In this document: in pieces, positions 1 through 64,000 of the stretch | Layout of the letters: the number at the start of each line of letters is the position of its first letter | Numbering within the stretch: position 1 is the stretch's first letter | Assembly (NCBI GenBank): GCA_021802825.1 | Contig: JAJZRG010000002.1 | Coordinates: 156,740 to 220,739, forward strand | Reading direction: 5' to 3' | DNA: 64,000 bases | Source of the DNA: Chloroflexota bacterium | Lineage (GTDB): Bacteria > Chloroflexota > Limnocylindria > Limnocylindrales > CSP1-4 | Translations under genes and position numbers: made by a program | Notes under the pieces: model-generated | Seen by the model: the letters and a program-made list of their open reading frames with translations, nothing else | What the model was told of the DNA's origin: nothing | Database searches by the model: none

Positions 1-1
1 G

Positions 2-541
2 GGGTCGGTCGGGGGCCCCGCGGCGTGGCCGTCGGGCGGCGGCGTGTTCGCGGTCCTCGCGCAGGGCGGCTTCGACCCGTCCGTCGGGCAGGGCCCGGAC
101 AACTGGAACGACGGCGCCTGGCTGTCGTCGGGCCTGCTCGGCGGGATCCTCCTCACCGCCCTCGGGATGGCCGCCTGGGTCATCGGCATGCTCGAGCGCC
201 TGCTGGTGATCGTGGGGCCCCTGTGCCTCGCCGCCTACGCGATGCCGGCGACGGCGCGGGTGACGTCGGTCTGGCTGCGCGCGCTCCTGGCCGTGCTCGC
301 GGTGCGCTTCGCGTGGACGGTGACCTTCGTCCTGTTCAGCCTCGTGGCGCTGCCGCACGTCGGCCCGTCCGGGGCCCCGCCCACGGTGGCCGACACGAAC
401 GTCCTGCTGGGGCTCGCGGCCGGGGCCGCGGCGATGATGCTCGGGCTGCCGCTCGTGCTGGTCCCGGTGGCCATGGCCGGGCCGCAGTCGCTCGAGCTCC
501 GCGAGCTGGCCTCGACGCTCGCCCTGCTGCGGTACGCCTGA
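2..541 (+). CDS. VirB6/TrbL-like polytopic membrane protein (5' end cut off by window)
   Basis: The frame is open from the first base, so the N-terminus is missing; the last 180 or so residues are present. They contain at least four hydrophobic segments (around GLLGGILLTALGMAAWVIGM, a second helix pair in the middle, and one near the C-terminus), with no enzymatic motif. A polytopic protein directly upstream of a PrgI domain, in an element that also carries VirB4, fits the VirB6/TrbL family, which forms the inner-membrane channel of type IV secretion systems. The call rests on topology and synteny, not on a diagnostic motif. The stop lies 2 nt before the next start, so the two genes are co-translated. 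Confidence 0.55.
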   Translation, partial: GSVGGPAAWPSGGGVFAVLAQGGFDPSVGQGPDNWNDGAWLSSGLLGGILLTALGMAAWVIGMLERLLVIVGPLCLAAYAMPATARVTSVWLRALLAVLAVRFAWTVTFVLFSLVALPHVGPSGAPPTVADTNVLLGLAAGAAAMMLGLPLVLVPVAMAGPQSLELRELASTLALLRYA

Positions 542-543
542 CG

Positions 544-1968
544 GTGGGCCGCCTCGTCGACGTCCCGGAGAACGCGGTCCGCGAGGAGCCGCTCGCGTTC
601 GGGCTCACCGTCTCGCAGCTGCTCGTGTGCGGCGCCGCGGTGGCGGTCGGCGCCCTCCTCGACCTGCTCCCGCTCTGGCTGCCGGTCCGGGCCGCGCTGA
701 TCCTCCTGGCCGCGGGGCCCGTGCTGGTGGCCGCGATCCTCCCGGTCCGCGGCGAGCCCGCGTACCGCTGGGCCGTGCGCGCCCTCCGGTACTGGCGCAG
801 CCCGCGCGTGCTGCAGGTGAGCGGGGCGGAAGCCGCAGGTAAGGGGGAGATAAGTGGGGTCCGCCACGATGCGCAGGTCGATGACGCGCGGGGAGGGGTC
901 GTGGACACCAGGGCAGACGTGCAGGCCACAGGGGACCCGGTCCCCGCGCGGGAACCGGGCCAGGTCGGGCCGGCGGCGCCGGGGCCCGCTGCGCTCGCGC
1001 GGCTGCGAGTCGTCGAGCCCGAGGCGGACGGGGCCGCGACGCCCGCCGGCGACCCGCCGGTTGGGGCCGCACCCGAACGCCCCCACCCCGCCCCGCACGC
1101 CCTGCCGACGATGCGCGTGGTCGCGGTCGCGGGCTTCGCGGGCGGGACCGGGCGGACCACGCTCGCGGCCGAGGTCGCGACGCTCGTGGCCGCGTCCGCG
1201 CGGATCCGCGTCCCCGACGGGTCGGAGCGGGCGGTCCGCGTCCTGCTCCTGGACGCCGCGCGGCTCGCGAGCGCCGCGGGCCTGCGCCTGGGGCTGCCGC
1301 CGGCCGCCATCGCCGCCTCCCGCGGCCACCGCCTCTGGCGCGACCCCTCCGCGGTCGCCGGGGCCGCGGCCCGGACGCCCTGGGGCGCGGACGTGCTCAC
1401 CCTGCCGCCGCACCCGCAGCTGGCCGAGCGCGACGCGGCCTGGGGAGAGGCGGCCGTCGGGTCGTTCGGCGCCGCCGAGGCAGGCGAGCTCGTCGAGGGG
1501 GCGCAGCGCGCCGGGTACCACCTGCTCGTCGCCGACCTCGGCTCGCTGCTCGAGGATGGGCACCGCGAGCTCATCGACGATGCGGACCTGGTCCTGGGGG
1601 TCGTCCGGCCGGCGCTCGAGTCCCTGCCGGACGTCTTCCGGCTGGCCACGGCGCTGCGCGCGCAGGGGATGGGCCGCAAGCTCGCGCTCGTCGCGTCGGC
1701 GGCGGACGACGACGCGGAGATCCGCCGCCTCGCGCGGGAGGCCGACGTCCCGGTCGCCGGGTGCGTGCGCCCGGACCCGGCCTTCACCGACGCGGCCGAC
1801 CGGGGCGTGCCCGCCTGGTCGCTCGCGCCGGAGCTGGCGGACGACCTCCTGCCGATCGCCCGCGGGGCCTGGCCGCTCCTCGCCGACACGCCCGCGAGGC
1901 CCGCCGGGCGCCGGTCCCGGCTGCGGACCGTCCGCGACGCGCTGTCCGCGCCGGGGGGCGCGAGGTGA
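544..1968 (+). CDS. PrgI-TadZ fusion: membrane PrgI domain joined to a ParA/MinD-like ATPase
   Basis: 474 aa from a GTG start 2 nt after the upstream stop. Residues 1-90 have PrgI form: a short polar start (DVPENAV), two transmembrane helices and a basic tail ending near YWRSPRVL. PrgI partners VirB4 and VirB6 in Gram-positive conjugation systems. A linker of about 100 residues rich in Ala/Pro/Arg follows. From residue 190 the protein is a SIMIBI ATPase with the deviant P-loop FAGGTGRTTLA (about 198-208), a Walker B-like LLLDAA and a later LLVADLGSLL segment. This resembles TadZ/CpaE, which positions Tad pilus machines. One chain therefore links a T4SS membrane part to a Tad localisation ATPase. 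GTGA overlap with the next gene. Confidence 0.75.
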   Translation: MGRLVDVPENAVREEPLAFGLTVSQLLVCGAAVAVGALLDLLPLWLPVRAALILLAAGPVLVAAILPVRGEPAYRWAVRALRYWRSPRVLQVSGAEAAGKGEISGVRHDAQVDDARGGVVDTRADVQATGDPVPAREPGQVGPAAPGPAALARLRVVEPEADGAATPAGDPPVGAAPERPHPAPHALPTMRVVAVAGFAGGTGRTTLAAEVATLVAASARIRVPDGSERAVRVLLLDAARLASAAGLRLGLPPAAIAASRGHRLWRDPSAVAGAAARTPWGADVLTLPPHPQLAERDAAWGEAAVGSFGAAEAGELVEGAQRAGYHLLVADLGSLLEDGHRELIDDADLVLGVVRPALESLPDVFRLATALRAQGMGRKLALVASAADDDAEIRRLAREADVPVAGCVRPDPAFTDAADRGVPAWSLAPELADDLLPIARGAWPLLADTPARPAGRRSRLRTVRDALSAPGGAR

Positions 1969-3266
1969 CGGCCGCGGACCCGGCGCCCGACCGCGCGCCG
2001 ATCCCGGCCGCGACCCTCGGCACCGTGCGCCGGCTGCTCGTCGCCCGCCTCCCGCCCGAGGACCTCAACCCGTTCGGGCGGACCGGGGAGCGGGAGGCGC
2101 GCCTGCGCCGGGCGATCGGCGAGATCCTCGCCGACCCCGCGCTCGACCTCGACCCGTCCCCCGCCCGGGTCGCGGCCGTCGAGGCGGCGGTCTGCGGGCT
2201 CGGCCCCCTCCAGGCCCTCGTGGACGACCCGCTCGTCGGCGACATCCTCGTCAACGGCCCGGGCGACGTGTTCGTCGAGCGCTCGGGCCGCCTCGAGCGG
2301 ACGGACGTGGCGCTCGCGTCGGCGCGCGAGGTCGTCGAGCTGTCCGAGCGGATCGCGGCGCTGGCGGGGCGCGAGCTCTCGGTCGCGCACCCGGTCGTCG
2401 ACGCGCGGATGCCCGACGGGTCGCGGGTGAACGCGGTCGTCCCCCCCGTCGGCGGCCCCTACCTCTCGATCCGCAAGTTCAACCGCCTCCGCCTCGACCT
2501 CCGCCCGGGCGGCCGGCACGGGCGCGACTGGGTGACCGAGGGCGGCCTGACCCCCGAGATGGCGGACGTCCTCGCCCGCCTCGTGCGGGCGCGCGCGAAC
2601 ATCCTGGTCGCAGGCGAGACCGGCGCGGGCAAGACGACGTTCGTGCGGACGGTGACCGACCTGTTCGACCCCTCCGAGCGCGTCGGCGTCGTCGAGGACA
2701 CGGCCGAGCTCGCGCTCGAGAGCCCCGACCGCTTCAGCCTCGAGACGCTCCACCCGCACGACCTCGCGGCCGGCGAGGCGGACACCCGCCTGCTCGACGT
2801 GGGCGACCTCGTGGCGAACGCGCTCCGGATGCGGCCCGACCGCCTGATCGTGGGCGAGATCCGGCTGCCCCGCGAGGCCTTCTACACCCTCCAGGCGCTC
2901 CACACCGGGCACGACGGGTCCGCGACGACCATCCACGCGAGCTCGGCCGAGGACGCGCTGTTCCGCCTCGAGCTCCTGGCCCGCCAGAGCATGCGCGACC
3001 TGACGGCCACCGACCTGCGCACCTACATCTCGCGCGTGTTCGACCTCGTCGTGGTCATGCGCCGCCTCCGCTCGGGCCGGCGGATCGTGCGCCAGCTCAC
3101 CGCGGTCGACGGGCTGGACGCCGCCGGCGGGTACCGCCTGACCGACGTCTTCCGCGCCGAGGCCGGCCCCGGGACCGACGGGATCCGGTTCGCGCGCGAT
3201 TCGGAGTGGGGCCCGTCGGCGCGCCTCCGCGCGCGCCTCGAGCTGGAGGGCGAGGCGTGGAGCTGA
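1965..3266 (+). CDS. cpaF: TadA/CpaF-type secretion ATPase (VirB11 family)
   Basis: 433 aa, GTG start inside the GTGA overlap with the TadZ-like gene. An N-terminal helical domain (to about residue 110) leads into the CpaF signature around LGPLQALVDDPLVGDILVNG. The Walker A motif GETGAGKT is at residues 217-224, followed by a Walker B/Asp-box region (VVEDTAEL), a His box and the RPDRLIVGEIR segment with its Glu. TadA ATPases are hexamers at the inner face of the membrane that power assembly of Flp pili. Length and all motifs are normal for the family. Four genes for ATPase, platform proteins and pilin follow without gaps, which supports a working Tad module. Confidence 0.92.
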   Translation: MTAADPAPDRAPIPAATLGTVRRLLVARLPPEDLNPFGRTGEREARLRRAIGEILADPALDLDPSPARVAAVEAAVCGLGPLQALVDDPLVGDILVNGPGDVFVERSGRLERTDVALASAREVVELSERIAALAGRELSVAHPVVDARMPDGSRVNAVVPPVGGPYLSIRKFNRLRLDLRPGGRHGRDWVTEGGLTPEMADVLARLVRARANILVAGETGAGKTTFVRTVTDLFDPSERVGVVEDTAELALESPDRFSLETLHPHDLAAGEADTRLLDVGDLVANALRMRPDRLIVGEIRLPREAFYTLQALHTGHDGSATTIHASSAEDALFRLELLARQSMRDLTATDLRTYISRVFDLVVVMRRLRSGRRIVRQLTAVDGLDAAGGYRLTDVFRAEAGPGTDGIRFARDSEWGPSARLRARLELEGEAWS

Positions 3267-4132
3267 TCGGCGCGCTCGCGACGGGCGTCGCGGTCCTCTC
3301 GCTGCTCCTCGCGCTCGCGCCGTCCCGGGCGCAGCCGGCGCCCGGGATTCGGGTCCGGGCCCGGGGGGCGTACGCCGTGCGGGTCGAGCGCGCGCGGACG
3401 TCGCTGGCGCGGGCGCGCCTCGACGTGTCGCCGCGCAGCTACCTCGCGCTCGAGGTCGCCTCGCCGGCCGTGCTCGGCTGCCTCGGGCTCCTGCTGTCAG
3501 CGCCCATGGGGCTGATCTGCGCGGCGGTCGGGGTGCTCGTCCCGCGCTGGTACGTGCGCCTGCTCGTCGGATCCGAGGCGCGCGCCGCGGCCGACGACGC
3601 CCCGCGGGTCCTGCGGGCGATGGTCAGCCGCGCGGCGGCGGGCGGCACGTACCCCGACCTCTTTGCGGCCGCAGCCGAGGCCGCCCGCCACCGCTGGGTG
3701 AGGGCAGACTTCGAGGAGGTCCTGTCGCGCTACTACGCGAACGAGGCGCCAGCCGACGCGCTGGTCGACGTGCGGCGGCGCCAGGCGGGGCGCAACCTCG
3801 GGCTCGTGTACGACGCCCTGGTCGCGCTCACCCGGACGCACCAGCCGGTGTCGGCCGCGGCGGAGGTGCTGGGCTCGCTGGGCGAGGCGACGCGCGCCAA
3901 CCAGGCGATCGCGCGGGCGGCCGCCGCGGAGAGCAGGGGGCTCCGGATGCAGGCGGTGATGCTCGCGGTCGTGATCCCGGCGATGTTCCTGTACCTGGTC
4001 GCCGCGAACGGCGAGCTCGTCGCGCCGGTCCTCGGCACGGCGCTCGGGAAGTACGTCCTGCTGCCGGCGGCCGCGCTGCTCGAGATCACGGGCATCGCGC
4101 TCTCCTGGCGCATCACCCGGCTGGAGGCGTGA
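3257..4132 (+). CDS. tadB: TadB-like type II secretion system F-domain platform protein
   Basis: 291 aa from a GTG start that overlaps the end of the ATPase gene by 10 nt. It has an N-terminal hydrophobic segment, a second helix pair near residues 70-100 (LGCLGLLLSAPMGL and following), a cytoplasmic T2SSF domain (about 115-235) and a C-terminal helix pair. This is the usual TadB plan. TadB and TadC form the membrane platform on which TadA turns pilin subunits into a fibre. No catalytic residues are expected. Which of the two F-domain genes is TadB and which TadC is assigned by order after the ATPase. Confidence 0.85.
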   Translation: MELIGALATGVAVLSLLLALAPSRAQPAPGIRVRARGAYAVRVERARTSLARARLDVSPRSYLALEVASPAVLGCLGLLLSAPMGLICAAVGVLVPRWYVRLLVGSEARAAADDAPRVLRAMVSRAAAGGTYPDLFAAAAEAARHRWVRADFEEVLSRYYANEAPADALVDVRRRQAGRNLGLVYDALVALTRTHQPVSAAAEVLGSLGEATRANQAIARAAAAESRGLRMQAVMLAVVIPAMFLYLVAANGELVAPVLGTALGKYVLLPAAALLEITGIALSWRITRLEA

Positions 4133-5040
4133 CCGTGCAGCTCGTCGGGACCGTCGCCACCGCGCTCGCCGTGTTCGCGCTGTGCGTCGCCGTCCTCGGG
4201 CGCGCCTCGGCGGCGCCGCGGCGCCTCGACGCGATCCGCGCCGCGTCCATCCCCCGCGCCCAGTACGAGCGTCTCGTGTCGGCCGAGGTCCCGCCCTGGG
4301 AGCGGCTGCTGGCGCCCGTCGCGTCGCGCATCGCCGCCCGCGCGCCCGCCCTCGCCTCGCAGGTCTCCGAGCGGGACCTCATCCGGGCGGGGCTCGACCC
4401 CGCGGTCGTCACGCCGGCCGAGGTGTACGCCGCCAAGCTGGTCCTCGCCGCGGGGATCGCGGCCGCGGGCGCCGTGCTCTCGCCGCTGGTCCCGGCCGCC
4501 CTGCTCCTGGCGCTGCCGCTCGCGTTCGCCGGCTACGTGTTCCCCACCGAGTACCTCGCGTCGCGCGGCCGCGGACGCACCGCCCAGATCGCGCGCGAGC
4601 TGCCGGACTTCCTCGCGCTCGTGCGCCCGCTCGCGGCCAGGCACGGCCTCGAGCACGCGGTCGCCGACGTCGCCGACGCGCTCCACGAGGCCTCGGGCGG
4701 GGGCAACCTGCTGGCCCGCCAGGTCCGCGGCGCCGTCGCCGCCTACGGGACCGGGACCGACCTGTTCGGGGCCCTGCGCGCGGTGGCGGCCGCCGCGGAC
4801 ATCGAGGAGCTCGACGAGCTCGCGGCGTCGCTCGCGCAGTCGCGCCGGCTCGGCAAGGGGGTCGCCGAGACGCTCGCCGAGCACGAGCGCTCGCTCCGCG
4901 ACGCCGAGCGCAACCGGCTGCTGGGGGCGGCATCGACCGTCCAGCCCAAGCTCGCGGGGATCCTCGCGGGCGTTTACCTGCCCGAGTTCGTCCTGCTCGT
5001 CGTCGCCCCGCTGTTCATCTCGACGATGGGACGGATCTAG
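4129..5040 (+). CDS. tadC: TadC-like type II secretion system F-domain platform protein
   Basis: 303 aa, GTG start in a GTGA overlap with tadB. A hydrophobic N-terminal helix (residues 5-25) is followed by helices near 100-135, then the T2SSF domain (about 150-270) with the typical ELPDFLALVRPLAARHGLE stretch, and a final helix (VYLPEFVLLVVAPLFISTM). It pairs with TadB as the Tad assembly platform. The stop is 17 nt before the Flp pilin start, with a strong ribosome-binding site between them, so the pilin can be made in excess over the machine. Confidence 0.85.
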   Translation: MTVQLVGTVATALAVFALCVAVLGRASAAPRRLDAIRAASIPRAQYERLVSAEVPPWERLLAPVASRIAARAPALASQVSERDLIRAGLDPAVVTPAEVYAAKLVLAAGIAAAGAVLSPLVPAALLLALPLAFAGYVFPTEYLASRGRGRTAQIARELPDFLALVRPLAARHGLEHAVADVADALHEASGGGNLLARQVRGAVAAYGTGTDLFGALRAVAAAADIEELDELAASLAQSRRLGKGVAETLAEHERSLRDAERNRLLGAASTVQPKLAGILAGVYLPEFVLLVVAPLFISTMGRI

Positions 5041-5044
5041 CGAC

Positions 5045-5051
5045 AAGGAGG
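5045..5051 (+). promoter_or_regulatory. Strong Shine-Dalgarno (AAGGAGG) for the Flp pilin gene
   Basis: AAGGAGG sits 6 nt before the ATG at 5058. It is the best ribosome-binding site in this operon, where most starts are GTG codons inside stop overlaps. A strong site at the major pilin suggests higher translation of the structural subunit. Confidence 0.7.
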
Positions 5052-5057
5052 TGCGCC

Positions 5058-5261
5058 ATGACCAACGCCACAGCAGCAATCGCCCGCACCGCGCGCCGCG
5101 CGTGGGCCGCCGCCCGCGCCGACGAGCGCGGCCTCACCACGGTGGAGTACGTGATCGCCGCGGCGATCATCCTCGTCGTCCTCTCGGCCGCGATCCTCGC
5201 CTGGAACAACGGCCTCGCCGCGAAGATCGGCGAGCTCGTCCGCACCCTGGCGGCCACGTGA
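5058..5261 (+). CDS. flp: Flp/Fap-type major pilin subunit
   Basis: 67 aa. A basic leader of about 27 residues ends at Gly, followed by LTTVEY: this is the Flp cleavage site G/XXXXEY, with Glu at +5 and Tyr at +6 of the mature pilin. A single hydrophobic helix (VIAAAIILVVLSAAILAW) and a short polar tail follow, giving a mature pilin of about 40 residues, normal for Flp. The prepilin peptidase (TadV/CpaA) that would cut it is not in the window. It lies between the platform genes and the pseudopilins in the standard Tad order. Confidence 0.9.
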   Translation: MTNATAAIARTARRAWAAARADERGLTTVEYVIAAAIILVVLSAAILAWNNGLAAKIGELVRTLAAT

Positions 5262-5683
5262 GCGCGCGGGAGGGCCGGGCGCGGCCCGGCCGCGGGCGGC
5301 GCGGCCAGGAGGGCGTCGCGACCGTCGAGGCCGTGCTCGTCGTCCCGCTCGTGCTCATCCCGGTGCTGGTCGCCGTCGTCGTCTTCGGGCACCTCTCCCA
5401 CCTGCGGACCGTGCTCGACGCGGCAGCGGCCGCCGGGGCCCGCCAGGCCGCGGTCGGGGGCGCCGACGGCCCTGCGGTCCGGAGCCGGATCGCGGCCGAG
5501 CTCAGCGGCGGCGGCGTGAGCCCGGGCTCGGTGTCGGTCACGGTCGAGCCGGCCGTCGCGGCGTGGGGCCAGCCGATCCGCGTCCGCCTGTCGACGACTG
5601 GCTCGGCCCCGATCCCGTTCCTCGGGTCGTGGTCGGTGCCCCTGGCGTCCGAGTTCGTGACCCGCAGCGAGGTGACCCACTGA
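5258..5683 (+). CDS. tadE: TadE-like pseudopilin
   Basis: 141 aa, GTG start in a GTGA overlap with the Flp gene. A basic leader precedes GVATVEAVLVVPLVLI, a TadE-type prepilin motif with Glu five residues after the Gly, then one transmembrane helix and a beta-rich exported domain. TadE minor pilins are thought to initiate or cap Flp fibres. Length is typical. The gene ends in an ATGA-type overlap with the next pseudopilin. Confidence 0.85.
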   Translation: MSAREGRARPGRGRRGQEGVATVEAVLVVPLVLIPVLVAVVVFGHLSHLRTVLDAAAAAGARQAAVGGADGPAVRSRIAAELSGGGVSPGSVSVTVEPAVAAWGQPIRVRLSTTGSAPIPFLGSWSVPLASEFVTRSEVTH

Positions 5684-6174
5684 TGGCAACGACACGAGGG
5701 GGCGAGCGCGGCCAGGTGGCCGTGTACGCCGTGGTGATGTTCCCGCTTCTGCTGCTCATCCTCGCCCTGGTGCTCGCGGTCGGCACGGTCGAGGGCCTGC
5801 GCTCGCGGCTGGGGGCCCAGCTCGACATGGCCGCGCTGACCGCGACCCAGGCCGTGGACCTCGCCGCCCTGGCGCGCGGCGGGCCGCCGGCGCTTGTGCC
5901 CGCCGCCGCGGAGGCGCTCGCACGCGAGTACCTCGCGGCCAACGTGGCGGCCCTGGGCGGCCAGCTGCTCGCGTCGCCCGACCAGGTCGCGAGCGGCGCG
6001 ACTGTGGCCGTGGTGAACAGCCCCGGCACCGACCCGGTCACCGGGCTCCCGGACGCGGCCCCCACGGTGAGCCTGCGGGTCCGGGTCCCGGTGCGGGTGC
6101 CGCTGCTCGGCCTCACGGGCATCGGGACTACGGTGGTGCTGGACGTCACCGGCTCGGCAGCGGCGAGGAGCTAG
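5683..6174 (+). CDS. Second TadE/TadG-like pseudopilin
   Basis: 163 aa, ATG overlapping the tadE stop by one base. A short basic leader (RGGERGQ) precedes a long hydrophobic helix (residues 13-35), after which an exported domain follows. The mature N-terminus lacks the Glu at +5 seen in Flp and TadE, so peptidase processing is uncertain. Position after TadE suggests a TadF/TadG-type minor pilin. TadG proteins of the von Willebrand type are much longer, so this is a short variant. Confidence 0.65.
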   Translation: MATTRGGERGQVAVYAVVMFPLLLLILALVLAVGTVEGLRSRLGAQLDMAALTATQAVDLAALARGGPPALVPAAAEALAREYLAANVAALGGQLLASPDQVASGATVAVVNSPGTDPVTGLPDAAPTVSLRVRVPVRVPLLGLTGIGTTVVLDVTGSAAARS

Positions 6175-6178
6175 TGCG

Positions 6179-6754
6179 ATGAACCGAGCTACGCGCATGC
6201 CCGTGCTCGCCCTCGCCGCCGTGGCCCTGGGGCTCCTCGTGGTCGGCGGGATCCTGCTCGTCGGGCGGCTCGGCGCCGCCGACGCGACGCCGGCCCCGTC
6301 GCGGACCGCCCCGCCCTCGGCAGCCGCGCCGTCTCCGCCCGCCGGGCCGTCGGCCTCGCCGGCAGACCCGCGATCGACGCCGGAGGGCGCCGTCCGGGCC
6401 TTCCTCGCGGCCTACGCGGCCGCCCGCCGCTCCGACGACCCGTCCGCGGTCTCGGAGTTCACCACGGGCACCGGATCGGACGCCTACCGCTCGGTCGCCG
6501 CGTTCCTCGCGGGGCAGCGGTCGGTCGGCAAGGCCTCGATCCTGACAGAGCAGCGGGTCGAACGCCTCGCGGCGGCCGCCTCCGGCGAGACGGCGACGGT
6601 GACGCTCGACTACACGGTGTCGGGCTACGACACCGGCCTCGCCGACGCGTCGCCGCTCCAGACGCCGCAGGCGCTCCCGACGGCGCACCTGACCGTGCGG
6701 CTGCGGCTCGTCAGCGGGCTCTGGCTCGTCGACGCCTACGAGTCGCACCCGTGA
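6179..6754 (+). CDS. Membrane-anchored exported protein of unknown function
   Basis: 191 aa, ATG four bases after the pseudopilin stop. One N-terminal transmembrane helix (about residues 9-30) is followed by a Pro/Ser/Ala-rich spacer and an outside domain of about 125 residues (from STPEGAVRAFLAAY) that ends with a beta-rich LRLVSGLWLVDAY. The overall plan, anchor plus a compact NTF2/VirB8-like alpha+beta domain, would suit an accessory T4SS or pilus protein, but I see no diagnostic motif. Its place inside the Tad operon and its overlap with the next gene argue for a role in the same machine. Confidence 0.6.
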   Translation: MNRATRMPVLALAAVALGLLVVGGILLVGRLGAADATPAPSRTAPPSAAAPSPPAGPSASPADPRSTPEGAVRAFLAAYAAARRSDDPSAVSEFTTGTGSDAYRSVAAFLAGQRSVGKASILTEQRVERLAAAASGETATVTLDYTVSGYDTGLADASPLQTPQALPTAHLTVRLRLVSGLWLVDAYESHP

Positions 6755-7962
6755 GGCGCCGCATGGCGGCCGCCCTCCTCGCCCCCGCGGCGGCGGCCCT
6801 GCTCGCCCTCGCCGCCACCGGGCCCGCCGCGGCGCTCGACTCCGGCGTCGACATCTCCGTCACCACGTGGCAGGCCGGGTCCGGGCGCTCGTACGTCGGC
6901 GTCAGGGCGGACGGCAGGTGGACGTCACCGTCGCAGCGGCGCTGCGTGGCGTACTGGACCTCGTGGGTCCACAAGTACGAGATCCTCGCCGACCCGGTCG
7001 GCGACCAGTGGTCGGTCCAGCTCATGTCGTGCGCCGGCGGGGCGAAGTACCCGCTCGACCCGATGATCGTGGTCACGACCCGGTCGCAGCCGGGGATCGG
7101 GGTGGACGCCCAGGCGTCGGGCGTGCTGAGCCTCGACCTCGGGGTCGCCGTGTCCCCCGGGACCGCCCCCGCCGGGACGACGAGGTCGGTGACCGCCAGC
7201 CTGTCCGGCGGCTGGCTGGGCTCGGTGGCGGACGACATCCGCGCGGTCATCGTGCCGGGCTCGGTCCGCGTCCGCTCCTGGTCGGTGGACTTCGGCGACG
7301 GCACCGGCGGGTCGGTGGCGGCGAGCCCGGCGGACCCGCTGCGCATGTCCACGACGCACGCGTACGGCGCGGGCAGCTTCTCGGTCACGGTGACCGCGCA
7401 CGTGGCGGGCCGCGCCTACGCGGCGTTCGTCGCGCCCGACGGCTCGCCGTACGAGACGACCGTCCCCTGGGCGGTCGACGTGACGAACGCCGCGTCCGGC
7501 GTCTCGGGCATCCCCATCGAGCACCTGCCGCCGGTCGTCACCGTCGCCGGCAGCCCGTCGGGCGCGCTCCCGGGCGGCGCGGCCGTCCCGCCCGACGCCA
7601 TGGGCCACGCCGCGGTCTTCTGGCCCCGCGGGCTGCCGTGCGCCCTCTACGTCCGCGGGACGATCGTGCGCGAGGGCGTCATGCGCTCGGGCGGCGCCGT
7701 CATCGGCGGCGGCGTCACGACCGTCACCGGGTACCGCTACACCGCGGGCGTCAATGACGCCGCCAGCCCCACGCCCACCGGCCGCTACCCCGCCTCGACG
7801 CCCATCCGCATCCAGTGGGACACGCCGCTGCCCGGGACGCAGTCGTACCCGGTCCGGGTCGTGCTGGACCTGTCGACCTTGTATGAGGACGGGACCGTCC
7901 GCACCTCGACCGTGGCGGGCGTCGTGTCGGTCGACGTCGTCTACTCAGCCGCAGCCGAATAG
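6751..7962 (+). CDS. Secreted protein with PKD-like domain
   Basis: 403 aa, GTG start overlapping the upstream stop. Residues 1-29 form a Sec signal peptide (RRR, hydrophobic core, cleavage near AAALDS). The middle part contains a PKD-like pattern (WSVDFGDGTGG near residue 180, followed by TTHAYGAGSFSVTVTA), an Ig-like fold common in surface and pilus-associated proteins. The rest has no recognised motif. It is probably exposed at the cell surface and may be an adhesive or structural part of the pilus apparatus, as it sits between pilin-like genes and cpaB. Confidence 0.7.
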   Translation: MRRRMAAALLAPAAAALLALAATGPAAALDSGVDISVTTWQAGSGRSYVGVRADGRWTSPSQRRCVAYWTSWVHKYEILADPVGDQWSVQLMSCAGGAKYPLDPMIVVTTRSQPGIGVDAQASGVLSLDLGVAVSPGTAPAGTTRSVTASLSGGWLGSVADDIRAVIVPGSVRVRSWSVDFGDGTGGSVAASPADPLRMSTTHAYGAGSFSVTVTAHVAGRAYAAFVAPDGSPYETTVPWAVDVTNAASGVSGIPIEHLPPVVTVAGSPSGALPGGAAVPPDAMGHAAVFWPRGLPCALYVRGTIVREGVMRSGGAVIGGGVTTVTGYRYTAGVNDAASPTPTGRYPASTPIRIQWDTPLPGTQSYPVRVVLDLSTLYEDGTVRTSTVAGVVSVDVVYSAAAE

Positions 7963-7973
7963 GGGGACCGCCC

Positions 7974-8663
7974 ATGCGCGTCCGTCGGACCGCCTACCTC
8001 GCCGTCTTCGTCATCGCGAGCCTCGTCGCGGCCGGCGCCTACTGGCTCGCCCAGCCGCGGACGCCCATCGTCCGCGCCACCGCCGACATCCCGGCGCTGA
8101 CGCAGGTCACCGCCGACATGGTCGGGCTCGTCCACGTCAGCCCCCTCGACGTCGCGCCCGACACCGCCCGCTCGCTCGACGCTGTCGTCGGGCGGTACGC
8201 CGCGCTGCCGATCCTCTCGGGGCAGGACGTCGACGCCCGGGCGCTCGAGGCCGTGCCGGGCTCCCAGGCGTTCGGCTTCGGCGCCCCGGTCGGCCCGGGC
8301 GAGGTCGCGTTCGCGCTCCCGGTGGCGGCCGAGCAGGCGGTCGGCGGAGCGCTGGCACCCGGCGCGAGGGTGGACGTGATCGCCGTGCCCAACGACGCCA
8401 AGACCGGCATGCCCGCCGCGAGCGGCGCCCCGGGGACCGTGTCGCTCGGGCAGGACCTCGTGATCCTCGCGCTCCGCTCGACGGAGGGCCGCCAGCTCGC
8501 CGCGGCGGACACCTCGTCGACCGGGGCGCTGCCGCCCAAGCTCGGCTCCGTGGTCGTGGCGATCCCGGCGGCGCGGCTGTCGGACTTCGCCACGGCGGCG
8601 CTCACGTCGACCTTCTACCTCGGGCTCGACCCGGGGGCAGCGGCGGCCTCGGCGGTGCCATAG
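7974..8663 (+). CDS. cpaB: CpaB/RcpC-type Flp pilus assembly protein
   Basis: 229 aa. One N-terminal transmembrane helix is followed by an SAF-like domain (IVRATADIPALTQVTADMV, about residues 33-95) and an RcpC/CpaB domain (EVAFALPVAAEQAVGGALAPG to VVVAIP). CpaB is a periplasmic or extracytoplasmic part of Tad systems. An 11-nt gap after the PKD gene keeps it in the operon. It is the last gene before the cargo island: a recombinase lies tail to tail on it, and the recombinase C-terminal frame even runs antisense into the last 60 bp of cpaB. Confidence 0.82.
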   Translation: MRVRRTAYLAVFVIASLVAAGAYWLAQPRTPIVRATADIPALTQVTADMVGLVHVSPLDVAPDTARSLDAVVGRYAALPILSGQDVDARALEAVPGSQAFGFGAPVGPGEVAFALPVAAEQAVGGALAPGARVDVIAVPNDAKTGMPAASGAPGTVSLGQDLVILALRSTEGRQLAAADTSSTGALPPKLGSVVVAIPAARLSDFATAALTSTFYLGLDPGAAAASAVP

Positions 8664-10360
8664 CCATGGCAAGAGCTACCCGCGCCACGGCCGGAAACGC
8701 GCTGCGAGAACACATGGCGGGCTGAAGAGCAGGACACCCGCGGCCAGGGCTCACGCCTCGTGGCTGCGATGAACCCCTGCCCATGGAGAACTGAACTACA
8801 GCAGGAAACCGATACTCAACGGTGGCCTTCGCCGTCTTGCGCTGTTCCTCGGTGGCGGGCTCGGTGTGGATGACGATCCGCGTGAGGAGCGCGACGATCT
8901 CGTGGCGCTGCTCGTCGCTCAGGCCGGCGTCCAGGCGGGCACGCAGGTCGTCGATGGCGTCCATGGCTGTACTGGGCACTTCCAGGGCGTCAGCGGGCTC
9001 CAGGGCCGCCACACGGCGGTCCAGCTCGGTCCTCGGCTGCGATCCGGTCGAGCTCGACATCGAGCTCATGGTCCGTGAGGCGCCCGCGGACGCCCAGCGC
9101 GATCACTCGGCGGCGCTGGTCCTCGAGCCCTTCGATCGCCCGGGTGAGGGTGACGGACTCAGCGACCGTGATCGCACCCTGCGCCTCGCGCTCGGCGGCG
9201 CCATCGAGGTCGTCGCGCACGTCCCCGGGGTCACGCAGCCAGCGCTCGATGTCAGCCCACACCAGGGGCTCGATCGCGTCGGTGCGGATCGACTGGCCCG
9301 GGCATCGGCCGCCGATCGGACCCCGCTCCACGATCTGCCCCGTGCAGCGGTACCAGCCCACGTCGTCCCGACCTTGGGACCCGCAGTAGGCGAGGCCGCA
9401 GGTCCCACAGCGGACGACACCGCGGAGCAGGTACCGGCGGCGGGTGTTCTTCGGGATGGCGCGATTGAGCACCAGGGTGTCCTGGGCTGCCTGCCAGAGA
9501 GCCGGTGTGACCAAGTCCCCGAAGGCGACGTCGATGACCTTGGGGTCCGGCTTGCTGGTCCGCCGCCCGTACTGCAGCCGGCCCTTGTACACGGGGTTGA
9601 CGACGAGGTTCCGGATCCGGCCCGGCCGCCAGATCCCTTGTGTCCGCTCGGCGCGTTGGCCCTTCGGCGCGACGAGCCGTTGATCGCGCGTGTAGTGGGT
9701 GGGCACACCGCGGGCGTTCAGCTCGGCGGCGATCCGGCGACAGCTCCATCGGTCAACGCCCAGCCGCGCGTAGATCCAGCGCACGAGATCGACCGCGCTC
9801 TGGTCCGCCCACAGCGTCGTCTCGTCGGGCACGAGACGGGCGGTCTGGCGCTGCCCCTCGACCCGGAAGCCCAGCGGCACGATCCCGCCGGTGTAGCGGC
9901 CCTGGCGCGCAGCCTCGGCCATCCCGTCGGCCGAGCGGCGGAGGAAGACCCGCCGCTCGTTGACGGCGATCACCGACTGGATGTCGAAGAGGAAGTCGTC
10001 GGGCTCTCCCTCGAGCGCACTGATGATGCGGACGCTGCACGAGCTCAACGCCTCGCGAGCGAGCGCGAGGCCGACGAGGTTCCGCCCCAGGCGATCGAGC
10101 TTGTAGACGTGGACCTCGTCGATGAGACCCCGCTGCGCATCGGCGAGGAGGCGCGCGCCGGCCGGTCGCTCGGCGAGCGGGATCGTGCCCGACACGCCCT
10201 CATCGGCGTACTCGCCGACGATCAGGACCGATGGGTCGGACTCGAGGCGTCGGCGGAGCTCTGCTCGCTGGACTCGACTGGTGCCGCGCTCGGCCTGGTC
10301 CTCGCTCGACACCCGCAGGTACAGCGCCACCCGCCGGACTGCCGGCACCGCCATTGCCAT
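8602..10360 (-). pseudogene. Large serine recombinase, frameshifted near the C-terminus
   Basis: The N-terminal resolvase domain starts at VRRVALYLRVSSEDQ (catalytic Ser in RVSS) and continues through YKLDRLGRN. A recombinase domain and a zinc ribbon (CGTCGLAYCGS, later YRCTG) follow; this is the large serine integrase plan. Near 9040 the frame breaks: the upstream frame stops at 8990, while the conserved coiled C-terminus (ELDRRVAALE, then LLTRIVIHTEP) continues in a second frame to 8602. One missing base explains this. The start overlaps the stop of a small upstream ORF (TGATG), which suggests translational coupling. Such enzymes integrate mobile DNA, and the position at the edge of the cargo island fits. 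Probably inactive unless the break is a sequence error. Confidence 0.8.
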
Positions 10361-10566
10361 CACCCAGAACCTCCACGCCCGCGACCTGCCCATACGCGGG
10401 GGAGGCCCAGGACCACCCGAAGCGCCGCGGCCATGGCCTCGCGGTCAGGCGTCCATACACGCTCGATCTCGAGCGATCTGGCAAGTCGGACGGATCGCTT
10501 CGGCGGCAGGGCAGAGGATGGCGCCGAGGTCGTCGTGCCCGTCGGTGACCCGACGTCCCGGGTCAT
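10360..10566 (-). CDS. Small conserved-looking ORF preceding the serine recombinase
   Basis: Up to 68 aa; the true start may be internal. The C-terminal half reads as a plausible helical peptide (WTPDREAMAAALRVVLGLPR). The stop overlaps the ATG of the recombinase (TGATG), a layout typical of coupled small genes in front of serine recombinases. Function unknown. The first 30 residues are low-complexity and may not be translated. Confidence 0.4.
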   Translation of the reverse strand: MTRDVGSPTGTTTSAPSSALPPKRSVRLARSLEIERVWTPDREAMAAALRVVLGLPRVWAGRGRGGSG

Positions 10567-10676
10567 GAGCTGCCCACGACGCGGGCGCAGCCGGACCCGG
10601 GGAGGCGGGAGACGACAGACTGGGATTCGATCGCGATCTGCACGGGAGCCAGCCTGGACGCTGACCCCCGCAATCT

Positions 10677-10694
10677 GAACGTGTCGACACGTTC
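10677..10694. repeat. Perfect 18-bp palindrome (GAACGTGTCGACACGTTC)
   Basis: Every base pairs with its partner and there is no loop. It lies 2 nt downstream of the stop codon of the 10697-11785 gene and about 110 bp upstream of the small ORF that precedes the recombinase. A loopless palindrome of this length suits a dimeric protein site (repressor or recombinase) better than a terminator. It could control the recombinase gene pair. There is no T-run. Confidence 0.6.
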
Positions 10695-10696
10695 GG

Positions 10697-11785
10697 TTAG
10701 CGGCGAAGTGCCCTCAGATCCGCCCGGAGCGTGGCCTCACTGGGCGGTGGGTCGTGGGGTTGCAGGTGCACCAGGGTCCGCAACAAACCCCCTGGTGTGG
10801 CCGTGCCGGAGCCCCAGGTCGCGATGAGCCGTCCAGGGGTCACGTCAGGATGGCGATCGAGGACCTCCCGGAGCGCGTCGCGACGCGCAGCCTGCCGGTG
10901 CTCCGCCGCCGCGCCGGTGCGTTGCCTGCCTCCGGCGTAGGGGGCGCGGATTGGCCCCAGGGGGCTCAGGTGCCGTGCGACATCCTCCGCGATCGTCCTG
11001 AGATCGGCCTGGAACCGGGCGGTTCGGCCATGCCGGCTGACGCCGGTGGCGACGTGGCCACGATCTGCCGCTTCCCGATCGATCCAGCCGGGCGGGAGGA
11101 CATTGAGCTCGTCGACGAAATCAGGTCTGAGCTTTTCGGGGTCGACGTCGAGCAAGGCCAGTTGGGCGAGGACGAGCAGGACCGATCGATCGGCAGGATC
11201 GAGCGGTGCGCCCGCCGCGGCGACCCGCTGCGCGAGCGCCTCGAGCTCCGCCACGAGAGGCCGGGCGATGCGACGGGCGGTGGCGAGCGCTTCGTTCGGT
11301 GCGCCGGCGAACGGGTTGGGCCACGTCGTGCCGTCCGGATAGCGTCCGGCGATGTCGAGGAACCGCGCGATGACTAGGGTGACCGCCCACTGGTCGGGCA
11401 ACACCAACGGCTCGACCAGCCGAAGGAGCGCTGGCTTCGCCGCTGCCACCTCATGCGCCACAGCTGGGTGCGTGATCCAGGCCCGGACCGCTGCGCGGCC
11501 CGCTTCCTCGAGCTGCACGTAGCGTGGATCGGTCGGGCACGGGATCGCCGACTCGGTGGGTGCGTTGACGTCCACGATCAACGTGACGCTGGTCAACCCC
11601 ACCGGCACCGGCTCGGTGGTTCGCCGGCGCTCCTCGCCCGACATCGCGGCTGGCCGCCAGCCGGGCTGTGGCGGCGCGACGGCTCGTGCAAGCAGGTCAG
11701 CCACATGTGGATCGCCGGGCTCTTGACCAGCGAGCGACTGACGCTGACCACGTCCAGGAGTCGCATCGTCTGCCACGGTCACCAT
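10697..11785 (-). CDS. Hypothetical cargo protein with C-terminal helix-turn-helix-like segment
   Basis: About 362 aa from the ATG at 11785; a later start near MSGEERRR is possible. It is mostly helical, and the C-terminal 60 residues (ALREVLDRHPDVTPGRLIAT to SEATLRADLRAL) look like a winged-helix or HTH module. I do not recognise the family. It is on the same strand as the neighbouring recombinases and the 11910-12725 gene, in a block of cargo. A DNA-linked regulatory role is possible from the C-terminus only. Confidence 0.55.
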   Translation of the reverse strand: MVTVADDATPGRGQRQSLAGQEPGDPHVADLLARAVAPPQPGWRPAAMSGEERRRTTEPVPVGLTSVTLIVDVNAPTESAIPCPTDPRYVQLEEAGRAAVRAWITHPAVAHEVAAAKPALLRLVEPLVLPDQWAVTLVIARFLDIAGRYPDGTTWPNPFAGAPNEALATARRIARPLVAELEALAQRVAAAGAPLDPADRSVLLVLAQLALLDVDPEKLRPDFVDELNVLPPGWIDREAADRGHVATGVSRHGRTARFQADLRTIAEDVARHLSPLGPIRAPYAGGRQRTGAAAEHRQAARRDALREVLDRHPDVTPGRLIATWGSGTATPGGLLRTLVHLQPHDPPPSEATLRADLRALRR

Positions 11786-11909
11786 TGTGGCAGCCGCCGA
11801 GCGCCGACGAGCATGGCCGCCCACAGGTCCCCATCCGAACCAAGCGCAGGTCTGATCACACGGTCAACGCGGCCGAGGTCGGTGCACCGTCCGGGGCGCT
11901 CGCTCCATA

Positions 11910-12725
11910 TCAGGTGACGCCGCGACCCAGCAGATCCTGGAACCCGGCTAGTACCTCGAAGACGGTGTTGTGCATGTACTCGGCGAAGCCGCCGATTGGG
12001 CGCCGAGTCCCCGTCGAACTCCGGGTCGGCCCGCACTCCTGGAGGGAGATCTCCACCGAGATCACCGGGTGGAGATCGTCCTTCGATCTCACGCGGCTGA
12101 TCGGGACCCGGATGACGTCGGTCATCACCTGCGCGAACGCCGCGATCAGCGGGATCCGGCGATGCTTGTCCGTGTTCCACAGCGAATGCAGGACATGGAG
12201 GGGGTGATTGGTCCGAATGAAGTCGTTGGTCCCGCGACAGGGCTGTTCGCTCTCGACGATCTGGCGATACGGCTCGGGCAGGAATCGGATTGCCCGCATG
12301 CCGTCTCTGACGAAGACGTCCCACTTCGCGGGGTCGGTGTGGACGGGGAACGCGACCGACCGGGCTTCGCGGTCGGTTAGGCGGCCGCCAGAGAAGTATT
12401 CCGAGAGGCCGAAGACCGCATGATCGAGCACGCCATGCAGGTTGTGGACGACGTCGCCCAGCGGGCCGTAGAACTGATCGCCCGGCTGGCTGTCGATGAC
12501 CGCAAACGCCAAGTGCTCGCCCGCGTCTTCGTCAGTCTGTCGGACGATGTGGTACTGCCGCGACATCTCGAACCGCCGGATCTCGGCTACGAGAGGATCA
12601 AGGTGCTCCTGTGCCCGCATCAGCTTGAGGTAGGCACTCGCGAGTGGCGGGGAGACATGGCGGAGCACATCGGGAAGTATGCGCCGGCGAACCCGGATCG
12701 CCGACTGCACGTGGTTGGCCAACAT
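11910..12725 (-). CDS. Hypothetical protein
   Basis: 271 aa from ATG 12725 (a GTG immediately before it is an alternative). Helical N-terminus, then a region with His residues (GDVVHNLHGVLDHAVFGLSEYF, given here in part as VVHNLHGVLDHAVF) and LHVLHSLWNTDKHRRIP. Such patterns occur in proteins that accompany mobile cargo, but I cannot name a family. No membrane segment or catalytic signature is evident. It is co-oriented with both flanking genes and may be transcribed with the tyrosine recombinase at 12798-13727. Confidence 0.55.
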   Translation of the reverse strand: MLANHVQSAIRVRRRILPDVLRHVSPPLASAYLKLMRAQEHLDPLVAEIRRFEMSRQYHIVRQTDEDAGEHLAFAVIDSQPGDQFYGPLGDVVHNLHGVLDHAVFGLSEYFSGGRLTDREARSVAFPVHTDPAKWDVFVRDGMRAIRFLPEPYRQIVESEQPCRGTNDFIRTNHPLHVLHSLWNTDKHRRIPLIAAFAQVMTDVIRVPISRVRSKDDLHPVISVEISLQECGPTRSSTGTRRPIGGFAEYMHNTVFEVLAGFQDLLGRGVT

Positions 12726-12797
12726 CACTATCGCATCCAGATCCAGCCTGGTCGGTGATCGTCACCGGAGGACCTGGGCTTCGCGGCTGGGCCGGGC

Positions 12798-13727
12798 TCA
12801 CACCCCGATCGCTGCCGCGACGTCCGGCCAGGTCGCGTCCGTCTCACCCTCAAGCCGCCGGAGATAGACGGTCGTCACCGCGAGGCTCGAGTGGTCGAGG
12901 AACGCGCTCACTGCCTCGACCGAGGCGCCGGCATCACGCCGCAGCTTCGCCGCCGTATGCCGCAGGACGTGGAGTCCGGTCGGGGCAAGCCCCGCCATGG
13001 CGAGGTACCGGCGGAACCGCCCGTAGAAGGTGCCGCTGGTGATCCCGCCAGGTCCGGCGCCCGCCTGCCACAGCGATTCGCCAGGGTCCATCGTCGCGAG
13101 CTCCTTGCCGGTGTCCGCGAGGGTCCGGCAGATCGTCATGTAGGCGGGGCGGGGGAGCTCCCGCCGACCCCGCTTGCCGCCCTTGCCGCGGTAGGCGTAG
13201 AAGACCGTCTCGCCCTCGAGGCTGATGTCACCGGCCCGCAGGCCCATCACCTCGGCGCGTCGCCGGCCGGTCAGGACCAGCACGAGCAGGATCGCCCGGT
13301 CCCGCCGCCCGCGGAGGGTGTCAGGGATGACCGCGAGGATCCGCTGGACCTCCGCTGCGTTGTACCCGCGGGCGACCGCGGGGACGGTCCGTGGGCGCTC
13401 CAGGGCATCACACGGGTTGGCGACGAGCAGCCCCATCCGGAACGCGAACCGGTAGAAGGAGGAGAGGCACGCGATCCGGGCGCCGATCGTGGCCGAGGCG
13501 GGCGTCCGACCCGAGGCCCCGATCCCGTGGGCGTAGGCGAGGACGTCCGAGGCCCGGACCGCGTCTGGGGTTCGGCCGGCGAAGAAGGGCCACAGCATCC
13601 GGGCGTAGCCTTCGACGGTCCGGGTCGAGCCCGATCGGGCGCGCTTCTCGACGAGGAACGCGTAGACGGCCTCCTCCCACGCCGTGGGGCGGCCTGACTG
13701 GAGGGCGGGTAGGGGAGTGGCGGGCAT
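12798..13727 (-). CDS. Tyrosine recombinase/integrase (XerC/D-like)
   Basis: 309 aa from the ATG at 13727, chosen because AGGAGG lies 7 nt upstream; an in-frame ATG at 13766 has no such site. The N-terminal SAM-like core-binding domain (about 15-110) is followed by a catalytic domain with TGRRRAEVMGL (first Arg), RGKGGK (Lys), HVLRH (His-x-x-Arg-His), LDHSS (second His) and the nucleophile in TTVYLRR. All catalytic positions are present, so the enzyme may be active. It lies inside the cargo island, distinct from the integrase beside the tRNA, and suggests a nested insertion or an integron-like history. Confidence 0.85.
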   Translation of the reverse strand: MPATPLPALQSGRPTAWEEAVYAFLVEKRARSGSTRTVEGYARMLWPFFAGRTPDAVRASDVLAYAHGIGASGRTPASATIGARIACLSSFYRFAFRMGLLVANPCDALERPRTVPAVARGYNAAEVQRILAVIPDTLRGRRDRAILLVLVLTGRRRAEVMGLRAGDISLEGETVFYAYRGKGGKRGRRELPRPAYMTICRTLADTGKELATMDPGESLWQAGAGPGGITSGTFYGRFRRYLAMAGLAPTGLHVLRHTAAKLRRDAGASVEAVSAFLDHSSLAVTTVYLRRLEGETDATWPDVAAAIGV

Positions 13728-13941
13728 CGGTGAGCCTCCTGGTGGCGGATGGACACCATCCATCACTCAGATAGCCGCCGATAGCAAGACACGATGCCGG
13801 GATCGTGCCCCGATGTGCCGACGCGTTGGAGACCAACAAGTTTGAGACGGCTGAGGATTCCCACCTTCACAGAGGCCCGAGACCGCGCGGAATCCACCCA
13901 GGCGTCCGCCCCGTGGCGGCGGTTGCCAAAGCCGCCGCGCG

Positions 13942-15051
13942 TCAGGACAGCGGCGTTGGCGGCGTTGGCGGCACGTTCGTGATCGCGGCCTCGTATTCGT
14001 CCAGTGTCTTGGCCTTGTTGGCCGCGACCCACTCCAGGACGAGGAGCAGCACGCGTTCGACGGTGAACTCATGGCGCGACGCGAGCTTGTCGGTGAAGCG
14101 CACCTCGGCGCCGTGGAGCGCCGCGCTCCGGTCGTCGTACAGGTCGCGTAGGTCGGCGTAGTAGTCGCACACCCACGTTTGGCCGTGACGGGCATCCTCG
14201 GCCAGCCGATGGGCGAGCCTGCGGTCGGACGGCTCGGTGAGGAATGGGCAGGCCGGTCGGTTTGGTCCGTGCGGGTTGTCATGCTCGGCGCCGCACCACA
14301 GGAAGGCGGCACGCCGGGCCAACTGATGGCTCCCGGTCGGGTTCTGCCGCACGTCAGGCTGGAACTCGTCGCCAAGGAGCGCCTCGAGCGCGGTGGCGGC
14401 CAACACGATCCGGGTTGACGGGCGGTCGACCGTGTTGGTCACCGTGAAGGTGCGCAACGCTGACACCACGCGCCGCTGCCAGTCGGTGCGCTCTCTGTCG
14501 GGTGTCCGCAGCGTTACGTCGAGCAGCTGGAATCTGGGGTCACGTCGGTAGCGCCCGATGTCAGCCGGCTGGAATTCCCACGGCCCAAGCGTCCCATGGT
14601 GGGCGGAGCCAGCCATCAGATAGCGACCGCGTGTCGTCGTGACCCAGTAGTCCTCCCGCACAGATGCAACGTCCAGCACCAGGCCAAACGACTGCCTCGC
14701 GGTGCTCACGTATCGCGCCTTCACCAGTTTGAGTAAGGTGAGCACCGCGATCGAGTCGCGGGCTGAGTCGCGCACGGCGGCGACCGTCGCCTGCAGGTCT
14801 TCCTTCCCGCGCCGATCAACCCTCGACATCACTTCGATGCGCACCGTGGCCCAGCGACTGTCGACGAGCGCATCGGTCACGTGCTCGAACACGACCGACG
14901 GGATCGGTCCCCGGGCGGTGCCACCCCGGCGGCGCAGCCGCTCCAGCAAGGCCTCGGCCGGCCAGAAGGTGGCCGCGCCGACGCGCCACGGTCGCGGCAC
15001 GACCAGGTAAGGCACCTGGAGGTGGACGACAACGCGCCGGGGTCGTGCCAT
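13942..15051 (-). CDS. HEPN (Apea-like) domain protein
   Basis: 369 aa. The C-terminal third contains a helical HEPN-type signature with DDRSAALHG, the R-x(4)-H ribonuclease motif, preceded by two conserved helices (LAATALEALLGDE and the DYYADLRDLY region). Apea-like HEPN proteins are common in defence and mobile regions, where HEPN domains act as RNases. The N-terminal 200 residues match nothing I know. No partner nucleotidyltransferase is adjacent, so it is not an obvious MNT/HEPN toxin pair. Divergent from the membrane protein gene at 15365. Confidence 0.65.
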   Translation of the reverse strand: MARPRRVVVHLQVPYLVVPRPWRVGAATFWPAEALLERLRRRGGTARGPIPSVVFEHVTDALVDSRWATVRIEVMSRVDRRGKEDLQATVAAVRDSARDSIAVLTLLKLVKARYVSTARQSFGLVLDVASVREDYWVTTTRGRYLMAGSAHHGTLGPWEFQPADIGRYRRDPRFQLLDVTLRTPDRERTDWQRRVVSALRTFTVTNTVDRPSTRIVLAATALEALLGDEFQPDVRQNPTGSHQLARRAAFLWCGAEHDNPHGPNRPACPFLTEPSDRRLAHRLAEDARHGQTWVCDYYADLRDLYDDRSAALHGAEVRFTDKLASRHEFTVERVLLLVLEWVAANKAKTLDEYEAAITNVPPTPPTPLS

Positions 15052-15364
15052 GCCAGCATCGTAGCTCGCCCATCAGAGTCTTCTGGGGTCGCGTTGAGCA
15101 GGGGGTATCCCATCAAGTTGGTGGATTTCTGCCGAGTTCGGGCCGCCAACCGTTCGTGTCTCGCCTGACAGCCGACCCGGTCGAGCGCGGCAGAATGGAG
15201 CCGTGTGCGCGGTGCGGCCCTTGCGCCTCCTCGAGCGCTCTTGCGTTCGGCGGCATGCTTCGCCGAGCGATCGTGCGAGGGTCCCGACTCCCTATTGCTA
15301 ACCTGTCCATGGTAGTCCGACCGCCGGCAGGCGTCGGCGGTCCTCGATCGACAGGAGGGAGTCA
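15052..15364. other. Intergenic region between divergent genes
   Basis: About 310 bp between the HEPN gene and the membrane-protein gene. It must hold promoters for both, but I see no confident -35/-10 pair. The only clear signal is an AGGAGGGAG ribosome-binding site just before the ATG at 15365. Confidence 0.4.
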
Positions 15365-16024
15365 ATGCCTGATCGGACAACCGCCGCCGCGCGGGCTGGC
15401 GAGATCGATATCGTCCTAGCCGAGTACCAACAGGTCGAGTCAGAGAAGCGAATGGTTGCGCAGGCGCTTCTTGCCCTCACTGGCCTGCTGCTCGCCGGTA
15501 TCGCCGCGATCGCCGCAAGTGTCGATCCGAAAGACCTCCTGCCGGTCGTCGTGCTGGCGCCCGCAGGGCTCTTGGCGGCATGGGCCGGTGCGATTCTGAA
15601 GAGCTACGCCGATGAGTACGTGCTGTACCTCGCTGTGCTGGAGGAGAAGCTCCATTCGCTCTGTGGGTCGGCCCATCCGCCGATGGGCTGGAACCGAATC
15701 TGGGCACCCACGACCGGGTATGGAAAGGCGATCGGAGCGCAGCGCGTCGCCTCGATCGCCCCGCTCATGGGCGCAGTCATCGTGGCGGCCGGTGGGGCAG
15801 TCCTCGTGGGGCTGTACGCGGTCGTCGCTTCCGCCGTCCTTGCGCCCCTGGGCGACAGGGTCGTCGGGCTGGCGTGTATCGCCTACATCCTGTTCAACCT
15901 GGCTCTCGCTGGGAGCGTCGCGACCACATGGCTGGGACGGACTGCAAGACTCAGAAGGTCTCGCGACGCCTTCAGGAAGCACCACGGCTTGAGTCTCGAG
16001 GGAGAGTCCACAACTTCGGGTTGA
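15365..16024 (+). CDS. Hypothetical membrane protein with four predicted helices
   Basis: 219 aa, ATG preceded by AGGAGGGAG. A soluble N-terminus of about 30 residues is followed by two transmembrane helices (around residues 30-52 and 58-80), a middle loop (WNRIWAPTTGYG), two more helices (about 130-155 and 165-190) and a basic tail. No known domain. Small four-helix proteins next to HEPN and nuclease genes are sometimes membrane effectors of defence systems, but that is only context. Confidence 0.6.
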   Translation: MPDRTTAAARAGEIDIVLAEYQQVESEKRMVAQALLALTGLLLAGIAAIAASVDPKDLLPVVVLAPAGLLAAWAGAILKSYADEYVLYLAVLEEKLHSLCGSAHPPMGWNRIWAPTTGYGKAIGAQRVASIAPLMGAVIVAAGGAVLVGLYAVVASAVLAPLGDRVVGLACIAYILFNLALAGSVATTWLGRTARLRRSRDAFRKHHGLSLEGESTTSG

Positions 16025-16220
16025 CAAGGAGTCGCGCAGGTCGATCACGATGACCACATCGTGGCTTCCGACATAGGGCAGCAGCGGCACCTCTCAAGCC
16101 GAAACAGCCGACGCACTTTCGCGCGGTGGCAGTGCGGAGTCCGGGCCGTGTCCGGCCGGCGGCTGGCTGCCTTGCGGCTCTACATTGCTGGCAGAGGAAT
16201 GAGTACCCAGGAGGCGACCG

Positions 16221-17054
16221 ATGATCGACGAAGCGTTCCAGGAGAAGGTCGCGGAGTGGCTGCGCTCCGAGGGCTACCCACTCGAGATGCAAGTCGCCAC
16301 CGCGTTCCGGAAGTCGGGGTTTCAAACGATCCAATCCGAGTTCTACGACGATCCCGACACTGGGAAGCCGCGGGAAGTCGACGTCGATGCGAGCGTGCAG
16401 CGCGAGATCGCCGGTACGCTCGTTCGCGTGTCGTTCTCCGTTGAATGCAAGGTCTCGCGTGACAAACCCTGGGTGCTGTTCACCACCGGCGACACTCTGC
16501 TCGCCGAGCCCGCGACCGTTGCCCAGCGCGCCGGTACGCCACTAGGTCAGCGGTTCCTGTATGGCTTAGCGAGGCAGAAGGCGATCCAGCGACTCCCGCT
16601 GCTCGCGCTTCCTCCCAGGCCCTCCTACGGCCTCACACAGGCTTTCGGTGGAGCCGACCGAGCCTACGAAGCCGCGATGGGCGCCGCCAAGGCAGCCGCG
16701 GCCTCAGTTCGCGAGGGCGCCAGTTGGCATGGGCTCTGCGAGATCGTCTTTCCTCTCGTCGTGCTCGACGGTCGCCTATTCGAAGCCTTCTTGGCCGAGG
16801 ACGGGTCGGCCGAGACCCGGGAGACGGCGTCAGGCACCCTGGTGTGGCGACAGCAGATCGTCGGCATGCCCCACACGATCGTCGCCATCACCACTCTCGC
16901 CGACCTCGATACGTTCCTCCGCCAGGCTGTCGAGACTGCTGACGCCCTGTTGAAGGCCGCCGATGACTTGCCCACGATTCTGCGCCGGGCCGACGAGACA
17001 GCTCGACGGATTGCCTCGAAGGCACGCCGACGACCACGGCTGGCTGGAGGGTAG
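16221..17054 (+). CDS. PD-(D/E)XK-like restriction endonuclease-fold protein
   Basis: 277 aa, ATG with AGGAGG 6 nt upstream. The N-terminal half shows the nuclease core: helix (residues 5-35), then REVDVDA (active-site Asp) and SVECKVS (Glu-x-Lys) about 25 residues later. This D...ExK spacing fits type IV/Mrr-like or defence nucleases. The C-terminal half is helical and unassigned. It stands alone between a membrane protein and a convergent unknown, in the defence-like block; target and partner are unknown. Confidence 0.65.
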   Translation: MIDEAFQEKVAEWLRSEGYPLEMQVATAFRKSGFQTIQSEFYDDPDTGKPREVDVDASVQREIAGTLVRVSFSVECKVSRDKPWVLFTTGDTLLAEPATVAQRAGTPLGQRFLYGLARQKAIQRLPLLALPPRPSYGLTQAFGGADRAYEAAMGAAKAAAASVREGASWHGLCEIVFPLVVLDGRLFEAFLAEDGSAETRETASGTLVWRQQIVGMPHTIVAITTLADLDTFLRQAVETADALLKAADDLPTILRRADETARRIASKARRRPRLAGG

Positions 17055-17229
17055 GCAACGGCCACGTCGCTCGATTGACACGGAGCGGCGAGAGCCCACC
17101 GCACGGCGGCGTTTCCGGGTTGTGGATTGCGGGCGGTCGCGGGCACCATGCGTGCGGATCGTGGCCCACTTGTCCTCGGCGGGTCGCCCCAATTGCCTCT
17201 CCTGGTGAACGCGCCCGGCCGGGCGAGGC

Positions 17230-17952
17230 TCACGACCCCCGTTGGCGTTTCTCGCTGAGCCATCGCTCCAATAGTCCGCCAATCAGGCTCTCGGCCTCCT
17301 CGAGGAGCATCGGCTTGGCGGGTGGCTCCCAGTCGGTTCGTGCGTGCCGCGCTGCGGGTCCAAGCGCACGGTAGTTGTTGGCGGTGTGGGTGAACCGCTT
17401 GATCTCGGCGGGGGTCGCCCATCCCTTGTCTTCGAGTGCTCTCTCGCCGCCAACATCCTCTTCAAGGACGTCGAGGACCTGGTAGAGGCTTACCCAAGTG
17501 GGCTCGAGACCGAATAGCTCGAGAGCCCGGCCGACGTTTGGGTCGTCCAGGGCAAGTTCGGCGCCGAGGCTGTTCGGTGGCCCCGCCTCCGGTGGTTCTC
17601 CGCCGATCACGGTGGGAGCGAAGACCCGAGCGCGTGAGATGATCGCCTGCAGTTGGATGAACTGATGCGTGGTCGTCGTGGCTCCGCGATGGTCGACCAC
17701 GGCCGTGGCCGTGATCGGGCGGATCAGCGGAATCTGGAGGCGCGCGATGCCCTTGATCGCATCAAGGAGCGGGCGGGCGGCCTCCAGGACATCTCCCGAA
17801 GTCGCCAGGTGTTCGAGCCCCGTCGATTCCAGGAAGAGCGCTCCGTCGTTCTCCACCACGGTCAGTTCGGGCGCGTTCATCAGCCGAGCGAGGTCGGCGA
17901 GATCGGCATCGTCGCCATCGAGGCGCACGCTCCAGCGGCGCTCATCGGGCAT
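17230..17952 (-). CDS. Hypothetical protein
   Basis: 240 aa from ATG 17952, chosen because GAGGG lies 6 nt upstream. Starts MPDERRWSVRLDGDDADL. The first 90 residues look like a small alpha/beta domain (RLDGDDADLADLARLM), followed by a segment LIRPITATAVVDHRG and a helical C-terminus. I do not recognise it. It is convergent with the nuclease gene and divergent from the methylase gene. Confidence 0.55.
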   Translation of the reverse strand: MPDERRWSVRLDGDDADLADLARLMNAPELTVVENDGALFLESTGLEHLATSGDVLEAARPLLDAIKGIARLQIPLIRPITATAVVDHRGATTTTHQFIQLQAIISRARVFAPTVIGGEPPEAGPPNSLGAELALDDPNVGRALELFGLEPTWVSLYQVLDVLEEDVGGERALEDKGWATPAEIKRFTHTANNYRALGPAARHARTDWEPPAKPMLLEEAESLIGGLLERWLSEKRQRGS

Positions 17953-18364
17953 CGGTGTCCCTCCATCTCCTTCCCCAGCGCGAGACCTGCGTCTACCTGG
18001 GTGAGCCAGCCGGAACTCGGGCTTGTGGACTGGTAGTGCTCTGTGCGGCCCCACACAAGCATGACCGCCAGGGCCGTGGTGCGGGACGAACTGCTCCCAA
18101 GAACCTATCCTGCGACACGATGTCCGCATCGTGCGATCGCCGCAGAGCCCTCGCACCGCCGCCAGCTGCAAGCCAGACCTGCTGGAGTTCACACGGCAGC
18201 TCGAGTCGCCCCTCCCCTCGCGAGCAGCCGGTCGCCACGACCGCGGGCGCCCTCCGATCGACTTGAGACAAGGCTAGAGTGGACTCCCTGCCCGTCATAC
18301 TTGTTCCCAACGATGCCGTTGGCAGGACAGCGACGAAACCACTCACCGGCCGACAAGGATCCTC

Positions 18365-20462
18365 ATGGCGCTTATCGATGACTTCATCAGCCAGGTCACC
18401 GACCCAGCCCTGCGCGAGGCGCTCGCGCTGGAAGTGGCCGAGCTGAAGAAGCACGTCACCTGGGGCCTCGTCTTCGAACGCCACCGCCTGGAGTCCACCC
18501 GCCTCCTCATCGCGCCCATCAGGGTGGGGACGGTGGTCTGGGAGCGCCGGGCCGCGATGCCGCGCCGCTTCCGCGTGCGGGCCATCGAGGCCGACGAACT
18601 GGTGCTGGTCGCCGAGCCGCGCAACACGACCGCGCCGCCCGACGCCCCGACCCTCCGCCTGCCGCGTGCCGACGTGCTCGTGGAGAAGCCCTTCGCCGAG
18701 GCCATCTACCCGGCGCTGACCTCGCTCGGCGCGGTCCGCAACGGTCCCGCCGACCGGCCGAGCCACATCGTCGTCGAGGGCGAGAACTACCACGCGATCG
18801 AGGCGCTGCTGCCCGCCTACCGGGGCCAGGTCGACGTGCTCTACCTCGACCCGCCATACAACACCGGCGACAAGGACTGGGCCTACAACAACGACTACGT
18901 CGATCCCAACGACGCGTGGCGCTCGAGTATGTGGCTGGCCTTCATGGAGCGCCGCCTGAGACTTGGTCGCCGCCTCCTCAAGGACGACGGCGTGATGGTC
19001 GTGACCATCGATGAGAACGAGGTCCACCACCTCGGGATGCTCCTCGAGCAGACCTTCAAGGACGCTCTCGTCCAGATGGTGACCATCGCCATCAACCCGA
19101 GCGGCGCGGCTGGTGACGGGTTCTCCCGGGTGGACGAGTACGCCTACTTCGTCTTCTTCGGCGTAGCCCGGCCCGGCCCGGCCTTCGAGGACTTCTTCGG
19201 CCCCGAGGACAAGACCCGGGCCGAGTGGTGGGAGAGCCTCCTCCGACGCGGCCGCGCCTGGGTCCGCGCGGCCCGGCCCAACCTCTGCTACCCCATCTAC
19301 ATCGACGCCGACGGGCACATTGCGGGCGCGGGCGAGCCGTTCGCCGGTGAGGACGAGGGCGCGAGGCCGACGCACGAGGGCGACTACGAGCTGGCATGGC
19401 CGGTCCGAACCGACGGGCGGCTCGGGATCTGGCGACTCGACGCGAAGCGGCTCGCAAAAACTGTACCCGCTCGGCTATGCGGCCTCGACGAAGCGCGACC
19501 CGCGGCGCGGGACCTGGTCAGTCCGCTACCTCCTCGACGGAGCCATCCAGCGCATCGAGAAGGGCGAGATCGAGGTCAAGGGACGCGGGCTGCACGGCGA
19601 GGCCGTCCTGAGCGAGAAGGGTCGCGGCAAGGTCATCCCGAAGACCATGTGGCATCGCGGGCGGCACGCCGCCGGCGCGACCTGGGGCACGAACCTCCTC
19701 ACCGCCCTCCTGGGCGATGCGAGCGCATTCTCGTATCCGAAGTCCGTGTATGCGGTCAGGGACACGCTGAGCGCGGCGATCGGCGACAGGCCCGACGCGC
19801 TCATCATGGATTTCTTCGCCGGCTCGGGGACGACCCTGCACGCGACGCTGCTCCTGAACGCCTCCGACGAGGGGCGGCGGCGCTGCATCCTGGTGACCAA
19901 CAACGAGCTGAACTACCAGGTGGCCGCCCGTCTCAATCGCCACGGGCACTTCCGCGGCGACCCGGAGTTCGAGGCGCACGGCGTGTTCCAAGCCTCCACC
20001 CGCCCGCGTGTGACCGCCGCGATCACCGGGCTGCGCCCCGACGGCCAGCCGGCCGAGGGGGCATACCTCGACGGCCGGGAGTTCGCCGAGGGCTTCCCCG
20101 AGAACGTGGAGTTTTTCACGCTCGACTACCTCGACCCGATCGCGGTCGAGATGGGCCTCCACTTCCGCGAGCTGCACCCGCTCCTGTGGCTGGCCGCCGG
20201 CGGTGTCGGCGACCGCGAGGACATCGACCCCGCGGCCCGCTTCGCCCTGCCGGCCGGCTCGCCCTACGGCGTGCTCTTCAACCCGTCGGGGATGCCCGGT
20301 ATCCAGGCGGCCCTCAAGGACCGGCTCGACGTGACCCACGTCTTCATCGTGGCCGACTCGGAGGCGTCGTTCGCGGACCTCGCGTCCGCCTTCCTGCCGC
20401 CGGTCAAGACCGTCTGCCTCTACCGGGAGTACCTCGAGACCCTGCGCGGAGCGCGCGAGTGA
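18365..20462 (+). pseudogene. Beta-class DNA methyltransferase (type III Mod-like), one frameshift
   Basis: Read across the break, about 698 aa. DPPYNTG (motif IV) is at residues 162-168 and DFFAGSGTT (motif I, AdoMet binding) lies about 320 residues later; motif IV before motif I defines the beta class used by type III Mod subunits and related N6-adenine methylases. The frame changes at the A5 run near 19457 (gcaaaaactg): one A fewer restores the reading from LDAKRLA into LYPLGY. A homopolymer indel could be a sequencing error or a real inactivation. AAGGA lies 6 nt before the ATG. The stop overlaps the GTG of the helicase gene. Confidence 0.85.
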
Positions 20463-22952
20463 GGACCAAGCTCCGCGGCTTCCAGGAGACCGCCGTCGAT
20501 GACCTCGCGACGCTGCTCGATGTCGCGCGGTACGGCGTCCGCAACGGCAAGAACCAGGCGGTCGGGCTGACGGCGACCACGGGCGCGGGCAAGACCATCA
20601 TCGCCACGGCGCTCATCGAGCGGGTCATATTCGGCGCGGACGACGGCAGGACCGCACCGGATCCCGGGGCGGTCTTCCTGTGGATCACCGACATGCCCAA
20701 GCTCAACACCCAGACCCACGCGAAGATGAGCAGGGCGTCGGACCTGCTCACGGCCGACCGCCTGGTCGTCATCGAGAACACCTTCGACCAGCCGACCCTG
20801 ACCCCCGGCAAGGTCTACTTCCTCAACACCCAGAAGCTCGGGACGAAGGCCGGGCTGGTGCAGGACCCGTCGCCCAAGCACGCCTATCCGTTCTGGGAGA
20901 CGGTCCGGGCGACCATCGAAGACGAGAAGGGCCTCACCCTCTACCTCATCGTGGACGAGGCCCACCGGGGAATGACCGAGGGGCGCGAGCGCGAGGGGGC
21001 CAACTCCATCATCCAGCGCTTCATCAAGGGCATCCCCGACGTGATGCCGCCCGTTCGCATCGTCATCGGCATCTCGGCGACGCCCGAGCGCTACACCAGG
21101 GTCGTCGAGGGATCCGGGCGGACCATCTCCCAGCACGACGTCTTCTTCAAGACCAGCCTCGGCACGGGCTGGGAACGTGCCGCCGGCCCTCGTGAGAGCC
21201 TCGGGCCTCATCAAGGAGCGCATCGCCGCCGACGCCGCGGCAGAGCGCCAGACCGACGCCATGGCCCTGCTCACCGTCGCGTCCGCCGCCTGGCGCGACT
21301 CGACCCAGCGGTGGACGGCCTATGCCGCGGTGGCCCCCGACGAGAAGCTCGTCGTGCCGGCCCTCATCGTCCAGGTCGAGAACGAGGACGGCGACGCCAT
21401 CACCGGGACGAACTTGTCCGCGGTCATCGACACCATGACCGGGGTCGGCCCGCTGCCCGACTCGGCCTTCGCGCACGCCTTCGGCGAGGAGGCCGATGTC
21501 CTGGTCGGGACCCGCAGGATCCGCTACCTCGAGCCGTCCCGCATCGAGGACACCACGACGGCCGGGGTCCACCTCCGCGCGCGGGCAGTGATGTTCTCCT
21601 TCCGCCGCGCGGCTGACGCGACCTCGATCGCCCAGACCATCGGGCGGATGGTGCGGACGCCGCTCGCCCGCCGCATCGACGAGGACGAGCGCCTCAACTC
21701 GGTCGACGTGTTCCTGCCGCACTACAACCGCAAGGCCGTCGAGAGCATCATCACGTACCTGCGCGACTCGGGCGACGCCACTATCGCCGACTCCATCACC
21801 GACCGCGCCGAGCTGATGAGCCTGCCGCTGCGGCCGGGCAGCGAGGCGGTCGTGGCGGCCATCGAGGCCGTCCCCTCCTACACGGTCCCGACCGTGCGCG
21901 AGCGCCAGGAGCTGCGCCGGCTCATCGACCTCGCGCGCCGGCTGTCCATCGACGGCGTGGCCCCGGACGCCTTCGACACGGCCAAGGCCGAGATCGCCGC
22001 CCTGCTGCTCGCCCGGCACGCCGCGCTCGCGGGGGACGCGGCCTTCGCGAAGGCCGTGAACGACGAGGGCGAGATCGAGATCGAGCGGGTCGAGTGGATG
22101 GTCGGCGAGGCCAAGGTCACCACGGCGTCGAAGCTCGTCATCCCGGCGTCCGACGACACGATCACCGCGCTCTACAAGGGCGCGCGGCGGACCCTCGGCG
22201 GCGATGCCGTCGCCGCGTACTGCCAGGCGCGGTTCGCAGAGGACCCGGCGAGCGCGAGCGTCGCGCGCCTCGAGGTCTTTGCTCTCTCGCAGCGCCCCGA
22301 CACCCTGCGCGACCTCAACGACCTCGCGACGGCCCGCATCAGCGCCCTGTTCGCGACCCACGGCGCGGCCATCGAGGCCCTCACGCCGGGCCGTCGCGCC
22401 AACTACGAGCGCATTCGCGGCGCGGCCCCCGACCCAACCCTGCGGGTGACGCGCCTGCCCAACCCCATCGAGTTCGTCCGCGGCAAGGACCTCTGGCCCA
22501 GGCACCTCTACGCGGACCCGGAGAGGAACATCCCGCTCAGCTTCAAGTCATCGTGGGAGACCGAGGCGATTGCCGAGGCGCTCAAGGACCCCACGGTCGT
22601 CGCCTGGCTGCGGAACACGCCGCGCGACGACTGGGCGCTCTGCGTCCCCTGGACCGACAAGACGGTCCCGCATCCGTTCTACCCCGACTTCCTCGTGGTG
22701 CGCTCGGTGGGCGGCCAGCTGCGGGTGGACATCCTCGACCCGCACGACCACACCCGGCCCGACGCCCCCAGGAAGGCCCAGGGCCTCGCGGTGTACGCCC
22801 GCGAGCACGGCCTCGCCCTGGGCCACATCGACCTGATGGCGAAGATCGGCGGCCGGATGCGGGTGCTCCACCTCGAGGACGAGAAGACCCGCAAGGCCGT
22901 CGAGGGAGCCGCCACGAACGACGCCCTGCGCCTGCTCTACGAGGCGGTGTAG
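20459..22952 (+). pseudogene. DEAH helicase/restriction subunit (type III Res-like), one frameshift
   Basis: Read across the break, about 830 aa, GTG start in a GTGA overlap with the methylase. TGAGKT (Walker A, about residue 41), LIVDEAHRG (DEAH box, about 165), ISATPER (motif III, about 206) and QTIGRMVRTP (motif VI) mark an SF2 helicase. The frame changes between about 21140 and 21177, from ISQHDV into LVRASGLIKERI. The C-terminal domain has YPDFLVV followed by VDILDPHD, where classical type III Res nucleases carry an E-x-K. With the methylase it forms a type III-like restriction-modification pair, likely inactive if both breaks are real. Confidence 0.8.
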
Positions 22953-23113
22953 GCGCGAGGCGCCGCACTGACCACTCGGACCGCCGGGGGGCGCGCCATG
23001 TGTCGAACGTCGGCTTATCCGCTACTACGCAGCACTCGGGGTGGGCAGCGGTCACGATGGATCGTGTGTGTGTGTCGGCCGGGGCTGCCGATTGGCGCTC
23101 GAACTCTGCTGTC

Positions 23114-23635
23114 TTAGGGCTCCAATCCGAGGAGACGACAGATCTCCTCTGGAGGAAGGTGGATCGGGCCTGGGGCGAGGGTCTGAATGCGACGCGAGCG
23201 ATACGCGCCCTCGATTGCTTCTGTGATCGCGTCTAGTCCATCGGCCTGGGCTTGCCAGATGGTGTCGTCTGCGTCCGGACGGCGAAGCTTCCAGCACGCG
23301 AGCGCGGTCGCGTGGTCACCGTCGAAGTACGCGGCGCGGTAGCCGCGACTCACGAGATCTTGGACGATGCCGATAGCCGCCGGAGGAAACCCCCACTCGA
23401 TGATCAGGCGACCGGAATGTCTCGAGGTCTCGAGGAGCAACCCGTCGTCGTTGCCCGCGAGTGCGGCATCCCAAGCCATGTGTACCCCGAGATCCCAAGA
23501 ACCTGCCTCATCGCCAATCAACACCTGCCAACCGCGCCGGCCAAGCCACCGTGCGAAGCAGGTCTTGCCAACTCCGGGCAGACCACTGACGAGGACCGGC
23601 AGGCGAGGGTCTTTGAACGAACCCCGCACTGTCAC
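23114..23635 (-). CDS. Small P-loop NTPase/kinase-like protein
   Basis: 173 aa, GTG start. VSGLPGVGKTCFARWLG is a Walker A motif at residues 16-25, in the pattern of small-molecule or nucleotide kinases. FDGDHATALACW and later charged helices resemble a lid region of adenylate-kinase-like folds. Substrate unknown; proteins of this size include predicted kinases in mobile cargo. Convergent with the helicase gene. Confidence 0.6.
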   Translation of the reverse strand: MTVRGSFKDPRLPVLVSGLPGVGKTCFARWLGRRGWQVLIGDEAGSWDLGVHMAWDAALAGNDDGLLLETSRHSGRLIIEWGFPPAAIGIVQDLVSRGYRAAYFDGDHATALACWKLRRPDADDTIWQAQADGLDAITEAIEGAYRSRRIQTLAPGPIHLPPEEICRLLGLEP

Positions 23636-24067
23636 GACGCGAGTCTACGTGGGACCCGCGTGGCCACAAGGCTGGCGGAGTCCGGCCGCGTGACCGGCAC
23701 GATGAGCAGATCGTGTGCCGCGAGGGGATCGTGACGGGCTTCAGCGTCGCGGTCATCCGCTCGGCCGGCGATGCGTGGGGAGAGGGCGCACCGCTGGCCA
23801 AGTCCGCCGCAGCCGAGTCCTCGGCCGCCACAGGCGTGACGCGCATGGTGCGCGTTATCCCCAACCTGCGTAGCTCCCCCAGGGGCGTCCGTGGAAGGCA
23901 TGCCCAGACGGGATCAGATTCGGGACCTCAACGGGACGAATGGCCCAGACCCGAGACTCCCGCGGCGGCGGCAGGTGCGCCGTCCTTTCGACAGGCGAAC
24001 CCGTCCGGTAGTCCCGGGGTCGCCGATCCCGTCCTCGGCGACGACCGGTGGTGATCGGTCCGCGCCG
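23636..24067. other. 432-bp region without a supported gene
   Basis: Between the kinase-like gene and the EAL gene, which converge on this stretch from opposite sides only in part. Open frames exist on both strands but none shows a domain, a start with a ribosome-binding site, or coherent composition. No repeat or clear promoter seen. Confidence 0.4.
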
Positions 24068-26308
24068 TCACCGGGACACTCCCGGCAGCGGGATCTTCGT
24101 CGGCCACGGTCCGGGGCCGCGACCGTCCTGGGGCCGCCCGAGGATGTAGCCCTGGCCGTACCCGATCCCGAGCTTCTGGAGCGCCTCGAGCTCGGCTGCC
24201 GTCTCGACCCCCTCCGCGACCAGCCGGAGCTTGCGCTTCACCGCGAAGTAGCCCATCCCTGCGATGAGCGCCTGGCGCGCGGGATCCGCATCGATCCCCC
24301 GGATGAGCCCGATGTCGAGCTTCACGAGGTCGGGTGAGAGCTCGAGGATGTGGCGGAGGCTGGCGTAGCCGGCGCCGGCGTCGTCGACCGAGAGGCCGAC
24401 GGTCCGCCCGAGTGCCGCGAGTTCGTCGCGGAGGGCCTGATAGTCGTCGATCACGACGTGCTCGGTGATCTCGAGGAAGAGTCTGCGCGCGTGGCCGCCC
24501 AGGATCGCCCGAAGCCTGCCGGACCCGATGAGCGCCGGCGAGGCGTTCAGGCTGAGGTAGGCCGCGCCGGGGAGCACCGCGGACGCCTCGAGCGCGGCCC
24601 GGAGCGTGGCCGCCTCCAGCTCGAGCCCGAGCCCGGACCGGGTGGCGAGCCCGAAGGCCAGGTCGGGCGCCACCCCGGTCGAGAAGCGGCTGAGCGCCTC
24701 GTAGCCGACGACCTTCCCGGTGCGGAGCTCGACGATCGGCTGGAAGAAGGGGGTGAAGGCTTCCGTGTCGAGGATCGCCTGGACGCTCGCGCGGACGTCG
24801 CCTTCGCGATTGCGCGCCTCGAGCCCGGGGGATTGGAGGGTGCCGAGCATCGAGGCGAGCGTCGTGAGCACCGGCAGCTGCTCGACAAAGGCATCCCGTG
24901 CTCGTCCGTGGATCCCGAGGCCCACGACACCGATGACCCCGCTCGGCCCCCGCAGCGGCGCGTACGCGACGGTGCGCAGCCCCGTGGCGGTGACCCGATC
25001 GCCGTAGCTGCCATCCTCAGCCCGGGCGCGCCACTCCTCGGTCCAGACGCCGACGGACGCGCGCTCGAGGAGGTACCGCGCCCTTGGGCCGGGGATCACG
25101 CGATTCGAGGCGAACGCGGCCGCGACGGGTCCCTCAACGCCGAGGATGAGCCCGTCGTCCTCGCCGGCCAGTGCGATGACGAAGGCCGAGTCGACGCTCG
25201 GGAGCCTCACCATCTCGGCGCAGGCATCCGCCGCGATAGCCTCGGGCGTCGAGCCCGGGTCGATCCGGTCGAGCGCCGCCTCGATCATGTCGCGCTCCCG
25301 CGCGCGCCGGGCGAGCGTGGTCTCGAGCGCGCGCTCCCGGGTGACGTCGCGATCCGTCTGCATGAAGCTCGCCAGGCGTCCCGAAGCGTCCCGGATCCCC
25401 GAGATGACGGCCTCGACCTCGAGGAGCGTGCCGTCCTTGCGGCGGTTGACGATCGAGCCCGTCCAGGTCTTGCCCGCTGCTGCGGACGCCCAGATCGCGT
25501 CGAAGAAGGCGCGCTCCTGGCGACCACTGTCGATGATCCCGGCGTGGCGACCGACGATCTCGTCCGGCTCGTAGCCGTAGAGCCGGCTGAACGAGCGGTT
25601 GACGAAGACGACGTTGCCATCGAGGCCGTGCATCCACACCGCATCGGCGGTCTGCTCGACCGCCGCGACCAGCCGCGCCCGCTCCTCCTCGGCCGCGACA
25701 CGCTCGGTGATGTCGCGCACGTTCCGCTGCTGGCGTCCATCGGGCAGCACCCTGAACCGGACCTCGACGGCCAGGCTCCCGCCGTCACGTTTCCGGTACC
25801 GGCGCTCGGCCAGGATGCCGATCCCGCCCACGGCCTCGGCAAGGCGCCGGTCCATGCCCTCGCTGACCACCGGGTCATCGGCGGCCGTGAGGTCACCGGC
25901 CCGCATGCCGAGCAGCTCGTCCCGCGAGTACCCGAGCATCCGGCAGAACGCCGGGTTGACCTCGACGTAGCGGCCTGACGCGTCCGAGACGAGGATGCCG
26001 TCACCCGACGCCTCGACGAGCTCGCGCGCATCTGCCTCCCTCGTCCGCAGCTGAGCGAGGGCGCGCTCCAAGGCGGTGCCTCGCCGGCTCCCGATCGCCA
26101 GCCCGAGGGCCGCCAGGATGGCGATCGGGCCGAGATCGCTGACCGCCAGGGCCACGGCAGCCTCGGGCGTGATGATCCCGAACCCGACGGGGACGACCGT
26201 GATCCAGGCGACGGCTGCCACCACGAGCACCAGCGCGGTGGACTTGCCCGACGTGGAAGGAAGCCGCTCCCGAACCGCACGGCCCCACGTGCGCCATGCA
26301 GCGCTCAC
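24068..26308 (-). CDS. Membrane-bound PAS-PAS-GAF-EAL protein, predicted c-di-GMP phosphodiesterase
   Basis: 746 aa, GTG start. Two transmembrane helices (about 25-47 and 52-72) are followed by two PAS domains (about 90-210 and 215-335), a GAF-like region (355-510) and an EAL domain (520-735). EAL residues are complete: GYEALSRF, SLNASP, EITEH, SVDDAGAG, VKLDIG and VAEGVET. There is no GGDEF domain, so it should only hydrolyse c-di-GMP, under control of the sensor domains. Its C-terminus is close to that of the 34750-37776 protein, which points to duplication. A sigma70-type promoter lies at 26418-26447. Confidence 0.88.
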   Translation of the reverse strand: MSAAWRTWGRAVRERLPSTSGKSTALVLVVAAVAWITVVPVGFGIITPEAAVALAVSDLGPIAILAALGLAIGSRRGTALERALAQLRTREADARELVEASGDGILVSDASGRYVEVNPAFCRMLGYSRDELLGMRAGDLTAADDPVVSEGMDRRLAEAVGGIGILAERRYRKRDGGSLAVEVRFRVLPDGRQQRNVRDITERVAAEEERARLVAAVEQTADAVWMHGLDGNVVFVNRSFSRLYGYEPDEIVGRHAGIIDSGRQERAFFDAIWASAAAGKTWTGSIVNRRKDGTLLEVEAVISGIRDASGRLASFMQTDRDVTRERALETTLARRARERDMIEAALDRIDPGSTPEAIAADACAEMVRLPSVDSAFVIALAGEDDGLILGVEGPVAAAFASNRVIPGPRARYLLERASVGVWTEEWRARAEDGSYGDRVTATGLRTVAYAPLRGPSGVIGVVGLGIHGRARDAFVEQLPVLTTLASMLGTLQSPGLEARNREGDVRASVQAILDTEAFTPFFQPIVELRTGKVVGYEALSRFSTGVAPDLAFGLATRSGLGLELEAATLRAALEASAVLPGAAYLSLNASPALIGSGRLRAILGGHARRLFLEITEHVVIDDYQALRDELAALGRTVGLSVDDAGAGYASLRHILELSPDLVKLDIGLIRGIDADPARQALIAGMGYFAVKRKLRLVAEGVETAAELEALQKLGIGYGQGYILGRPQDGRGPGPWPTKIPLPGVSR

Positions 26309-26640
26309 CTGTGGCCCTTACCGACGTCATGAGGTGCCATCGGGCCCCCCTCAGGCAGGGCGCACCCGCCGAGAATCGGCACGGGAGCCCTGACGCTGTC
26401 CGCTGGACGGCACGCTCGTTATACCCGTCGACCCTCCCGCTGTCCAATGGTGCGCGCACGGCTGCCCGGTCCGATGACGAGGTGCATGGCGCGTCACGGC
26501 TTGCTGGCCGGGAGATGCGCCTGGCACGCTCTTGTGTTCCGTGCAATGGGCGCGCCGACTCCCGGCCACGGCGGGGAGGCACGGGAGCGGCTGCTCTCCC
26601 GGCGCCGCGTCCCCCACGGTCGCCACGACGCGTCGGGCCA
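26309..26640. other. Divergent intergenic region, about 330 bp
   Basis: Holds the promoter noted for the EAL gene. No convincing promoter or ribosome-binding site was seen for the opposite Tat-protein gene. Long apparent frames across it lack domain content. Confidence 0.4.
26418..26447 (-). promoter_or_regulatory. Sigma70-type promoter for the 24068-26308 EAL gene
   Basis: On the minus strand, TTGGAC (26447-26442) and TATAAC (26423-26418) are separated by 18 bp. The start codon lies about 110 bp further on. The match is good against an otherwise GC-rich background. Confidence 0.5.
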
Positions 26641-27868
26641 ATGGCGAGACCGACCCCGTCCGGCTGGGGCGCCGCCGCGCCCACGAAGGGAGCGCCTCCC
26701 GTTCCATCGAGACCCCGACCCCCCCAATCCCGTCGCGCCATCCTCGCCGCGGCCCTCGGCGTCGGAGTCGCGACGATCGCCTCCGCCCTTGGGCGACCCC
26801 TCCCGGCCAGGGGCGGCCGACGGGGACGCCGTCACGGTCGGCGGCACCTTCAGCGGGACGACGACCACGCAAGCCAGCACGACGGCCGCCACCGCGTTCG
26901 AGGGCGCGAGCACGTCCGGCGCGGGCCTCGTCGGCGCCAGCGGCTCGAGCGTCTGCGTCCACGGGTTCAGCGCCTCGGGCACCGCCATCATCGGTGAGGC
27001 CGACGAGTTCGGCAGCGGCGTCGAGCGCTTCAGCACCGGAGGCCAGGGTGTTCATGGCGAGACCGCCGACAGCGGGGGCGGAGCAGGCGACATGGGCGTT
27101 GCGGGCAGCCTGACGGGGCCGAACCACGGCACCGAGGGCCGTGCGAGCGGTCCGACCGGGGCCGGCACCTGGGGCTGGTGCGTTGGCGGGTCGGGGGCGG
27201 TGGGCACCACCGGGCCCAGCTTTCCGCCCGTCGCGCCGCACGTCGGCCTGTTCGGGATCGCGACCGACCTCGCCGGAGCGACAACCGGCGTCCACGGCGT
27301 CAGCGCCAGTGCGGCGGGCACCGGGGTGCGCGGCTTCGTCGGCGCCGGGGCGCCACCGGCCCCGGCGCCGAAGACAGGCGTCGTCGGCCGATGCGACATC
27401 GACGCGACCTCGCACGGGGCCCTTGGCACCAGTGCCCCCGGGCAGGGCGTCCGGGGCGACGCGACGACGACGGGGGTCGGCGTCTTGGCCACCGCGCCGC
27501 TGACCGGCGTCGCGCTCCGCGCGTCCGGCAAGGTCGTCTTCAACCGCAGTGGTCGGGCCACAGTGGCGGCCGGGACGAGCTCGAAGACCGTGTCGCTGGC
27601 CGGGGTCACGACCGGGAGCCTGGTCTTCGCGGTCCTGGCCTCGAGCCGGAGTGGCCGCTACGTCCGGGCGGTCGTCTCCGCCAGCGGTTCGTTCACGATC
27701 TACCTCAACACGACGGTCCTGTCCTCAACCCTCGTCAGCCGGTTCGCCCTGAACCAGACGAAGCGCCGGGGGGGGGGAGTCCGCCATCAACGCACACGAT
27801 CCACTGATAGTGGAGGGCGTCGTCGCGGAAGACATGTCCTGGAAGGCGCGAGAGGCTGGTCACCCTGA
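26641..27868 (+). pseudogene. Tat-exported glycine-rich repeat surface protein, frameshifted after the signal peptide
   Basis: The ATG at 26641 begins a leader with a twin-arginine motif (SRRAILAAALGVGVATIAS) running to LGRPLPAR. The mature protein, ADGDAVTVGG onward, is one frame away; dropping one G from the GGGG run near 26811 joins them. The mature part repeats short units such as GVHG and GVRG with Gly, Ala, Ser and Thr, as in trimeric fibre or left-handed beta-roll proteins, and ends in a compact beta domain (KVVFNRSGRATVAAG to YLNTTVLSS). A G-run near 27770 perturbs the very C-terminus. Probably a cell-surface fibre protein. Confidence 0.65.
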
Positions 27869-27883
27869 CGCGATGCATCGCAC

Positions 27884-28354
27884 CTAAGCCGCGACTCCCA
27901 GCGCCTCCATCGCGCGCCTCCCATCGAGCACCACCCTCAGCACGCCGAGGTTCTCGGCGACCGAGGCGCGGATCCGCTCGCCGACGAGGTCCCCGACGAA
28001 CCCCAACCGCACCGGAGGCTCGAGCGCGGCGACGTTCGTCAGCCGGGTCCCGGCAGCGACCGGATCGTGCTCATAGCTGAGCGGTGCGTCAAAGGGTCCG
28101 AGACGCCCGGCGACGCCGATGCGCCGGAGCGGCTCAAGCGCGGTGAGCTCGAGCGTCTCGACCCCCCGTCGAGGTACGGAGCGCTGCTGCCGATGGCGGG
28201 AACCCACGGCGATCGCCCCCGGCGTCGGCTTCTCGGTGCTCGTGACCGCCCAGTTCCACTCGGGCATGTGCTCGAGGTCCGCGAGGTACGCGTAGACCGC
28301 TGACGGCTCGCGCGCGATGTCGATCGTGTTGACAAACCGGATCACCGTCTTCAC
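27884..28354 (-). CDS. SRPBCC/polyketide cyclase-like ligand-binding protein
   Basis: 156 aa, GTG start in a GTGA overlap with the metallo-beta-lactamase gene. Starts VKTVIRFVNTIDIAREP, then VYAYLADLEHMPEWNW, the helix-grip opening typical of SRPBCC proteins, and ends in a long helix (IRASVAENLGVLRVVLDGR). The family binds small hydrophobic ligands; the ligand here is unknown. Translation is coupled to the lactonase-like gene, so both may act on the same compound. Confidence 0.75.
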   Translation of the reverse strand: MKTVIRFVNTIDIAREPSAVYAYLADLEHMPEWNWAVTSTEKPTPGAIAVGSRHRQQRSVPRRGVETLELTALEPLRRIGVAGRLGPFDAPLSYEHDPVAAGTRLTNVAALEPPVRLGFVGDLVGERIRASVAENLGVLRVVLDGRRAMEALGVAA

Positions 28355-29250
28355 CGCCCTTCGCCGTTCGACCGGCGCAATCGCTCGGCCGCACCCGGGT
28401 CGTGCGCCGGCAGGACGACCAGGCGCGGGTGGAGCTCCGTGAACTCGCGCACCATGGCCGAGGCGCGGCGCAGACCGGCCTTCTCCCCGACCCCTGGAAT
28501 GCGGCCCGCCTCGAGCAATTCCGCCTCGTACGTCAGGTCGCCGACCAGGAGCAATGGGGCGCGGTCCGGACGACGGACGAGCAGCGACATCGAACCCGGC
28601 GTATGCCCGGGGGTAGGCAGGAGGACGAGCGAACCATCGCCCATGACGTCGTAGGCCGACGTGAACGGCGCCAGAGCCGGATCCTCGGTCGGGCTGAACC
28701 CAATCCGACGGAAGCGGGCGCCGGGTCGGTCGATGTGCCGGCGCAGGAAGCCCCGCAACTCGGGTAGGGGCTGCTCCATCGCCCGCCACTCCGCGTCGGC
28801 GACGATGAATTCGGTCTCGGGAAGATAGGGGATGCCGCCGATGTGGTCCTCGTGGAGGTGGGACAGGATCGCGAGGTGCACGCCGGTCGCGCGATGTCCG
28901 GCCGCCGCGAGCTTCGCGATCAGCGTGTCCTGTGGACCGATCTGGAAGCGGGCGAGGCGGTCGTAGAGGAACCCGGTCAAGCCCTCCGGGAAGTAGTCGG
29001 GGTCGGTCACCGACGCGCGGTCCTGCCCCGTGTCAAACAGCACGAGGCCCCCGGTATGCTCGATGACGTAGGCGTTCACCGGCCGAGGCGGGGTCCAGCG
29101 TCGGGAGCCGACGAGCCAGGCATACATCGGAATCCGGCTGCCGAACGGTTGCTGGGGGTGGATCTGCGTCGTACCGGTGCTGACGACGGACACGGACCTG
29201 ATCGGTCCCGCCGCCGTCGACGGCGTGACCTCGGCGAAGGTGGCTGTCAT
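28351..29250 (-). CDS. Metallo-beta-lactamase-fold hydrolase, lactonase-like
   Basis: 299 aa from ATG 29250, with GAGAGG close upstream. ILSHLHEDHIGG is the HxHxDH zinc motif (about residue 130); a later TPGHTPGSM and VGDLTY supply further zinc ligands, and PAHDP near the C-terminus gives the last His. The arrangement with YVIEHTGGLVLFDTGQ at the start matches the AHL-lactonase branch of the superfamily, but substrate cannot be assigned. It is downstream of a Crp-type regulator gene, with a Crp-like site in the gap. Confidence 0.78.
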   Translation of the reverse strand: MTATFAEVTPSTAAGPIRSVSVVSTGTTQIHPQQPFGSRIPMYAWLVGSRRWTPPRPVNAYVIEHTGGLVLFDTGQDRASVTDPDYFPEGLTGFLYDRLARFQIGPQDTLIAKLAAAGHRATGVHLAILSHLHEDHIGGIPYLPETEFIVADAEWRAMEQPLPELRGFLRRHIDRPGARFRRIGFSPTEDPALAPFTSAYDVMGDGSLVLLPTPGHTPGSMSLLVRRPDRAPLLLVGDLTYEAELLEAGRIPGVGEKAGLRRASAMVREFTELHPRLVVLPAHDPGAAERLRRSNGEGR

Positions 29251-29350
29251 GGGCCTCTCCGTTGGTGCGGCGGTCCTTCGGTGGACCGGTGCTCGGGAGA
29301 CCATCGCGCGCGTCGCCCCGGACGGTCAGCGACTTGTCTGCGGAGGCAAC

Positions 29351-29364
29351 GTGACCCAGGTCAC
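29351..29364. promoter_or_regulatory. Crp-type operator, GTGA-N6-TCAC
   Basis: GTGACCCAGGTCAC is an inverted repeat (GTGACC/GGTCAC around CA), followed by A on the plus strand, giving GTGA-N6-TCACA. It overlaps the stop codon of the Crp/Fnr-family gene and is about 100 bp upstream of the lactonase-like start. The regulator's recognition helix carries R-E-x-x-x-R as in E. coli Crp, which reads TGTGA half-sites, so the site and the adjacent regulator fit each other. Confidence 0.6.
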
Positions 29365-30053
29365 AGCTCGCCCGTGGTCGCCACCTCGTGGAGCCGATCC
29401 GGAGCCAGGAGCACGACACCGTGCCTGGTGCTCTCGATCAGGCCTGCCTCACGGAAGTCGCGGAGCGTCCTCGCGACAACCTCGCGTGCCGTGCCCACGG
29501 CATCAGCGAGAGCCTGCTGGCTGACCGGCGCAGGAAGCAGCACGTCGCGTTGTCGCTCTGCGGCGAGGTCGAGCAGGTGACGGGCGAGTCGTTGCCTCAC
29601 CGACCCGAAGACCGTTCCACCGAAGGCATCGAGGACGGCGTACAGGAGGCGCGTGACCTCCTCGGCGAGTCGCCAAGCGATACCCGCGTCGGCCATCGCG
29701 ATCGCGCGGACGGTGGCGCTGGGGAACAGCAGCAGGCTGCTGTCGGTCACGGCCTGGGCGCTCACGGCAACGGGTCCGCCGACGGCCATCGGTACCCCGA
29801 CCGCGGCTCCCGAGCGTGCATACCGCACCGTGATCTGGCGGCCTTCTGCGGAGGTCAGATAGATCCGGACGAGCCCGGCCACCACGAGTCCCGTTCGCGC
29901 CGGATCCTCGTCGCGGTACAGGACGCTCCCGGCCGGCACGTCGAGTCGGATCGCATCAGCGAATAGGCGAGCCTGGGTTTCCGACGCCACGCTGCCCAGG
30001 AAGCTGCGTGCGATCGCCACCTCGACTTGCGGATCGGTCTTCGAGGACCCCAC
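29361..30053 (-). CDS. Crp/Fnr-family transcription regulator
   Basis: 230 aa from GTG 30053 (VGSSKTDPQ); upstream codons in frame look non-coding. An N-terminal cyclic-nucleotide-binding-like beta roll (about 20-125, with VPAGSVLYRDEDPA) leads through a long dimer helix to a C-terminal HTH: VSQQALADAVGTAREVVARTLRDF, shown here in part as TAREVVARTL. No Cys cluster is present, so it is not an Fe-S Fnr. The recognition helix keeps the Crp residues Arg, Glu and Arg. First gene of an apparent three-gene unit with the hydrolase and SRPBCC protein. Confidence 0.82.
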   Translation of the reverse strand: MGSSKTDPQVEVAIARSFLGSVASETQARLFADAIRLDVPAGSVLYRDEDPARTGLVVAGLVRIYLTSAEGRQITVRYARSGAAVGVPMAVGGPVAVSAQAVTDSSLLLFPSATVRAIAMADAGIAWRLAEEVTRLLYAVLDAFGGTVFGSVRQRLARHLLDLAAERQRDVLLPAPVSQQALADAVGTAREVVARTLRDFREAGLIESTRHGVVLLAPDRLHEVATTGEL

Positions 30054-30439
30054 GGTGCCACCGTACCATCGGACGCCCGGGCGGCACACCGAACCCTGGA
30101 GGTGGAGCACGGCTCCGCTGGCGGCACGATCTTGCCATGGTGTGGGGTGTGCGGGTCCTCCTGGGCGATGGTCCGGGCGCTGCTTCGCATCGACATGTGC
30201 CGCCCGCGTCAGAGCCGGGAGCGGTCGAAGCAGGGTTCGCCGCCCACCCGCGCACGTGCCGTGTGACGGCCGCACCTGCGAGCCCGACCCGCGGCGCCAT
30301 GATGCTGCCCGGTCGCGATCGAGCGCGCGTCGCAAGCCCCTGGCCACGTGCGTCGCGTCGGTACCTCCGGGTCATTGCCCCGATCCCTCTCGGAGCCGAA
30401 CGTAGGCACCTCATCACCGTTTGAGGGAGCGCGCACAGG

Positions 30440-33264
30440 ATGCACCGCCCGAGCGGGCGTCCAGCCGGGATGTCGGCCGGGATCATCGTTCTTGCGTATG
30501 TCGTCAGTGCGGTCCTGTGGATCGCCCTGAGCGATCGCCTACTCAGCGCCCTCGTCAGCGACCCCGCAGTGCTGGGCACGATCTCCACGCTCAAGGGCTG
30601 GGCCTTTGTGGCGTTCACCGGTGCGGTGTTGGCCGGCATGCTCCGCCGCTACGACGCCCAGCGCGCCCGCTAGGCCAGCGAGCTCGAGGCGCGCGAGAGC
30701 CGCTTCCGCCTGCTCGCCGAGCACGCCCAGGATGTCATCTCTCGCTTTCGGGTCCTGCCAACCCCGGCCTTCGAGTGCGTGAGCCCATCGGTCGAGGCCG
30801 TGCTCGGGTACCCGCCGGACGCGTTCTACGCCGATCCCGGTCTCATGGCGCGGCTGGTTCACCCGGACGACCGCCACCTTCTCGATCCCGGTTCAGGCGC
30901 GCCGCCGGTGACGGAAGCGACCCTCATGCGGCGGTGCCACACGGACGGTCGCTGGGTGTGGCTCGAGCAGCGGAGCACCCCGGTCCTGGATGCGGAGGGC
31001 AGGCTCGTCGCGATCGAGGGCGTGGTGCGCGACGTCAGCGATCGGCAGGTTGCGCAAGCCCACCTGACCCGGCTCAACCGGATCCTGCGGACGCTGAGCG
31101 CGGCGAACGAAGGGCTGGTGCGCGCGGAGACCGAACCCGCACTCCTTGCGACTATCTGCCGGACCGTTGTCGAGCAGGGTGGCTTCAGGTTCGCCTGGGT
31201 CGGCTATCGCGAGGAGGATCCGACCGGCACCGTGCGCCCGATGGCCCATGCCGGGTACGAGGCGGGCTACCTCGCCAGCGTCACCGTCAGCTGGCACGAC
31301 ACCGAGCATGGCCGAGGCCCCGCGGGCGTCGCGATCCGGTCGGGGCGCCCGGTCATCAGCCGCGACCTCGCCGCGGACCCCGCCATGGCGCCCTGGGCCC
31401 CTGAGGCGCTGGCGCGTGGCTACGCGTCGGTGGCTGCCCTGCCGCTTGCCCGCGACGGCGAGGTCTTCGGGGTGCTCGTGATCTACTCGGACGAGTGCAA
31501 TGCCTTCGGCGACGAGGAGATCGTGCTCCTCGAGGAGCTCACGGCGGACCTCGCCTACAGCGTGGGCACCCTCAGGGCGCGCGCCGCCCGCGCGGCCGGC
31601 GACGCGGAGCGGACGCGCCTCGCCACCGCCATCGAGCAGACGGCCGAGTCGGTCGTGATCACCGATCCGGATGCGAACATCGTCTACGTCAACCCGGCCT
31701 TCGAGCGGATAACCGGCTACACCGCCGCCGAGGTAATCGGCCGGAACCCGCGGTTCCTCCAGAGCGGGGTCCAGCAGCCCGCGGTCTACGCCGACATGTG
31801 GTCGACGCTCACGGCCGGCGGGACCTGGACGGGTGAGCTCGTCAATCGCCGCAAGGACGGGACCACGCACACCGAGGAGGCTTCGATCACGCCGGTCGTT
31901 GATGCCCAGGGTGCCCTCGCCTCCTACGTGGCCGTCAAGCGCGACGTCACCCATCTGCGCGAAGTCGAGGCAAGCCTCGCTGGTTCCGCCCGCGAGCGCG
32001 CCCAGATTGCCGCGACCTTGAGCCAGCTCCAAGCGGGCGAGACACCCGAGGTCACCGGGCAGGCGATCGCTGACGCGCTGCTCGGCCTCGACGGGATGGA
32101 CTCGCCGACGGTCCTGGCCTTCGATGAGTCCGGCAGAGCCGTCGTCCTCGGCAGAGGTGCCGGGTGCGTCGGCCCCGCCGAGGTCGGCGAAACGCTCCCC
32201 GCGAGCCGGTCGGCGCACCTGCTCGAGCGGGCGCGGGCAGGCGGCTGGACGGAACGATGGGTGCCACGTCCGGAGGACGGCGAGTACGGGTCCGGTACGC
32301 CGCCACCGGATTGAAGGCGACCGCGTATGCGCCGATCGTGGGCAAGGACGGACCGATCGGGCTCCTGGTCGTCGGGACGAGCGACCCGGTCCGTGCCGAT
32401 CGCCTCGCCGACCAGATCCCCGCACTCGTCGAGTTCGCGCCGACCGCACGGCTGCTCCTCGAGAAGCCACTCCAGGTGCGCCACGAGCTGGCCCGGTCAC
32501 GGACGCGGATCGAGGCGATCATTGCCGCGGGCGCCTTCCATCCGGTCTTCCAGCCGCTGGTGCATCTCGCCACGCGCCGGCCGATCGGGTACGAGGCCCT
32601 CACGCGGTTCAACGACGGCACGCCGCCGGACCTCGTCTTCGCCGACGCCCGACGGTGCGGGCTCGAGCGCGAGCTCGAGTCCGTGACCCTGCGCGCGGCG
32701 GTCGCGGCATCAGGGGAGTTGCCGACCGGGAGCTCCCTCAGCCTGAACGTGTCGCCGGCGTTCATCCTGGCCGGTGACGAGCTGCGCGGGATCCTGGCCG
32801 CCCGGACACGGCCGATCGTCCTCGAGGTCACCGAGCACGATTCGATCGATGACTACGGGGCCCTCCGGTCGGCTTTCGTCGCCCTCGGCTCGGGTCTCCG
32901 CCTCGCGGTCGACGACGCCGGTGCCGGCGTCGCGAACTTCAATCACCTCGTCGAGCTCCGGCCACAGTTCGTGAAGATCGACATCGGTCTCGTCCGTGGC
33001 GTGAATGCCGATCTCACCCGCCAGGCGCTCATCGTCGCTCTCCTCCACTTCGCGAGCGCGACTGATTGCCATGTCGTCGCCGAGGGGATCGAGACCGAGG
33101 CCGAGCGTGCGGTCGTCGAGAAGCTCGAGGTCCAGTTCGGCCAGGGATACCTCTTCGGGCGGCCCGCCGACGCCTCGACCTGGGCGGCGGCGGAGGCGCC
33201 CTCACCCCGGCGCCGAAGTGCAGCTCTGCGCTCGATCTCGGGTGGACGCCAGCGCCACGGGTGA
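30440..33264 (+). pseudogene. Membrane PAS-GAF-PAS-GAF-EAL protein, broken by a stop codon and a frameshift
   Basis: The N-terminus (77 codons) has two transmembrane helices of a common sensor type (WIALSDRLLSALVSDP, then KGWAFVAFTG). An in-frame TAG at 30671-30673 follows RRYDAQRAR, and the same frame then continues without a gap (ASELEARESRFRLLAEHAQD) through PAS, GAF and PAS domains to about 32290. There a one-base loss shifts into the frame that carries YAATGLKATAYAP and the EAL domain (GYEALTRF, NVSP, EVTEH, VDDAGAG, VKIDIG, VAEGIET). EAL residues are intact, so the part downstream could still be active if expressed. Most likely a decaying phosphodiesterase gene. Confidence 0.8.
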
Positions 33265-33332
33265 GCGAAGCCTGCCCGAGCGCGGTCACGACGTTGCCAC
33301 GGTGGGGTGCGACCGCGCAGGATTGGTGCGAC

Positions 33333-34205
33333 ATGGCGATCATTGATCCAGGCTCCGTCTACGGCGAACTCCTCGGCCGCCTGCTGTCAGCGGGGGAGAT
33401 CCTGTGGGAACAGCGCCAGGATTCCGACGTCCGCACATGGGTTCGTTTCTGGGCCATCGGACTGGGCTTCCTTGGGCCCGCCTCAAGCGAAGCCCAAGAT
33501 GCCGGTGCCGCCTTGCAGGAGTCGACAGGCTTGGCGGAGGGCTCCTTGACGGATCCGGCCCGGGAGGCTGTCCTTCGGATATTCCGCACGAACGAGGTCG
33601 AGCAATACCATGAGCTCTGCCTCATCGCGTTGAGCCAGCCCCTGCTTGAGGCGCTCGCAACCACATACCTCGATTCGCCGAGAGAGCCAGCCGGGTATCG
33701 GCCGGGAGACCGAGTCCCGCTTCGTTGGCGCGAGATGCTCCAACAGCTGGAGGCCAACCCCTCGCCGTCGACGAAACTGCTCGAAGCCGCCCGTCTTGTC
33801 GAGGTGACACTCGGGACCGGCCGAAATCGGCTCATCGCTCACGTGGCGCCCGGATCCTTGAGCGTGGGGCCCCTACGCGACGCCGATGGCAGCAAGCGGT
33901 GGAGTGGGCGGATCTTCCTCGACCACGGGCCCGCCAAGGAACAGGCTCTGGTGATCCTGAACGAGCTCAATGCGCAGCTGGCGTTCGAGGAGCGCTGCGA
34001 AGAGTCGAACATCTACGAGCTCGGCCGCAAGCTGCTCCTCAAGGCGGGCCGGATGCCCGTCGCCTGGGGTGACCGGCTTCAGTCGGTCGCTGTCGCTGCC
34101 GGCTTTCAGCTGGACTTCGTCGCTGGGGCGACTCGCCTCGTCGAGCTCGTGGAGGCGGTCGCAGCGGCGGACCCCCACGCTAGGATCGCCGCCTCGGGAC
34201 AGTGA
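33333..34205 (+). CDS. Hypothetical protein
   Basis: 290 aa from ATG 33333. Mostly helical with even charge distribution; no membrane segment. Segments such as VRTWVRFWAIGLGFLGP and NELNAQLAFEERCEESN stand out but match no family known to me. Isolated between two EAL genes; no coupled neighbour. The frame extends upstream without a start that makes sense. Confidence 0.5.
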   Translation: MAIIDPGSVYGELLGRLLSAGEILWEQRQDSDVRTWVRFWAIGLGFLGPASSEAQDAGAALQESTGLAEGSLTDPAREAVLRIFRTNEVEQYHELCLIALSQPLLEALATTYLDSPREPAGYRPGDRVPLRWREMLQQLEANPSPSTKLLEAARLVEVTLGTGRNRLIAHVAPGSLSVGPLRDADGSKRWSGRIFLDHGPAKEQALVILNELNAQLAFEERCEESNIYELGRKLLLKAGRMPVAWGDRLQSVAVAAGFQLDFVAGATRLVELVEAVAAADPHARIAASGQ

Positions 34206-34373
34206 ACCTCCACGATCCGTTCATCGTGTCGGGGATCTACGGAGCCCAATCGGGGCGATGGATCGAGCGCGACGGCGGCCGCCACGGCGGGACCATCGGG
34301 TCATTCCCAGCACAAGCTCCGTGAGCGCATGGTGTGGGCATGTGGACGGCCCTAGATTCGGGAACCGCTGCGG

Positions 34374-34703
34374 ATGGTCCTCCTGAGGCCGCCCGCGGCC
34401 GACGCCGGGCGCCCCGCCCCGCACCCAGATGGACGACTGCCTGTGACCGTGGCGGAGCTCGCCGCGTGCCCGGACGACTCGGCCCGCGGCGGTCGCCTGG
34501 CCCTCAGGGTGAACAGGGCCATCAACCTGGAGATGACCCAACCCTTGCTTGAGTCCGGCGACACGTTGGCGCGGCGCCTCGATGACAGCCACGGCCTCCA
34601 GGTCAGGTCGATTGTCATCGCGCGAGCCGACATCGTCGCGTTGGTGGACGCGGGTCTCCGTGCCGATCTCACAGGAGGTGCCTCGAACGCCGGACACCCA
34701 TGA
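34374..34703 (+). CDS. Possible small hypothetical protein
   Basis: 109 aa. The C-terminal 80 residues (from VTVAELAACP) look like a small alpha/beta protein (SIVIARADIVALVDAGL), while the first 22 residues look spurious; the true start may be the GTG at 34443. It ends 46 nt before the large EAL gene. Function unknown. Confidence 0.35.
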   Translation: MVLLRPPAADAGRPAPHPDGRLPVTVAELAACPDDSARGGRLALRVNRAINLEMTQPLLESGDTLARRLDDSHGLQVRSIVIARADIVALVDAGLRADLTGGASNAGHP

Positions 34704-34749
34704 GCCACGATCGCGACGCCGGGGGCGTGATCGTCGCCACAGGTGGGGC

Positions 34750-37700
34750 ATGACGGGGTCCGGAGCCGGACCCCGCCGGGGCGGCGGTCAGCGGAACGTT
34801 CCGGGCGTCGCGGGAGCCATCCCGAAGCCCCGGCCGACGGCTCTGCCCGGCGCCGTGCGACCCACCGCGCGGCTGGGTCTCGACGATCACGACCGTGCCC
34901 TTGTGATCATCGGTTCCGGCCGACGCGCCCTGCTGCGAGCGACGAGCGAGGCGGAGCTGCTCGACCTGATCTGCCGGATCGCCGTCGAGGAGGCCGGGTA
35001 TCGACTCGCCTGGGTCGGGTTCGCCCAGGACGATCGCGAGCGGACCGTCCGCCCGGTCGCCCAGGCCGGCTACGAAGCCGGGTATCTCGAATCGATCACC
35101 GTCAGCTGGGGAGACACCCCGCTCGGTCACGGTCCAATCGGGACGGCGATCCGGACGGGCCGACCCGTCGTCGGCCGAAGCTTCCTGACTGGCGCCGAGC
35201 TCGCCCCCTGGCGTGACGAGGCGACCCGGCACGGCTTCGCCGCGTCGCTCGCGCTGCCGCTGCTGGCCTCGGACACGCCGTTCGGGGCGCTCGCGATCTA
35301 TGCGACCGCTCCCGATGCGTTCAGCTCGGAGGACGTGGGGCTGCTCACCAGTCTGGCCGACGACCTCGCCCTGGGCATCACCACGCTTCGGACGCACGCG
35401 GCGCTCGTAGAGAGCCTCCGCCGGAGCGAGCGGAACCTGGCCGAGGCGCAGCGGATCGCCCACATCGGCAGCTGGGAGTGGGACCTCGCCGCGGACACCG
35501 CCCAGCGTTCGGACGAGCTCCACCGGATCTACGGGGTCGAGCCCGGCGCGATCCCGGGGACGACCGAGGCGTTCCTCGCCTTCGTCCATCCGGACGATCG
35601 GGCCCGGGTGCAGGCGGCCGAGCGGGCGGCGATCGGGAGTGGCGACCGGTACCACCTCGACTACCGGACGATCCGCCCGGACGGCACCGCCAGGATCGTC
35701 CACGAGCAGGGGGAGGTCATCCGCGATCCGTCGGGCACGCCGCTCCGGCTGGTCGGCACCGCCCAGGACATCACCGAGCGATGGCAGCTCGAGGCGCGGC
35801 AGGCGATGCTCGCCCGGCTGCTCGATGAGGTCAGCAGCGAGATCTACGTCTTCGACGCCGAGACCCTCCGCTTCAGCGCGGCGAACGCCGGCGCCCTGCG
35901 GAACCTCGGCTACTCGCTCGGCGAGCTCGGCGAGCTGACACCGCTCGACCTCAAGCCCGAGCACACGATGGCCTCGTTCGCCGAGCTCCTCGCCCCGCTT
36001 CGCACCGAAGCGCGGGAGCAGGTCGTGTTCCAGACGACCCACCGCCGCAAGGACGGCTCCACGTACCCAGTCGAGGTGCGCGTCCACCTCCTCGCGAACG
36101 AGACGCCGCCGGCATTCGTCGGCATCGTCCAGGACATCACCGAGCGGGTCGCGGCGGAGGATGAGCGGGCGCGGCTGGTCGCGGCGGTCGAGCAGACCGC
36201 CGACGCTGTCTGGATCAAGGACGCGGACGGCAGCATCGTCACGTACGTCAACCGATCCTTCTGCCGGCTCTACGGCTACGAGCCGGACGAGATCGTCGGT
36301 CGCCACGCGGGGATCCTTCACAGCGGACGCCACGAAACGGCGTTCTTCGATTCGATCTGGGCCTCGGTGGGGTCGGGCGAGACCTGGACCGGCTCGATCG
36401 TCAACCGCCGCAAGGACGGCACCCTCGTCGAGGTCGAGGCCGTGATCTCTGGGATCCGCGGCGCCTCGGGCCGACTGGTCAGCTACATGCAGACGGACCG
36501 CGACGTGACGCGCGAGCGCGCGCTCGAGAACGCCCTCGAGCGCGATGCCCGTGAGCGGGAGATGATCGAGGCCTCGCTCGCCCGGATCAACCCGGCCGAC
36601 ACGCCCGAGGCGATCGCCGCCACGGCCTGTGCCGAGATCATCCGACTCCCCGAGATCCACTCGGCCTGGGCGATCGGGATCGGGGCCGACCACGGGCGGA
36701 TCCTGGCCGCGGCCGGGCGCGTGGGGCAGGTCCTCTCGGCCGGGCACGTCGTTGGAGATGCCCCGGTGCGCCACCTTCGCGAACGGGCAGCGACCGGCCC
36801 ATGGTCCGAGACCTGGCAGGCCCGGACCGACGACGGCCCTTATGGACAGGCGATCACCGCGTCCGGCCTCCACAGCGCGGTCTTCGCCCCGCTCCGGGGC
36901 CCCCACGGCGTCGTCGGTGTGATCGCCGTCGGCGTCCACGGCGCGACGAACGCGGAGCGGCTCCTCGAGCGCCTGCCGGCCCTCGCCACCTTCGGCGCCA
37001 TCGTGGGGGCGCTGGTCAGCCCTGGGCTCGAGACTCGTCATCGAGAGGACGACGCCCGGGCGCGCATCGAGGCGATCCTGGATGCGGAAGCCCTCACCCC
37101 TTTCTTCCAGCCGATCGTCGAGCTCCACACCGGCGAGGTCGTCGGCTACGAGGCGCTCAGCCGCTTTGCCGGCGGCGCCTCGCCCGACATCGTGTTCAGG
37201 ACGGCCGTCCGCGCCGGGCTCGGGATCGAGCTCGAGACGGCCACGCTCCGTGCCGCCCTCGAGGCTGGAACGGTGCTCCCGTCCGGCGCCTACCTGAGCC
37301 TGAACGCCTCACCGGCGCTGATCAGGTCGAGGGAGCTGCGAGAGCTCCTGGGCGGCGTCGGTCGATCGATCGTCATCGAGATCACGGAGCACGTGGCGAT
37401 CGACGACTACGCGGCGCTTCGCCTGGAGCTGGCGGCGCTCGGGCCAACCGTTCGCCTCGCGGTTGACGACGCCGGCGCCGGGTACGCCAGCCTCCGCCAC
37501 ATCCTCGAGCTCGCACCCGACCTCGTGAAGCTCGACATCGGGCTCATCCGCGGGATCGATGCCGATCCGGCCCGCCAGGCGCTGATCGCCGGGATGGGCT
37601 ACTTCGCGGTCAAGCGCAAGCTCCGGCTGATCGCCGAGGGAATCGAGACCCGCGCCGAGCTCGAGGCGCTGCGCGGCCTCGCCGTCGGATATGGCCAGGG

Positions 37701-37776
37701 CTATCTGCTTGGCCGCCCGCAGGACGGTCGCGGGCCGGGACCGTGGCCGACCCGGCTCAGCGTGGCGGCGTCGTAG
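34750..37776 (+). CDS. Soluble GAF-PAS-PAS-PAS-GAF-EAL protein, predicted c-di-GMP phosphodiesterase
   Basis: 1008 aa from ATG 34750 (AGGTGGGG just upstream). After a basic N-terminus come a GAF domain (about 45-205), three PAS domains (about 225-345, 350-470, 475-600), a second GAF (615-770) and an EAL domain (780-995). The EAL domain keeps GYEALSRF, SLNASP, EITEH, VDDAGAG, VKLDIG and IAEGIET. No GGDEF and no transmembrane helix. From the last PAS to the C-terminus (GRPQDGRGPGPWP) it closely follows the 24068-26308 protein, so the two are recent paralogues in opposite orientation. Confidence 0.88.
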   Translation: MTGSGAGPRRGGGQRNVPGVAGAIPKPRPTALPGAVRPTARLGLDDHDRALVIIGSGRRALLRATSEAELLDLICRIAVEEAGYRLAWVGFAQDDRERTVRPVAQAGYEAGYLESITVSWGDTPLGHGPIGTAIRTGRPVVGRSFLTGAELAPWRDEATRHGFAASLALPLLASDTPFGALAIYATAPDAFSSEDVGLLTSLADDLALGITTLRTHAALVESLRRSERNLAEAQRIAHIGSWEWDLAADTAQRSDELHRIYGVEPGAIPGTTEAFLAFVHPDDRARVQAAERAAIGSGDRYHLDYRTIRPDGTARIVHEQGEVIRDPSGTPLRLVGTAQDITERWQLEARQAMLARLLDEVSSEIYVFDAETLRFSAANAGALRNLGYSLGELGELTPLDLKPEHTMASFAELLAPLRTEAREQVVFQTTHRRKDGSTYPVEVRVHLLANETPPAFVGIVQDITERVAAEDERARLVAAVEQTADAVWIKDADGSIVTYVNRSFCRLYGYEPDEIVGRHAGILHSGRHETAFFDSIWASVGSGETWTGSIVNRRKDGTLVEVEAVISGIRGASGRLVSYMQTDRDVTRERALENALERDAREREMIEASLARINPADTPEAIAATACAEIIRLPEIHSAWAIGIGADHGRILAAAGRVGQVLSAGHVVGDAPVRHLRERAATGPWSETWQARTDDGPYGQAITASGLHSAVFAPLRGPHGVVGVIAVGVHGATNAERLLERLPALATFGAIVGALVSPGLETRHREDDARARIEAILDAEALTPFFQPIVELHTGEVVGYEALSRFAGGASPDIVFRTAVRAGLGIELETATLRAALEAGTVLPSGAYLSLNASPALIRSRELRELLGGVGRSIVIEITEHVAIDDYAALRLELAALGPTVRLAVDDAGAGYASLRHILELAPDLVKLDIGLIRGIDADPARQALIAGMGYFAVKRKLRLIAEGIETRAELEALRGLAVGYGQGYLLGRPQDGRGPGPWPTRLSVAAS

Positions 37777-37956
37777 GGGCCACGGGCACCCGGGGGACTC
37801 GACGCATCTTGCGCCGGCCACGGTCGTCGATCGACGCGATGGGTTCATAGTGTTCGCCTGGACCGACGCGGACGAACGAGGCGCCGTGGATCCCCACGAG
37901 CATCCGTCCAGCTGCCGCAGAACCGAGGGGCTCCGACGCAGAACCGGGGTGGGCGA

Positions 37957-38877
37957 TTGGGACGTGCAGGCCGGCACAAGAGACCGCACCCTGACCAGAG
38001 GCCGATCGGGCCCAAGCCAGGGACCGAGAAGCTCGCACTCGACATCTCGAAGGTGCCGACGGTCGAACAGGGCCTCGCTGACGCTGCCGAGCGTGACCGC
38101 GGGTTCATTGAGATCGCCAAGGCCGCGTTCGGCGACGGCGACGACAAGGCGCTCTTCGAGCAGCACCTCGCCTTCCTCTCGTTCATCAACCGGGCGACGT
38201 CGCTCCACCGGGGCATTGTGTCGGCCGTCCGCGAGGAGAACCCACACGTCGCGTTCACGCTGTTGCGGGCCTACCTCGAGCTCGTGGTGCTCGTCTACTA
38301 CGTCGACTCGAACCGCGGGTACCTCGGGGCCCTCAAGCGACCGATGGCTGAGCTGCCACCGCACACGCGAGAGCGCTTCTCGGACCTGTTCGAGTTCGCG
38401 GGACGCGAGCTGGCGGGCGTCGTCACGACGTACGAGGCCCTCAACGAGATGGCCCATTTCGGGTCGACCGCGCTCTGGCACCCGTTCGTCCTGTCCGGTG
38501 AGGAAGAGCGCCGGATCGCCTTTTCGACGGCGCCCGGGTGGCGCAAGCCTGACGACGCCCGGACCGTCCTCACGATGCTCCAGGACTCGGACGACGCGAT
38601 GGCCGAGACGCTTCGCCGCTACTCCGCCCACCACGTCATGCCGCATGTGGAGCGCTACCAGGGGCGCCGGCGGATCCTGGACGCTCTCGTCGGCACCGGT
38701 GGCACGATCGTGGACGACGACGCGGGCGAGTTCACACTGCCGTCCCATCTGGTCGAGGAAGCGACCGCCGCTGGTCTCGTCGTCTACTGCGAGGAACACC
38801 AGGCGCCCGAGCTCGCCGAGGGCATCACGCCGGATCGGGTCGAGGAGTGGCTCGCTGCACGGCAGGGAAGCAGCTGA
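37957..38877 (+). CDS. Hypothetical helical protein
   Basis: 306 aa, with a TTG start as the longest option; the first 25 residues are basic and doubtful. The core is helical: AFTLLRAYLELVVLVYYV and TYEALNEMAHFGSTALW resemble the helix pairs of HEPN-like or DUF5677-type proteins, which often belong to toxin or defence loci, but the R-x(4)-H motif is not clear. Lies next to a TIR-like gene. Confidence 0.5.
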   Translation: MGRAGRHKRPHPDQRPIGPKPGTEKLALDISKVPTVEQGLADAAERDRGFIEIAKAAFGDGDDKALFEQHLAFLSFINRATSLHRGIVSAVREENPHVAFTLLRAYLELVVLVYYVDSNRGYLGALKRPMAELPPHTRERFSDLFEFAGRELAGVVTTYEALNEMAHFGSTALWHPFVLSGEEERRIAFSTAPGWRKPDDARTVLTMLQDSDDAMAETLRRYSAHHVMPHVERYQGRRRILDALVGTGGTIVDDDAGEFTLPSHLVEEATAAGLVVYCEEHQAPELAEGITPDRVEEWLAARQGSS

Positions 38878-38985
38878 CTACGAGCGGTCAATCGAGCCCA
38901 GAACGCGGCGAGGTTGCCAGAGCCAGCGACGGAACGCTCGCCCGAGCCCCGTAGTGGGCCGGGCACCTCAATAGCGGGGTGTGTA

Positions 38986-39004
38986 GCGGCGATACACTCG
39001 CCGC
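38986..39004. terminator. Hairpin GCGGCGA-TACAC-TCGCCGC
   Basis: A perfect 7-bp stem with a 5-nt loop, between the 37957-38877 gene and the small gene at 39041. There is no T-run, so it may be a terminator, an RNA hairpin or a protein site. Confidence 0.35.
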
Positions 39005-39040
39005 ACGTGATCGAACTGCCTGCCTCCACTGAGTACCGCC

Positions 39041-39259
39041 GTGTTTGATCCCCGTCACGCGAACGTCGACCCGAGCATAGCGGGGCTGGTGCGGGAGATC
39101 CGCGAGTGGGAGATCAAGCTTCTATCGGCGCGGACGCAGCAGCAGAAACTGATCATCCGCGGAGAGATCGGCCACCTCCGCGCCAGGTTCCTTCACCACC
39201 AGGACGAGCCGTGGCCCGTGGACGTCGAACGAGTGCGAGAGGGAGCGGGCGAGCGGTGA
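39041..39259 (+). CDS. Small protein upstream of the TIR-like gene
   Basis: 72 aa, GTG start. Helical, highly charged (VREIREWEIKLLSARTQQQ). The stop overlaps the GTG of the TIR-like gene by 3 nt, so translation is coupled, which supports a real gene and a shared role. Family not recognised. It could be an antitoxin-like or sensing partner of the TIR protein, but nothing in the sequence shows this. Confidence 0.5.
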   Translation: MFDPRHANVDPSIAGLVREIREWEIKLLSARTQQQKLIIRGEIGHLRARFLHHQDEPWPVDVERVREGAGER

Positions 39260-39959
39260 ACGTCGACGAAGCCACGACGCTGCTGAGGACCGCGGGCTAT
39301 GAGCCGAAGGGCCCCACGCGCCTGAACAACGATACCGGCGAGCAACTCCGGGTCGCGGGGGCCGTCATCAACCTGTATGACAACGGGACCGTCCAGGTCC
39401 AAGGGAAGGTCGACGCGGCCGGCCCGTCAAGGCGGTCCTCGGGATCGAGGTCCGCACGACACCAAAGGCAGTGCGGGGTCGACCGACGAGGACACCGGCC
39501 AGCAACCGAGATGTCTTCGTGGTGTACGGCCACGACACCGATGCTCGCACGCAGCTCGAAGCGATGCTCTGGCGTTGGAATCTCGAGCCGCTCATTCTCG
39601 ATCAGCTCCCATCGGAGGGCGCGACGTTGATCGAGAAGCTCGAGAAATACGCGAACGATGACGTGCGGTTCGCGGTGGTGCTCGCGACGCCCGACGATGA
39701 GGGCAACGCCCGGGGCAAGGCCGATGAGCGAGAGTTCCGAGCGCGTCAGAATGTTGTCCTAGAGCTCGGCATCCTGCTCGCGAAGCTTGGGCGCCCGCGG
39801 GTCGCGATCCTCCTCAAGCAACAGGAGCAGATGGAGCGGCCCTCCGACCTGCACGGCGTCATCTACCTTGCCTTTGCCGATGACGTGGACGAGGTCAAGG
39901 TGACCCTCGCCAAGGAAATGGCGAAGCAGGGGATCGCGATCGACGTCGGGCGCTTGTAA
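39256..39959 (+). pseudogene. TIR-like nucleotide-binding (CAP12/Pycsar-type) effector, one frameshift
   Basis: GTG start coupled to the small gene upstream. An N-terminal segment of about 60 residues (DEATTLLRTAGYEPKG, later NLYDNGTVQVQGK) precedes a break near 39430, where one lost C moves the reading from DAAGP into VKAVLGIEVRTTP. The C-terminal TIR-like domain shows VFVVYGHD, LILDQLPSEGATLIEKLEKY (given in part), FAVVLATPDD and NVVLELG with the probable catalytic Glu. Proteins of this family degrade NAD in phage defence. The break would separate the two domains. Confidence 0.72.
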
Positions 39960-39979
39960 CCCGCGAACCCGGCCGCGGG
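39960..39979. terminator. GC hairpin after the TIR-like gene
   Basis: CCCGCG and CGCGGG form a 6-bp stem around an 8-nt loop, directly after the TAA stop. No T-run. A weak candidate for an intrinsic terminator in a GC-rich genome. Confidence 0.3.
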
Positions 39980-40106
39980 TGCCGCTAGGTTGCCCGGTGG
40001 TCGAGCCCCCGGCTGCGCTGCCACACATCCCTCGGTGCAGGTGTTGAGTTCGCCCTTGCAAGCGCCGCCGCCGCTCCAGTTCGGCATGCTCCTGGTAGTG
40101 GGCAAC

Positions 40107-40289
40107 CTAGGGTCCGTAGAGCGCATTTCGGACGGGAGCGTTCGTCTGCGGGTACGAGCCCTCAAGCGGATCGCCCAGCCGATCAGCGGACGGGAAGAAG
40201 AGGGCGCCCCTAGAGAGGATCGAGACAAACTTGGGCAAGTCCATGTAGCGCCAGATCGGGATCACCGCGTCGGCTGGTGCCTGGAACAC
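40107..40289 (-). pseudogene. N-terminal fragment of a DUF2971-like protein
   Basis: 60 codons reading VIPIWRYMDLPKFVSIL, then RGALFFPSADRLGDPLEGS. This is the start of DUF2971 family proteins (normally 200-300 aa), found near defence and mobile genes. The frame stops after YGP, and I find no continuation, so it is a remnant. The surrounding 40.0-41.2 kb shows other decayed coding segments. Confidence 0.5.
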
Positions 40290-40671
40290 GGGATGTGGCG
40301 AACATCTTCGTGCCCCCCTCGAAGGTCAATGCGCTGAGCGCGCCAACCATTCTGGCGGAGCGGTACCGTCTTGTGGGAGGCGCGGACGCGTCCCGCAGCG
40401 ACCATGCCGCCAAGACGCGGACAAACTCGTGGTCCTTGGAGGAGTGCGGAAGGAAGAGGTACGGACTCCTCTTGCTTCCACCCTGAGCCTTCCTCATGCC
40501 CATCCTGGCAAGCCTCCCCTCCGCTTCACGCAGGCGCTACGGTAGCCCCCGACCCGGCTAGGAATGGGCATGGGAGCGCTTGGCGTCAGTACAGGCATTC
40601 TGTATCAGCCTACTCGCACGAGGGCGGCGAGGACAGCCCGGGCGGATCAACGCCAGCCGCCCGCGATCGGC

Positions 40672-41010
40672 TCATGGTGTGGTGCCGGCCGGCGGGTCCG
40701 TGTCGCTGAGCCTGTCTCGCACCCAGCCTACGGCGACGCTGAGCGCTCGCTCGCCCTCGCCGAGCTTCTCGAGCGCCACGGCCCTGGCCGGCTCGACGAG
40801 GTCGGCGATCAGCTGATCGGCGCGAACGGCGGCGGCCTCGGCATCACGGGGCGCGGCAGGGGGATGCCGTCGAGTTCGGCCACGCCATGCCTCGCGGCGC
40901 GACTGCGCAGCTCGTCGATCGCGACCTCACCCTGCGCGGTCCGGTCGCCTCGGGGGAGACTCCGCGCACTGGGGCACGCTTCCGTGAGCGCGCCTGACAT
41001 CCACCTTCGA
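40672..41010 (-). pseudogene. Remnant of a helical protein
   Basis: Two adjoining frames each look coding: VAIDELRSRAARHGVAELDG upstream, and, after a shift near the C5 run (about 40860), ADQLIADLVEPARAVALEKL and ALSVAVGWVRDRL to a stop at 40672. Joined they would give a helical protein of about 110 aa. No family recognised. It is a plausible broken gene just before virB4. Confidence 0.3.
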
Positions 41011-41219
41011 CTGGAGATCGAGCTCCGCCTGAGGCGCATCACCGCCCGATGGCCGGGCCGCTTGCAGCGCCGCGCCGCCCGATGCCGGCCCTGGAGGGAC
41101 AAGTCAGTGACGGCCCCCTGCGGCGACTTGCTGCAGTACACATTGGCGTACACGGGCGCCCTTGAACGTCCCTGCCGGGTGCGTGATCGTCGACGCATGC
41201 AGCACAGCGACCGCACGCC

Positions 41220-43424
41220 ATGACCAGAGCCCTCCTGCCCAAGCGGCGGGGTCTCGCCGGCTCACGGAGCGACGACAGCGGACCCGCCGCCGAACGAGAT
41301 GCGGCCGAGATCCCATTGGTCGCGGGCACCCGGGTCACGGGCGTCGAACTCCTCCCGATCAGCATCGAGCTGATGGCCGAGACCGAGCGCGAGGGCGCGC
41401 TCGACTCACTCGCCGAGCTGTACGACGCGGTCGGCCGGCCGTTCCAGCTGCTCTCGGTCCCGGCGGACCGCGACCCCTCCGAGCACCTGGACCTCATGGC
41501 GGCCAGCGTCGAGGGCCGGAAGGCCGCCCGAGCCCTCGACGCGTACGCCGCGCTGTATCGCGAGATCGCGGCCGCGCCGCGCCGGCGGCTGCGCCGGACG
41601 TACCTGCTCGTCGACACGGCGTCGGAGGTCGAGGCGGGGCGCGTCCGGGAGGCGCTTTCCCGGAGCGCGCTGGAGGCCGGGGTCGAGGTCCGCCCGGTCG
41701 AGGCCGACGAGGTCACGGGGCTCCTGGCGGGGATCGCCGGGTCGGACGCGCCGCTGAGGGTGGGGCCCTCGATCGTCACCGGCGACCATCTGCTGTGCGC
41801 CGTCGTCCCGTCGCCGCGCTGGCCGGCGCAGGTCGAGCCCGGCTGGCTCGCGCGCCTGCTCGCAGTCGAGGGGGTCGGCGCGGTCTCCATGCGCGTGCGG
41901 CCGCTCGGGCGCGCCGAGGCGATGGCGCTCATGACGACGCGGCTCCGCCAGGCCCGCGCCGCCGACCGGCTCGCGTCCGAGCGGGGCGAGCTCCTCGACG
42001 TCGAGCGCGAGCGGGTGGGCGAGACCGCCATGGCCGCCCGCCGCTCCGTCCAGGCCGGCCGCGGCCGCGTCTACCTCGTCGACACCGTGCTCCTGGTCGA
42101 GGCCAGCGATCCCGCCGAGCTCGCGGGACGGCTCGAGGCGGTCCGGCTCGAGGGCCGCGCGACCGGCCTGGAGCTGGACGTCGCCACCTTCCGGCAGGCT
42201 GGCGGCCTCCGCTCTGTGCTCCCGGGCCCGGCGCCGCGCCCGCTCGCCGAGCGCAACCTCGACTCGGGCTCGCTCGCGGCGAGCCTGCTCCACGTCGCGT
42301 CCGACCTGTACGAGCCGTCGGGGCACCTGTACGGACGCTCGCGCACCGGTGGCGAGCCGATCGTCCTCGACCGCTTCGCGCACGCGAGCCACAACGCGAT
42401 CGTCCTCGGCCAGACCGGAACCGGCAAGACGATGCTCACCGGGGCCGAGATGGGCCGCTGCCTGGCCCGCGGGATCCGGGTCCTCGCGGTCGACCCCCTC
42501 GGCGACTACCGCCGGCTCGCGGCCGAGCACGGCGGGGCGTACCTCGAGCTGGGGGGCCCGGGCGTCGCGCTCAACCCCTTCGCGTTCACCGGCGCCGCGG
42601 CCGACGGCGCGCTCACGGCGAAGATCGCCTCGCTCACGCGCCTGGTCGCCGCGATGGCGGGCGGGCTGACGCGCGACGAGCGCCCGCCGCTCGACCGGGC
42701 CCTGCGGGCGGTGTACGAGGACGCCGGGATCGGCCCGGACCCGGCCTCGCTCGGCCGGGAGCCGCCCGCGCTCGCCGGACTCGTCGACCGGCTCGGGGGG
42801 ACCGCGGACGGCGTGGCGCTCGCGCGCCGCCTCGAGCGCTGGGCGACGGGGTCGCTCGGGCACCTGTTCGCCGGGGGCGCGGCGCTGCCGCTCGACCGGC
42901 GGCTCGTCGTGGTCGGGCTCGCGGCGCTCTCGGACCCCGAGGTGCGCGCGGTCGCCCAGCTCGCCGCCCTGGGCATGCTCTGGGACGCGGTGCGCCGCGA
43001 CCTCGCGCCCAAGCTCGTGGTGGTCGACGAGGCCTGGAAGGTGATGCGCCAGCCCGCGGGGGCCGAGTTCGTCGAGGAGCTCGCCCGCTCCGCCCGCCAC
43101 TACGGGGCGGGCCTGCAGCTCGCGACCCAGGACATCGTGGAGTTCCTGCGGTCCGACTTCGGCGAGTCCATCGTCAAGCAGTCCGACATCCGGGTGCTCC
43201 TGGGGCAGACGCCCGAGGGCGCCGACGCGCTCGCGCGGTACTTCGACCTCACGCCCGCCGAGCGCCGCTCGCTGGTCCACGCGCGGCCGGGGGAGGGCCT
43301 CCTGTTCGTCGGGCGGAGCCACGTCGCGTTCGAGGCGGTGGTGTCCCGGCGCGAGTACGCGGCGCTCACGACGCGACCCTCGGACCTGCTCGCGATCGGG
43401 GCCGGGCGCGCGGGCGGCGGGTGA
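41220..43424 (+). CDS. VirB4-like conjugation ATPase
   Basis: 734 aa. The N-terminal 330 residues form the alpha/beta VirB4 membrane-proximal domain. The ATPase domain has GQTGTGKT (Walker A, about residue 396) and KLVVVDEAWK (Walker B, about 598), followed by LQLATQDIVEFL and the DIRVLLGQTPEGAD segment typical of VirB4/TraC. VirB4 is the universal ATPase of conjugative type IV secretion. PrgI, which normally sits beside VirB4, is instead fused to TadZ at 544-1968, about 39 kb away. GTGA overlap with the hydrolase gene. Confidence 0.9.
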   Translation: MTRALLPKRRGLAGSRSDDSGPAAERDAAEIPLVAGTRVTGVELLPISIELMAETEREGALDSLAELYDAVGRPFQLLSVPADRDPSEHLDLMAASVEGRKAARALDAYAALYREIAAAPRRRLRRTYLLVDTASEVEAGRVREALSRSALEAGVEVRPVEADEVTGLLAGIAGSDAPLRVGPSIVTGDHLLCAVVPSPRWPAQVEPGWLARLLAVEGVGAVSMRVRPLGRAEAMALMTTRLRQARAADRLASERGELLDVERERVGETAMAARRSVQAGRGRVYLVDTVLLVEASDPAELAGRLEAVRLEGRATGLELDVATFRQAGGLRSVLPGPAPRPLAERNLDSGSLAASLLHVASDLYEPSGHLYGRSRTGGEPIVLDRFAHASHNAIVLGQTGTGKTMLTGAEMGRCLARGIRVLAVDPLGDYRRLAAEHGGAYLELGGPGVALNPFAFTGAAADGALTAKIASLTRLVAAMAGGLTRDERPPLDRALRAVYEDAGIGPDPASLGREPPALAGLVDRLGGTADGVALARRLERWATGSLGHLFAGGAALPLDRRLVVVGLAALSDPEVRAVAQLAALGMLWDAVRRDLAPKLVVVDEAWKVMRQPAGAEFVEELARSARHYGAGLQLATQDIVEFLRSDFGESIVKQSDIRVLLGQTPEGADALARYFDLTPAERRSLVHARPGEGLLFVGRSHVAFEAVVSRREYAALTTRPSDLLAIGAGRAGGG

Positions 43425-44368
43425 GCGGCGGGCCGGGCCGGGCGCTGGGCTGCGGCTGCCTCGGGCTCGCGGCGGCCCTGGCGCTCGCGGTCGCCGTCGG
43501 CGGCGCGGGCGCGCTCGCGGGCGTCTGGGCCGTCGGGGCGACGCAGGCGTCGGGCGGCTCAGCCGACGTCGCCGGCATCCCGCCCGCGTACCTCGCGCTG
43601 TACCAGGGGGCCGCGGCGCGCTTCGCGATCGACTGGGAGGTGCTCGCGGCGGTCGGGCGGGTCGAGACGGACCACGGCCGCAACGCCAACGGCTGCGCGC
43701 CCAACTCGGCCGGCGCCCGGGGCCCCATGCAGTTCCTGCCCGCGACCTTCGCCCATGCCGCCAGGCTCGCGGGGCTGCTCGATCCCGACATCTGCGACCC
43801 GGCGGACGCGATCCCGGCCGCGGCCGCGTACCTCGCCTCCAACGGCGCCCCCGCTGACTGGCGGCGCGCCCTGTACCGCTACAACCCGGCCGACTGGTAC
43901 CCGCCGCTGGTGATGGGCTGGGCCGCCCGATACGGGTACGGCGCCGCGGGGGCCGTCGTCTGGCCGCTCGACGGGCGGCTCACCCAGCCCTTCGGCCCGA
44001 CCGGCCTTTCGCTCGAGCCCCCGCGCTGCTGGGCGGGCCGCTGCTACGCCCACTTCCACGACGGGATCGACCTCGCGGCGCCGCTCGGGACGCCCGTCCG
44101 CGCGATGGCCGCCGGCCGGGTGGTGCTCGCGGGGCGCGTCGCCGACGGCGCGGTGGTGGTGGAGGTCGACCACGGCGCGGGCGTGCTCACGCTGTACGGG
44201 CACCTGCAGGTGCGGCTCGCGGTCGCCGTCGGCGACCCGGTCGCGGCGGGGCAGGTGATCGGGTCGGAGGGCCTCACCGGCAACACGACCGGGCCGCACC
44301 TCCACTTCGAGGTCTGGAGCGCGGGGGTCCCGGTCGACCCGCTCTCCGTCCTCCCGGCCCGGCCGTGA
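43421..44368 (+). CDS. Bifunctional peptidoglycan hydrolase: lytic transglycosylase plus M23 peptidase
   Basis: 315 aa, GTG start overlapping virB4. An N-terminal transmembrane anchor (about 8-38) is followed by a transglycosylase domain (VGRVETDHGR with the catalytic Glu, GARGPMQFLPATF, ALYRYNPADWY) and an M23 zinc endopeptidase (HFHDGIDLAAPLGTPV supplying H and D, GPHLHFEV supplying HxH). All zinc ligands are present. T4SS of Gram-positive elements use such VirB1-like enzymes to open the cell wall. The anchor places both domains outside the membrane. Confidence 0.9.
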   Translation: MSGGPGRALGCGCLGLAAALALAVAVGGAGALAGVWAVGATQASGGSADVAGIPPAYLALYQGAAARFAIDWEVLAAVGRVETDHGRNANGCAPNSAGARGPMQFLPATFAHAARLAGLLDPDICDPADAIPAAAAYLASNGAPADWRRALYRYNPADWYPPLVMGWAARYGYGAAGAVVWPLDGRLTQPFGPTGLSLEPPRCWAGRCYAHFHDGIDLAAPLGTPVRAMAAGRVVLAGRVADGAVVVEVDHGAGVLTLYGHLQVRLAVAVGDPVAAGQVIGSEGLTGNTTGPHLHFEVWSAGVPVDPLSVLPARP

Positions 44369-46731
44369 CGCCCGCGGCCGGCCCGCTCCTCCACGCGCTC
44401 GCCGCGGCGGCGCCGCCGGCGCTCCTGCTGCTCGGGGCGCTGGTGCTGCTCGCAATCGGAGCCCGCGCCGTCCCGGCCCTCCGCCAGCGCGGGTACGACC
44501 GCGCCGCCGAGCGGGAGCGGGTGCGGCTGGTGGTCGAGCTGCCCGCGCGGGCGGAGGCCGGCCCCGACCCGGCCGCCCTCGTCCGCGCCCTCCACCCCCG
44601 CGTCCGGCGCGGGATGGGCCGCTGGGGCGTGGGCTGGCCCGCGGTCGAGCTGCGGGTCGCCTGGCGGGACGGCGCGCTCGCCTGGGAGGTCGACGCGGAC
44701 GGGCACGGCGCCGCGCTCGCCGTCACCGCGCTGCGGGCCCTGTACCCGGGCGCCGCGGTCGCGCGCGCCCCGGCCGTCGACCGCCCGGCCGCCGCGGTGG
44801 CCGTCGGGTCCCTCTCGGGGCCGCCGGGCTGGCCGCTGCGGGCGCCGGAGCCCGGGGAGCCCGCCGCAGTCGCGGCCCTGGCGGCGGCGCTCGGCCACGC
44901 GCCCGCGGGCGCCGAGGTCCGGCTGCGGTGCATCGCGCGCCCGGTGCCGCCCGGGGCATGGCGCCGCCACGCCGCGCCCGGCGATGCGTCTGCCCGGCCG
45001 TCGGTCGCGGGCATGGTCGGCGGGGCGGTCGTCGACGCGCTGCTGTTCCGCCCGACGGCGTCCCCGCCACCGTCGGGGCCGCCCCGCCAGGCCCCCGCCG
45101 AGCGCGACGCGGAGGCCCGCCGCCGCCGGGGGGTCGTGGGCTTCGACGTGGAGCTCCGGCTCGAGGTGGCGGGGATCTCGCCGGCCGCCGCCGAGGCGCT
45201 GCTCTGGCGGCTGGCCCCCTTCAGCGCCGGGCTCGACGACGGGCGCGCGTCGGTCGCCTGGGCGATCCGCCGTGGCGCGACTGCTGCGGGTCCGGCTGTC
45301 CGGCTCGCCGACTGGGAGCTCGCCGCGCTCTGGTCGCTCCCCGACGCCGCCCTCGACCGGGCGGGGTTCCCGCGGTCCCGGCCGCTCGGCGCCGCCCCGC
45401 CCGCCCTGCCCGGGGGCGCCGGCCTCGTCCTCGGCACGAGCCGCGGCGGGCCGCTCGCGCTGCCGGCCGACGCGCTCGCCCGCCACCTCGCGGTGTTCGG
45501 GTCGACGGGCTCGGGCAAGAGCACGCTGCTGCTCAACCTCGTCGGCGCGCTCGCGGGGGCCGGGGTCGGCGCGACCGTCGTCGACCCCCACGGCGACCTC
45601 ACCGCCGACATCCTCGCGCGCCTGCCGGCGGCCGCCGCGCCGCGCGTCCACGTCCTCCGGCTCGCCGACCGCGAGCGTCCGCGCGGGTTCAACTTCCTCG
45701 AGCGCCGCTCGCCCGACGAGGCGCACCTCGTCGCGTCGGAGTTCGTCGAGCTGTTCGAGGACCTGTGGCCGCGGTTCTGCGGCCCCAAGATGCAGCACTA
45801 CCTCCGCCACGCGCTGCTCACGCTGCTCTCGGGCCCGGAGCCCGGCACGATCATCGAGCTCACCCGGATCCTCACCGACGACGCCTTCCGCGCGCCGTAC
45901 GTCGCGGCGCTCGACGACCCGCTGGTCGCCGCCTTCTGGGCCAACGAGTGGCCGGGCCCCCGGGAGCGCGAGCGCGACAGCTCGATCAAGGCCGTGCTCA
46001 ACAAGCTCGGCGCGTTCGTCACCTACGCCTCGATCCGGAGCGTCGTCGGCCAGGGCGTGTCCACGGTCCGGCCGCGCGCGATCATGGACGCCGGGCACGT
46101 CCTGCTCGTCGACCTCTCGGGCGTCGGCGGCGACAACGCCAACCTGTTCGGCGCGATGCTCATCAGCCGGTACCTGATCGACGCGACCGGGCGCCAGGGG
46201 ACGCCCCGCGACGAGCGACGCCAGCACGTCCTCGTGGTCGACGAGGCGCAGCGCTTCGACACCCGCGCGATGGGGCGGATCGCGGTCGAGGGGCGCAAGT
46301 TCGGCCTGGCGCTCGCGCTCGCGTCGCAGTCGCTGGGCGGCCTCGGGGAGCGGCTGCGCGACACCGTGCTCACCAACGCCGCGTCGATCGCGCTCCTGGC
46401 GCCCGGCGCCGACGACGCGCGCGGCCTGGCGCGGCTCGTGGCCCCCGTGCCGGTCGACGAGCTCGCCTCGATGCGCCGCTTCGAGGTCCTCCTGCGGACC
46501 CCCGCGCCCGACGGCCGGCCCGCGGTGTACGGCGGCACGGTCAGCCCGCCGGGCCCCGCCGACCCCGCCGCCGCGGCCGCGATCATCGCCCGCAGCGACG
46601 CCCGGGACGCCCGCCCGGCCGACGAGGTCCGCGCCGAGGTCGCCTGGCGTTCGCGTCCGATCCCCAAGCCAGAGGCGCAGGCCCAGGCGGATGCCACCAG
46701 CGACGCGTCACGGCGCGGGCACCAGACGTGA
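44365..46731 (+). CDS. VirD4/TraD-like coupling ATPase
   Basis: 788 aa, GTG start overlapping the hydrolase gene. A transmembrane helix (about 12-33) and a long N-terminal region precede the RecA-type motor with GSTGSGKST (Walker A, about residue 379) and HVLVVDEAQRF (Walker B, about 621). VDPHGDL and the RKFGLALALASQSL segment are typical of DUF87/TraD coupling proteins that bring relaxase-bound DNA to the channel. It lacks a classic all-alpha domain that I can point to. Its position between VirB4/hydrolase and the relaxase supports the coupling role. Confidence 0.85.
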   Translation: MTPAAGPLLHALAAAAPPALLLLGALVLLAIGARAVPALRQRGYDRAAERERVRLVVELPARAEAGPDPAALVRALHPRVRRGMGRWGVGWPAVELRVAWRDGALAWEVDADGHGAALAVTALRALYPGAAVARAPAVDRPAAAVAVGSLSGPPGWPLRAPEPGEPAAVAALAAALGHAPAGAEVRLRCIARPVPPGAWRRHAAPGDASARPSVAGMVGGAVVDALLFRPTASPPPSGPPRQAPAERDAEARRRRGVVGFDVELRLEVAGISPAAAEALLWRLAPFSAGLDDGRASVAWAIRRGATAAGPAVRLADWELAALWSLPDAALDRAGFPRSRPLGAAPPALPGGAGLVLGTSRGGPLALPADALARHLAVFGSTGSGKSTLLLNLVGALAGAGVGATVVDPHGDLTADILARLPAAAAPRVHVLRLADRERPRGFNFLERRSPDEAHLVASEFVELFEDLWPRFCGPKMQHYLRHALLTLLSGPEPGTIIELTRILTDDAFRAPYVAALDDPLVAAFWANEWPGPRERERDSSIKAVLNKLGAFVTYASIRSVVGQGVSTVRPRAIMDAGHVLLVDLSGVGGDNANLFGAMLISRYLIDATGRQGTPRDERRQHVLVVDEAQRFDTRAMGRIAVEGRKFGLALALASQSLGGLGERLRDTVLTNAASIALLAPGADDARGLARLVAPVPVDELASMRRFEVLLRTPAPDGRPAVYGGTVSPPGPADPAAAAAIIARSDARDARPADEVRAEVAWRSRPIPKPEAQAQADATSDASRRGHQT

Positions 46732-46843
46732 CCCGCCCGCGGGCCCGGTGCGCCAGCCGGGGCGCCAGACGGGGCGCCGGGGCGCCCCTCCGATCGCCCC
46801 GCCGTCGTGCTCAGGACGATGGGCCCCGGCCGCGGGACCTCAC

Positions 46844-47731
46844 ATGAGCCAGCACCGTGGACAGCCGATCGCGGGCTCACGCACGCTCGGGGTCGACCTC
46901 GACGCCCTGTCGATCGCGGACAAGGCGGCCCTGCGCCTCCTCGTCCGGGCCGATGCCGCCACCGCCTCGCAGCTCGCCCGCCTCGTCTACCGCAGGGAGC
47001 GGACCGCCCAGGACCGGCTGCTCGCCCTCTGGCGGGCCGGCGCGCTCGAGCGGGCCACCGACCCGCGATCCGGCCGCGGCACCGCTGCCTACGCGTACCG
47101 GACGAGCCAGGCGACCCGCTCCCGCCTCGGCATCCGCGAGCCCCGCGCCAGCAGCCTGTACCTGCGCCACACGCTCGACATCGTCGAGACCGTCTGCGCG
47201 CTGGCCGTCCCGGACGGCCCCGACGCGCCACGCCCGGTCCAGGCTTGGCTCACCGAGCGCATGAGCGCCGACCTGCCGGGCCGCGGCATCCGACCCGACA
47301 GCGTCATCGCCCTGCAGGTGGGCGGGCGCTCATGCGTCCTGTGCATCGAGATGGACGAGGGGACCCAGCATGCCCCGGTCATCCGCGCCCGCCTCGCCGC
47401 CTATGGTCGATGGCTGCCCGCGCGCGCCGGCTGGCACCTGCTGTTCGTCATCCAGAGCGAGCAGCGTGCCCGGTGGCTCCGGCGCCTGGGGTCCTGGCAT
47501 GGCCCGGCGTCGCTTGGGGGCCGGTCGTGGGTCGTGCGGCTCGCCGACCTCAGCGCCCGTGGCCTCGACGCACCGGCGGCGCCCGTCGTCGGCCGGGAGG
47601 ACGTCGTGCCGCTGGGCGGCCTTGCCCGGGACCCTGCTCGCCGCGGCTCGACCGCACCCGTGGGATCGGAGGCCTGGAGCGAACTCCTCGGCTCGGGCGG
47701 CGGGGAGGACCTGAGCCGGTCATTGGGATGA
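46844..47731 (+). CDS. Replication-relaxase family protein
   Basis: 295 aa from ATG 46844. A winged-helix N-terminus (LSIADKAALRLLVRADAAT, then SQLARLVY and RTAQDRLLALWRAGALER) is followed by a nuclease-like domain (YLRHTLDIVETVCAL, PDSVIALQVGG, VLCIEMDEGTQ). This is the Replic_Relax plan found on actinobacterial and Chloroflexota conjugative elements, where it acts at the origin of transfer or replication. It ends the T4SS gene set. A gap of about 110 bp separates it from the coupling ATPase. Confidence 0.8.
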   Translation: MSQHRGQPIAGSRTLGVDLDALSIADKAALRLLVRADAATASQLARLVYRRERTAQDRLLALWRAGALERATDPRSGRGTAAYAYRTSQATRSRLGIREPRASSLYLRHTLDIVETVCALAVPDGPDAPRPVQAWLTERMSADLPGRGIRPDSVIALQVGGRSCVLCIEMDEGTQHAPVIRARLAAYGRWLPARAGWHLLFVIQSEQRARWLRRLGSWHGPASLGGRSWVVRLADLSARGLDAPAAPVVGREDVVPLGGLARDPARRGSTAPVGSEAWSELLGSGGGEDLSRSLG

Positions 47732-48289
47732 CCTCGCCCGGTCCGGCACCAGCGAGGAGCCGGCGCCCGTCCGGCGCGGGAACGAGGGCGCGCTGCCGCC
47801 GTCGGGGGTCCACGACGGTCGGCCGAACCGCGACTCGGTGCGGACGGCGGCGGGCGCCTTGCGAGCGCCTCGTCGCAGGTGCCCGAGCATCACCTCCCCG
47901 GTCGCGGCTCGCGCGCGTGGACGGCGGCGATGGGAGCCGTTGGGCACCAGCCGATCGACGGTCCGGCGTCACACCGCCAGCGCCCGCGCGACAAGGTCGA
48001 GGGTGAGGAGGACTACCACGCGCTGCCTCCTCGGCGGGACGACTCGTGGCTGGCTCGACCGTACGGGACTGAAGGACGGCGCAATGCGACCATTGCTGCG
48101 CGCATCCCGGGAGCGGGCTTCACACGGCGCTCCGCACAGGACCGTCGTCGAGGGGTCGTGCCGACGGTCGTGGCCGAAGGGCATCGCGGGTGCGGCGGGT
48201 CGCGGTCATGCAGCAAGAGTAGATTCGCCCGAGGGCGCCGACCGCCGTGCCGGTCTGGGGACCCGCCGCGCGGGCCAGCATGGGGGCTA

Positions 48290-48301
48290 GAACACATGTT
48301 C
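48290..48301. promoter_or_regulatory. LexA-type SOS box (GAACACATGTTC)
   Basis: GAAC-ACAT-GTTC matches the Gram-positive LexA/DinR consensus GAAC-N4-GTTC. It directly abuts a TATAAT hexamer at 48302-48307, so bound LexA would block RNA polymerase. It is the only AT-leaning spot in this part of the window. The two genes that follow should be induced by DNA damage. Confidence 0.65.
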
Positions 48302-48307
48302 TATAAT
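48302..48307 (+). promoter_or_regulatory. Consensus -10 box TATAAT
   Basis: A perfect -10 hexamer right after the SOS box. No good -35 is seen at 17 bp, which suggests dependence on the -10 alone or on an activator. Transcription would begin near 48314, leaving a leader of about 90 nt before the TTG start at 48405. Confidence 0.55.
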
Positions 48308-48404
48308 GGGGAACGTCCACGAAGTGACGGCCGCCCTGTGGACAGCCGCCGCCGGCCGGTGACGGCTCGCCTGTCACGGACGGTGGACAAGTAGGGGGCG
48401 GCAC

Positions 48405-49364
48405 TTGGACCAGCGGTTCGTTCCGATCAACGCCCTCCTCGCCATGGTGACCGGCGAGGCAGGGTGGCCCCCGGTGTTCAAAGGGGCGGGGTACCACGTG
48501 CAGGCGATCGAGGCGAAGATCTCGACTTCGACTCCAGCAGGCGACGGGCGGACCTCGCGGCCCGACGCGGTCCTCGCGAACCCTGACGCTGCCTCCGTGA
48601 TCCTGGGCGAAGCGAAGAGCGGCAGCTCCGGCGTCGCGCGACAGCTCGAGACCATGAGTTTCGTCACGGTCGCCCAGGCACGAACGCACGTCGGCTTCAG
48701 CTTCGTGCCCACCAGGCTCGAATCCCTGGTGATCGGGCTGGACGGGCACGAGCCAGGGCTCCGCTCCCGCATGGCCGAGGCCGGCGTCGACTTCCCCCTC
48801 CTGCTCCTCGGCGGCCGCCGGGCGCGCCTCACGAGTGCCCTGCACGCACTCGAGCCATTCGACCTCGAGGTTCCCGCACATCCGCCCCGGATCATCTGCA
48901 TCGACGCCCAGTCGTCGGAGGACGAGTGGCGGCGTTACCTCGCGCCCCAGATCGCGGCATTGATGGCGCAGGACGCGAGGTCGCCTGTCGGCGTCGACTC
49001 GATGATCCAGCAGATCATCGCCTGGTGGCCTACCTATTCGGCCGCCGGGAAGCGCGACCTTTGCCACAAGGTCCAGCAGGTCCTGCGCGGCATGCAGGAA
49101 GGCGCCATGGCCGGCGACTTCGCGCTCGAGGAGCCGCACGGCGGGTCGACCTGCGGCTTCATCCGGATCCTCCGGACGCCAGCGACCAACGATCCGCACG
49201 GCGTGACGCAGGGCTGGCAGAGGGTGAGGCGCAACGCCAGGGGCGCGATGGGCCGGCGGGAGCGGGCCGAACAGTCGATGATGGATCCGCTGTTCCGCTT
49301 CGAGGAGCTCGGGCTCGCCGCGGAGGTCGACACCGACCGCCCGGGCTCAGAGGATGAGTCGTGA
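48405..49364 (+). CDS. PD-(D/E)XK nuclease-like protein under SOS-type control
   Basis: 319 aa, TTG start with a G-rich ribosome-binding stretch upstream. RPDAVLANPDAASVILGEAKSG (quoted here in parts: RPDAVL and ILGEAKSG) carries the PD...ExK active-site pattern of the restriction-endonuclease fold, residues about 49-70. The rest is alpha/beta and unassigned (LLLGGRRARLTSALH, MIQQIIAWWPTYS). The stop overlaps the next gene by 4 nt. With the SOS box upstream, a DNA-damage-induced nuclease or DNA-processing role is the best reading. Target and mechanism are unknown. Confidence 0.6.
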   Translation: MDQRFVPINALLAMVTGEAGWPPVFKGAGYHVQAIEAKISTSTPAGDGRTSRPDAVLANPDAASVILGEAKSGSSGVARQLETMSFVTVAQARTHVGFSFVPTRLESLVIGLDGHEPGLRSRMAEAGVDFPLLLLGGRRARLTSALHALEPFDLEVPAHPPRIICIDAQSSEDEWRRYLAPQIAALMAQDARSPVGVDSMIQQIIAWWPTYSAAGKRDLCHKVQQVLRGMQEGAMAGDFALEEPHGGSTCGFIRILRTPATNDPHGVTQGWQRVRRNARGAMGRRERAEQSMMDPLFRFEELGLAAEVDTDRPGSEDES

Positions 49365-50455
49365 CGCGGGTTGTGGACGTTGACCGGCAAGAGGTCGCGC
49401 AGGCCCTCGACCGCTCCCTCCGCGGCTTCGGATCCCTGAACGCTCTGCCCATGCCCGTCAAGGCAGGCCCTCTCCGTTCGTACATCATCGAGACGAACGA
49501 ACACGACGCAGAGGGCGCCCTGCGACGTGCCGAGGAGCTCGCGCTGGTCCTCGGCGGATCAATGATCACGACCAAAGACGCGGCGCTGGCGCTGGTGGAG
49601 CACGCCGACGGCGGCATGGTGGTCGACGTCGTCGACCCGAGATTCTGGCTCGTGCACGTCCCGGGAACCAGCGCCTGGGCGGACGAGCTCGTCTCGGGCG
49701 CGATCCGGCGGTCGATCGACCTCGACTGGGCATGGCTCCCGACATCGCACCTCGACAAGATCCAGGACGCGGGGCGGACGCGGTGGTTCAAGAGCGACTT
49801 CTCGGCTGACGAGCTGCTCGGCGAGCAGGCCTCTGGCGCGCGCCGGCTCAAGGTGCAGCTCGAGGGGCAGAACGCCGACAAGCTGCGGAGGATAATCGGC
49901 AGCCTTCCCGACTACCGCGGCGCAAACTCCCTGACGGGGCTTGCCGTCGAGATCGAGACAGCGGACGGGGTGGTTCGCGAGGCCGCTCACTACCGGGGCA
50001 GCTTCAAGGTGGCCGGCGACTCGTTCGACGCGCACCAGGCCTTCCTCTCCACGGTGGCTTCCCGCTATGGCGAGGCCGTGCGCCGGGTCGAGAGCGAGGC
50101 CGCGATCGGCTGGGAGGCGGCGGACTCGGGATTCCGGCTGTCGGGCGGGGTCATCGAGATCAGGCTCACCACGCCAATTGAGCGGCCGCTGGCGTTCGCT
50201 GAGCTGCTCCTGGCGGCCAAGGATCCCTTCCGCCTCTGGGGCGTGCCCACGCCCGTGGCCGACGACTACGCTGAGGCCGAGGTGGTGGACCTGCACATCG
50301 GCAAGGTCTTCAGGCTGGACGTCCTCACAGACTCGCTGCGCCTCTATCTCGATAATGGGGTCTGCGGCAACACGGTCTTCCGGCTGCTCGCGAACCTCCA
50401 GCACCGATATGATGCCACTGCTTCGGCATGGCTCCGAGGAACGCAGCTGGCGTAA
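49361..50455 (+). CDS. Unknown protein, partner of the SOS-controlled nuclease-like gene
   Basis: 364 aa, GTG start in a GTGA overlap with the nuclease-like gene, so the two are made together. Alpha/beta composition with no motif I recognise: GPLRSYIIETNEHDAEGAL near the start, a middle with VVDVVDPRFWLVHVPG, and SLRLYLDNGVCGNTVFRLL at the end. No membrane segment. The tight coupling suggests a complex with the nuclease-like protein. Confidence 0.6.
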   Translation: MTRVVDVDRQEVAQALDRSLRGFGSLNALPMPVKAGPLRSYIIETNEHDAEGALRRAEELALVLGGSMITTKDAALALVEHADGGMVVDVVDPRFWLVHVPGTSAWADELVSGAIRRSIDLDWAWLPTSHLDKIQDAGRTRWFKSDFSADELLGEQASGARRLKVQLEGQNADKLRRIIGSLPDYRGANSLTGLAVEIETADGVVREAAHYRGSFKVAGDSFDAHQAFLSTVASRYGEAVRRVESEAAIGWEAADSGFRLSGGVIEIRLTTPIERPLAFAELLLAAKDPFRLWGVPTPVADDYAEAEVVDLHIGKVFRLDVLTDSLRLYLDNGVCGNTVFRLLANLQHRYDATASAWLRGTQLA

Positions 50456-50717
50456 CCGCGCCAAACCGCACCGCCGCCTGGGAGCAGCAGCTCGAGGCCC
50501 TCGGGGACGGCTGGCGCGCCTCGCGGCCGCAACTCGACTCGCTCCAGCGTCGTTGCACCGCGGTCGCCCCAGCCCGGATGGAAGCTCGGGCGCGGGGTCC
50601 CCCACGAGGCGCTCGAGGCGGCAGGCCGAGGCCGTCGCCCAACTCGCGTCACTGGTGCAGATCCGGCGGGCGGGGGCGAGTTCCGGAAGGCGCATGATCC
50701 GGGTGCGCCCTCCCTAG
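50428..50717 (+). pseudogene. Possible small helical gene with a frameshift
   Basis: One frame opens MAPRNAAGVTAPNRTAAWEQ and WRASRPQLDSLQRRCTAV; a second carries EAVAQLASLVQIRRAGA to a stop at 50717. Joined, they would make a helical protein of about 95 aa overlapping the end of the previous gene. Weak evidence; it may be chance. Confidence 0.25.
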
Positions 50718-50747
50718 AGAGTCGGGCCCGGAGACGAGAATGGAGGG

Positions 50748-51240
50748 ATGCGTCTGCAGTTCGGCCGAGTGGCCCTCGTCATGGCCGTCGTCCTCATGGG
50801 CTGTTCTTCGGGCCCAAGGGCCACCTCGGCGCACCCGCTCCCTATCGCTGCCCGCACCGTCGCTCGGTCCGTCGGCGTCGTTCACAGCCTCAGACCCGGA
50901 GCTGTGCAGCGAGGCGGAGCTGGTCCTGTGGAACGACTGGAACGGCCGGTCGTTCGCCCTGCGAAAGCCCGCCCAGCCGACGGTCGGCTACCCCGGGCGT
51001 GGGCGTCGCTGCCGGGGGACTCGCCGATGCCATGGAGCAGGCGGTCACTGCTGACCCCGCCTACTTCGCGTCGTCGTGGCCGCCCATCGTCTCGCGGCTC
51101 CGCGCCCTCCGCAACGGCATGTCGCAACCGCTTCCGCAGGACGAGTTCACGAGCTCGGTGACGGTGGCCGACCAGTACCTCGCCATCGTCTTCAAGGGCG
51201 GCGGGATGAGCGCGCCATGCGAAGCCGTCAAGGCCTCGCG
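50748..51240 (+). pseudogene. Decayed lipoprotein gene with two frame changes
   Basis: GGAGGG precedes an ATG that starts MRLQFGRVALVMAVVLMGCSS, a lipoprotein signal peptide with lipobox LMGC. Coherent sequence then moves to a second frame (DPELCSEAELVLWNDWNGRS, later FALRKPAQPTVGYP) and to a third (GLADAMEQAVTADPAYFASS, later QYLAIVFKGGG). Each segment reads as part of one small lipoprotein, so two indels have broken it. The C-terminus is lost near 51240, where unrelated sequence begins. Confidence 0.5.
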
Positions 51241-51963
51241 GGTTGGCCTGCGGCCGCTCGGTCGACATACACACCGGCGTACACCCCGGACTTGAACCCT
51301 GGCCCGCCGCCCCGCATGGTGCTGGTGGGCGACCGATGCCACTGGATGCGTACCTGAGCGCTTCGGCCGCCCGCCACGCCCGGCCACCGGGCGGGCAGCG
51401 GGCTCCCCGGCACGGGCTCGCGCGGCTTCGGCCGTGACCTCACCAGCGCCGGCGTCGGGACCCATCGCGGTCCCCGGCGACATGCACCTTTCCATCCCCC
51501 CATAACGCTGCCAATCGCGCGCTCCTCGATGCGTGCGACCAGGCGAGACGCGCCGCCGCCACGACGTGGGCGGAGGGCTCGGCCGGGAACGCGGCTGTCG
51601 CGAGGAGTGCTCCTCGACGGTCCGGATCTCCGGTCAGCCTCGCCCCCATCTGGGCGCGGTGCGATCGGATCCGGTCTGTCGTGCGCTCTGCGCCGACGGC
51701 TCGTCGTTCCCTGTCGGGACTTCCACCCACGGTGCTGGTGGCGGATGACATCCGCGCCGGAACGGAGGTGATGCCCCGGAGGGCGAACGAAGTGAGTCGG
51801 CGGCATGCGCGCCCGCCGGCGCTCGACCAGCTGGTCGAGTCCACCCGCGCTGGACCGGGCCGATCTCGCCGATCGCACACCCCGAGTGCAGCGTGCCGCG
51901 CCTGCACTCGCCTGTCCGGGTCCAACCCCTGCCTGCGGCTCCCGCACCCATGGAGCAACCCCG
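51241..51963. other. 720-bp region without a supported gene upstream of the Ub-like operon
   Basis: Begins at the truncated lipoprotein remnant and ends at the Ub-like gene. No frame has domain content or a convincing start. It must contain the promoter of the Ub operon, but no clear -35/-10 pair is visible. A short stretch near 51276-51300 looks like a tRNA T-arm but does not fold well. Confidence 0.4.
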
Positions 51964-52203
51964 ATGCAGACGATCCAGCCCGCCGAGACGACCAAGGTCC
52001 TCTACGGCGTCAACGAGCTCGACCTCGAGCTCGCCGGCAAGACGGTCAGCGAGGTCTGGAAGGCCCTCGAGCAGGTCTTCAACATCCCCCGCGACGCCGC
52101 GATCACCCTCAACGGCGCCCGCGTCGACGACGACACCGTCGTCCGCGCGGGTGACGAGCTCGAGTTCCAGAAGGCCGCCGGGGTGAAGGGCCGGGAGGCC
52201 TGA
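51964..52203 (+). CDS. Ubiquitin-like modifier (PRTRC protein C / Prok_Ub-like)
   Basis: 79 aa. A beta-grasp pattern is evident: strand (TTKVLYGVNELDLELA), helix (SEVWKALEQVFN), then two short strands (AAITLNGARVDD, DELEFQKAAG). The end AAGVKGREA keeps the V-x-K-G found at the tail of PRTRC C proteins, but three residues (REA) follow the last Gly (Gly76). A tail past the Gly would have to be trimmed before conjugation, and a JAB peptidase is encoded three genes on. First gene of the operon; the E2-like gene follows after 119 nt. Confidence 0.7.
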   Translation: MQTIQPAETTKVLYGVNELDLELAGKTVSEVWKALEQVFNIPRDAAITLNGARVDDDTVVRAGDELEFQKAAGVKGREA

Positions 52204-52322
52204 CCCCTCTGGCCGAGGACATCCCCGGGGTCCGCGCCGGGTCCGGTGGCGCCATGCGGCGCGCCGGGCCCGACCGGGCTCCGGGAGCCCACAGCTTCCT
52301 GGGACAAGGAGATCGAACCGCC

Positions 52323-53099
52323 ATGCAGTCGCGCACGTTTCTGCGCATCGAGGGCGATCTTGTCAGCCTGGTGACCGAGGTGACCGACCGGGAGGTGACC
52401 CTTCCCGACCTGCTCGCCGAGCTCACCAGCAGCCAGCTCGCCATGACCCCCCGACTCCCGACCGGCTGCCGCCTCTGGCTCCGGTCGGGCTCCACCGCCC
52501 GCTCCGTGTTCGTCGTGGAGCAGCCGCCCCAGCGGCGGACGATCGCGTACCACGCCAGCCACCGCTACGACGCCGAGCCCGTGAGCTACCGGCTCGCGCT
52601 CCCGTACGTCGTGTTCGTGGTCAGCACGTACGCCGACCAGATCGAGGGGCTGGCGACGTTCTTCCGGACCGAGCCGATCGCGTCCCTCGACGCCCCGCTC
52701 TACTGCTCCACCCTGCCCAACACCAGCGACGACGGGCTCGTCTGCCTGGGGTCGGTCAGGGTGAGCGGCGCCAGCGTCGGCGAGCGCGTGGACGCCCTCG
52801 TCGGCGCGTTCTGGGGGAGCCGCTTCAACTCCGACCTGCGGCGGCACCCGCTGCCGTTCACCGGCGGCTTCCGCGCGTGGGCCTCGCGCTCGCGCCGGGA
52901 CCCGCTCGCCGCGCTGTCATTGACCTACGACCCCTACTGGCGGAGCCTCCGCCAGGTGGTCGCGTCCATGGCGGGGCTCGCGGCGACGGACCTGCCGGTG
53001 GCAACCCCGGACTCCTCGGCATCCACGGAGGCCGAGGTCTTCACGCCCGAGCCGATGCCGTCCGACGAAAGAGGCGACGCCGATGCGCTCGCTTCCTGA
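52323..53099 (+). CDS. E2-like protein (Prok-E2 family D / PRTRC protein B-like)
   Basis: 258 aa from ATG 52323, with AAGGAG upstream. The N-terminal half is beta-rich (RTFLRIEGDLVSLVTEV). The middle has LPYVVFVVSTY, then DAPLYCSTLPNT and DGLVCLGS. The Cys141 in VCLG lies in the place of the catalytic Cys that follows the conserved loop of E2-like PRTRC B proteins; Cys128 is the alternative. A C-terminal region with AFWGSRFNSDLR and a Pro/Glu-rich tail closes the chain. Its place between a Ub-like gene and JAB/E1 genes is the main support for the E2 call. Confidence 0.62.
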   Translation: MQSRTFLRIEGDLVSLVTEVTDREVTLPDLLAELTSSQLAMTPRLPTGCRLWLRSGSTARSVFVVEQPPQRRTIAYHASHRYDAEPVSYRLALPYVVFVVSTYADQIEGLATFFRTEPIASLDAPLYCSTLPNTSDDGLVCLGSVRVSGASVGERVDALVGAFWGSRFNSDLRRHPLPFTGGFRAWASRSRRDPLAALSLTYDPYWRSLRQVVASMAGLAATDLPVATPDSSASTEAEVFTPEPMPSDERGDADALAS

Positions 53100-53343
53100 G
53101 GCGGTCCGCTCGACCCGGGCGGTCGCTCCCCGCTCGATCGCGTCCGCCGTGGCGCCGTTCCTCGGGGCCCCCGCCGGCCCCGCGGGCCAGCGGCGCCTCG
53201 AGGACGCGGCCATCACCCTCCTGGCCGCGGTGTACCCGCAGGCGGGCCCCGTCCTGGAGGCGCTCCTCGCGGAGCGCCTCGGGTTCGAGCGCCTGCTCCA
53301 CGCGGTCCACCGCTGCCGGGCCAGCAGGGGAGGCACCGAGTGA
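53083..53343 (+). CDS. Small unknown protein inside the Ub-like operon
   Basis: 86 aa, ATG; overlaps the end of the E2-like gene by 17 nt and the start of the JAB gene by 1-4 nt. Helical C-terminal two thirds (RRLEDAAITLLAAVYPQ, VLEALLAERLGFERLLHA). No known domain. The double overlap shows it belongs to the operon. It might be an adaptor or substrate, but nothing in its sequence says which. Confidence 0.65.
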   Translation: MRSLPEAVRSTRAVAPRSIASAVAPFLGAPAGPAGQRRLEDAAITLLAAVYPQAGPVLEALLAERLGFERLLHAVHRCRASRGGTE

Positions 53344-54182
53344 TGTTCCCGATCGTCCCGGCCGGCCCCGCCCTCGAGGGAGCGGGCCTGCCCGCCTTCG
53401 TCGTCGCCGGCGACGGGCCGTACCTGCGCAAGCGCAGCCTGCTCGGCACCAGCCAGACGAGGGTCGACCGGATCGCCGGCCTCCCCGACGGGGCGGAGAC
53501 CCTCGACTACGCGCTGCCGCCCGTCCCCGCGGACGTGATGGCCCGCGCCGTCGGCTTCTTCCGCGCCGTCCACCGGCTCTACCGGACCGAGGCGGCGGTC
53601 CTGCTGCTCTGGCGCGACGGGGGCTTCGACCTCGCCGTGCCGTCGCAGGAGGTCACCGCGGTCTCGGTCGACTTCGAGATCAGGCCCGGCGACGTCCCGC
53701 CGGGCGCGAGGGTGGTCGGCTCGGTGCACAGCCACGGCGCCTACGGCGCCTACGCGAGCGCGACCGACCAGGACGACGAGGCGGGGCTCGACGGGCTCCA
53801 CCTCGTCGTCGGCGACCTCGACCGGCGCCGGGCCGGCTATGCCGCGGCCGTCGTCGTCGACGGGGTCCGCTTCCGCCTCAAGCCCGCCCGCCTCTTCGAG
53901 CGGCCCCGACGTCTGGTCGAGCCGCCCGCGGACTGGCTGGCGAAAGTGGCCGTCGCGCCGCCGGCGCGACGGCCCAAAGCCAAGGCATCGATCTCCGCCC
54001 TCAGCCCGCGCGGGTCCCGGCCGGCCGAGGACATCGGCAGGCCGAGCCGCAAGGAGCTCGAGGCCACGATCGACCGGGCGGCCGCGATGGCGGCCGCGCT
54101 CGGCCTCCGCCTCAGCCACTGGCTCGTCCCGGTCGTCGACCTGGCCGAGCCGGAAGAGCCCGAGGAGGCGTGCGGTGCATAG
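53340..54182 (+). CDS. JAB/JAMM metallopeptidase (PRTRC protein A / Prok-JAB-like)
   Basis: 280 aa; GTG 53340 or ATG 53343. The JAMM motif is complete: Glu84 (RTEAAVLLL), then His130-Ser-His132, seven residues, Ser140, two residues, Asp143, matching E...HSHx7Sx2D. Zn-dependent JAB enzymes cleave Ub-like tails or remove them from targets. Residues 205-245 form a basic linker, and a helical C-terminus follows. It can be expected to trim REA from the Ub-like protein and/or reverse its conjugation. The gene overlaps the E1-like start by 8 nt. Confidence 0.85.
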   Translation: MMFPIVPAGPALEGAGLPAFVVAGDGPYLRKRSLLGTSQTRVDRIAGLPDGAETLDYALPPVPADVMARAVGFFRAVHRLYRTEAAVLLLWRDGGFDLAVPSQEVTAVSVDFEIRPGDVPPGARVVGSVHSHGAYGAYASATDQDDEAGLDGLHLVVGDLDRRRAGYAAAVVVDGVRFRLKPARLFERPRRLVEPPADWLAKVAVAPPARRPKAKASISALSPRGSRPAEDIGRPSRKELEATIDRAAAMAAALGLRLSHWLVPVVDLAEPEEPEEACGA

Positions 54183-54876
54183 CCGCGTCGTCCTCGTCGG
54201 CTGCGGCGGCATCGGCAGCCAGCTCGCGGGGCCGCTCGTGCGGTACCTCGCGAGCCGGCCGCACCCGCGGCCGCTCCTCGTCCTCGCGGACGGTGACCGC
54301 TTCGAGCCCTCGAACCTCGCCCGCCAGGCGTGCGCCGCCGGCGACCTCGGCACCCCCAAGGCCGAGGTCCTCGCCAGGCTCGCCCGGTCCGCGGGGCTCG
54401 CGGTCGCGGTCATCCCCGAGCACGTCACCGCGGCCAACGTCGGGCTCGTCGTCCGCGACGGGGACCTCGTCCTCCTCGCGGTCGACAACCACCCGGCGCG
54501 CGCCCTGGTCGACCGCCACGTCGCGACCCTCCGGGAAGCGACGCTCGTTTCCGGCGGCAACGACGAGACGGACGGCAACGTCCAGCTCGTCCGCCGCCGC
54601 GACGGGTACTCCGTTGACGGCCACCTCGTCGAGATCCACCCGGAGATCGGCGAGGCGGCCGCTGTTCAAGGGGCGGCGGAGCCCGGCTGCCAGGCGATGG
54701 CCGCCGAGCGCCCGCAGCTCCTGGTCACGAACCTCATGGTCGCGAGCGCGATGCTCAACGCCCTCTGGCAGGTCGTCGAGCGGGGCAGCGTCCCCTACAG
54801 CGAGGTCTACCTCGACGTCGTCGCCGGCACCGCGAGGCCGCGGCGCTGGCTCCGGCTCGAGGCGGGCATGCAGTAG
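54175..54876 (+). CDS. E1/ThiF-like adenylating enzyme (PRTRC ThiF-like)
   Basis: 233 aa, GTG start overlapping the JAB gene. VVLVGCGGIGSQL is the Rossmann nucleotide-binding loop (Gly9-Gly14); LADGDRFEPSNLARQ contributes the D-x-D and N-x-x-R-Q positions used for ATP; LLAVDNHPAR holds the Asp for magnesium. EPGCQAMA (Cys172) is in the region of the active-site Cys. It should adenylate the C-terminal Gly of the Ub-like protein. Length and layout fit the short ThiF-type E1 of PRTRC systems. Last gene of the operon; a strong hairpin follows. Confidence 0.85.
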   Translation: MHSRVVLVGCGGIGSQLAGPLVRYLASRPHPRPLLVLADGDRFEPSNLARQACAAGDLGTPKAEVLARLARSAGLAVAVIPEHVTAANVGLVVRDGDLVLLAVDNHPARALVDRHVATLREATLVSGGNDETDGNVQLVRRRDGYSVDGHLVEIHPEIGEAAAVQGAAEPGCQAMAAERPQLLVTNLMVASAMLNALWQVVERGSVPYSEVYLDVVAGTARPRRWLRLEAGMQ

Positions 54877-54901
54877 GGGAGTGGGGGCCAAGGTGGTCCC
54901 A

Positions 54902-54945
54902 AGCGAGAGGCCGGCGGTGCTCCATCGAGCGCTGCCGGCCTCGCT
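54902..54945. terminator. Large GC hairpin after the Ub-like operon
   Basis: AGCGAG (2-nt bulge) GCCGGC pairs with GCCGGCCTCGCT across an 18-nt loop, a 12-bp stem starting 25 nt after the E1 stop. There is no T-run. Position right after the operon makes a terminator the best reading. Confidence 0.5.
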
Positions 54946-55220
54946 GCGTCCTCGGCCCCAGACGGGCACCATTGATCCCGACGGCCGGTGAGGCCGAGCG
55001 GTCGCGGTTCAACAGGTCGGTGAGCCCTCGATGATCCCAGTCCGGGGCCACGTGGCCATCTATGCTGTCTGACATGACGGCGCACAGAGGAGGACCCGCC
55101 GCCGATAGGACGTGCGCCTTCCGGACCATGGTCGGAACGAGTTAAATGCTGGCCCTCGACGCCTTCGCCGCGCCGCTCGGGCCGGGTTAGCAGCGCCTGA
55201 TCAGACGGCGCTCTTCGGGG
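54946..55220. other. Intergenic region before the TIR gene
   Basis: About 275 bp between the hairpin and the TIR start. Two AT-leaning spots (TATGCT near 55062 and TTAAAT near 55143) could be -10 boxes, but neither has a good -35. No gene seen. Confidence 0.35.
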
Positions 55221-56195
55221 GTGACGGAGACCGTGGGTGAGTTCTATGTGGGGATCGTCGCGAAAGCAGTCGCTACGGTGGCGGAGATCCTTCAGCACCA
55301 GGGCAACGCCGACCTGGCGTCAGTCCTCCACGCGGCGAGACCATGGGTCGAGGAGACGGGGCTTGACCAGTGGGAGGTGACGCACCACACGCTCAGCCTA
55401 GAGGTCCCGGTTGAGATCTACGCTGGCCTAGAGAGTCGGATCGACGAGGCCGAGAGCACGGTACTCGCGAAACTCAAGACCGTGCTCCGGTCCTACCGCG
55501 ATCACGTCCTCGATGCGGTGGTCATAGGGCCGACGCTGGATCCGCCGATGACGAGCGTCGACTCGCTACCGGCGAACGCGGCCGACCACATCTGGGAATC
55601 GGGAATGCTCCGGCTCTTCATCAGCCATGTGGCCACGCACAAGGCGGCCGTCGGTGCGCTGAAGGCGCACCTGAGGGTCATCGGTGTCTCCGGGTTCGTC
55701 GCCCACCAGGACATATCCCCAAGCCTCGAATGGCAGGCCGAGATTGAACTTGCTCTGCGAACGACACAGGCAGCCCTCGCACTGCTAACGCCTGACTTCC
55801 ACGAGAGCAAGTGGACGGATCAGGAAATGGGCGCCGCATTCGCGAGGGGTGTCCTCCTCATTCCGGTCGACCTTGGGGTCACTCCGTACGGTTTCATGGG
55901 CAAGTTCCAGGCTTTCAAGGGCGCGCTGGACCAGCCGGATGCGCTCGCCGATGCGATCGTTGCGATCCTCACCAAGCGACCGGCGACAGCTGCCGCGATG
56001 CGGGAGGGGCTCGTCGCCGCGTTGCAGATCGCGAACACGTACAAGACAGCAAGGAAGGTCGCCAGCCTGCTCGCGGCCACGCCGCGCGACTTCAGCGAGG
56101 CCCAGATCACCCGCATTCGAGCGGCGGTCGCTGACAATAACCAGGTAAGTGACGCGACCGGAGTGCCGCGAATGCTGGAGGCGATCACCGGGTAG
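55221..56195 (+). CDS. TIR-domain protein
   Basis: 324 aa; GTG start (a second GTG 12 nt on is possible). Residues 1-125 are a helical region of unknown type. The TIR domain runs from about 130: LRLFISHVATHK, GFVAHQDI, EWQAEIELAL (probable catalytic Glu174), AALALLTPDFHESKWTDQE and VLLIPVDLG. Bacterial TIR proteins often cleave NAD after phage detection. A short C-terminal helical tail (residues 255-324) resembles a regulatory module. It stands alone in its strand block beside an ATPase remnant. Confidence 0.8.
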   Translation: MTETVGEFYVGIVAKAVATVAEILQHQGNADLASVLHAARPWVEETGLDQWEVTHHTLSLEVPVEIYAGLESRIDEAESTVLAKLKTVLRSYRDHVLDAVVIGPTLDPPMTSVDSLPANAADHIWESGMLRLFISHVATHKAAVGALKAHLRVIGVSGFVAHQDISPSLEWQAEIELALRTTQAALALLTPDFHESKWTDQEMGAAFARGVLLIPVDLGVTPYGFMGKFQAFKGALDQPDALADAIVAILTKRPATAAAMREGLVAALQIANTYKTARKVASLLAATPRDFSEAQITRIRAAVADNNQVSDATGVPRMLEAITG

Positions 56196-56214
56196 GCTCG
56201 TCGGGAATTGCGGG

Positions 56215-56475
56215 CGGACCATCCGGCCTCGCCGGTTTCACGGCACCGTGCGCCTCGATCCCACGCGGGTCGGCCGCGACGCCAATCGCATCGCCGACGA
56301 GATGATCGCGCACTTCGCGGGCCAGCTGAGCGCGGAGGTCACCGTCACCATCGAGATCGAGGCGACCCTCGCGGACGGATCCGCCGACGAGAGCGTGCGC
56401 AGAAAGGGGAATGGCGGGACGACGCGGTCGGTCCCCGCGCTCGCGGTGTCGTTCGGCGACGCGGAGTTGACTATC
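56215..56475 (+). pseudogene. C-terminal remnant of a large P-loop ATPase (DUF499-like)
   Basis: RRFHGTVRLDPTRVGRDANR followed by IADEMIAHFAGQLSAEVTV and TIEIEATLADG is the end of large anti-phage-type ATPases of the DUF499 kind, in which this segment closes the chain. No upstream part of that protein is present, and the frame breaks soon after DESVRR. It is a fragment left by deletion. Confidence 0.5.
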
Positions 56476-56613
56476 CTGGGGCCCGCTGGCTCCTCGATGC
56501 CGAGGCGACCGCATTGCGTCCATGGACCCGCGCCGCGAGCGGCGCGAGGTTGCCGAGCGGCGGCGTACGATCCGGGTGGCGTCCACCAGCATTCACCCAA
56601 AGGGGGAAGCAGC

Positions 56614-56826
56614 ATGACTGCAGTTGAGCGACTCCGTGCTTGGGCCGACTCGTGGCCCAACAACCGGACGATCTCGGTGACCAAGCGACCGACCGGCTGG
56701 GTCGTGACGGTCGCCGTGCCGTCGCCGGTGAAGTTCGGGCATTCCGCCGTCAACGATTCGCTTGAGACTGCCTCAAGCGAATGCATCGCAGCCCTCGTTG
56801 AAGTCGGCGAGGACGTTCCCGTCTAG
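56614..56826 (+). CDS. Small hypothetical protein
   Basis: 70 aa, ATG with an AGGGGG stretch upstream. Compact alpha/beta: AVERLRAWADSWP, then TISVTKRPTGWVVTVAVPS and a final helix (ASSECIAALVEVGEDV). A short frame of 31 codons (56522-56617, start MDPRRERREVAERRR) ends in a TGA that overlaps this ATG and may be a coupled partner. Function unknown. Confidence 0.45.
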   Translation: MTAVERLRAWADSWPNNRTISVTKRPTGWVVTVAVPSPVKFGHSAVNDSLETASSECIAALVEVGEDVPV

Positions 56827-57428
56827 GGTCGACGCGTCGCGCCCTGCCCCGCTCGCTCGAGGACCTCCGCGGCCGCCGCGCCGCGCCGTGCATCCGCGAG
56901 CCGACAGTGGGGCAGGCCGACAGCTTCGGGCCCGACGCCTGGCGTAGGTCCAAGACCGGCGATCGAGCGCTGGGCCTGCACATCACGGGGGGTGGGGATT
57001 CCGCGGCCGATTCCGGAAGCCGAGAGTTGGCGTTTCGGATTCCCGCACAAATCGCATGATCGGGCCAGCATCGGAGATGGCGGGGCAAATCCTCTCGCCC
57101 CGACCAATGCACCTGAGCGTCACTCCCGGTCGAGCGGTGAGGTGGCTCCCTCTGCGCCTCGGCGTGTCGGAGTGGCATGGGGCCAACACCGACCAACTGG
57201 AAGCTGGCGTGCAACTCCACCTGGTCGTCACCGCCATCGAGTGCGGCACACGCTGCCGGCGCCCGTGAGGGACCGAGACCGAAGGCGGCGAAACGTACAC
57301 GCGCACGCACACATCGCGATTGAGCCACGGCGACTTGGGAAGCATCCTGACCTCGGTGCACAACCGGCCCGGCAGGCGCCACGTGGCGCTCCTCGGCCCG
57401 ACCGCCCGACGTAGTCAGGGACCTCACG
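56827..57428. other. 600-bp region without a supported gene
   Basis: Open frames on both strands, none with domain content or a good start. No strong repeat or promoter seen. It separates the small gene from the AAA ATPase gene. Confidence 0.4.
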
Positions 57429-58646
57429 TTGACCGATTTCCATTCGAAAGCGCGAACCGAACTGCTCGCCAACCCGTTCCGTCCAGGCAACGGGGTCGCT
57501 CCGCCGTACCTCGCCGGTCGCGACGCCATGCTCGAGGAGTTCGAGCGCTATCTGGGCGAGAGCCATCCACTGCACGCGAACTGGACGCTGACCGGCATCC
57601 GCGGGACCGGCAAGACGGTGCTGCTCGGCGAGTTCGCGACGCGCGGGGAGCGGGCCGGCTGGCTCTGCCTCGGGCGGGAACTCGGCGATCGCCACCGCGA
57701 CGACGCACGACTGGCCGACGCGATCGCCGACGACTGCGCCGCCCTGATCCGGCGCTGCAGCTCGCTCGCGGGGCTCGGCGAGGTGATCGAGCGAGCGTGG
57801 CAGTACGTGCGTCCCCGGCGGCTCTCGGTCGGCGAGCTGGGCTACGAGCCCGCCTACGAGACCGAGTCGCGCGACGCGGCCGAGGCGATCGGGGCGGCGC
57901 TCGTGGCTCTGGGCGATGCGCTCGCGCAGACGGATGTCCCGGGCGTGCTGTTGCTGTACGACGAAGCCCACCTGCTCGGCGACGACCGACGCTTGGAGCG
58001 GTACCCGCTGTCGTCGCTCCTCGCCGGGTTCGGGCAGGCGCAGCGGACGTCGAGCCGGGTGCGCCTCGTCCTGTGCGGGCTGCCGACCCTGAGCCTCAAT
58101 CTCAAGCGGGCGCGGACGTATGCGGAGCGGATGTTCCGCCACGTGGTCATCGGTCAGCTCGAACCTCGGGATGCCTGGGACGCGCTCGGGATCCCGCTCT
58201 CGGGCAGCGGTCGTGCCTTTGAGCTCCCCCTCGTCGGCGAGATCGTGGACCGGACGGGCGGGTATCCTTACTTCCTGCAGTTCTTCGGCGGGTTCCTGTG
58301 CAGCCGGGTCGGCCGGGCGGATGTCGCCCTCACGGACTACCTCGCCCTCGAGTCGAGCCTGCTCCACGAGCTCGACCTCGCCTTCTTCGAGGACCGCTAC
58401 CTCGTCGCCGGAACGGCCGGCCAGCGGGTGCTCGACGCTATGGCCCGCGCCGGTGGGCGCCTCTCGGCACTGAGCCTGCGCCGTACCCTCGCCGACCTCC
58501 CGAACGTCGACGTCGTCGTCCGGCGGCTCGTCGACCGCGGTCTCGTCTACCGGCCGACGCGGGGCACGTATGACTTCGCGCTGCCCCTGTTCGGCTCGTA
58601 CCTGCGCCGGCGAGCCGAACTAACAGAACTAACGGGGCGGCGTTAG
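57429..58646 (+). CDS. AAA ATPase of the Orc1/STAND-like type
   Basis: 405 aa, TTG start. NPFRPGNGVAPPYLAGRDAM (a typical lead-in) is followed by LTGIRGTGKTVLL (Walker A, about residue 60), VLLLYDEAHLLGDD (Walker B, about 180) and a sensor segment (RVRLVLCGLPTL). The C-terminus has winged-helix character (RVLDAMARAGGRLSALSLRR, later RRLVDRGLVYRP). Such proteins occur on archaeal and bacterial mobile elements as replication or regulatory ATPases. It lies near the integrase and is followed at once by a small gene. Confidence 0.75.
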   Translation: MTDFHSKARTELLANPFRPGNGVAPPYLAGRDAMLEEFERYLGESHPLHANWTLTGIRGTGKTVLLGEFATRGERAGWLCLGRELGDRHRDDARLADAIADDCAALIRRCSSLAGLGEVIERAWQYVRPRRLSVGELGYEPAYETESRDAAEAIGAALVALGDALAQTDVPGVLLLYDEAHLLGDDRRLERYPLSSLLAGFGQAQRTSSRVRLVLCGLPTLSLNLKRARTYAERMFRHVVIGQLEPRDAWDALGIPLSGSGRAFELPLVGEIVDRTGGYPYFLQFFGGFLCSRVGRADVALTDYLALESSLLHELDLAFFEDRYLVAGTAGQRVLDAMARAGGRLSALSLRRTLADLPNVDVVVRRLVDRGLVYRPTRGTYDFALPLFGSYLRRRAELTELTGRR

Positions 58647-58922
58647 TTGGTGGATCGACGGCCCCGAGACCCAGCCGAGCTCCGCCTCGCTGGCCGGATC
58701 GGGGCGCTCAGGCTCCACGCCACGCACGATCCCCGGGACACGACGGCAACCGCGCGGCAGGCTTTCCGGGACTCCTTCGAGCGGGAGGTGGACCCGGCGG
58801 GCGTGCTCCCCGATGACGAACGTCGCCGCCGCGCCGACTTCGCCCGCCGGGCGCATTTCGCCCGCCTCGCGCGGCTGAGCGCCCTGGCCCGGCGCTCACG
58901 CCGGCCGGAGGATCGCGAGTAG
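58647..58922 (+). CDS. Small basic hypothetical protein
   Basis: 91 aa from TTG 58647 (GTG 58650 is an alternative), directly after the TAG of the ATPase gene. The C-terminal half is very Arg-rich and helical (DERRRRADFARRAHFARL), suggesting contact with nucleic acid. The N-terminal half has one possible helix (TTATARQAFRDSFEREV). Convergent with the integrase. Confidence 0.5.
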   Translation: MVDRRPRDPAELRLAGRIGALRLHATHDPRDTTATARQAFRDSFEREVDPAGVLPDDERRRRADFARRAHFARLARLSALARRSRRPEDRE

Positions 58923-58947
58923 GCTGCGCGATCGCACGGCCGCTGGC

Positions 58948-59883
58948 TCAGAAGCGATCAGAGGGCGCGATCCGCCGGTACGCGGCGATCGCCCGGTCCG
59001 TCCCCGACGATGCGGCGTAGCGGGCGACCATCTGGCGGCTGCGCCAGCCTGCGAGGCGCATGAGGTCCGTCTCCTGCATGCCGGCCGAGAGCATGGTGTG
59101 GGCGAAGAGGTGGCGGAAGGCGTGGGCCCCGATCCGCGGCAGCCCGGCCGCCGTGCAGCGCCGCTCGAGGATGTCGGCGATGCCGTCGCTCCGGACAGGG
59201 CCGCGGTGCCCGAGCCAGAGCTCCGGCCGCTCGGCATCGCGGTGCTGCCGACGCTCGCGCAGGTAGCGGTCGAGTGCCTGTGCGGTCCGCGCCCCGAAGG
59301 TGATCGTCCGCGGCCGCCGGCCCTTCCCAAGCACCGTGGCGGTCTTGTCGCGCAGGTCGATCCCCTCGACCGTGAGACCCGCGACCTCGCTCCGCCGGGC
59401 GCCCGAATCGAGCAGCAGCCGGATCAGGGCCGCGTCGCGGCGGTCGATGAACAGGCGGCCTTCGCAGGCCCGCAGCAGCGCCCTGACGGCCTCGTCGCCC
59501 AGCACCGGAACGGGCTCCTCGGGGACCCGCGGCGGGCGCATCCGGGCCATCGGCGAGGCGTCGGTCAGCCCCTCCTGGGCGAGCCAGTCGAAGAAGCGCT
59601 TGAGGGCGAGGTAGCGGTTGCGGGCGGTGTTGGGCCGCCAGCGCGCGATCTGGTCGGCGATGAACGCCTCGACGTGCCCGCGCGCGATCTGGGCGGGCAC
59701 GGTCGGCATGCCCCGCTCCGCGAGGAACTGGCCGAAGAGCGACACCGCCTCCTCGTAGGTGCGGCGGGTCTTCTCGGCGAGGTTCTCGGCCTCGAGGCTG
59801 AGCAGGAACGAATCGAGCTCGACCCGGAACGCGCCGGGCAGCGCGAGGCGGCGGGCGTCGGGTCGGGGGGTTCGGGTACGCAT
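58948..59883 (-). CDS. Tyrosine integrase next to tRNA-Thr
   Basis: 311 aa. A core-binding domain (about 25-110, LAEKTRRTYEEAVSLFGQFL, part quoted) precedes the catalytic domain: SGARRSEVAGL (Arg), LGKGRRPRT (Lys), HAFRH (His-x-x-Arg-His), GWRSRQMVARYA (Trp and Tyr nucleophile). All catalytic positions are present. It faces away from the tRNA gene, and its start lies 141 bp from the tRNA 3' end, the classic layout of an element inserted at a tRNA. It is the likely integrase of the whole element to its left. Confidence 0.85.
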   Translation of the reverse strand: MRTRTPRPDARRLALPGAFRVELDSFLLSLEAENLAEKTRRTYEEAVSLFGQFLAERGMPTVPAQIARGHVEAFIADQIARWRPNTARNRYLALKRFFDWLAQEGLTDASPMARMRPPRVPEEPVPVLGDEAVRALLRACEGRLFIDRRDAALIRLLLDSGARRSEVAGLTVEGIDLRDKTATVLGKGRRPRTITFGARTAQALDRYLRERRQHRDAERPELWLGHRGPVRSDGIADILERRCTAAGLPRIGAHAFRHLFAHTMLSAGMQETDLMRLAGWRSRQMVARYAASSGTDRAIAAYRRIAPSDRF

Positions 59884-60023
59884 GGGCCACCTCCGGGCGG
59901 TCGTGAAGGTGCGTACCTCGGGTGCAAGTTAGCAGGGCTACGAGCGTTGTGGCAAGCCCCGCGGCCTCCGACTTGTGTCCGGTTGACCAGATAGCAGGTC
60001 TTCCCGAGCACGGGACGGGGGAG
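59884..60023. other. Integrase upstream region with probable attachment site
   Basis: 140 bp between the integrase start and the tRNA 3' end. The crossover core probably lies at the tRNA edge (T-arm to CCA, 60024-60050). The matching copy was not found in the window, as expected if the other end of the element lies to the left of base 1. Confidence 0.4.
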
Positions 60024-60098
60024 TGGAGCCGACACTCGGATTTGAACCGAGGACCTGCTGTTTACGAAACAGCTGCTCTACCGCTGAGCTATGTCGGC
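60024..60098 (-). tRNA. tRNA-Thr (anticodon CGT)
   Basis: 75 nt including an encoded CCA. The 7-bp acceptor stem (GCCGACA/TGTCGGC), D-arm (GCTC/GAGC), anticodon arm (GCTGT-TTCGTAA-ACAGC, anticodon CGT) and T-arm (CTCGG-TTCGAAT-CCGAG) all pair perfectly. CGT reads ACG, threonine. The 3' end faces the integrase and is the likely attachment site. Confidence 0.95.
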
Positions 60099-60297
60099 GC
60101 GGAGAGCATCTTAGCAGCCCGGTTCGAGTACGGCGGCCAGCCGGTCGAGCATCTCCCCGTGAAAGTGTCGGCGGGCTTCACGGCCGAAACAGCTGAGGTC
60201 CGCACGCCCAGTGAAGAGCTTCCCGGGCGATCAGACCAACAGGTCGTAGCGACCGGCGGGGTTTCCGACCGCCGCCCGAAGTCCACGTGACGGCTGA

Positions 60298-60311
60298 TCG
60301 AACCGGTTCGA
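60298..60311. promoter_or_regulatory. LacI-type operator O1 (TCGAACCGGTTCGA)
   Basis: A perfect 14-bp palindrome with the central CG of LacI/GalR operators. Its centre lies 31 bp (three helical turns) from that of the second site at 60330-60341, suiting cooperative binding on one face of the DNA. Confidence 0.75.
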
Positions 60312-60318
60312 TTCCCCA

Positions 60319-60346
60319 TTGACAAATGGCGAACCGGTTCGATACT
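60319..60346 (+). promoter_or_regulatory. Promoter of the LacI-type gene (TTGACA / GATACT)
   Basis: A consensus -35 (TTGACA, 60319-60324) and a good -10 (GATACT, 60341-60346) with 16 bp between them. The predicted start of transcription is at about 60353-60354, the base of the ATG itself, and there is no ribosome-binding site, so the mRNA is probably leaderless. Confidence 0.7.
60330..60341. promoter_or_regulatory. LacI-type operator O2 (CGAACCGGTTCG)
   Basis: A 12-bp palindrome between the -35 and -10, touching the -10. The repressor bound here would block its own promoter, so the gene should be autoregulated. Confidence 0.7.
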
Positions 60347-60353
60347 CCCTCGT

Positions 60354-61385
60354 ATGGCTGAGCTAAGCCGAAGACGGCCCACGATCCGCGATGTCGCCCG
60401 GCTCTCGGGCGTGTCGATCAGCACGGTCAGCGTTGCATTGAACACGCCGGGGTCAGCCTCCCCCGCGACGCGTGAACGGGTTGTCAGAGCCGCAGCGGAG
60501 CTCGGCTATCAGCCGAACGCGACCGCCAGGAGCCTGAACCTCAGGCGCGCCGGATCGATCGGACTGATGGTCCCCGACCTCTCGAACGCCTACTTCGTGA
60601 ACATCATCGCGGGAGTCGAGCGTGAGGCCCGCGATCGCGGCTACCTCCTCGTCGTCGGCGCCACCGATTGGCAGACGGCGGCCGAGGAGCAGTACTCCAG
60701 CCTCTTGAGGACCCAGCGCCTCGACGGCGTCATCGTCTCGTCTGGGTCCGGCCTGCCTCCGGCGTCATTGCTCGAGCTCGTTTCGGTGGAGCCCGTCGTC
60801 TTTGTCGATGAGCGAGTCGCCGGCTTCGACGGCCACTTCGTCGGCGTCGACAACCGGCGTGCCGCGCGCGTGGCGGCTGCGTACCTCTTCGGGCTCGGCC
60901 ATCGTCGGATTGGGATCATCGGCGGCCCACTGGGCTTGTGGACCGCTGACCAGCGGCTCGCCGGCTACCGGGAGGCCGCCGTTGCCGCCGGCCTGGACCC
61001 CGACTCCATCCCCCTCGTCCACGGCGATTACCAGATCGCGAGCGGCAGCCGGGCTGCGGCCCAGCTGCTGGCCGACGACGATGCGCGACCGACCGCCCTC
61101 CTCGTTGCGAACGACATGATGGCGGTCGGGGCGATCGCGCATTGCCGAGACGCCGGACTCGACGTGCCGGGCGATCTCGGGATCGTCGGCTTCGATGACA
61201 TCCCGACGGCCTCGCTGATGACCCCGCCGCTGACGACCGTTCGACAGCCGGGCCGCGAGCTCGGCATCGCCGCGGCGCGCATGCTGCTCGACCTGGTCGA
61301 TGGCCGTGAACCTGAGAGGTCGGTCACGCTTCCCGCCGACCTCGTCGTCCGCGGGTCCGCCCTCCCACCGAAAGGAGGGGTGTAG
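60354..61385 (+). CDS. LacI/GalR-family sugar-responsive repressor
   Basis: 343 aa. The N-terminal HTH reads TIRDVARLSGVSISTVSVAL (about 9-28), followed by the hinge (NATARSLNLRRAGSIGLMVP, part quoted) and a periplasmic-binding-protein-like ligand domain with ANDMMAVGAIAHCRDAG and VPGDLGIVGFDDIP near the C-terminus. Length is standard. The probable leaderless transcript carries two operators at its promoter. The sugar importer genes follow 86 bp downstream and are the likely targets. Confidence 0.9.
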   Translation: MAELSRRRPTIRDVARLSGVSISTVSVALNTPGSASPATRERVVRAAAELGYQPNATARSLNLRRAGSIGLMVPDLSNAYFVNIIAGVEREARDRGYLLVVGATDWQTAAEEQYSSLLRTQRLDGVIVSSGSGLPPASLLELVSVEPVVFVDERVAGFDGHFVGVDNRRAARVAAAYLFGLGHRRIGIIGGPLGLWTADQRLAGYREAAVAAGLDPDSIPLVHGDYQIASGSRAAAQLLADDDARPTALLVANDMMAVGAIAHCRDAGLDVPGDLGIVGFDDIPTASLMTPPLTTVRQPGRELGIAAARMLLDLVDGREPERSVTLPADLVVRGSALPPKGGV

Positions 61386-61471
61386 CTCGGAGTCCCTGCA
61401 CGGGGCCTACCCATCCGGACCGCGGCAAGGAACGCGGAGGTTTCATCACGGGAGCCATGGAGGAGAGACGA

Positions 61472-62452
61472 ATGACGTTCCCCGCTCGAAGGCGAGGCAT
61501 CGGCATCTTGGTGGCGGCGTCGGTAATCGTGGCTGCATGCTCGGGCGGCACGAGCTCCAGCGCCGCGCCGAGCGCGGCAGCGCCTGCCGCCGCAAGCGCC
61601 GCAGGCGGCGCCGCGTGCACGATCGGCATGACCCAGATCAACCAGACGGCCGTCTTCTTCACGCAGATGAACGAAGGCGCCACGGCCGCCGCGGCCGCCA
61701 CCGGCTGCACCCTGAACATCGCGAACGCGAACAACGACTCGGCGAAGCAGAACAGCGACATCGAGAACTTCGTGTCGCAGGGCGTAACAGGCCTGATCGT
61801 TGTCGCCATCGACGTCAACGGCGTGCTTCCTGCGATCAAGGCCGCACGCGACAAGGGCATCAAGGTCGTCGCAATCGACGCCAAGACCGCCGATGGGTCG
61901 GTCGACACGTTCGTCGGCGTGGACAATGCCAAGGCCGGCCAGCAGATCGGCCAATGGGTCATCGACAACGGAATGGCGAAGGGCAAGAAGTACGGCGTCG
62001 TCGATGCCCGCAACTCATTCATCCAGAACCAGCGCGAGGACGCGTTCCGCAAAGCCGTGGATGCGGCCGGTGCGACCTACACACAGAGCGTCAGCGGCGA
62101 CAACGTCCAGGAGAAGGCGGCCACGGCGGCCCAGAACCTCGTGACCGCCCAACCGAACCTCGACCTCGTCTACACGACGGGCGAGCCGGCGACCGTCGGC
62201 GCCGCGGCGTCCCTCAAGGGCAACTCGGTGACCAAGATCGTCGGGTGGGACCTGACCAAGGAAGTCATCGCCTGCATCGACAGCGGTCTCTGTGCGGCGA
62301 TCGTCCAGCAGAACCCGAAGCAGGAAGGCGTCGAGGCCGTCGGCGAGCTGAAGGCGCTCATCGGCGGCAGCAGCGCGAAGGTGTTCATCGACGTCCCGAT
62401 CACGATCGTGACGAAGGCCAACGTCGACCCCTATCGCGCGGTCTTCCCGTAG
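61472..62452 (+). CDS. Sugar ABC importer substrate-binding lipoprotein (RbsB/FrcB-like)
   Basis: 326 aa from ATG 61472, chosen because GGAGGAG lies 6 nt upstream; an ATG at 61457 overlaps that site. A lipoprotein signal peptide ends at VAAC (lipobox), followed by an Ala/Ser linker and a type I periplasmic-binding fold: FFTQMNEGATAAAAATGC, GVTGLIVVAIDVNG, FVGVDNAKAGQQIGQW and KEVIACIDSGLCAAIVQQNP (parts quoted). This resembles ribose- and fructose-binding proteins. It is the first gene of a binding protein-ATPase-permease operon. Confidence 0.88.
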   Translation: MTFPARRRGIGILVAASVIVAACSGGTSSSAAPSAAAPAAASAAGGAACTIGMTQINQTAVFFTQMNEGATAAAAATGCTLNIANANNDSAKQNSDIENFVSQGVTGLIVVAIDVNGVLPAIKAARDKGIKVVAIDAKTADGSVDTFVGVDNAKAGQQIGQWVIDNGMAKGKKYGVVDARNSFIQNQREDAFRKAVDAAGATYTQSVSGDNVQEKAATAAQNLVTAQPNLDLVYTTGEPATVGAAASLKGNSVTKIVGWDLTKEVIACIDSGLCAAIVQQNPKQEGVEAVGELKALIGGSSAKVFIDVPITIVTKANVDPYRAVFP

Positions 62453-62483
62453 GCGAACCGGGGATGATTGGGAGGTTCACCGC

Positions 62484-63229
<746 letters not shown>

Positions 63230-63230
<1 letters not shown>

Positions 63231-64000
63231 TGGAGGGGTCGCCGACCACCACGACACCGAGCGCTCGCCGGGTGAGCCGAGGCCGCAGCGCGGAGATCGT
63301 CGCAGCGCACTTCGGGGTGCTCTCGATCTTCGTCGTCTTCTCGGTGCTCTTCCTGTTCTTCAGCGTGGAGGCGAAAGCGTTCCTCACGGCGGAGAACCTC
63401 CTCAACGTCGGCCGTCAGATCGCCCCGACGATCGTCGTCGGGACGCTCATGACGTTCGTCATCACAACCGGCGCCATCGACCTGTCCGTCGGTTCCGTGA
63501 TCGGGTTGAGCGCCGCGGTCCTGGGCCTCCTCGTGAAGGCGGGCGATCCTCTCCTCGCGTTGTTCGCGACGCTTGCGATCGGCGCGGCAATCGGCTTCGT
63601 CAACGGATGGCTGACCGCCTATGGGCGGCTCCAGTCGTTCATCGTCACGCTCGCGGGACTGACGGCCGTGCGCGGCCTTGCCCTGCTCCTGACGCAGGGG
63701 TACAGCACGCCCATCAGCGTTGACTGGCTCCTTGCCATCGGCCAGGGACAGTTCCTCGGGGTCTTCACGTCAACATGGATCGCGGTGGTCGTCGCCATCG
63801 TCGGGTGGTACGTGTTCTCCCAGACGCGCTTCGGCCGCTACGTCGTGGCGATCGGGTCGAATGCCGAGTCGCTCCGTCGTTCCGGTGTCGACATCCGCCG
63901 CGTCCAGCTCTGGACCTTTGTCGCGACGAGCATCATCGCGGCGTTCGCGGGAGTGATGATCGCCGCGCGGCTCGCCAGCGGCTCCTCCAACTCCGGGACC
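63230..64000 (+). CDS. Sugar ABC importer permease (RbsC/FrcC-like; 3' end outside window)
   Basis: At least 257 aa, frame still open at the window end. A basic N-terminus precedes several transmembrane helices (about 24-46, 60-80 and further), with the family signature AIDLSVGSVIGLSAAVLG and the cytoplasmic loop FGRYVVAIGSNAESLRRSGV that contacts the ATPase. It completes the sugar importer with the two genes upstream. A full protein of this family has about 320-350 residues. Confidence 0.9.

Follow-up and report, generated by a model that had tools for sequence, protein, structure and literature searches.

A conserved ubiquitin-like operon preceded by a putative structured RNA in a family of Chloroflexota integrative elements

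Introduction

The best-studied bacterial operons for ubiquitin-like conjugation are anti-phage systems. The DNA analyzed here (the window, 64,000 nucleotides of contig JAJZRG010000002.1 from a Chloroflexota bacterium, assembly GCA_021802825.1) carries such an operon on what looks like a conjugative element, which raises the question of what a mobile element does with ubiquitin-like tagging. We think, with slightly better than even confidence, that the operon is part of a conserved protein-tagging module of a Chloroflexota integrative-element family, that it serves the element's own cycle, and that it is expressed behind an RNA leader of about 550 nt.

Results

The five-gene operon

All five genes are located where the initial annotation had placed them (51964-54876, plus strand), in the order Ub-E2-small-JAB-E1. 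The operon recurs, whole or in part, in 31 loci with protein identities of roughly 35-80%, and its gene overlaps are fixed, namely -17 nt between E2 and the small gene in 17 loci, -1 nt between the small gene and JAB in 18, and -8 nt between JAB and E1 in 25. As the dN/dS values of the operon genes are in addition mostly below 0.5, indicating purifying selection, the operon is not a chance arrangement and its existence is confirmed. Pfam matches above the gathering scores were obtained for ThiS (E 1e-5), Prok-E2_D (4e-7), Prok-JAB (8e-6) and ThiF (2e-21), and the catalytic residues are invariant across 20-25 homologues. These profile matches and active sites support the proposed cascade of conjugation and deconjugation.

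The ubiquitin-like beta-grasp protein Ub (51964..52203, plus strand, 79 aa; ThiS E 1.2e-5) had been described as ending in V-K-G, but its actual end is VKG-REA, three residues beyond the glycine. The stretch A72-G73-V74-K75-G76 is invariant in 20 homologues and only the 1-3 residues beyond Gly76 vary, a pattern of invariant AGVKG and short variable tail that fits processing by the JAB protease. The E2-like protein (52323..53099, plus strand, 258 aa) carries Cys141 within DDGxVCLGSV and His175 downstream of it, both invariant in 22 homologues. Its AlphaFold2 model is of low confidence (mean pLDDT 55), and a Foldseek search with it against the PDB gave no match at E <0.001; the fold was therefore not counted as support. 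It is followed by a small protein of 86 aa (53083..53343, plus strand) that belongs to no known family, as searches of Pfam, NCBIfam and PADLOC gave no match, and that is predicted to be all-helical in a low-confidence model (pLDDT 56); its 19 homologues share 18 invariant residues. The JAB/JAMM metalloprotease (53343..54182, plus strand, 279 aa) has the active-site residues that had been named for it, and these are invariant in 25 full-length homologues; only their numbering has to be corrected, since the gene had been begun one codon early and E84, H130, H132, S140 and D143 become E83, H129, H131, S139 and D142 when counted from the ATG. The activating enzyme E1 (54175..54876, plus strand) is a minimal ThiF protein of 233 aa, in which GxGGIGS, D39, D41, N47, R50, K62, D104 and Cys172 are invariant among 24 homologues. 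Loss of E1 Cys172 or E2 Cys141 in homologues was thus sought and not found (n=24 and 22), and the Cys172 column holds a cysteine also in 16/16 PRTRC/6d outgroups.

Beyond the five genes, the module includes two parts that the initial annotation had missed, an AAA ATPase and, upstream of Ub, a large putative structured RNA. The ATPase (57429..58646, plus strand; AAA_16 E 5e-6, which is below the gathering score) belongs to a protein cluster that is found soon after E1 in 24/27 loci with enough downstream sequence. Usually it follows E1 directly, and in the window it is displaced by TIR cargo. In copies C13, C92 and L005 no such gene follows E1, a point against the explanation preferred here.

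Relation to known systems

As judged from its sequences, the operon belongs to the class listed in row 6d by Iyer et al. 2006 (later 'PRTRC'), in which it forms a long-branch clade with a gene order of its own. Type 6d combines a Ub-like protein, JAB, E1-like and E2-like proteins and an alpha-helical protein in which charged residues are conserved (PMC1779556). Shared with it are the four enzyme and modifier families, encoded by separate adjacent genes on mobile DNA, the E2 with its cysteine and downstream histidine, and the highly conserved glycine in the C-terminal region of Ub, here Gly76 with 1-3 variable residues after it. In contrast to the 6d relatives compared, which show the order Ub-alpha-E2-JAB-E1, the operon lacks the large alpha-helical protein, has the 86-aa protein between E2 and JAB, and is accompanied by the AAA ATPase after E1 and the large RNA upstream. 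The only candidate for an alpha-helical partner is this 86-aa protein, whose helical fold is a low-confidence prediction and which has another position and no family match.

The architecture had initially been called PRTRC-type. Kinship with PRTRC stands, as homologues of proteins A (JAB), B (E2), C (Ub) and ThiF (E1) are present and Ub ends in AAGVKG where protein C of Aromatoleum aromaticum plasmid 1 has AAGTKG. Membership does not stand, as the matches to the PRTRC models (NCBIfam TIGR03734-TIGR03737 and others) are all far below the cut-offs (A 31.8/101.8 bits, B 23.6/131.5, ThiF 80.1/144.8), and E1 is on a long separate branch. No PRTRC name appeared among ten further element proteins, and the ParB-related partner is, as had been noted, absent from the element: a search of the same genome with PRTRC ParB (TIGR03734) gave only two matches, both below the cut-off and on other contigs. 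By these scores the operon is PRTRC-like and not PRTRC. In the literature searched, PRTRC was named only in passing, in papers on rhizobia, plasmids and genomes.

With BilABCD the operon appears to share the four-component logic of Ub, E2, JAB and E1 and a Ub C terminus that is matured by JAB. Whereas BilA contains a pair of Ub domains and the E1 of that system, BilD, has two adenylation domains (PMC11354881), Ub here has a single domain of 79 aa and E1 is the minimal 233-aa ThiF, which the BilD profile matches only locally. The operons of row 6e, with multiubiquitin or JAB-E1 fusions, also combine ThiF with Ub-like proteins, but they differ in gene content and, in this genome, are separate variable cargo and not a backbone module.

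The integrative element

The initial annotation had put the operon inside a conjugative element, and this setting is supported: an integrase next to a tRNA, a VirB4 protein and a coupling ATPase, as expected of integrative and conjugative elements, are all there. The transfer backbone (41220..47731, plus strand), identified with Pfam and NCBIfam, consists of a VirB4-like ATPase (41220-43424), an M23/SLT peptidase (43421-44368), a HerA/TraD-like coupling ATPase (44365-46731) and a Replic_Relax protein (46844-47731), the only relaxase candidate in the element. Two other contigs of this genome, C13 and C92, have these genes in conserved order, with 42-68% identity. A Tad/Flp-type, pilus-like part of the backbone lies at 44..8663 (plus strand; Pfam matches, with NCBIfam TIGR03819 below cut-off) and includes a TadA/VirB11-type ATPase (1965-3266) together with two T2SSF proteins, Flp pilin, TadE and RcpC; in C13 and C92 it is contiguous with VirB4. 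The right end of the element is marked by a tyrosine integrase (58948..59883, minus strand; Phage_integrase E 2e-24) that adjoins a tRNA-Thr(cgt) found with ARAGORN (60024..60098, minus strand), the likely integration site. Other copies of the element end at tRNA-Pro, Gln or Arg. In the 76 kb on the left side, no duplicated tRNA end turned up that would mark the left border of the element.

The host genome contains four diverged copies of the operon, all in one kind of integrative element, and three of the four show the transfer backbone in the same order. The element reads Tad-like pilus, VirB4, coupling ATPase and Replic_Relax, then cargo, then Ub operon, integrase and tRNA. Among relatives, the module is present in 12/13 with the coupling ATPase and in 7/94 of the others (Fisher p 2e-10). 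Based on the four copies in one element type and this co-occurrence, comparison assigns the Ub operon to the element backbone and not to its cargo, which varies on both sides. The cargo comprises a TIR protein at 55221 and a CAP12-type TIR protein at 39519 in the window, and a multiubiquitin operon (Iyer row 6e) in copies C13 and C92; arsenic resistance is other cargo in the same slot.

The upstream region

The roughly 550 nt directly 5' of Ub (51390..51945, plus strand), ending about 20 nt before its start codon, form a putative conserved structured noncoding RNA. In an alignment of 19 loci, 88.2% of the cells are paired and 45 pairs have two-sided changes. When covariation was tested against shuffles (n=500) and slid controls, 118 two-sided compensatory cells compared with 57.7 ± 6.1 in the shuffles (0/500) and at most 50 in the slid controls. 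A coding gene was rejected, as indel lengths in the region are mostly not multiples of three and no ORF was called there. A known RNA family was likewise rejected: a permissive Rfam scan of 50400-55300 gave sub-threshold matches only, none of them over the RNA, and a scan of four loci at gathering scores found only tRNA. Like the large ornate RNAs OLE, GOLLD and ROOL, the candidate is several hundred nucleotides long and highly structured, but it is linked to a Ub-like operon. We know of no earlier large RNA tied to such an operon, and the RNA is a candidate for a new, previously unlisted class.

Instead of an RNA, the region could be a DNA feature that works as a single strand or through palindromic binding sites, for example an origin of transfer or single-strand replication, a reading that concerns this region only and is compatible with any function of the operon. 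The location on a conjugative-type element would suit it, and a consensus scan of the region found neither a sigma-70 promoter nor a terminator. The minus strand also folds better than shuffled sequence across the copies (mean z -3.8), but the plus strand folds more strongly (mean z -5.3; in the window -5.0 against -1.4), although the strand preference is only moderate. The wobble pairs point to the plus strand, with 296 G-U versus 116 A-C in the plus-derived structure and 184 versus 172 in the minus-derived one, and the structure differs from simple palindromes by bulges and long-range pairings in its helices. As the region moreover directly precedes Ub in every copy, we consider a DNA feature unlikely.

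The most likely role of the RNA itself is that of a very long, cis-acting leader that controls Ub output. It was found only with the Ub module; a second match in copy C46 (L034 13595-13737, 65 bits) was rejected as an independent RNA, since it covers only the 5' domain and is followed by unrelated genes, and is read as a remnant. That the RNA is no leader but takes part in the Ub-like system itself, for example as a scaffold or a sensor recruiting E2, the small protein or the ATPase to a target, or as the molecule that is tagged, seems decidedly improbable to us. If true, ubiquitin-like modification on this mobile element would be guided or regulated by RNA. A further putative element, for mRNA processing or stability, is a long hairpin between Ub and E2 (52204..52322, plus strand), which is present in 23/23 copies tested (mean z -2.7 on the plus and -2.0 on the minus strand).

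Discussion

Most likely, the module is a reversible tagging system that serves the element. The conserved active sites and the precedents of BilABCD and type 6d suggest how it may work. JAB would first trim the Ub precursor after AGVKG, as is known for JAB processing of a Ub precursor from BilA/BilC (PMC11354881). E1 would then adenylate the exposed glycine and carry Ub on Cys172, E2 would accept it on Cys141 and hand it over to a target lysine, and JAB could take it off again. The PRTRC protein C of Aromatoleum, with the same AG[TV]KG end, and an Alicyclobacillus Ub-like sequence fused to JAB are in favor of this scheme. As a guess, selecting or remodelling the target is probably the task of the small helical protein and the AAA ATPase. 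With the operon expressed behind the RNA, most likely a cis leader setting Ub output, the Ub-E2 stem-loop could allow more Ub than enzyme to be produced. Since the module is fixed in the backbone while the cargo changes on both sides, the targets may be sought in the element's cycle rather than in phage defence, among the transfer apparatus, relaxation or replication, the integrase, or host factors that keep these in check. Against this, known relatives of E1/E2/JAB systems act in phage defence, and the cargo of the window includes two TIR proteins.

The initial annotation had suggested tagging for defence or for transfer control, and the backbone position fits a function in the life cycle of the element better than passenger defence. 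A system that tags proteins of phages or rival elements, as Bil and CBASS Cap2/Cap3 do, would explain the homology of E1, E2 and JAB to defence systems, the PADLOC E1-E2 and BilD matches of E1, and the neighborhood of the two TIR genes and, in C13, the multiubiquitin operon. These defence-like neighbors are variable, however, and share their slot with arsenic resistance, whereas the module keeps its backbone position and co-occurs strongly with transfer genes; PADLOC gave no convincing model match for Ub, E2, JAB or the small protein. We therefore regard anti-phage or anti-plasmid defence as rather unlikely.

An addiction role, speculated for such mobile operons by Iyer et al. 2006 (PMC1779556), appears still less probable. 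Harmful tagging by E1 and E2 would be reversed by JAB, so that loss of the element is punished, and opposed activities within one tightly overlapping operon, several copies per genome and a patchy distribution across relatives would agree with this. But a toxic component could not be identified, and JAB, being probably needed for Ub maturation too, would be both a part of the toxin and the antidote. That Ub and E1 serve sulfur transfer, as ThiS or MoaD do, rather than protein conjugation is suggested by ThiS being the best Pfam match of Ub. This was rejected as very improbable on the evidence of a dedicated E2, whose Cys and His are invariant, and of the JAMM protease; there is also a tail past the glycine, and neither a rhodanese domain nor cofactor biosynthesis genes were found nearby.

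A ubiquitin-like operon is here a fixed part of the backbone of an integrative element and is linked to its transfer genes across the lineage. That a tagging system is fixed in the machinery of the element suggests that tagging is used in the element's own life cycle, and why a mobile element would need ubiquitin-like tagging becomes a directly testable question.

The operon and its place among ubiquitin-like systems

All five genes of the operon were found where the initial annotation had placed them: Ub (51964-52203), E2 (52323-53099), a small 86-aa protein (53083-53343), the JAB protease (53343-54182) and E1 (54175-54876). In Pfam, Ub matches ThiS (E 1.2e-5), E2 Prok-E2_D (E 4e-7), the protease Prok-JAB (E 7.8e-6) and E1 ThiF (E 1.8e-21), each above the gathering score, which supplies the profile matches on which the assignment of Ub and E2 depended; the small protein has no Pfam match. 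The catalytic residues named beforehand (E2 Cys141, E1 Cys172 and the JAMM residues) are kept in the full-length homologues in which conservation was counted. Invariant are GxGGIGS, D39, D41, N47, R50, Q51, K62, D104 and C172 in E1 (n=24), C141 within DDGxVCLGSV and H175 in E2 (n=22), E83, H129, H131, S139 and D142 in JAB (n=25) and A72-G73-V74-K75-G76 in Ub (n=20). Ub had been described as ending in V-K-G, but one to three freely varying residues follow this motif, and the invariant glycine motif with its short variable tail gives the protein the look of a processed precursor. The PRTRC counterpart from Aromatoleum plasmid 1, protein C, ends in AAGTKG and lacks a tail; in an Anabaena relative AGTKG is followed by an extension; and in Alicyclobacillus a JAB protein is fused to a Ub-like stretch with a GATRG end.

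The proposed PRTRC-type architecture holds only in part: PRTRC_A, PRTRC_B and PRTRC_ThiF are the nearest NCBIfam names, but all score far under their cut-offs, and the operon falls outside the definitions of both PRTRC and Bil. It has the core of type 6d of Iyer et al. 2006 (PMC1779556), the counterpart of the 6d alpha-helical partner being uncertain. In a small tree with 16 outgroup E1s, all of which have Cys in the C172 column, the module E1s form one clade nearest the Alicyclobacillus plasmid E1; its stem is long, at 1.69 substitutions per site, and its node support weak (0.39). On the basis of the 6d core, the PRTRC and Bil definitions and this separate E1 clade, we regard the operon as a divergent form of an already described type of ubiquitin-like system.

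The host genome (3.9 Mb, 98 contigs) carries four copies, in the window and on contigs C46, C13 and C92, whose E1 and E2 are 72-78% identical to the window's. A collection scan gave 27 further loci, by record title in Chloroflexi MAGs save for two in one Acidimicrobiia-labelled bin, a label that could reflect misbinning. Pairwise dN/dS mostly stays <0.5 in each of the five genes; window and C46, which diverge most among the pairs compared, have values of up to 0.76 (Ub) and 0.66 (JAB). The 80-119 nt gap between Ub and E2 holds a stem-loop in 23/23 copies tested, and as a terminator scan of the window found none, we take it for an element of mRNA processing or stability, which could hold Ub in excess.

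A putative structured RNA upstream of Ub

The approximately 550 nt before Ub (window 51390-51945, plus strand) are 67-76% identical between the window and other copies, no gene is called there, and most indels (689/839) have lengths not divisible by three. For a 19-sequence alignment, RNAalifold gave a structure of 164 pairs, with 88.2% of cells paired and 45 pairs showing compensatory changes on both sides. Such two-sided cells number 118, against 57.7 ± 6.1 in shuffled alignments and ≤50 for slid structures, a comparison in which the structure comes from the same alignment as the counts, related sequences inflate the counts, and the slid control covers relatedness, not derivation. When the 3' domain was aligned separately, 22 such cells were obtained (6.6 ± 2.7 shuffled; slid ≤6), and in one hairpin the compensation is visible by eye (CGCGGC/GCCGUG, CGCGAUC/GAUCGCG, CGCGACC/GGUCGCG). 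Relative to dinucleotide shuffles, the window's copy folds better on the plus strand (z -5.0) and little better on the minus strand (-1.4; means over 19 copies, -5.3 and -3.8), and the asymmetry of wobble pairs points to the plus strand as well.

Two covariance models, one per domain (5' and 3'), recover copies left out of building: locus L031 (134 and 184 bits), the L016 3' domain (197), copy L130 from genome G127 (121 and 62) and the L023 5' domain (75). The models were run on 177 genomes from the class and 400 from the phylum, where strong matches (E <1e-14) always lie in a module-bearing genome; more distant 6d systems fetched from other Chloroflexota gave no convincing match. A second match on C46 (L034 13595-13737) covers the 5' part only and looks like a remnant. 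The putative RNA, with no Rfam match, is the part of the system that lacks a known Rfam family. As every copy stops just short of the Ub start region, it is most simply read as a cis-acting leader, but it may be a separate RNA.

The element and its cargo

In the gene calls of all loci, the order is Ub-E2-small-JAB-E1-AAA ATPase, then variable genes, then integrase. The AAA ATPase cluster is present in 24/27 loci with enough downstream sequence and absent from C13, C92 and L005; in the window a TIR gene (55221-56195) and a further ORF displace the ATPase (57429-58646). The wider backbone was compared between the window, C13 and C92, the C46 contig being too short to reach the transfer genes. 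It consists of Tad/Flp-like pilus genes, among them one for a TadA/VirB11-type ATPase (window 1-8663, with two T2SSF proteins, Flp pilin, TadE and RcpC), followed by a VirB4-like ATPase, an M23/SLT peptidase, a HerA/TraD-like coupling ATPase and a Replic_Relax protein, and then cargo, the Ub operon, cargo and integrase. Such a run of Tad/Flp-type pilus genes with VirB4-like and HerA/TraD-like ATPases (window 1-8663 and 41220-47731; L036/L037; L038/L039) is unusual for a conjugation apparatus. The Tad genes and VirB4 adjoin in C13 and C92 and are kept apart in the window by a stretch of 32.5 kb (8664-41219). This stretch is likely a nested insertion; a large serine recombinase (8990-10360) lies at its left edge, and no direct repeat >8 nt was found at its edges. 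The right end of the element adjoins tRNA-Thr in the window and tRNA-Pro, Gln or Arg in other copies. The C13 and C92 copies (L036 1-1500, L038 1-1500) both end at the contig edge in tRNA-Pro(cgg), the two tRNAs being identical, and may be two elements in tandem at one site.

Some of the cargo lying between E1 and integrase consists of further ubiquitin-like operons, near HTH/ImmA-like genes: C13 carries a Multi_ubiq protein and a 392-aa ThiF (L036 about 2776-4222), and in C92 a 206-aa partner accompanies a JAB-ThiF-like fusion (L038 about 2454-4381). Upstream of the RNA the window encodes two proteins, 306 and 360 aa long (48444-50455), with no Pfam or NCBIfam match. In C46 (L034/L035) the cargo slot on that side of the RNA is occupied by an apparent arsenic resistance cluster (ArsR, ArsD, ArsA, ACR3-like). 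The protein encoded at window 39519-39959 strongly matches a TIR of the CAP12/Pycsar type (E 1e-29).

Proposed working and role of the module

The conserved residues, the 6d description used as precedent (PMC1779556) and the maturation of BilA by BilC (PMC11354881) suggest a cascade in which JAB would trim Ub after Gly76, E1 would activate it and form a thioester with it, E2 would transfer it, and JAB would take it off again. Across 107 genomes of the host's family the module is patchy, a pattern as for mobile DNA. It is present in 12/13 genomes with the coupling ATPase versus 7/94 without (Fisher p 2e-10), a count in which genome G036 was scored from Ub, E2, small and JAB, which lie at a contig end, and E1 fragments that were short but of high identity were scored present. 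The module may serve defence, or addiction; from its position in the backbone and this co-occurrence, we infer that it acts on targets within the element's own cycle.
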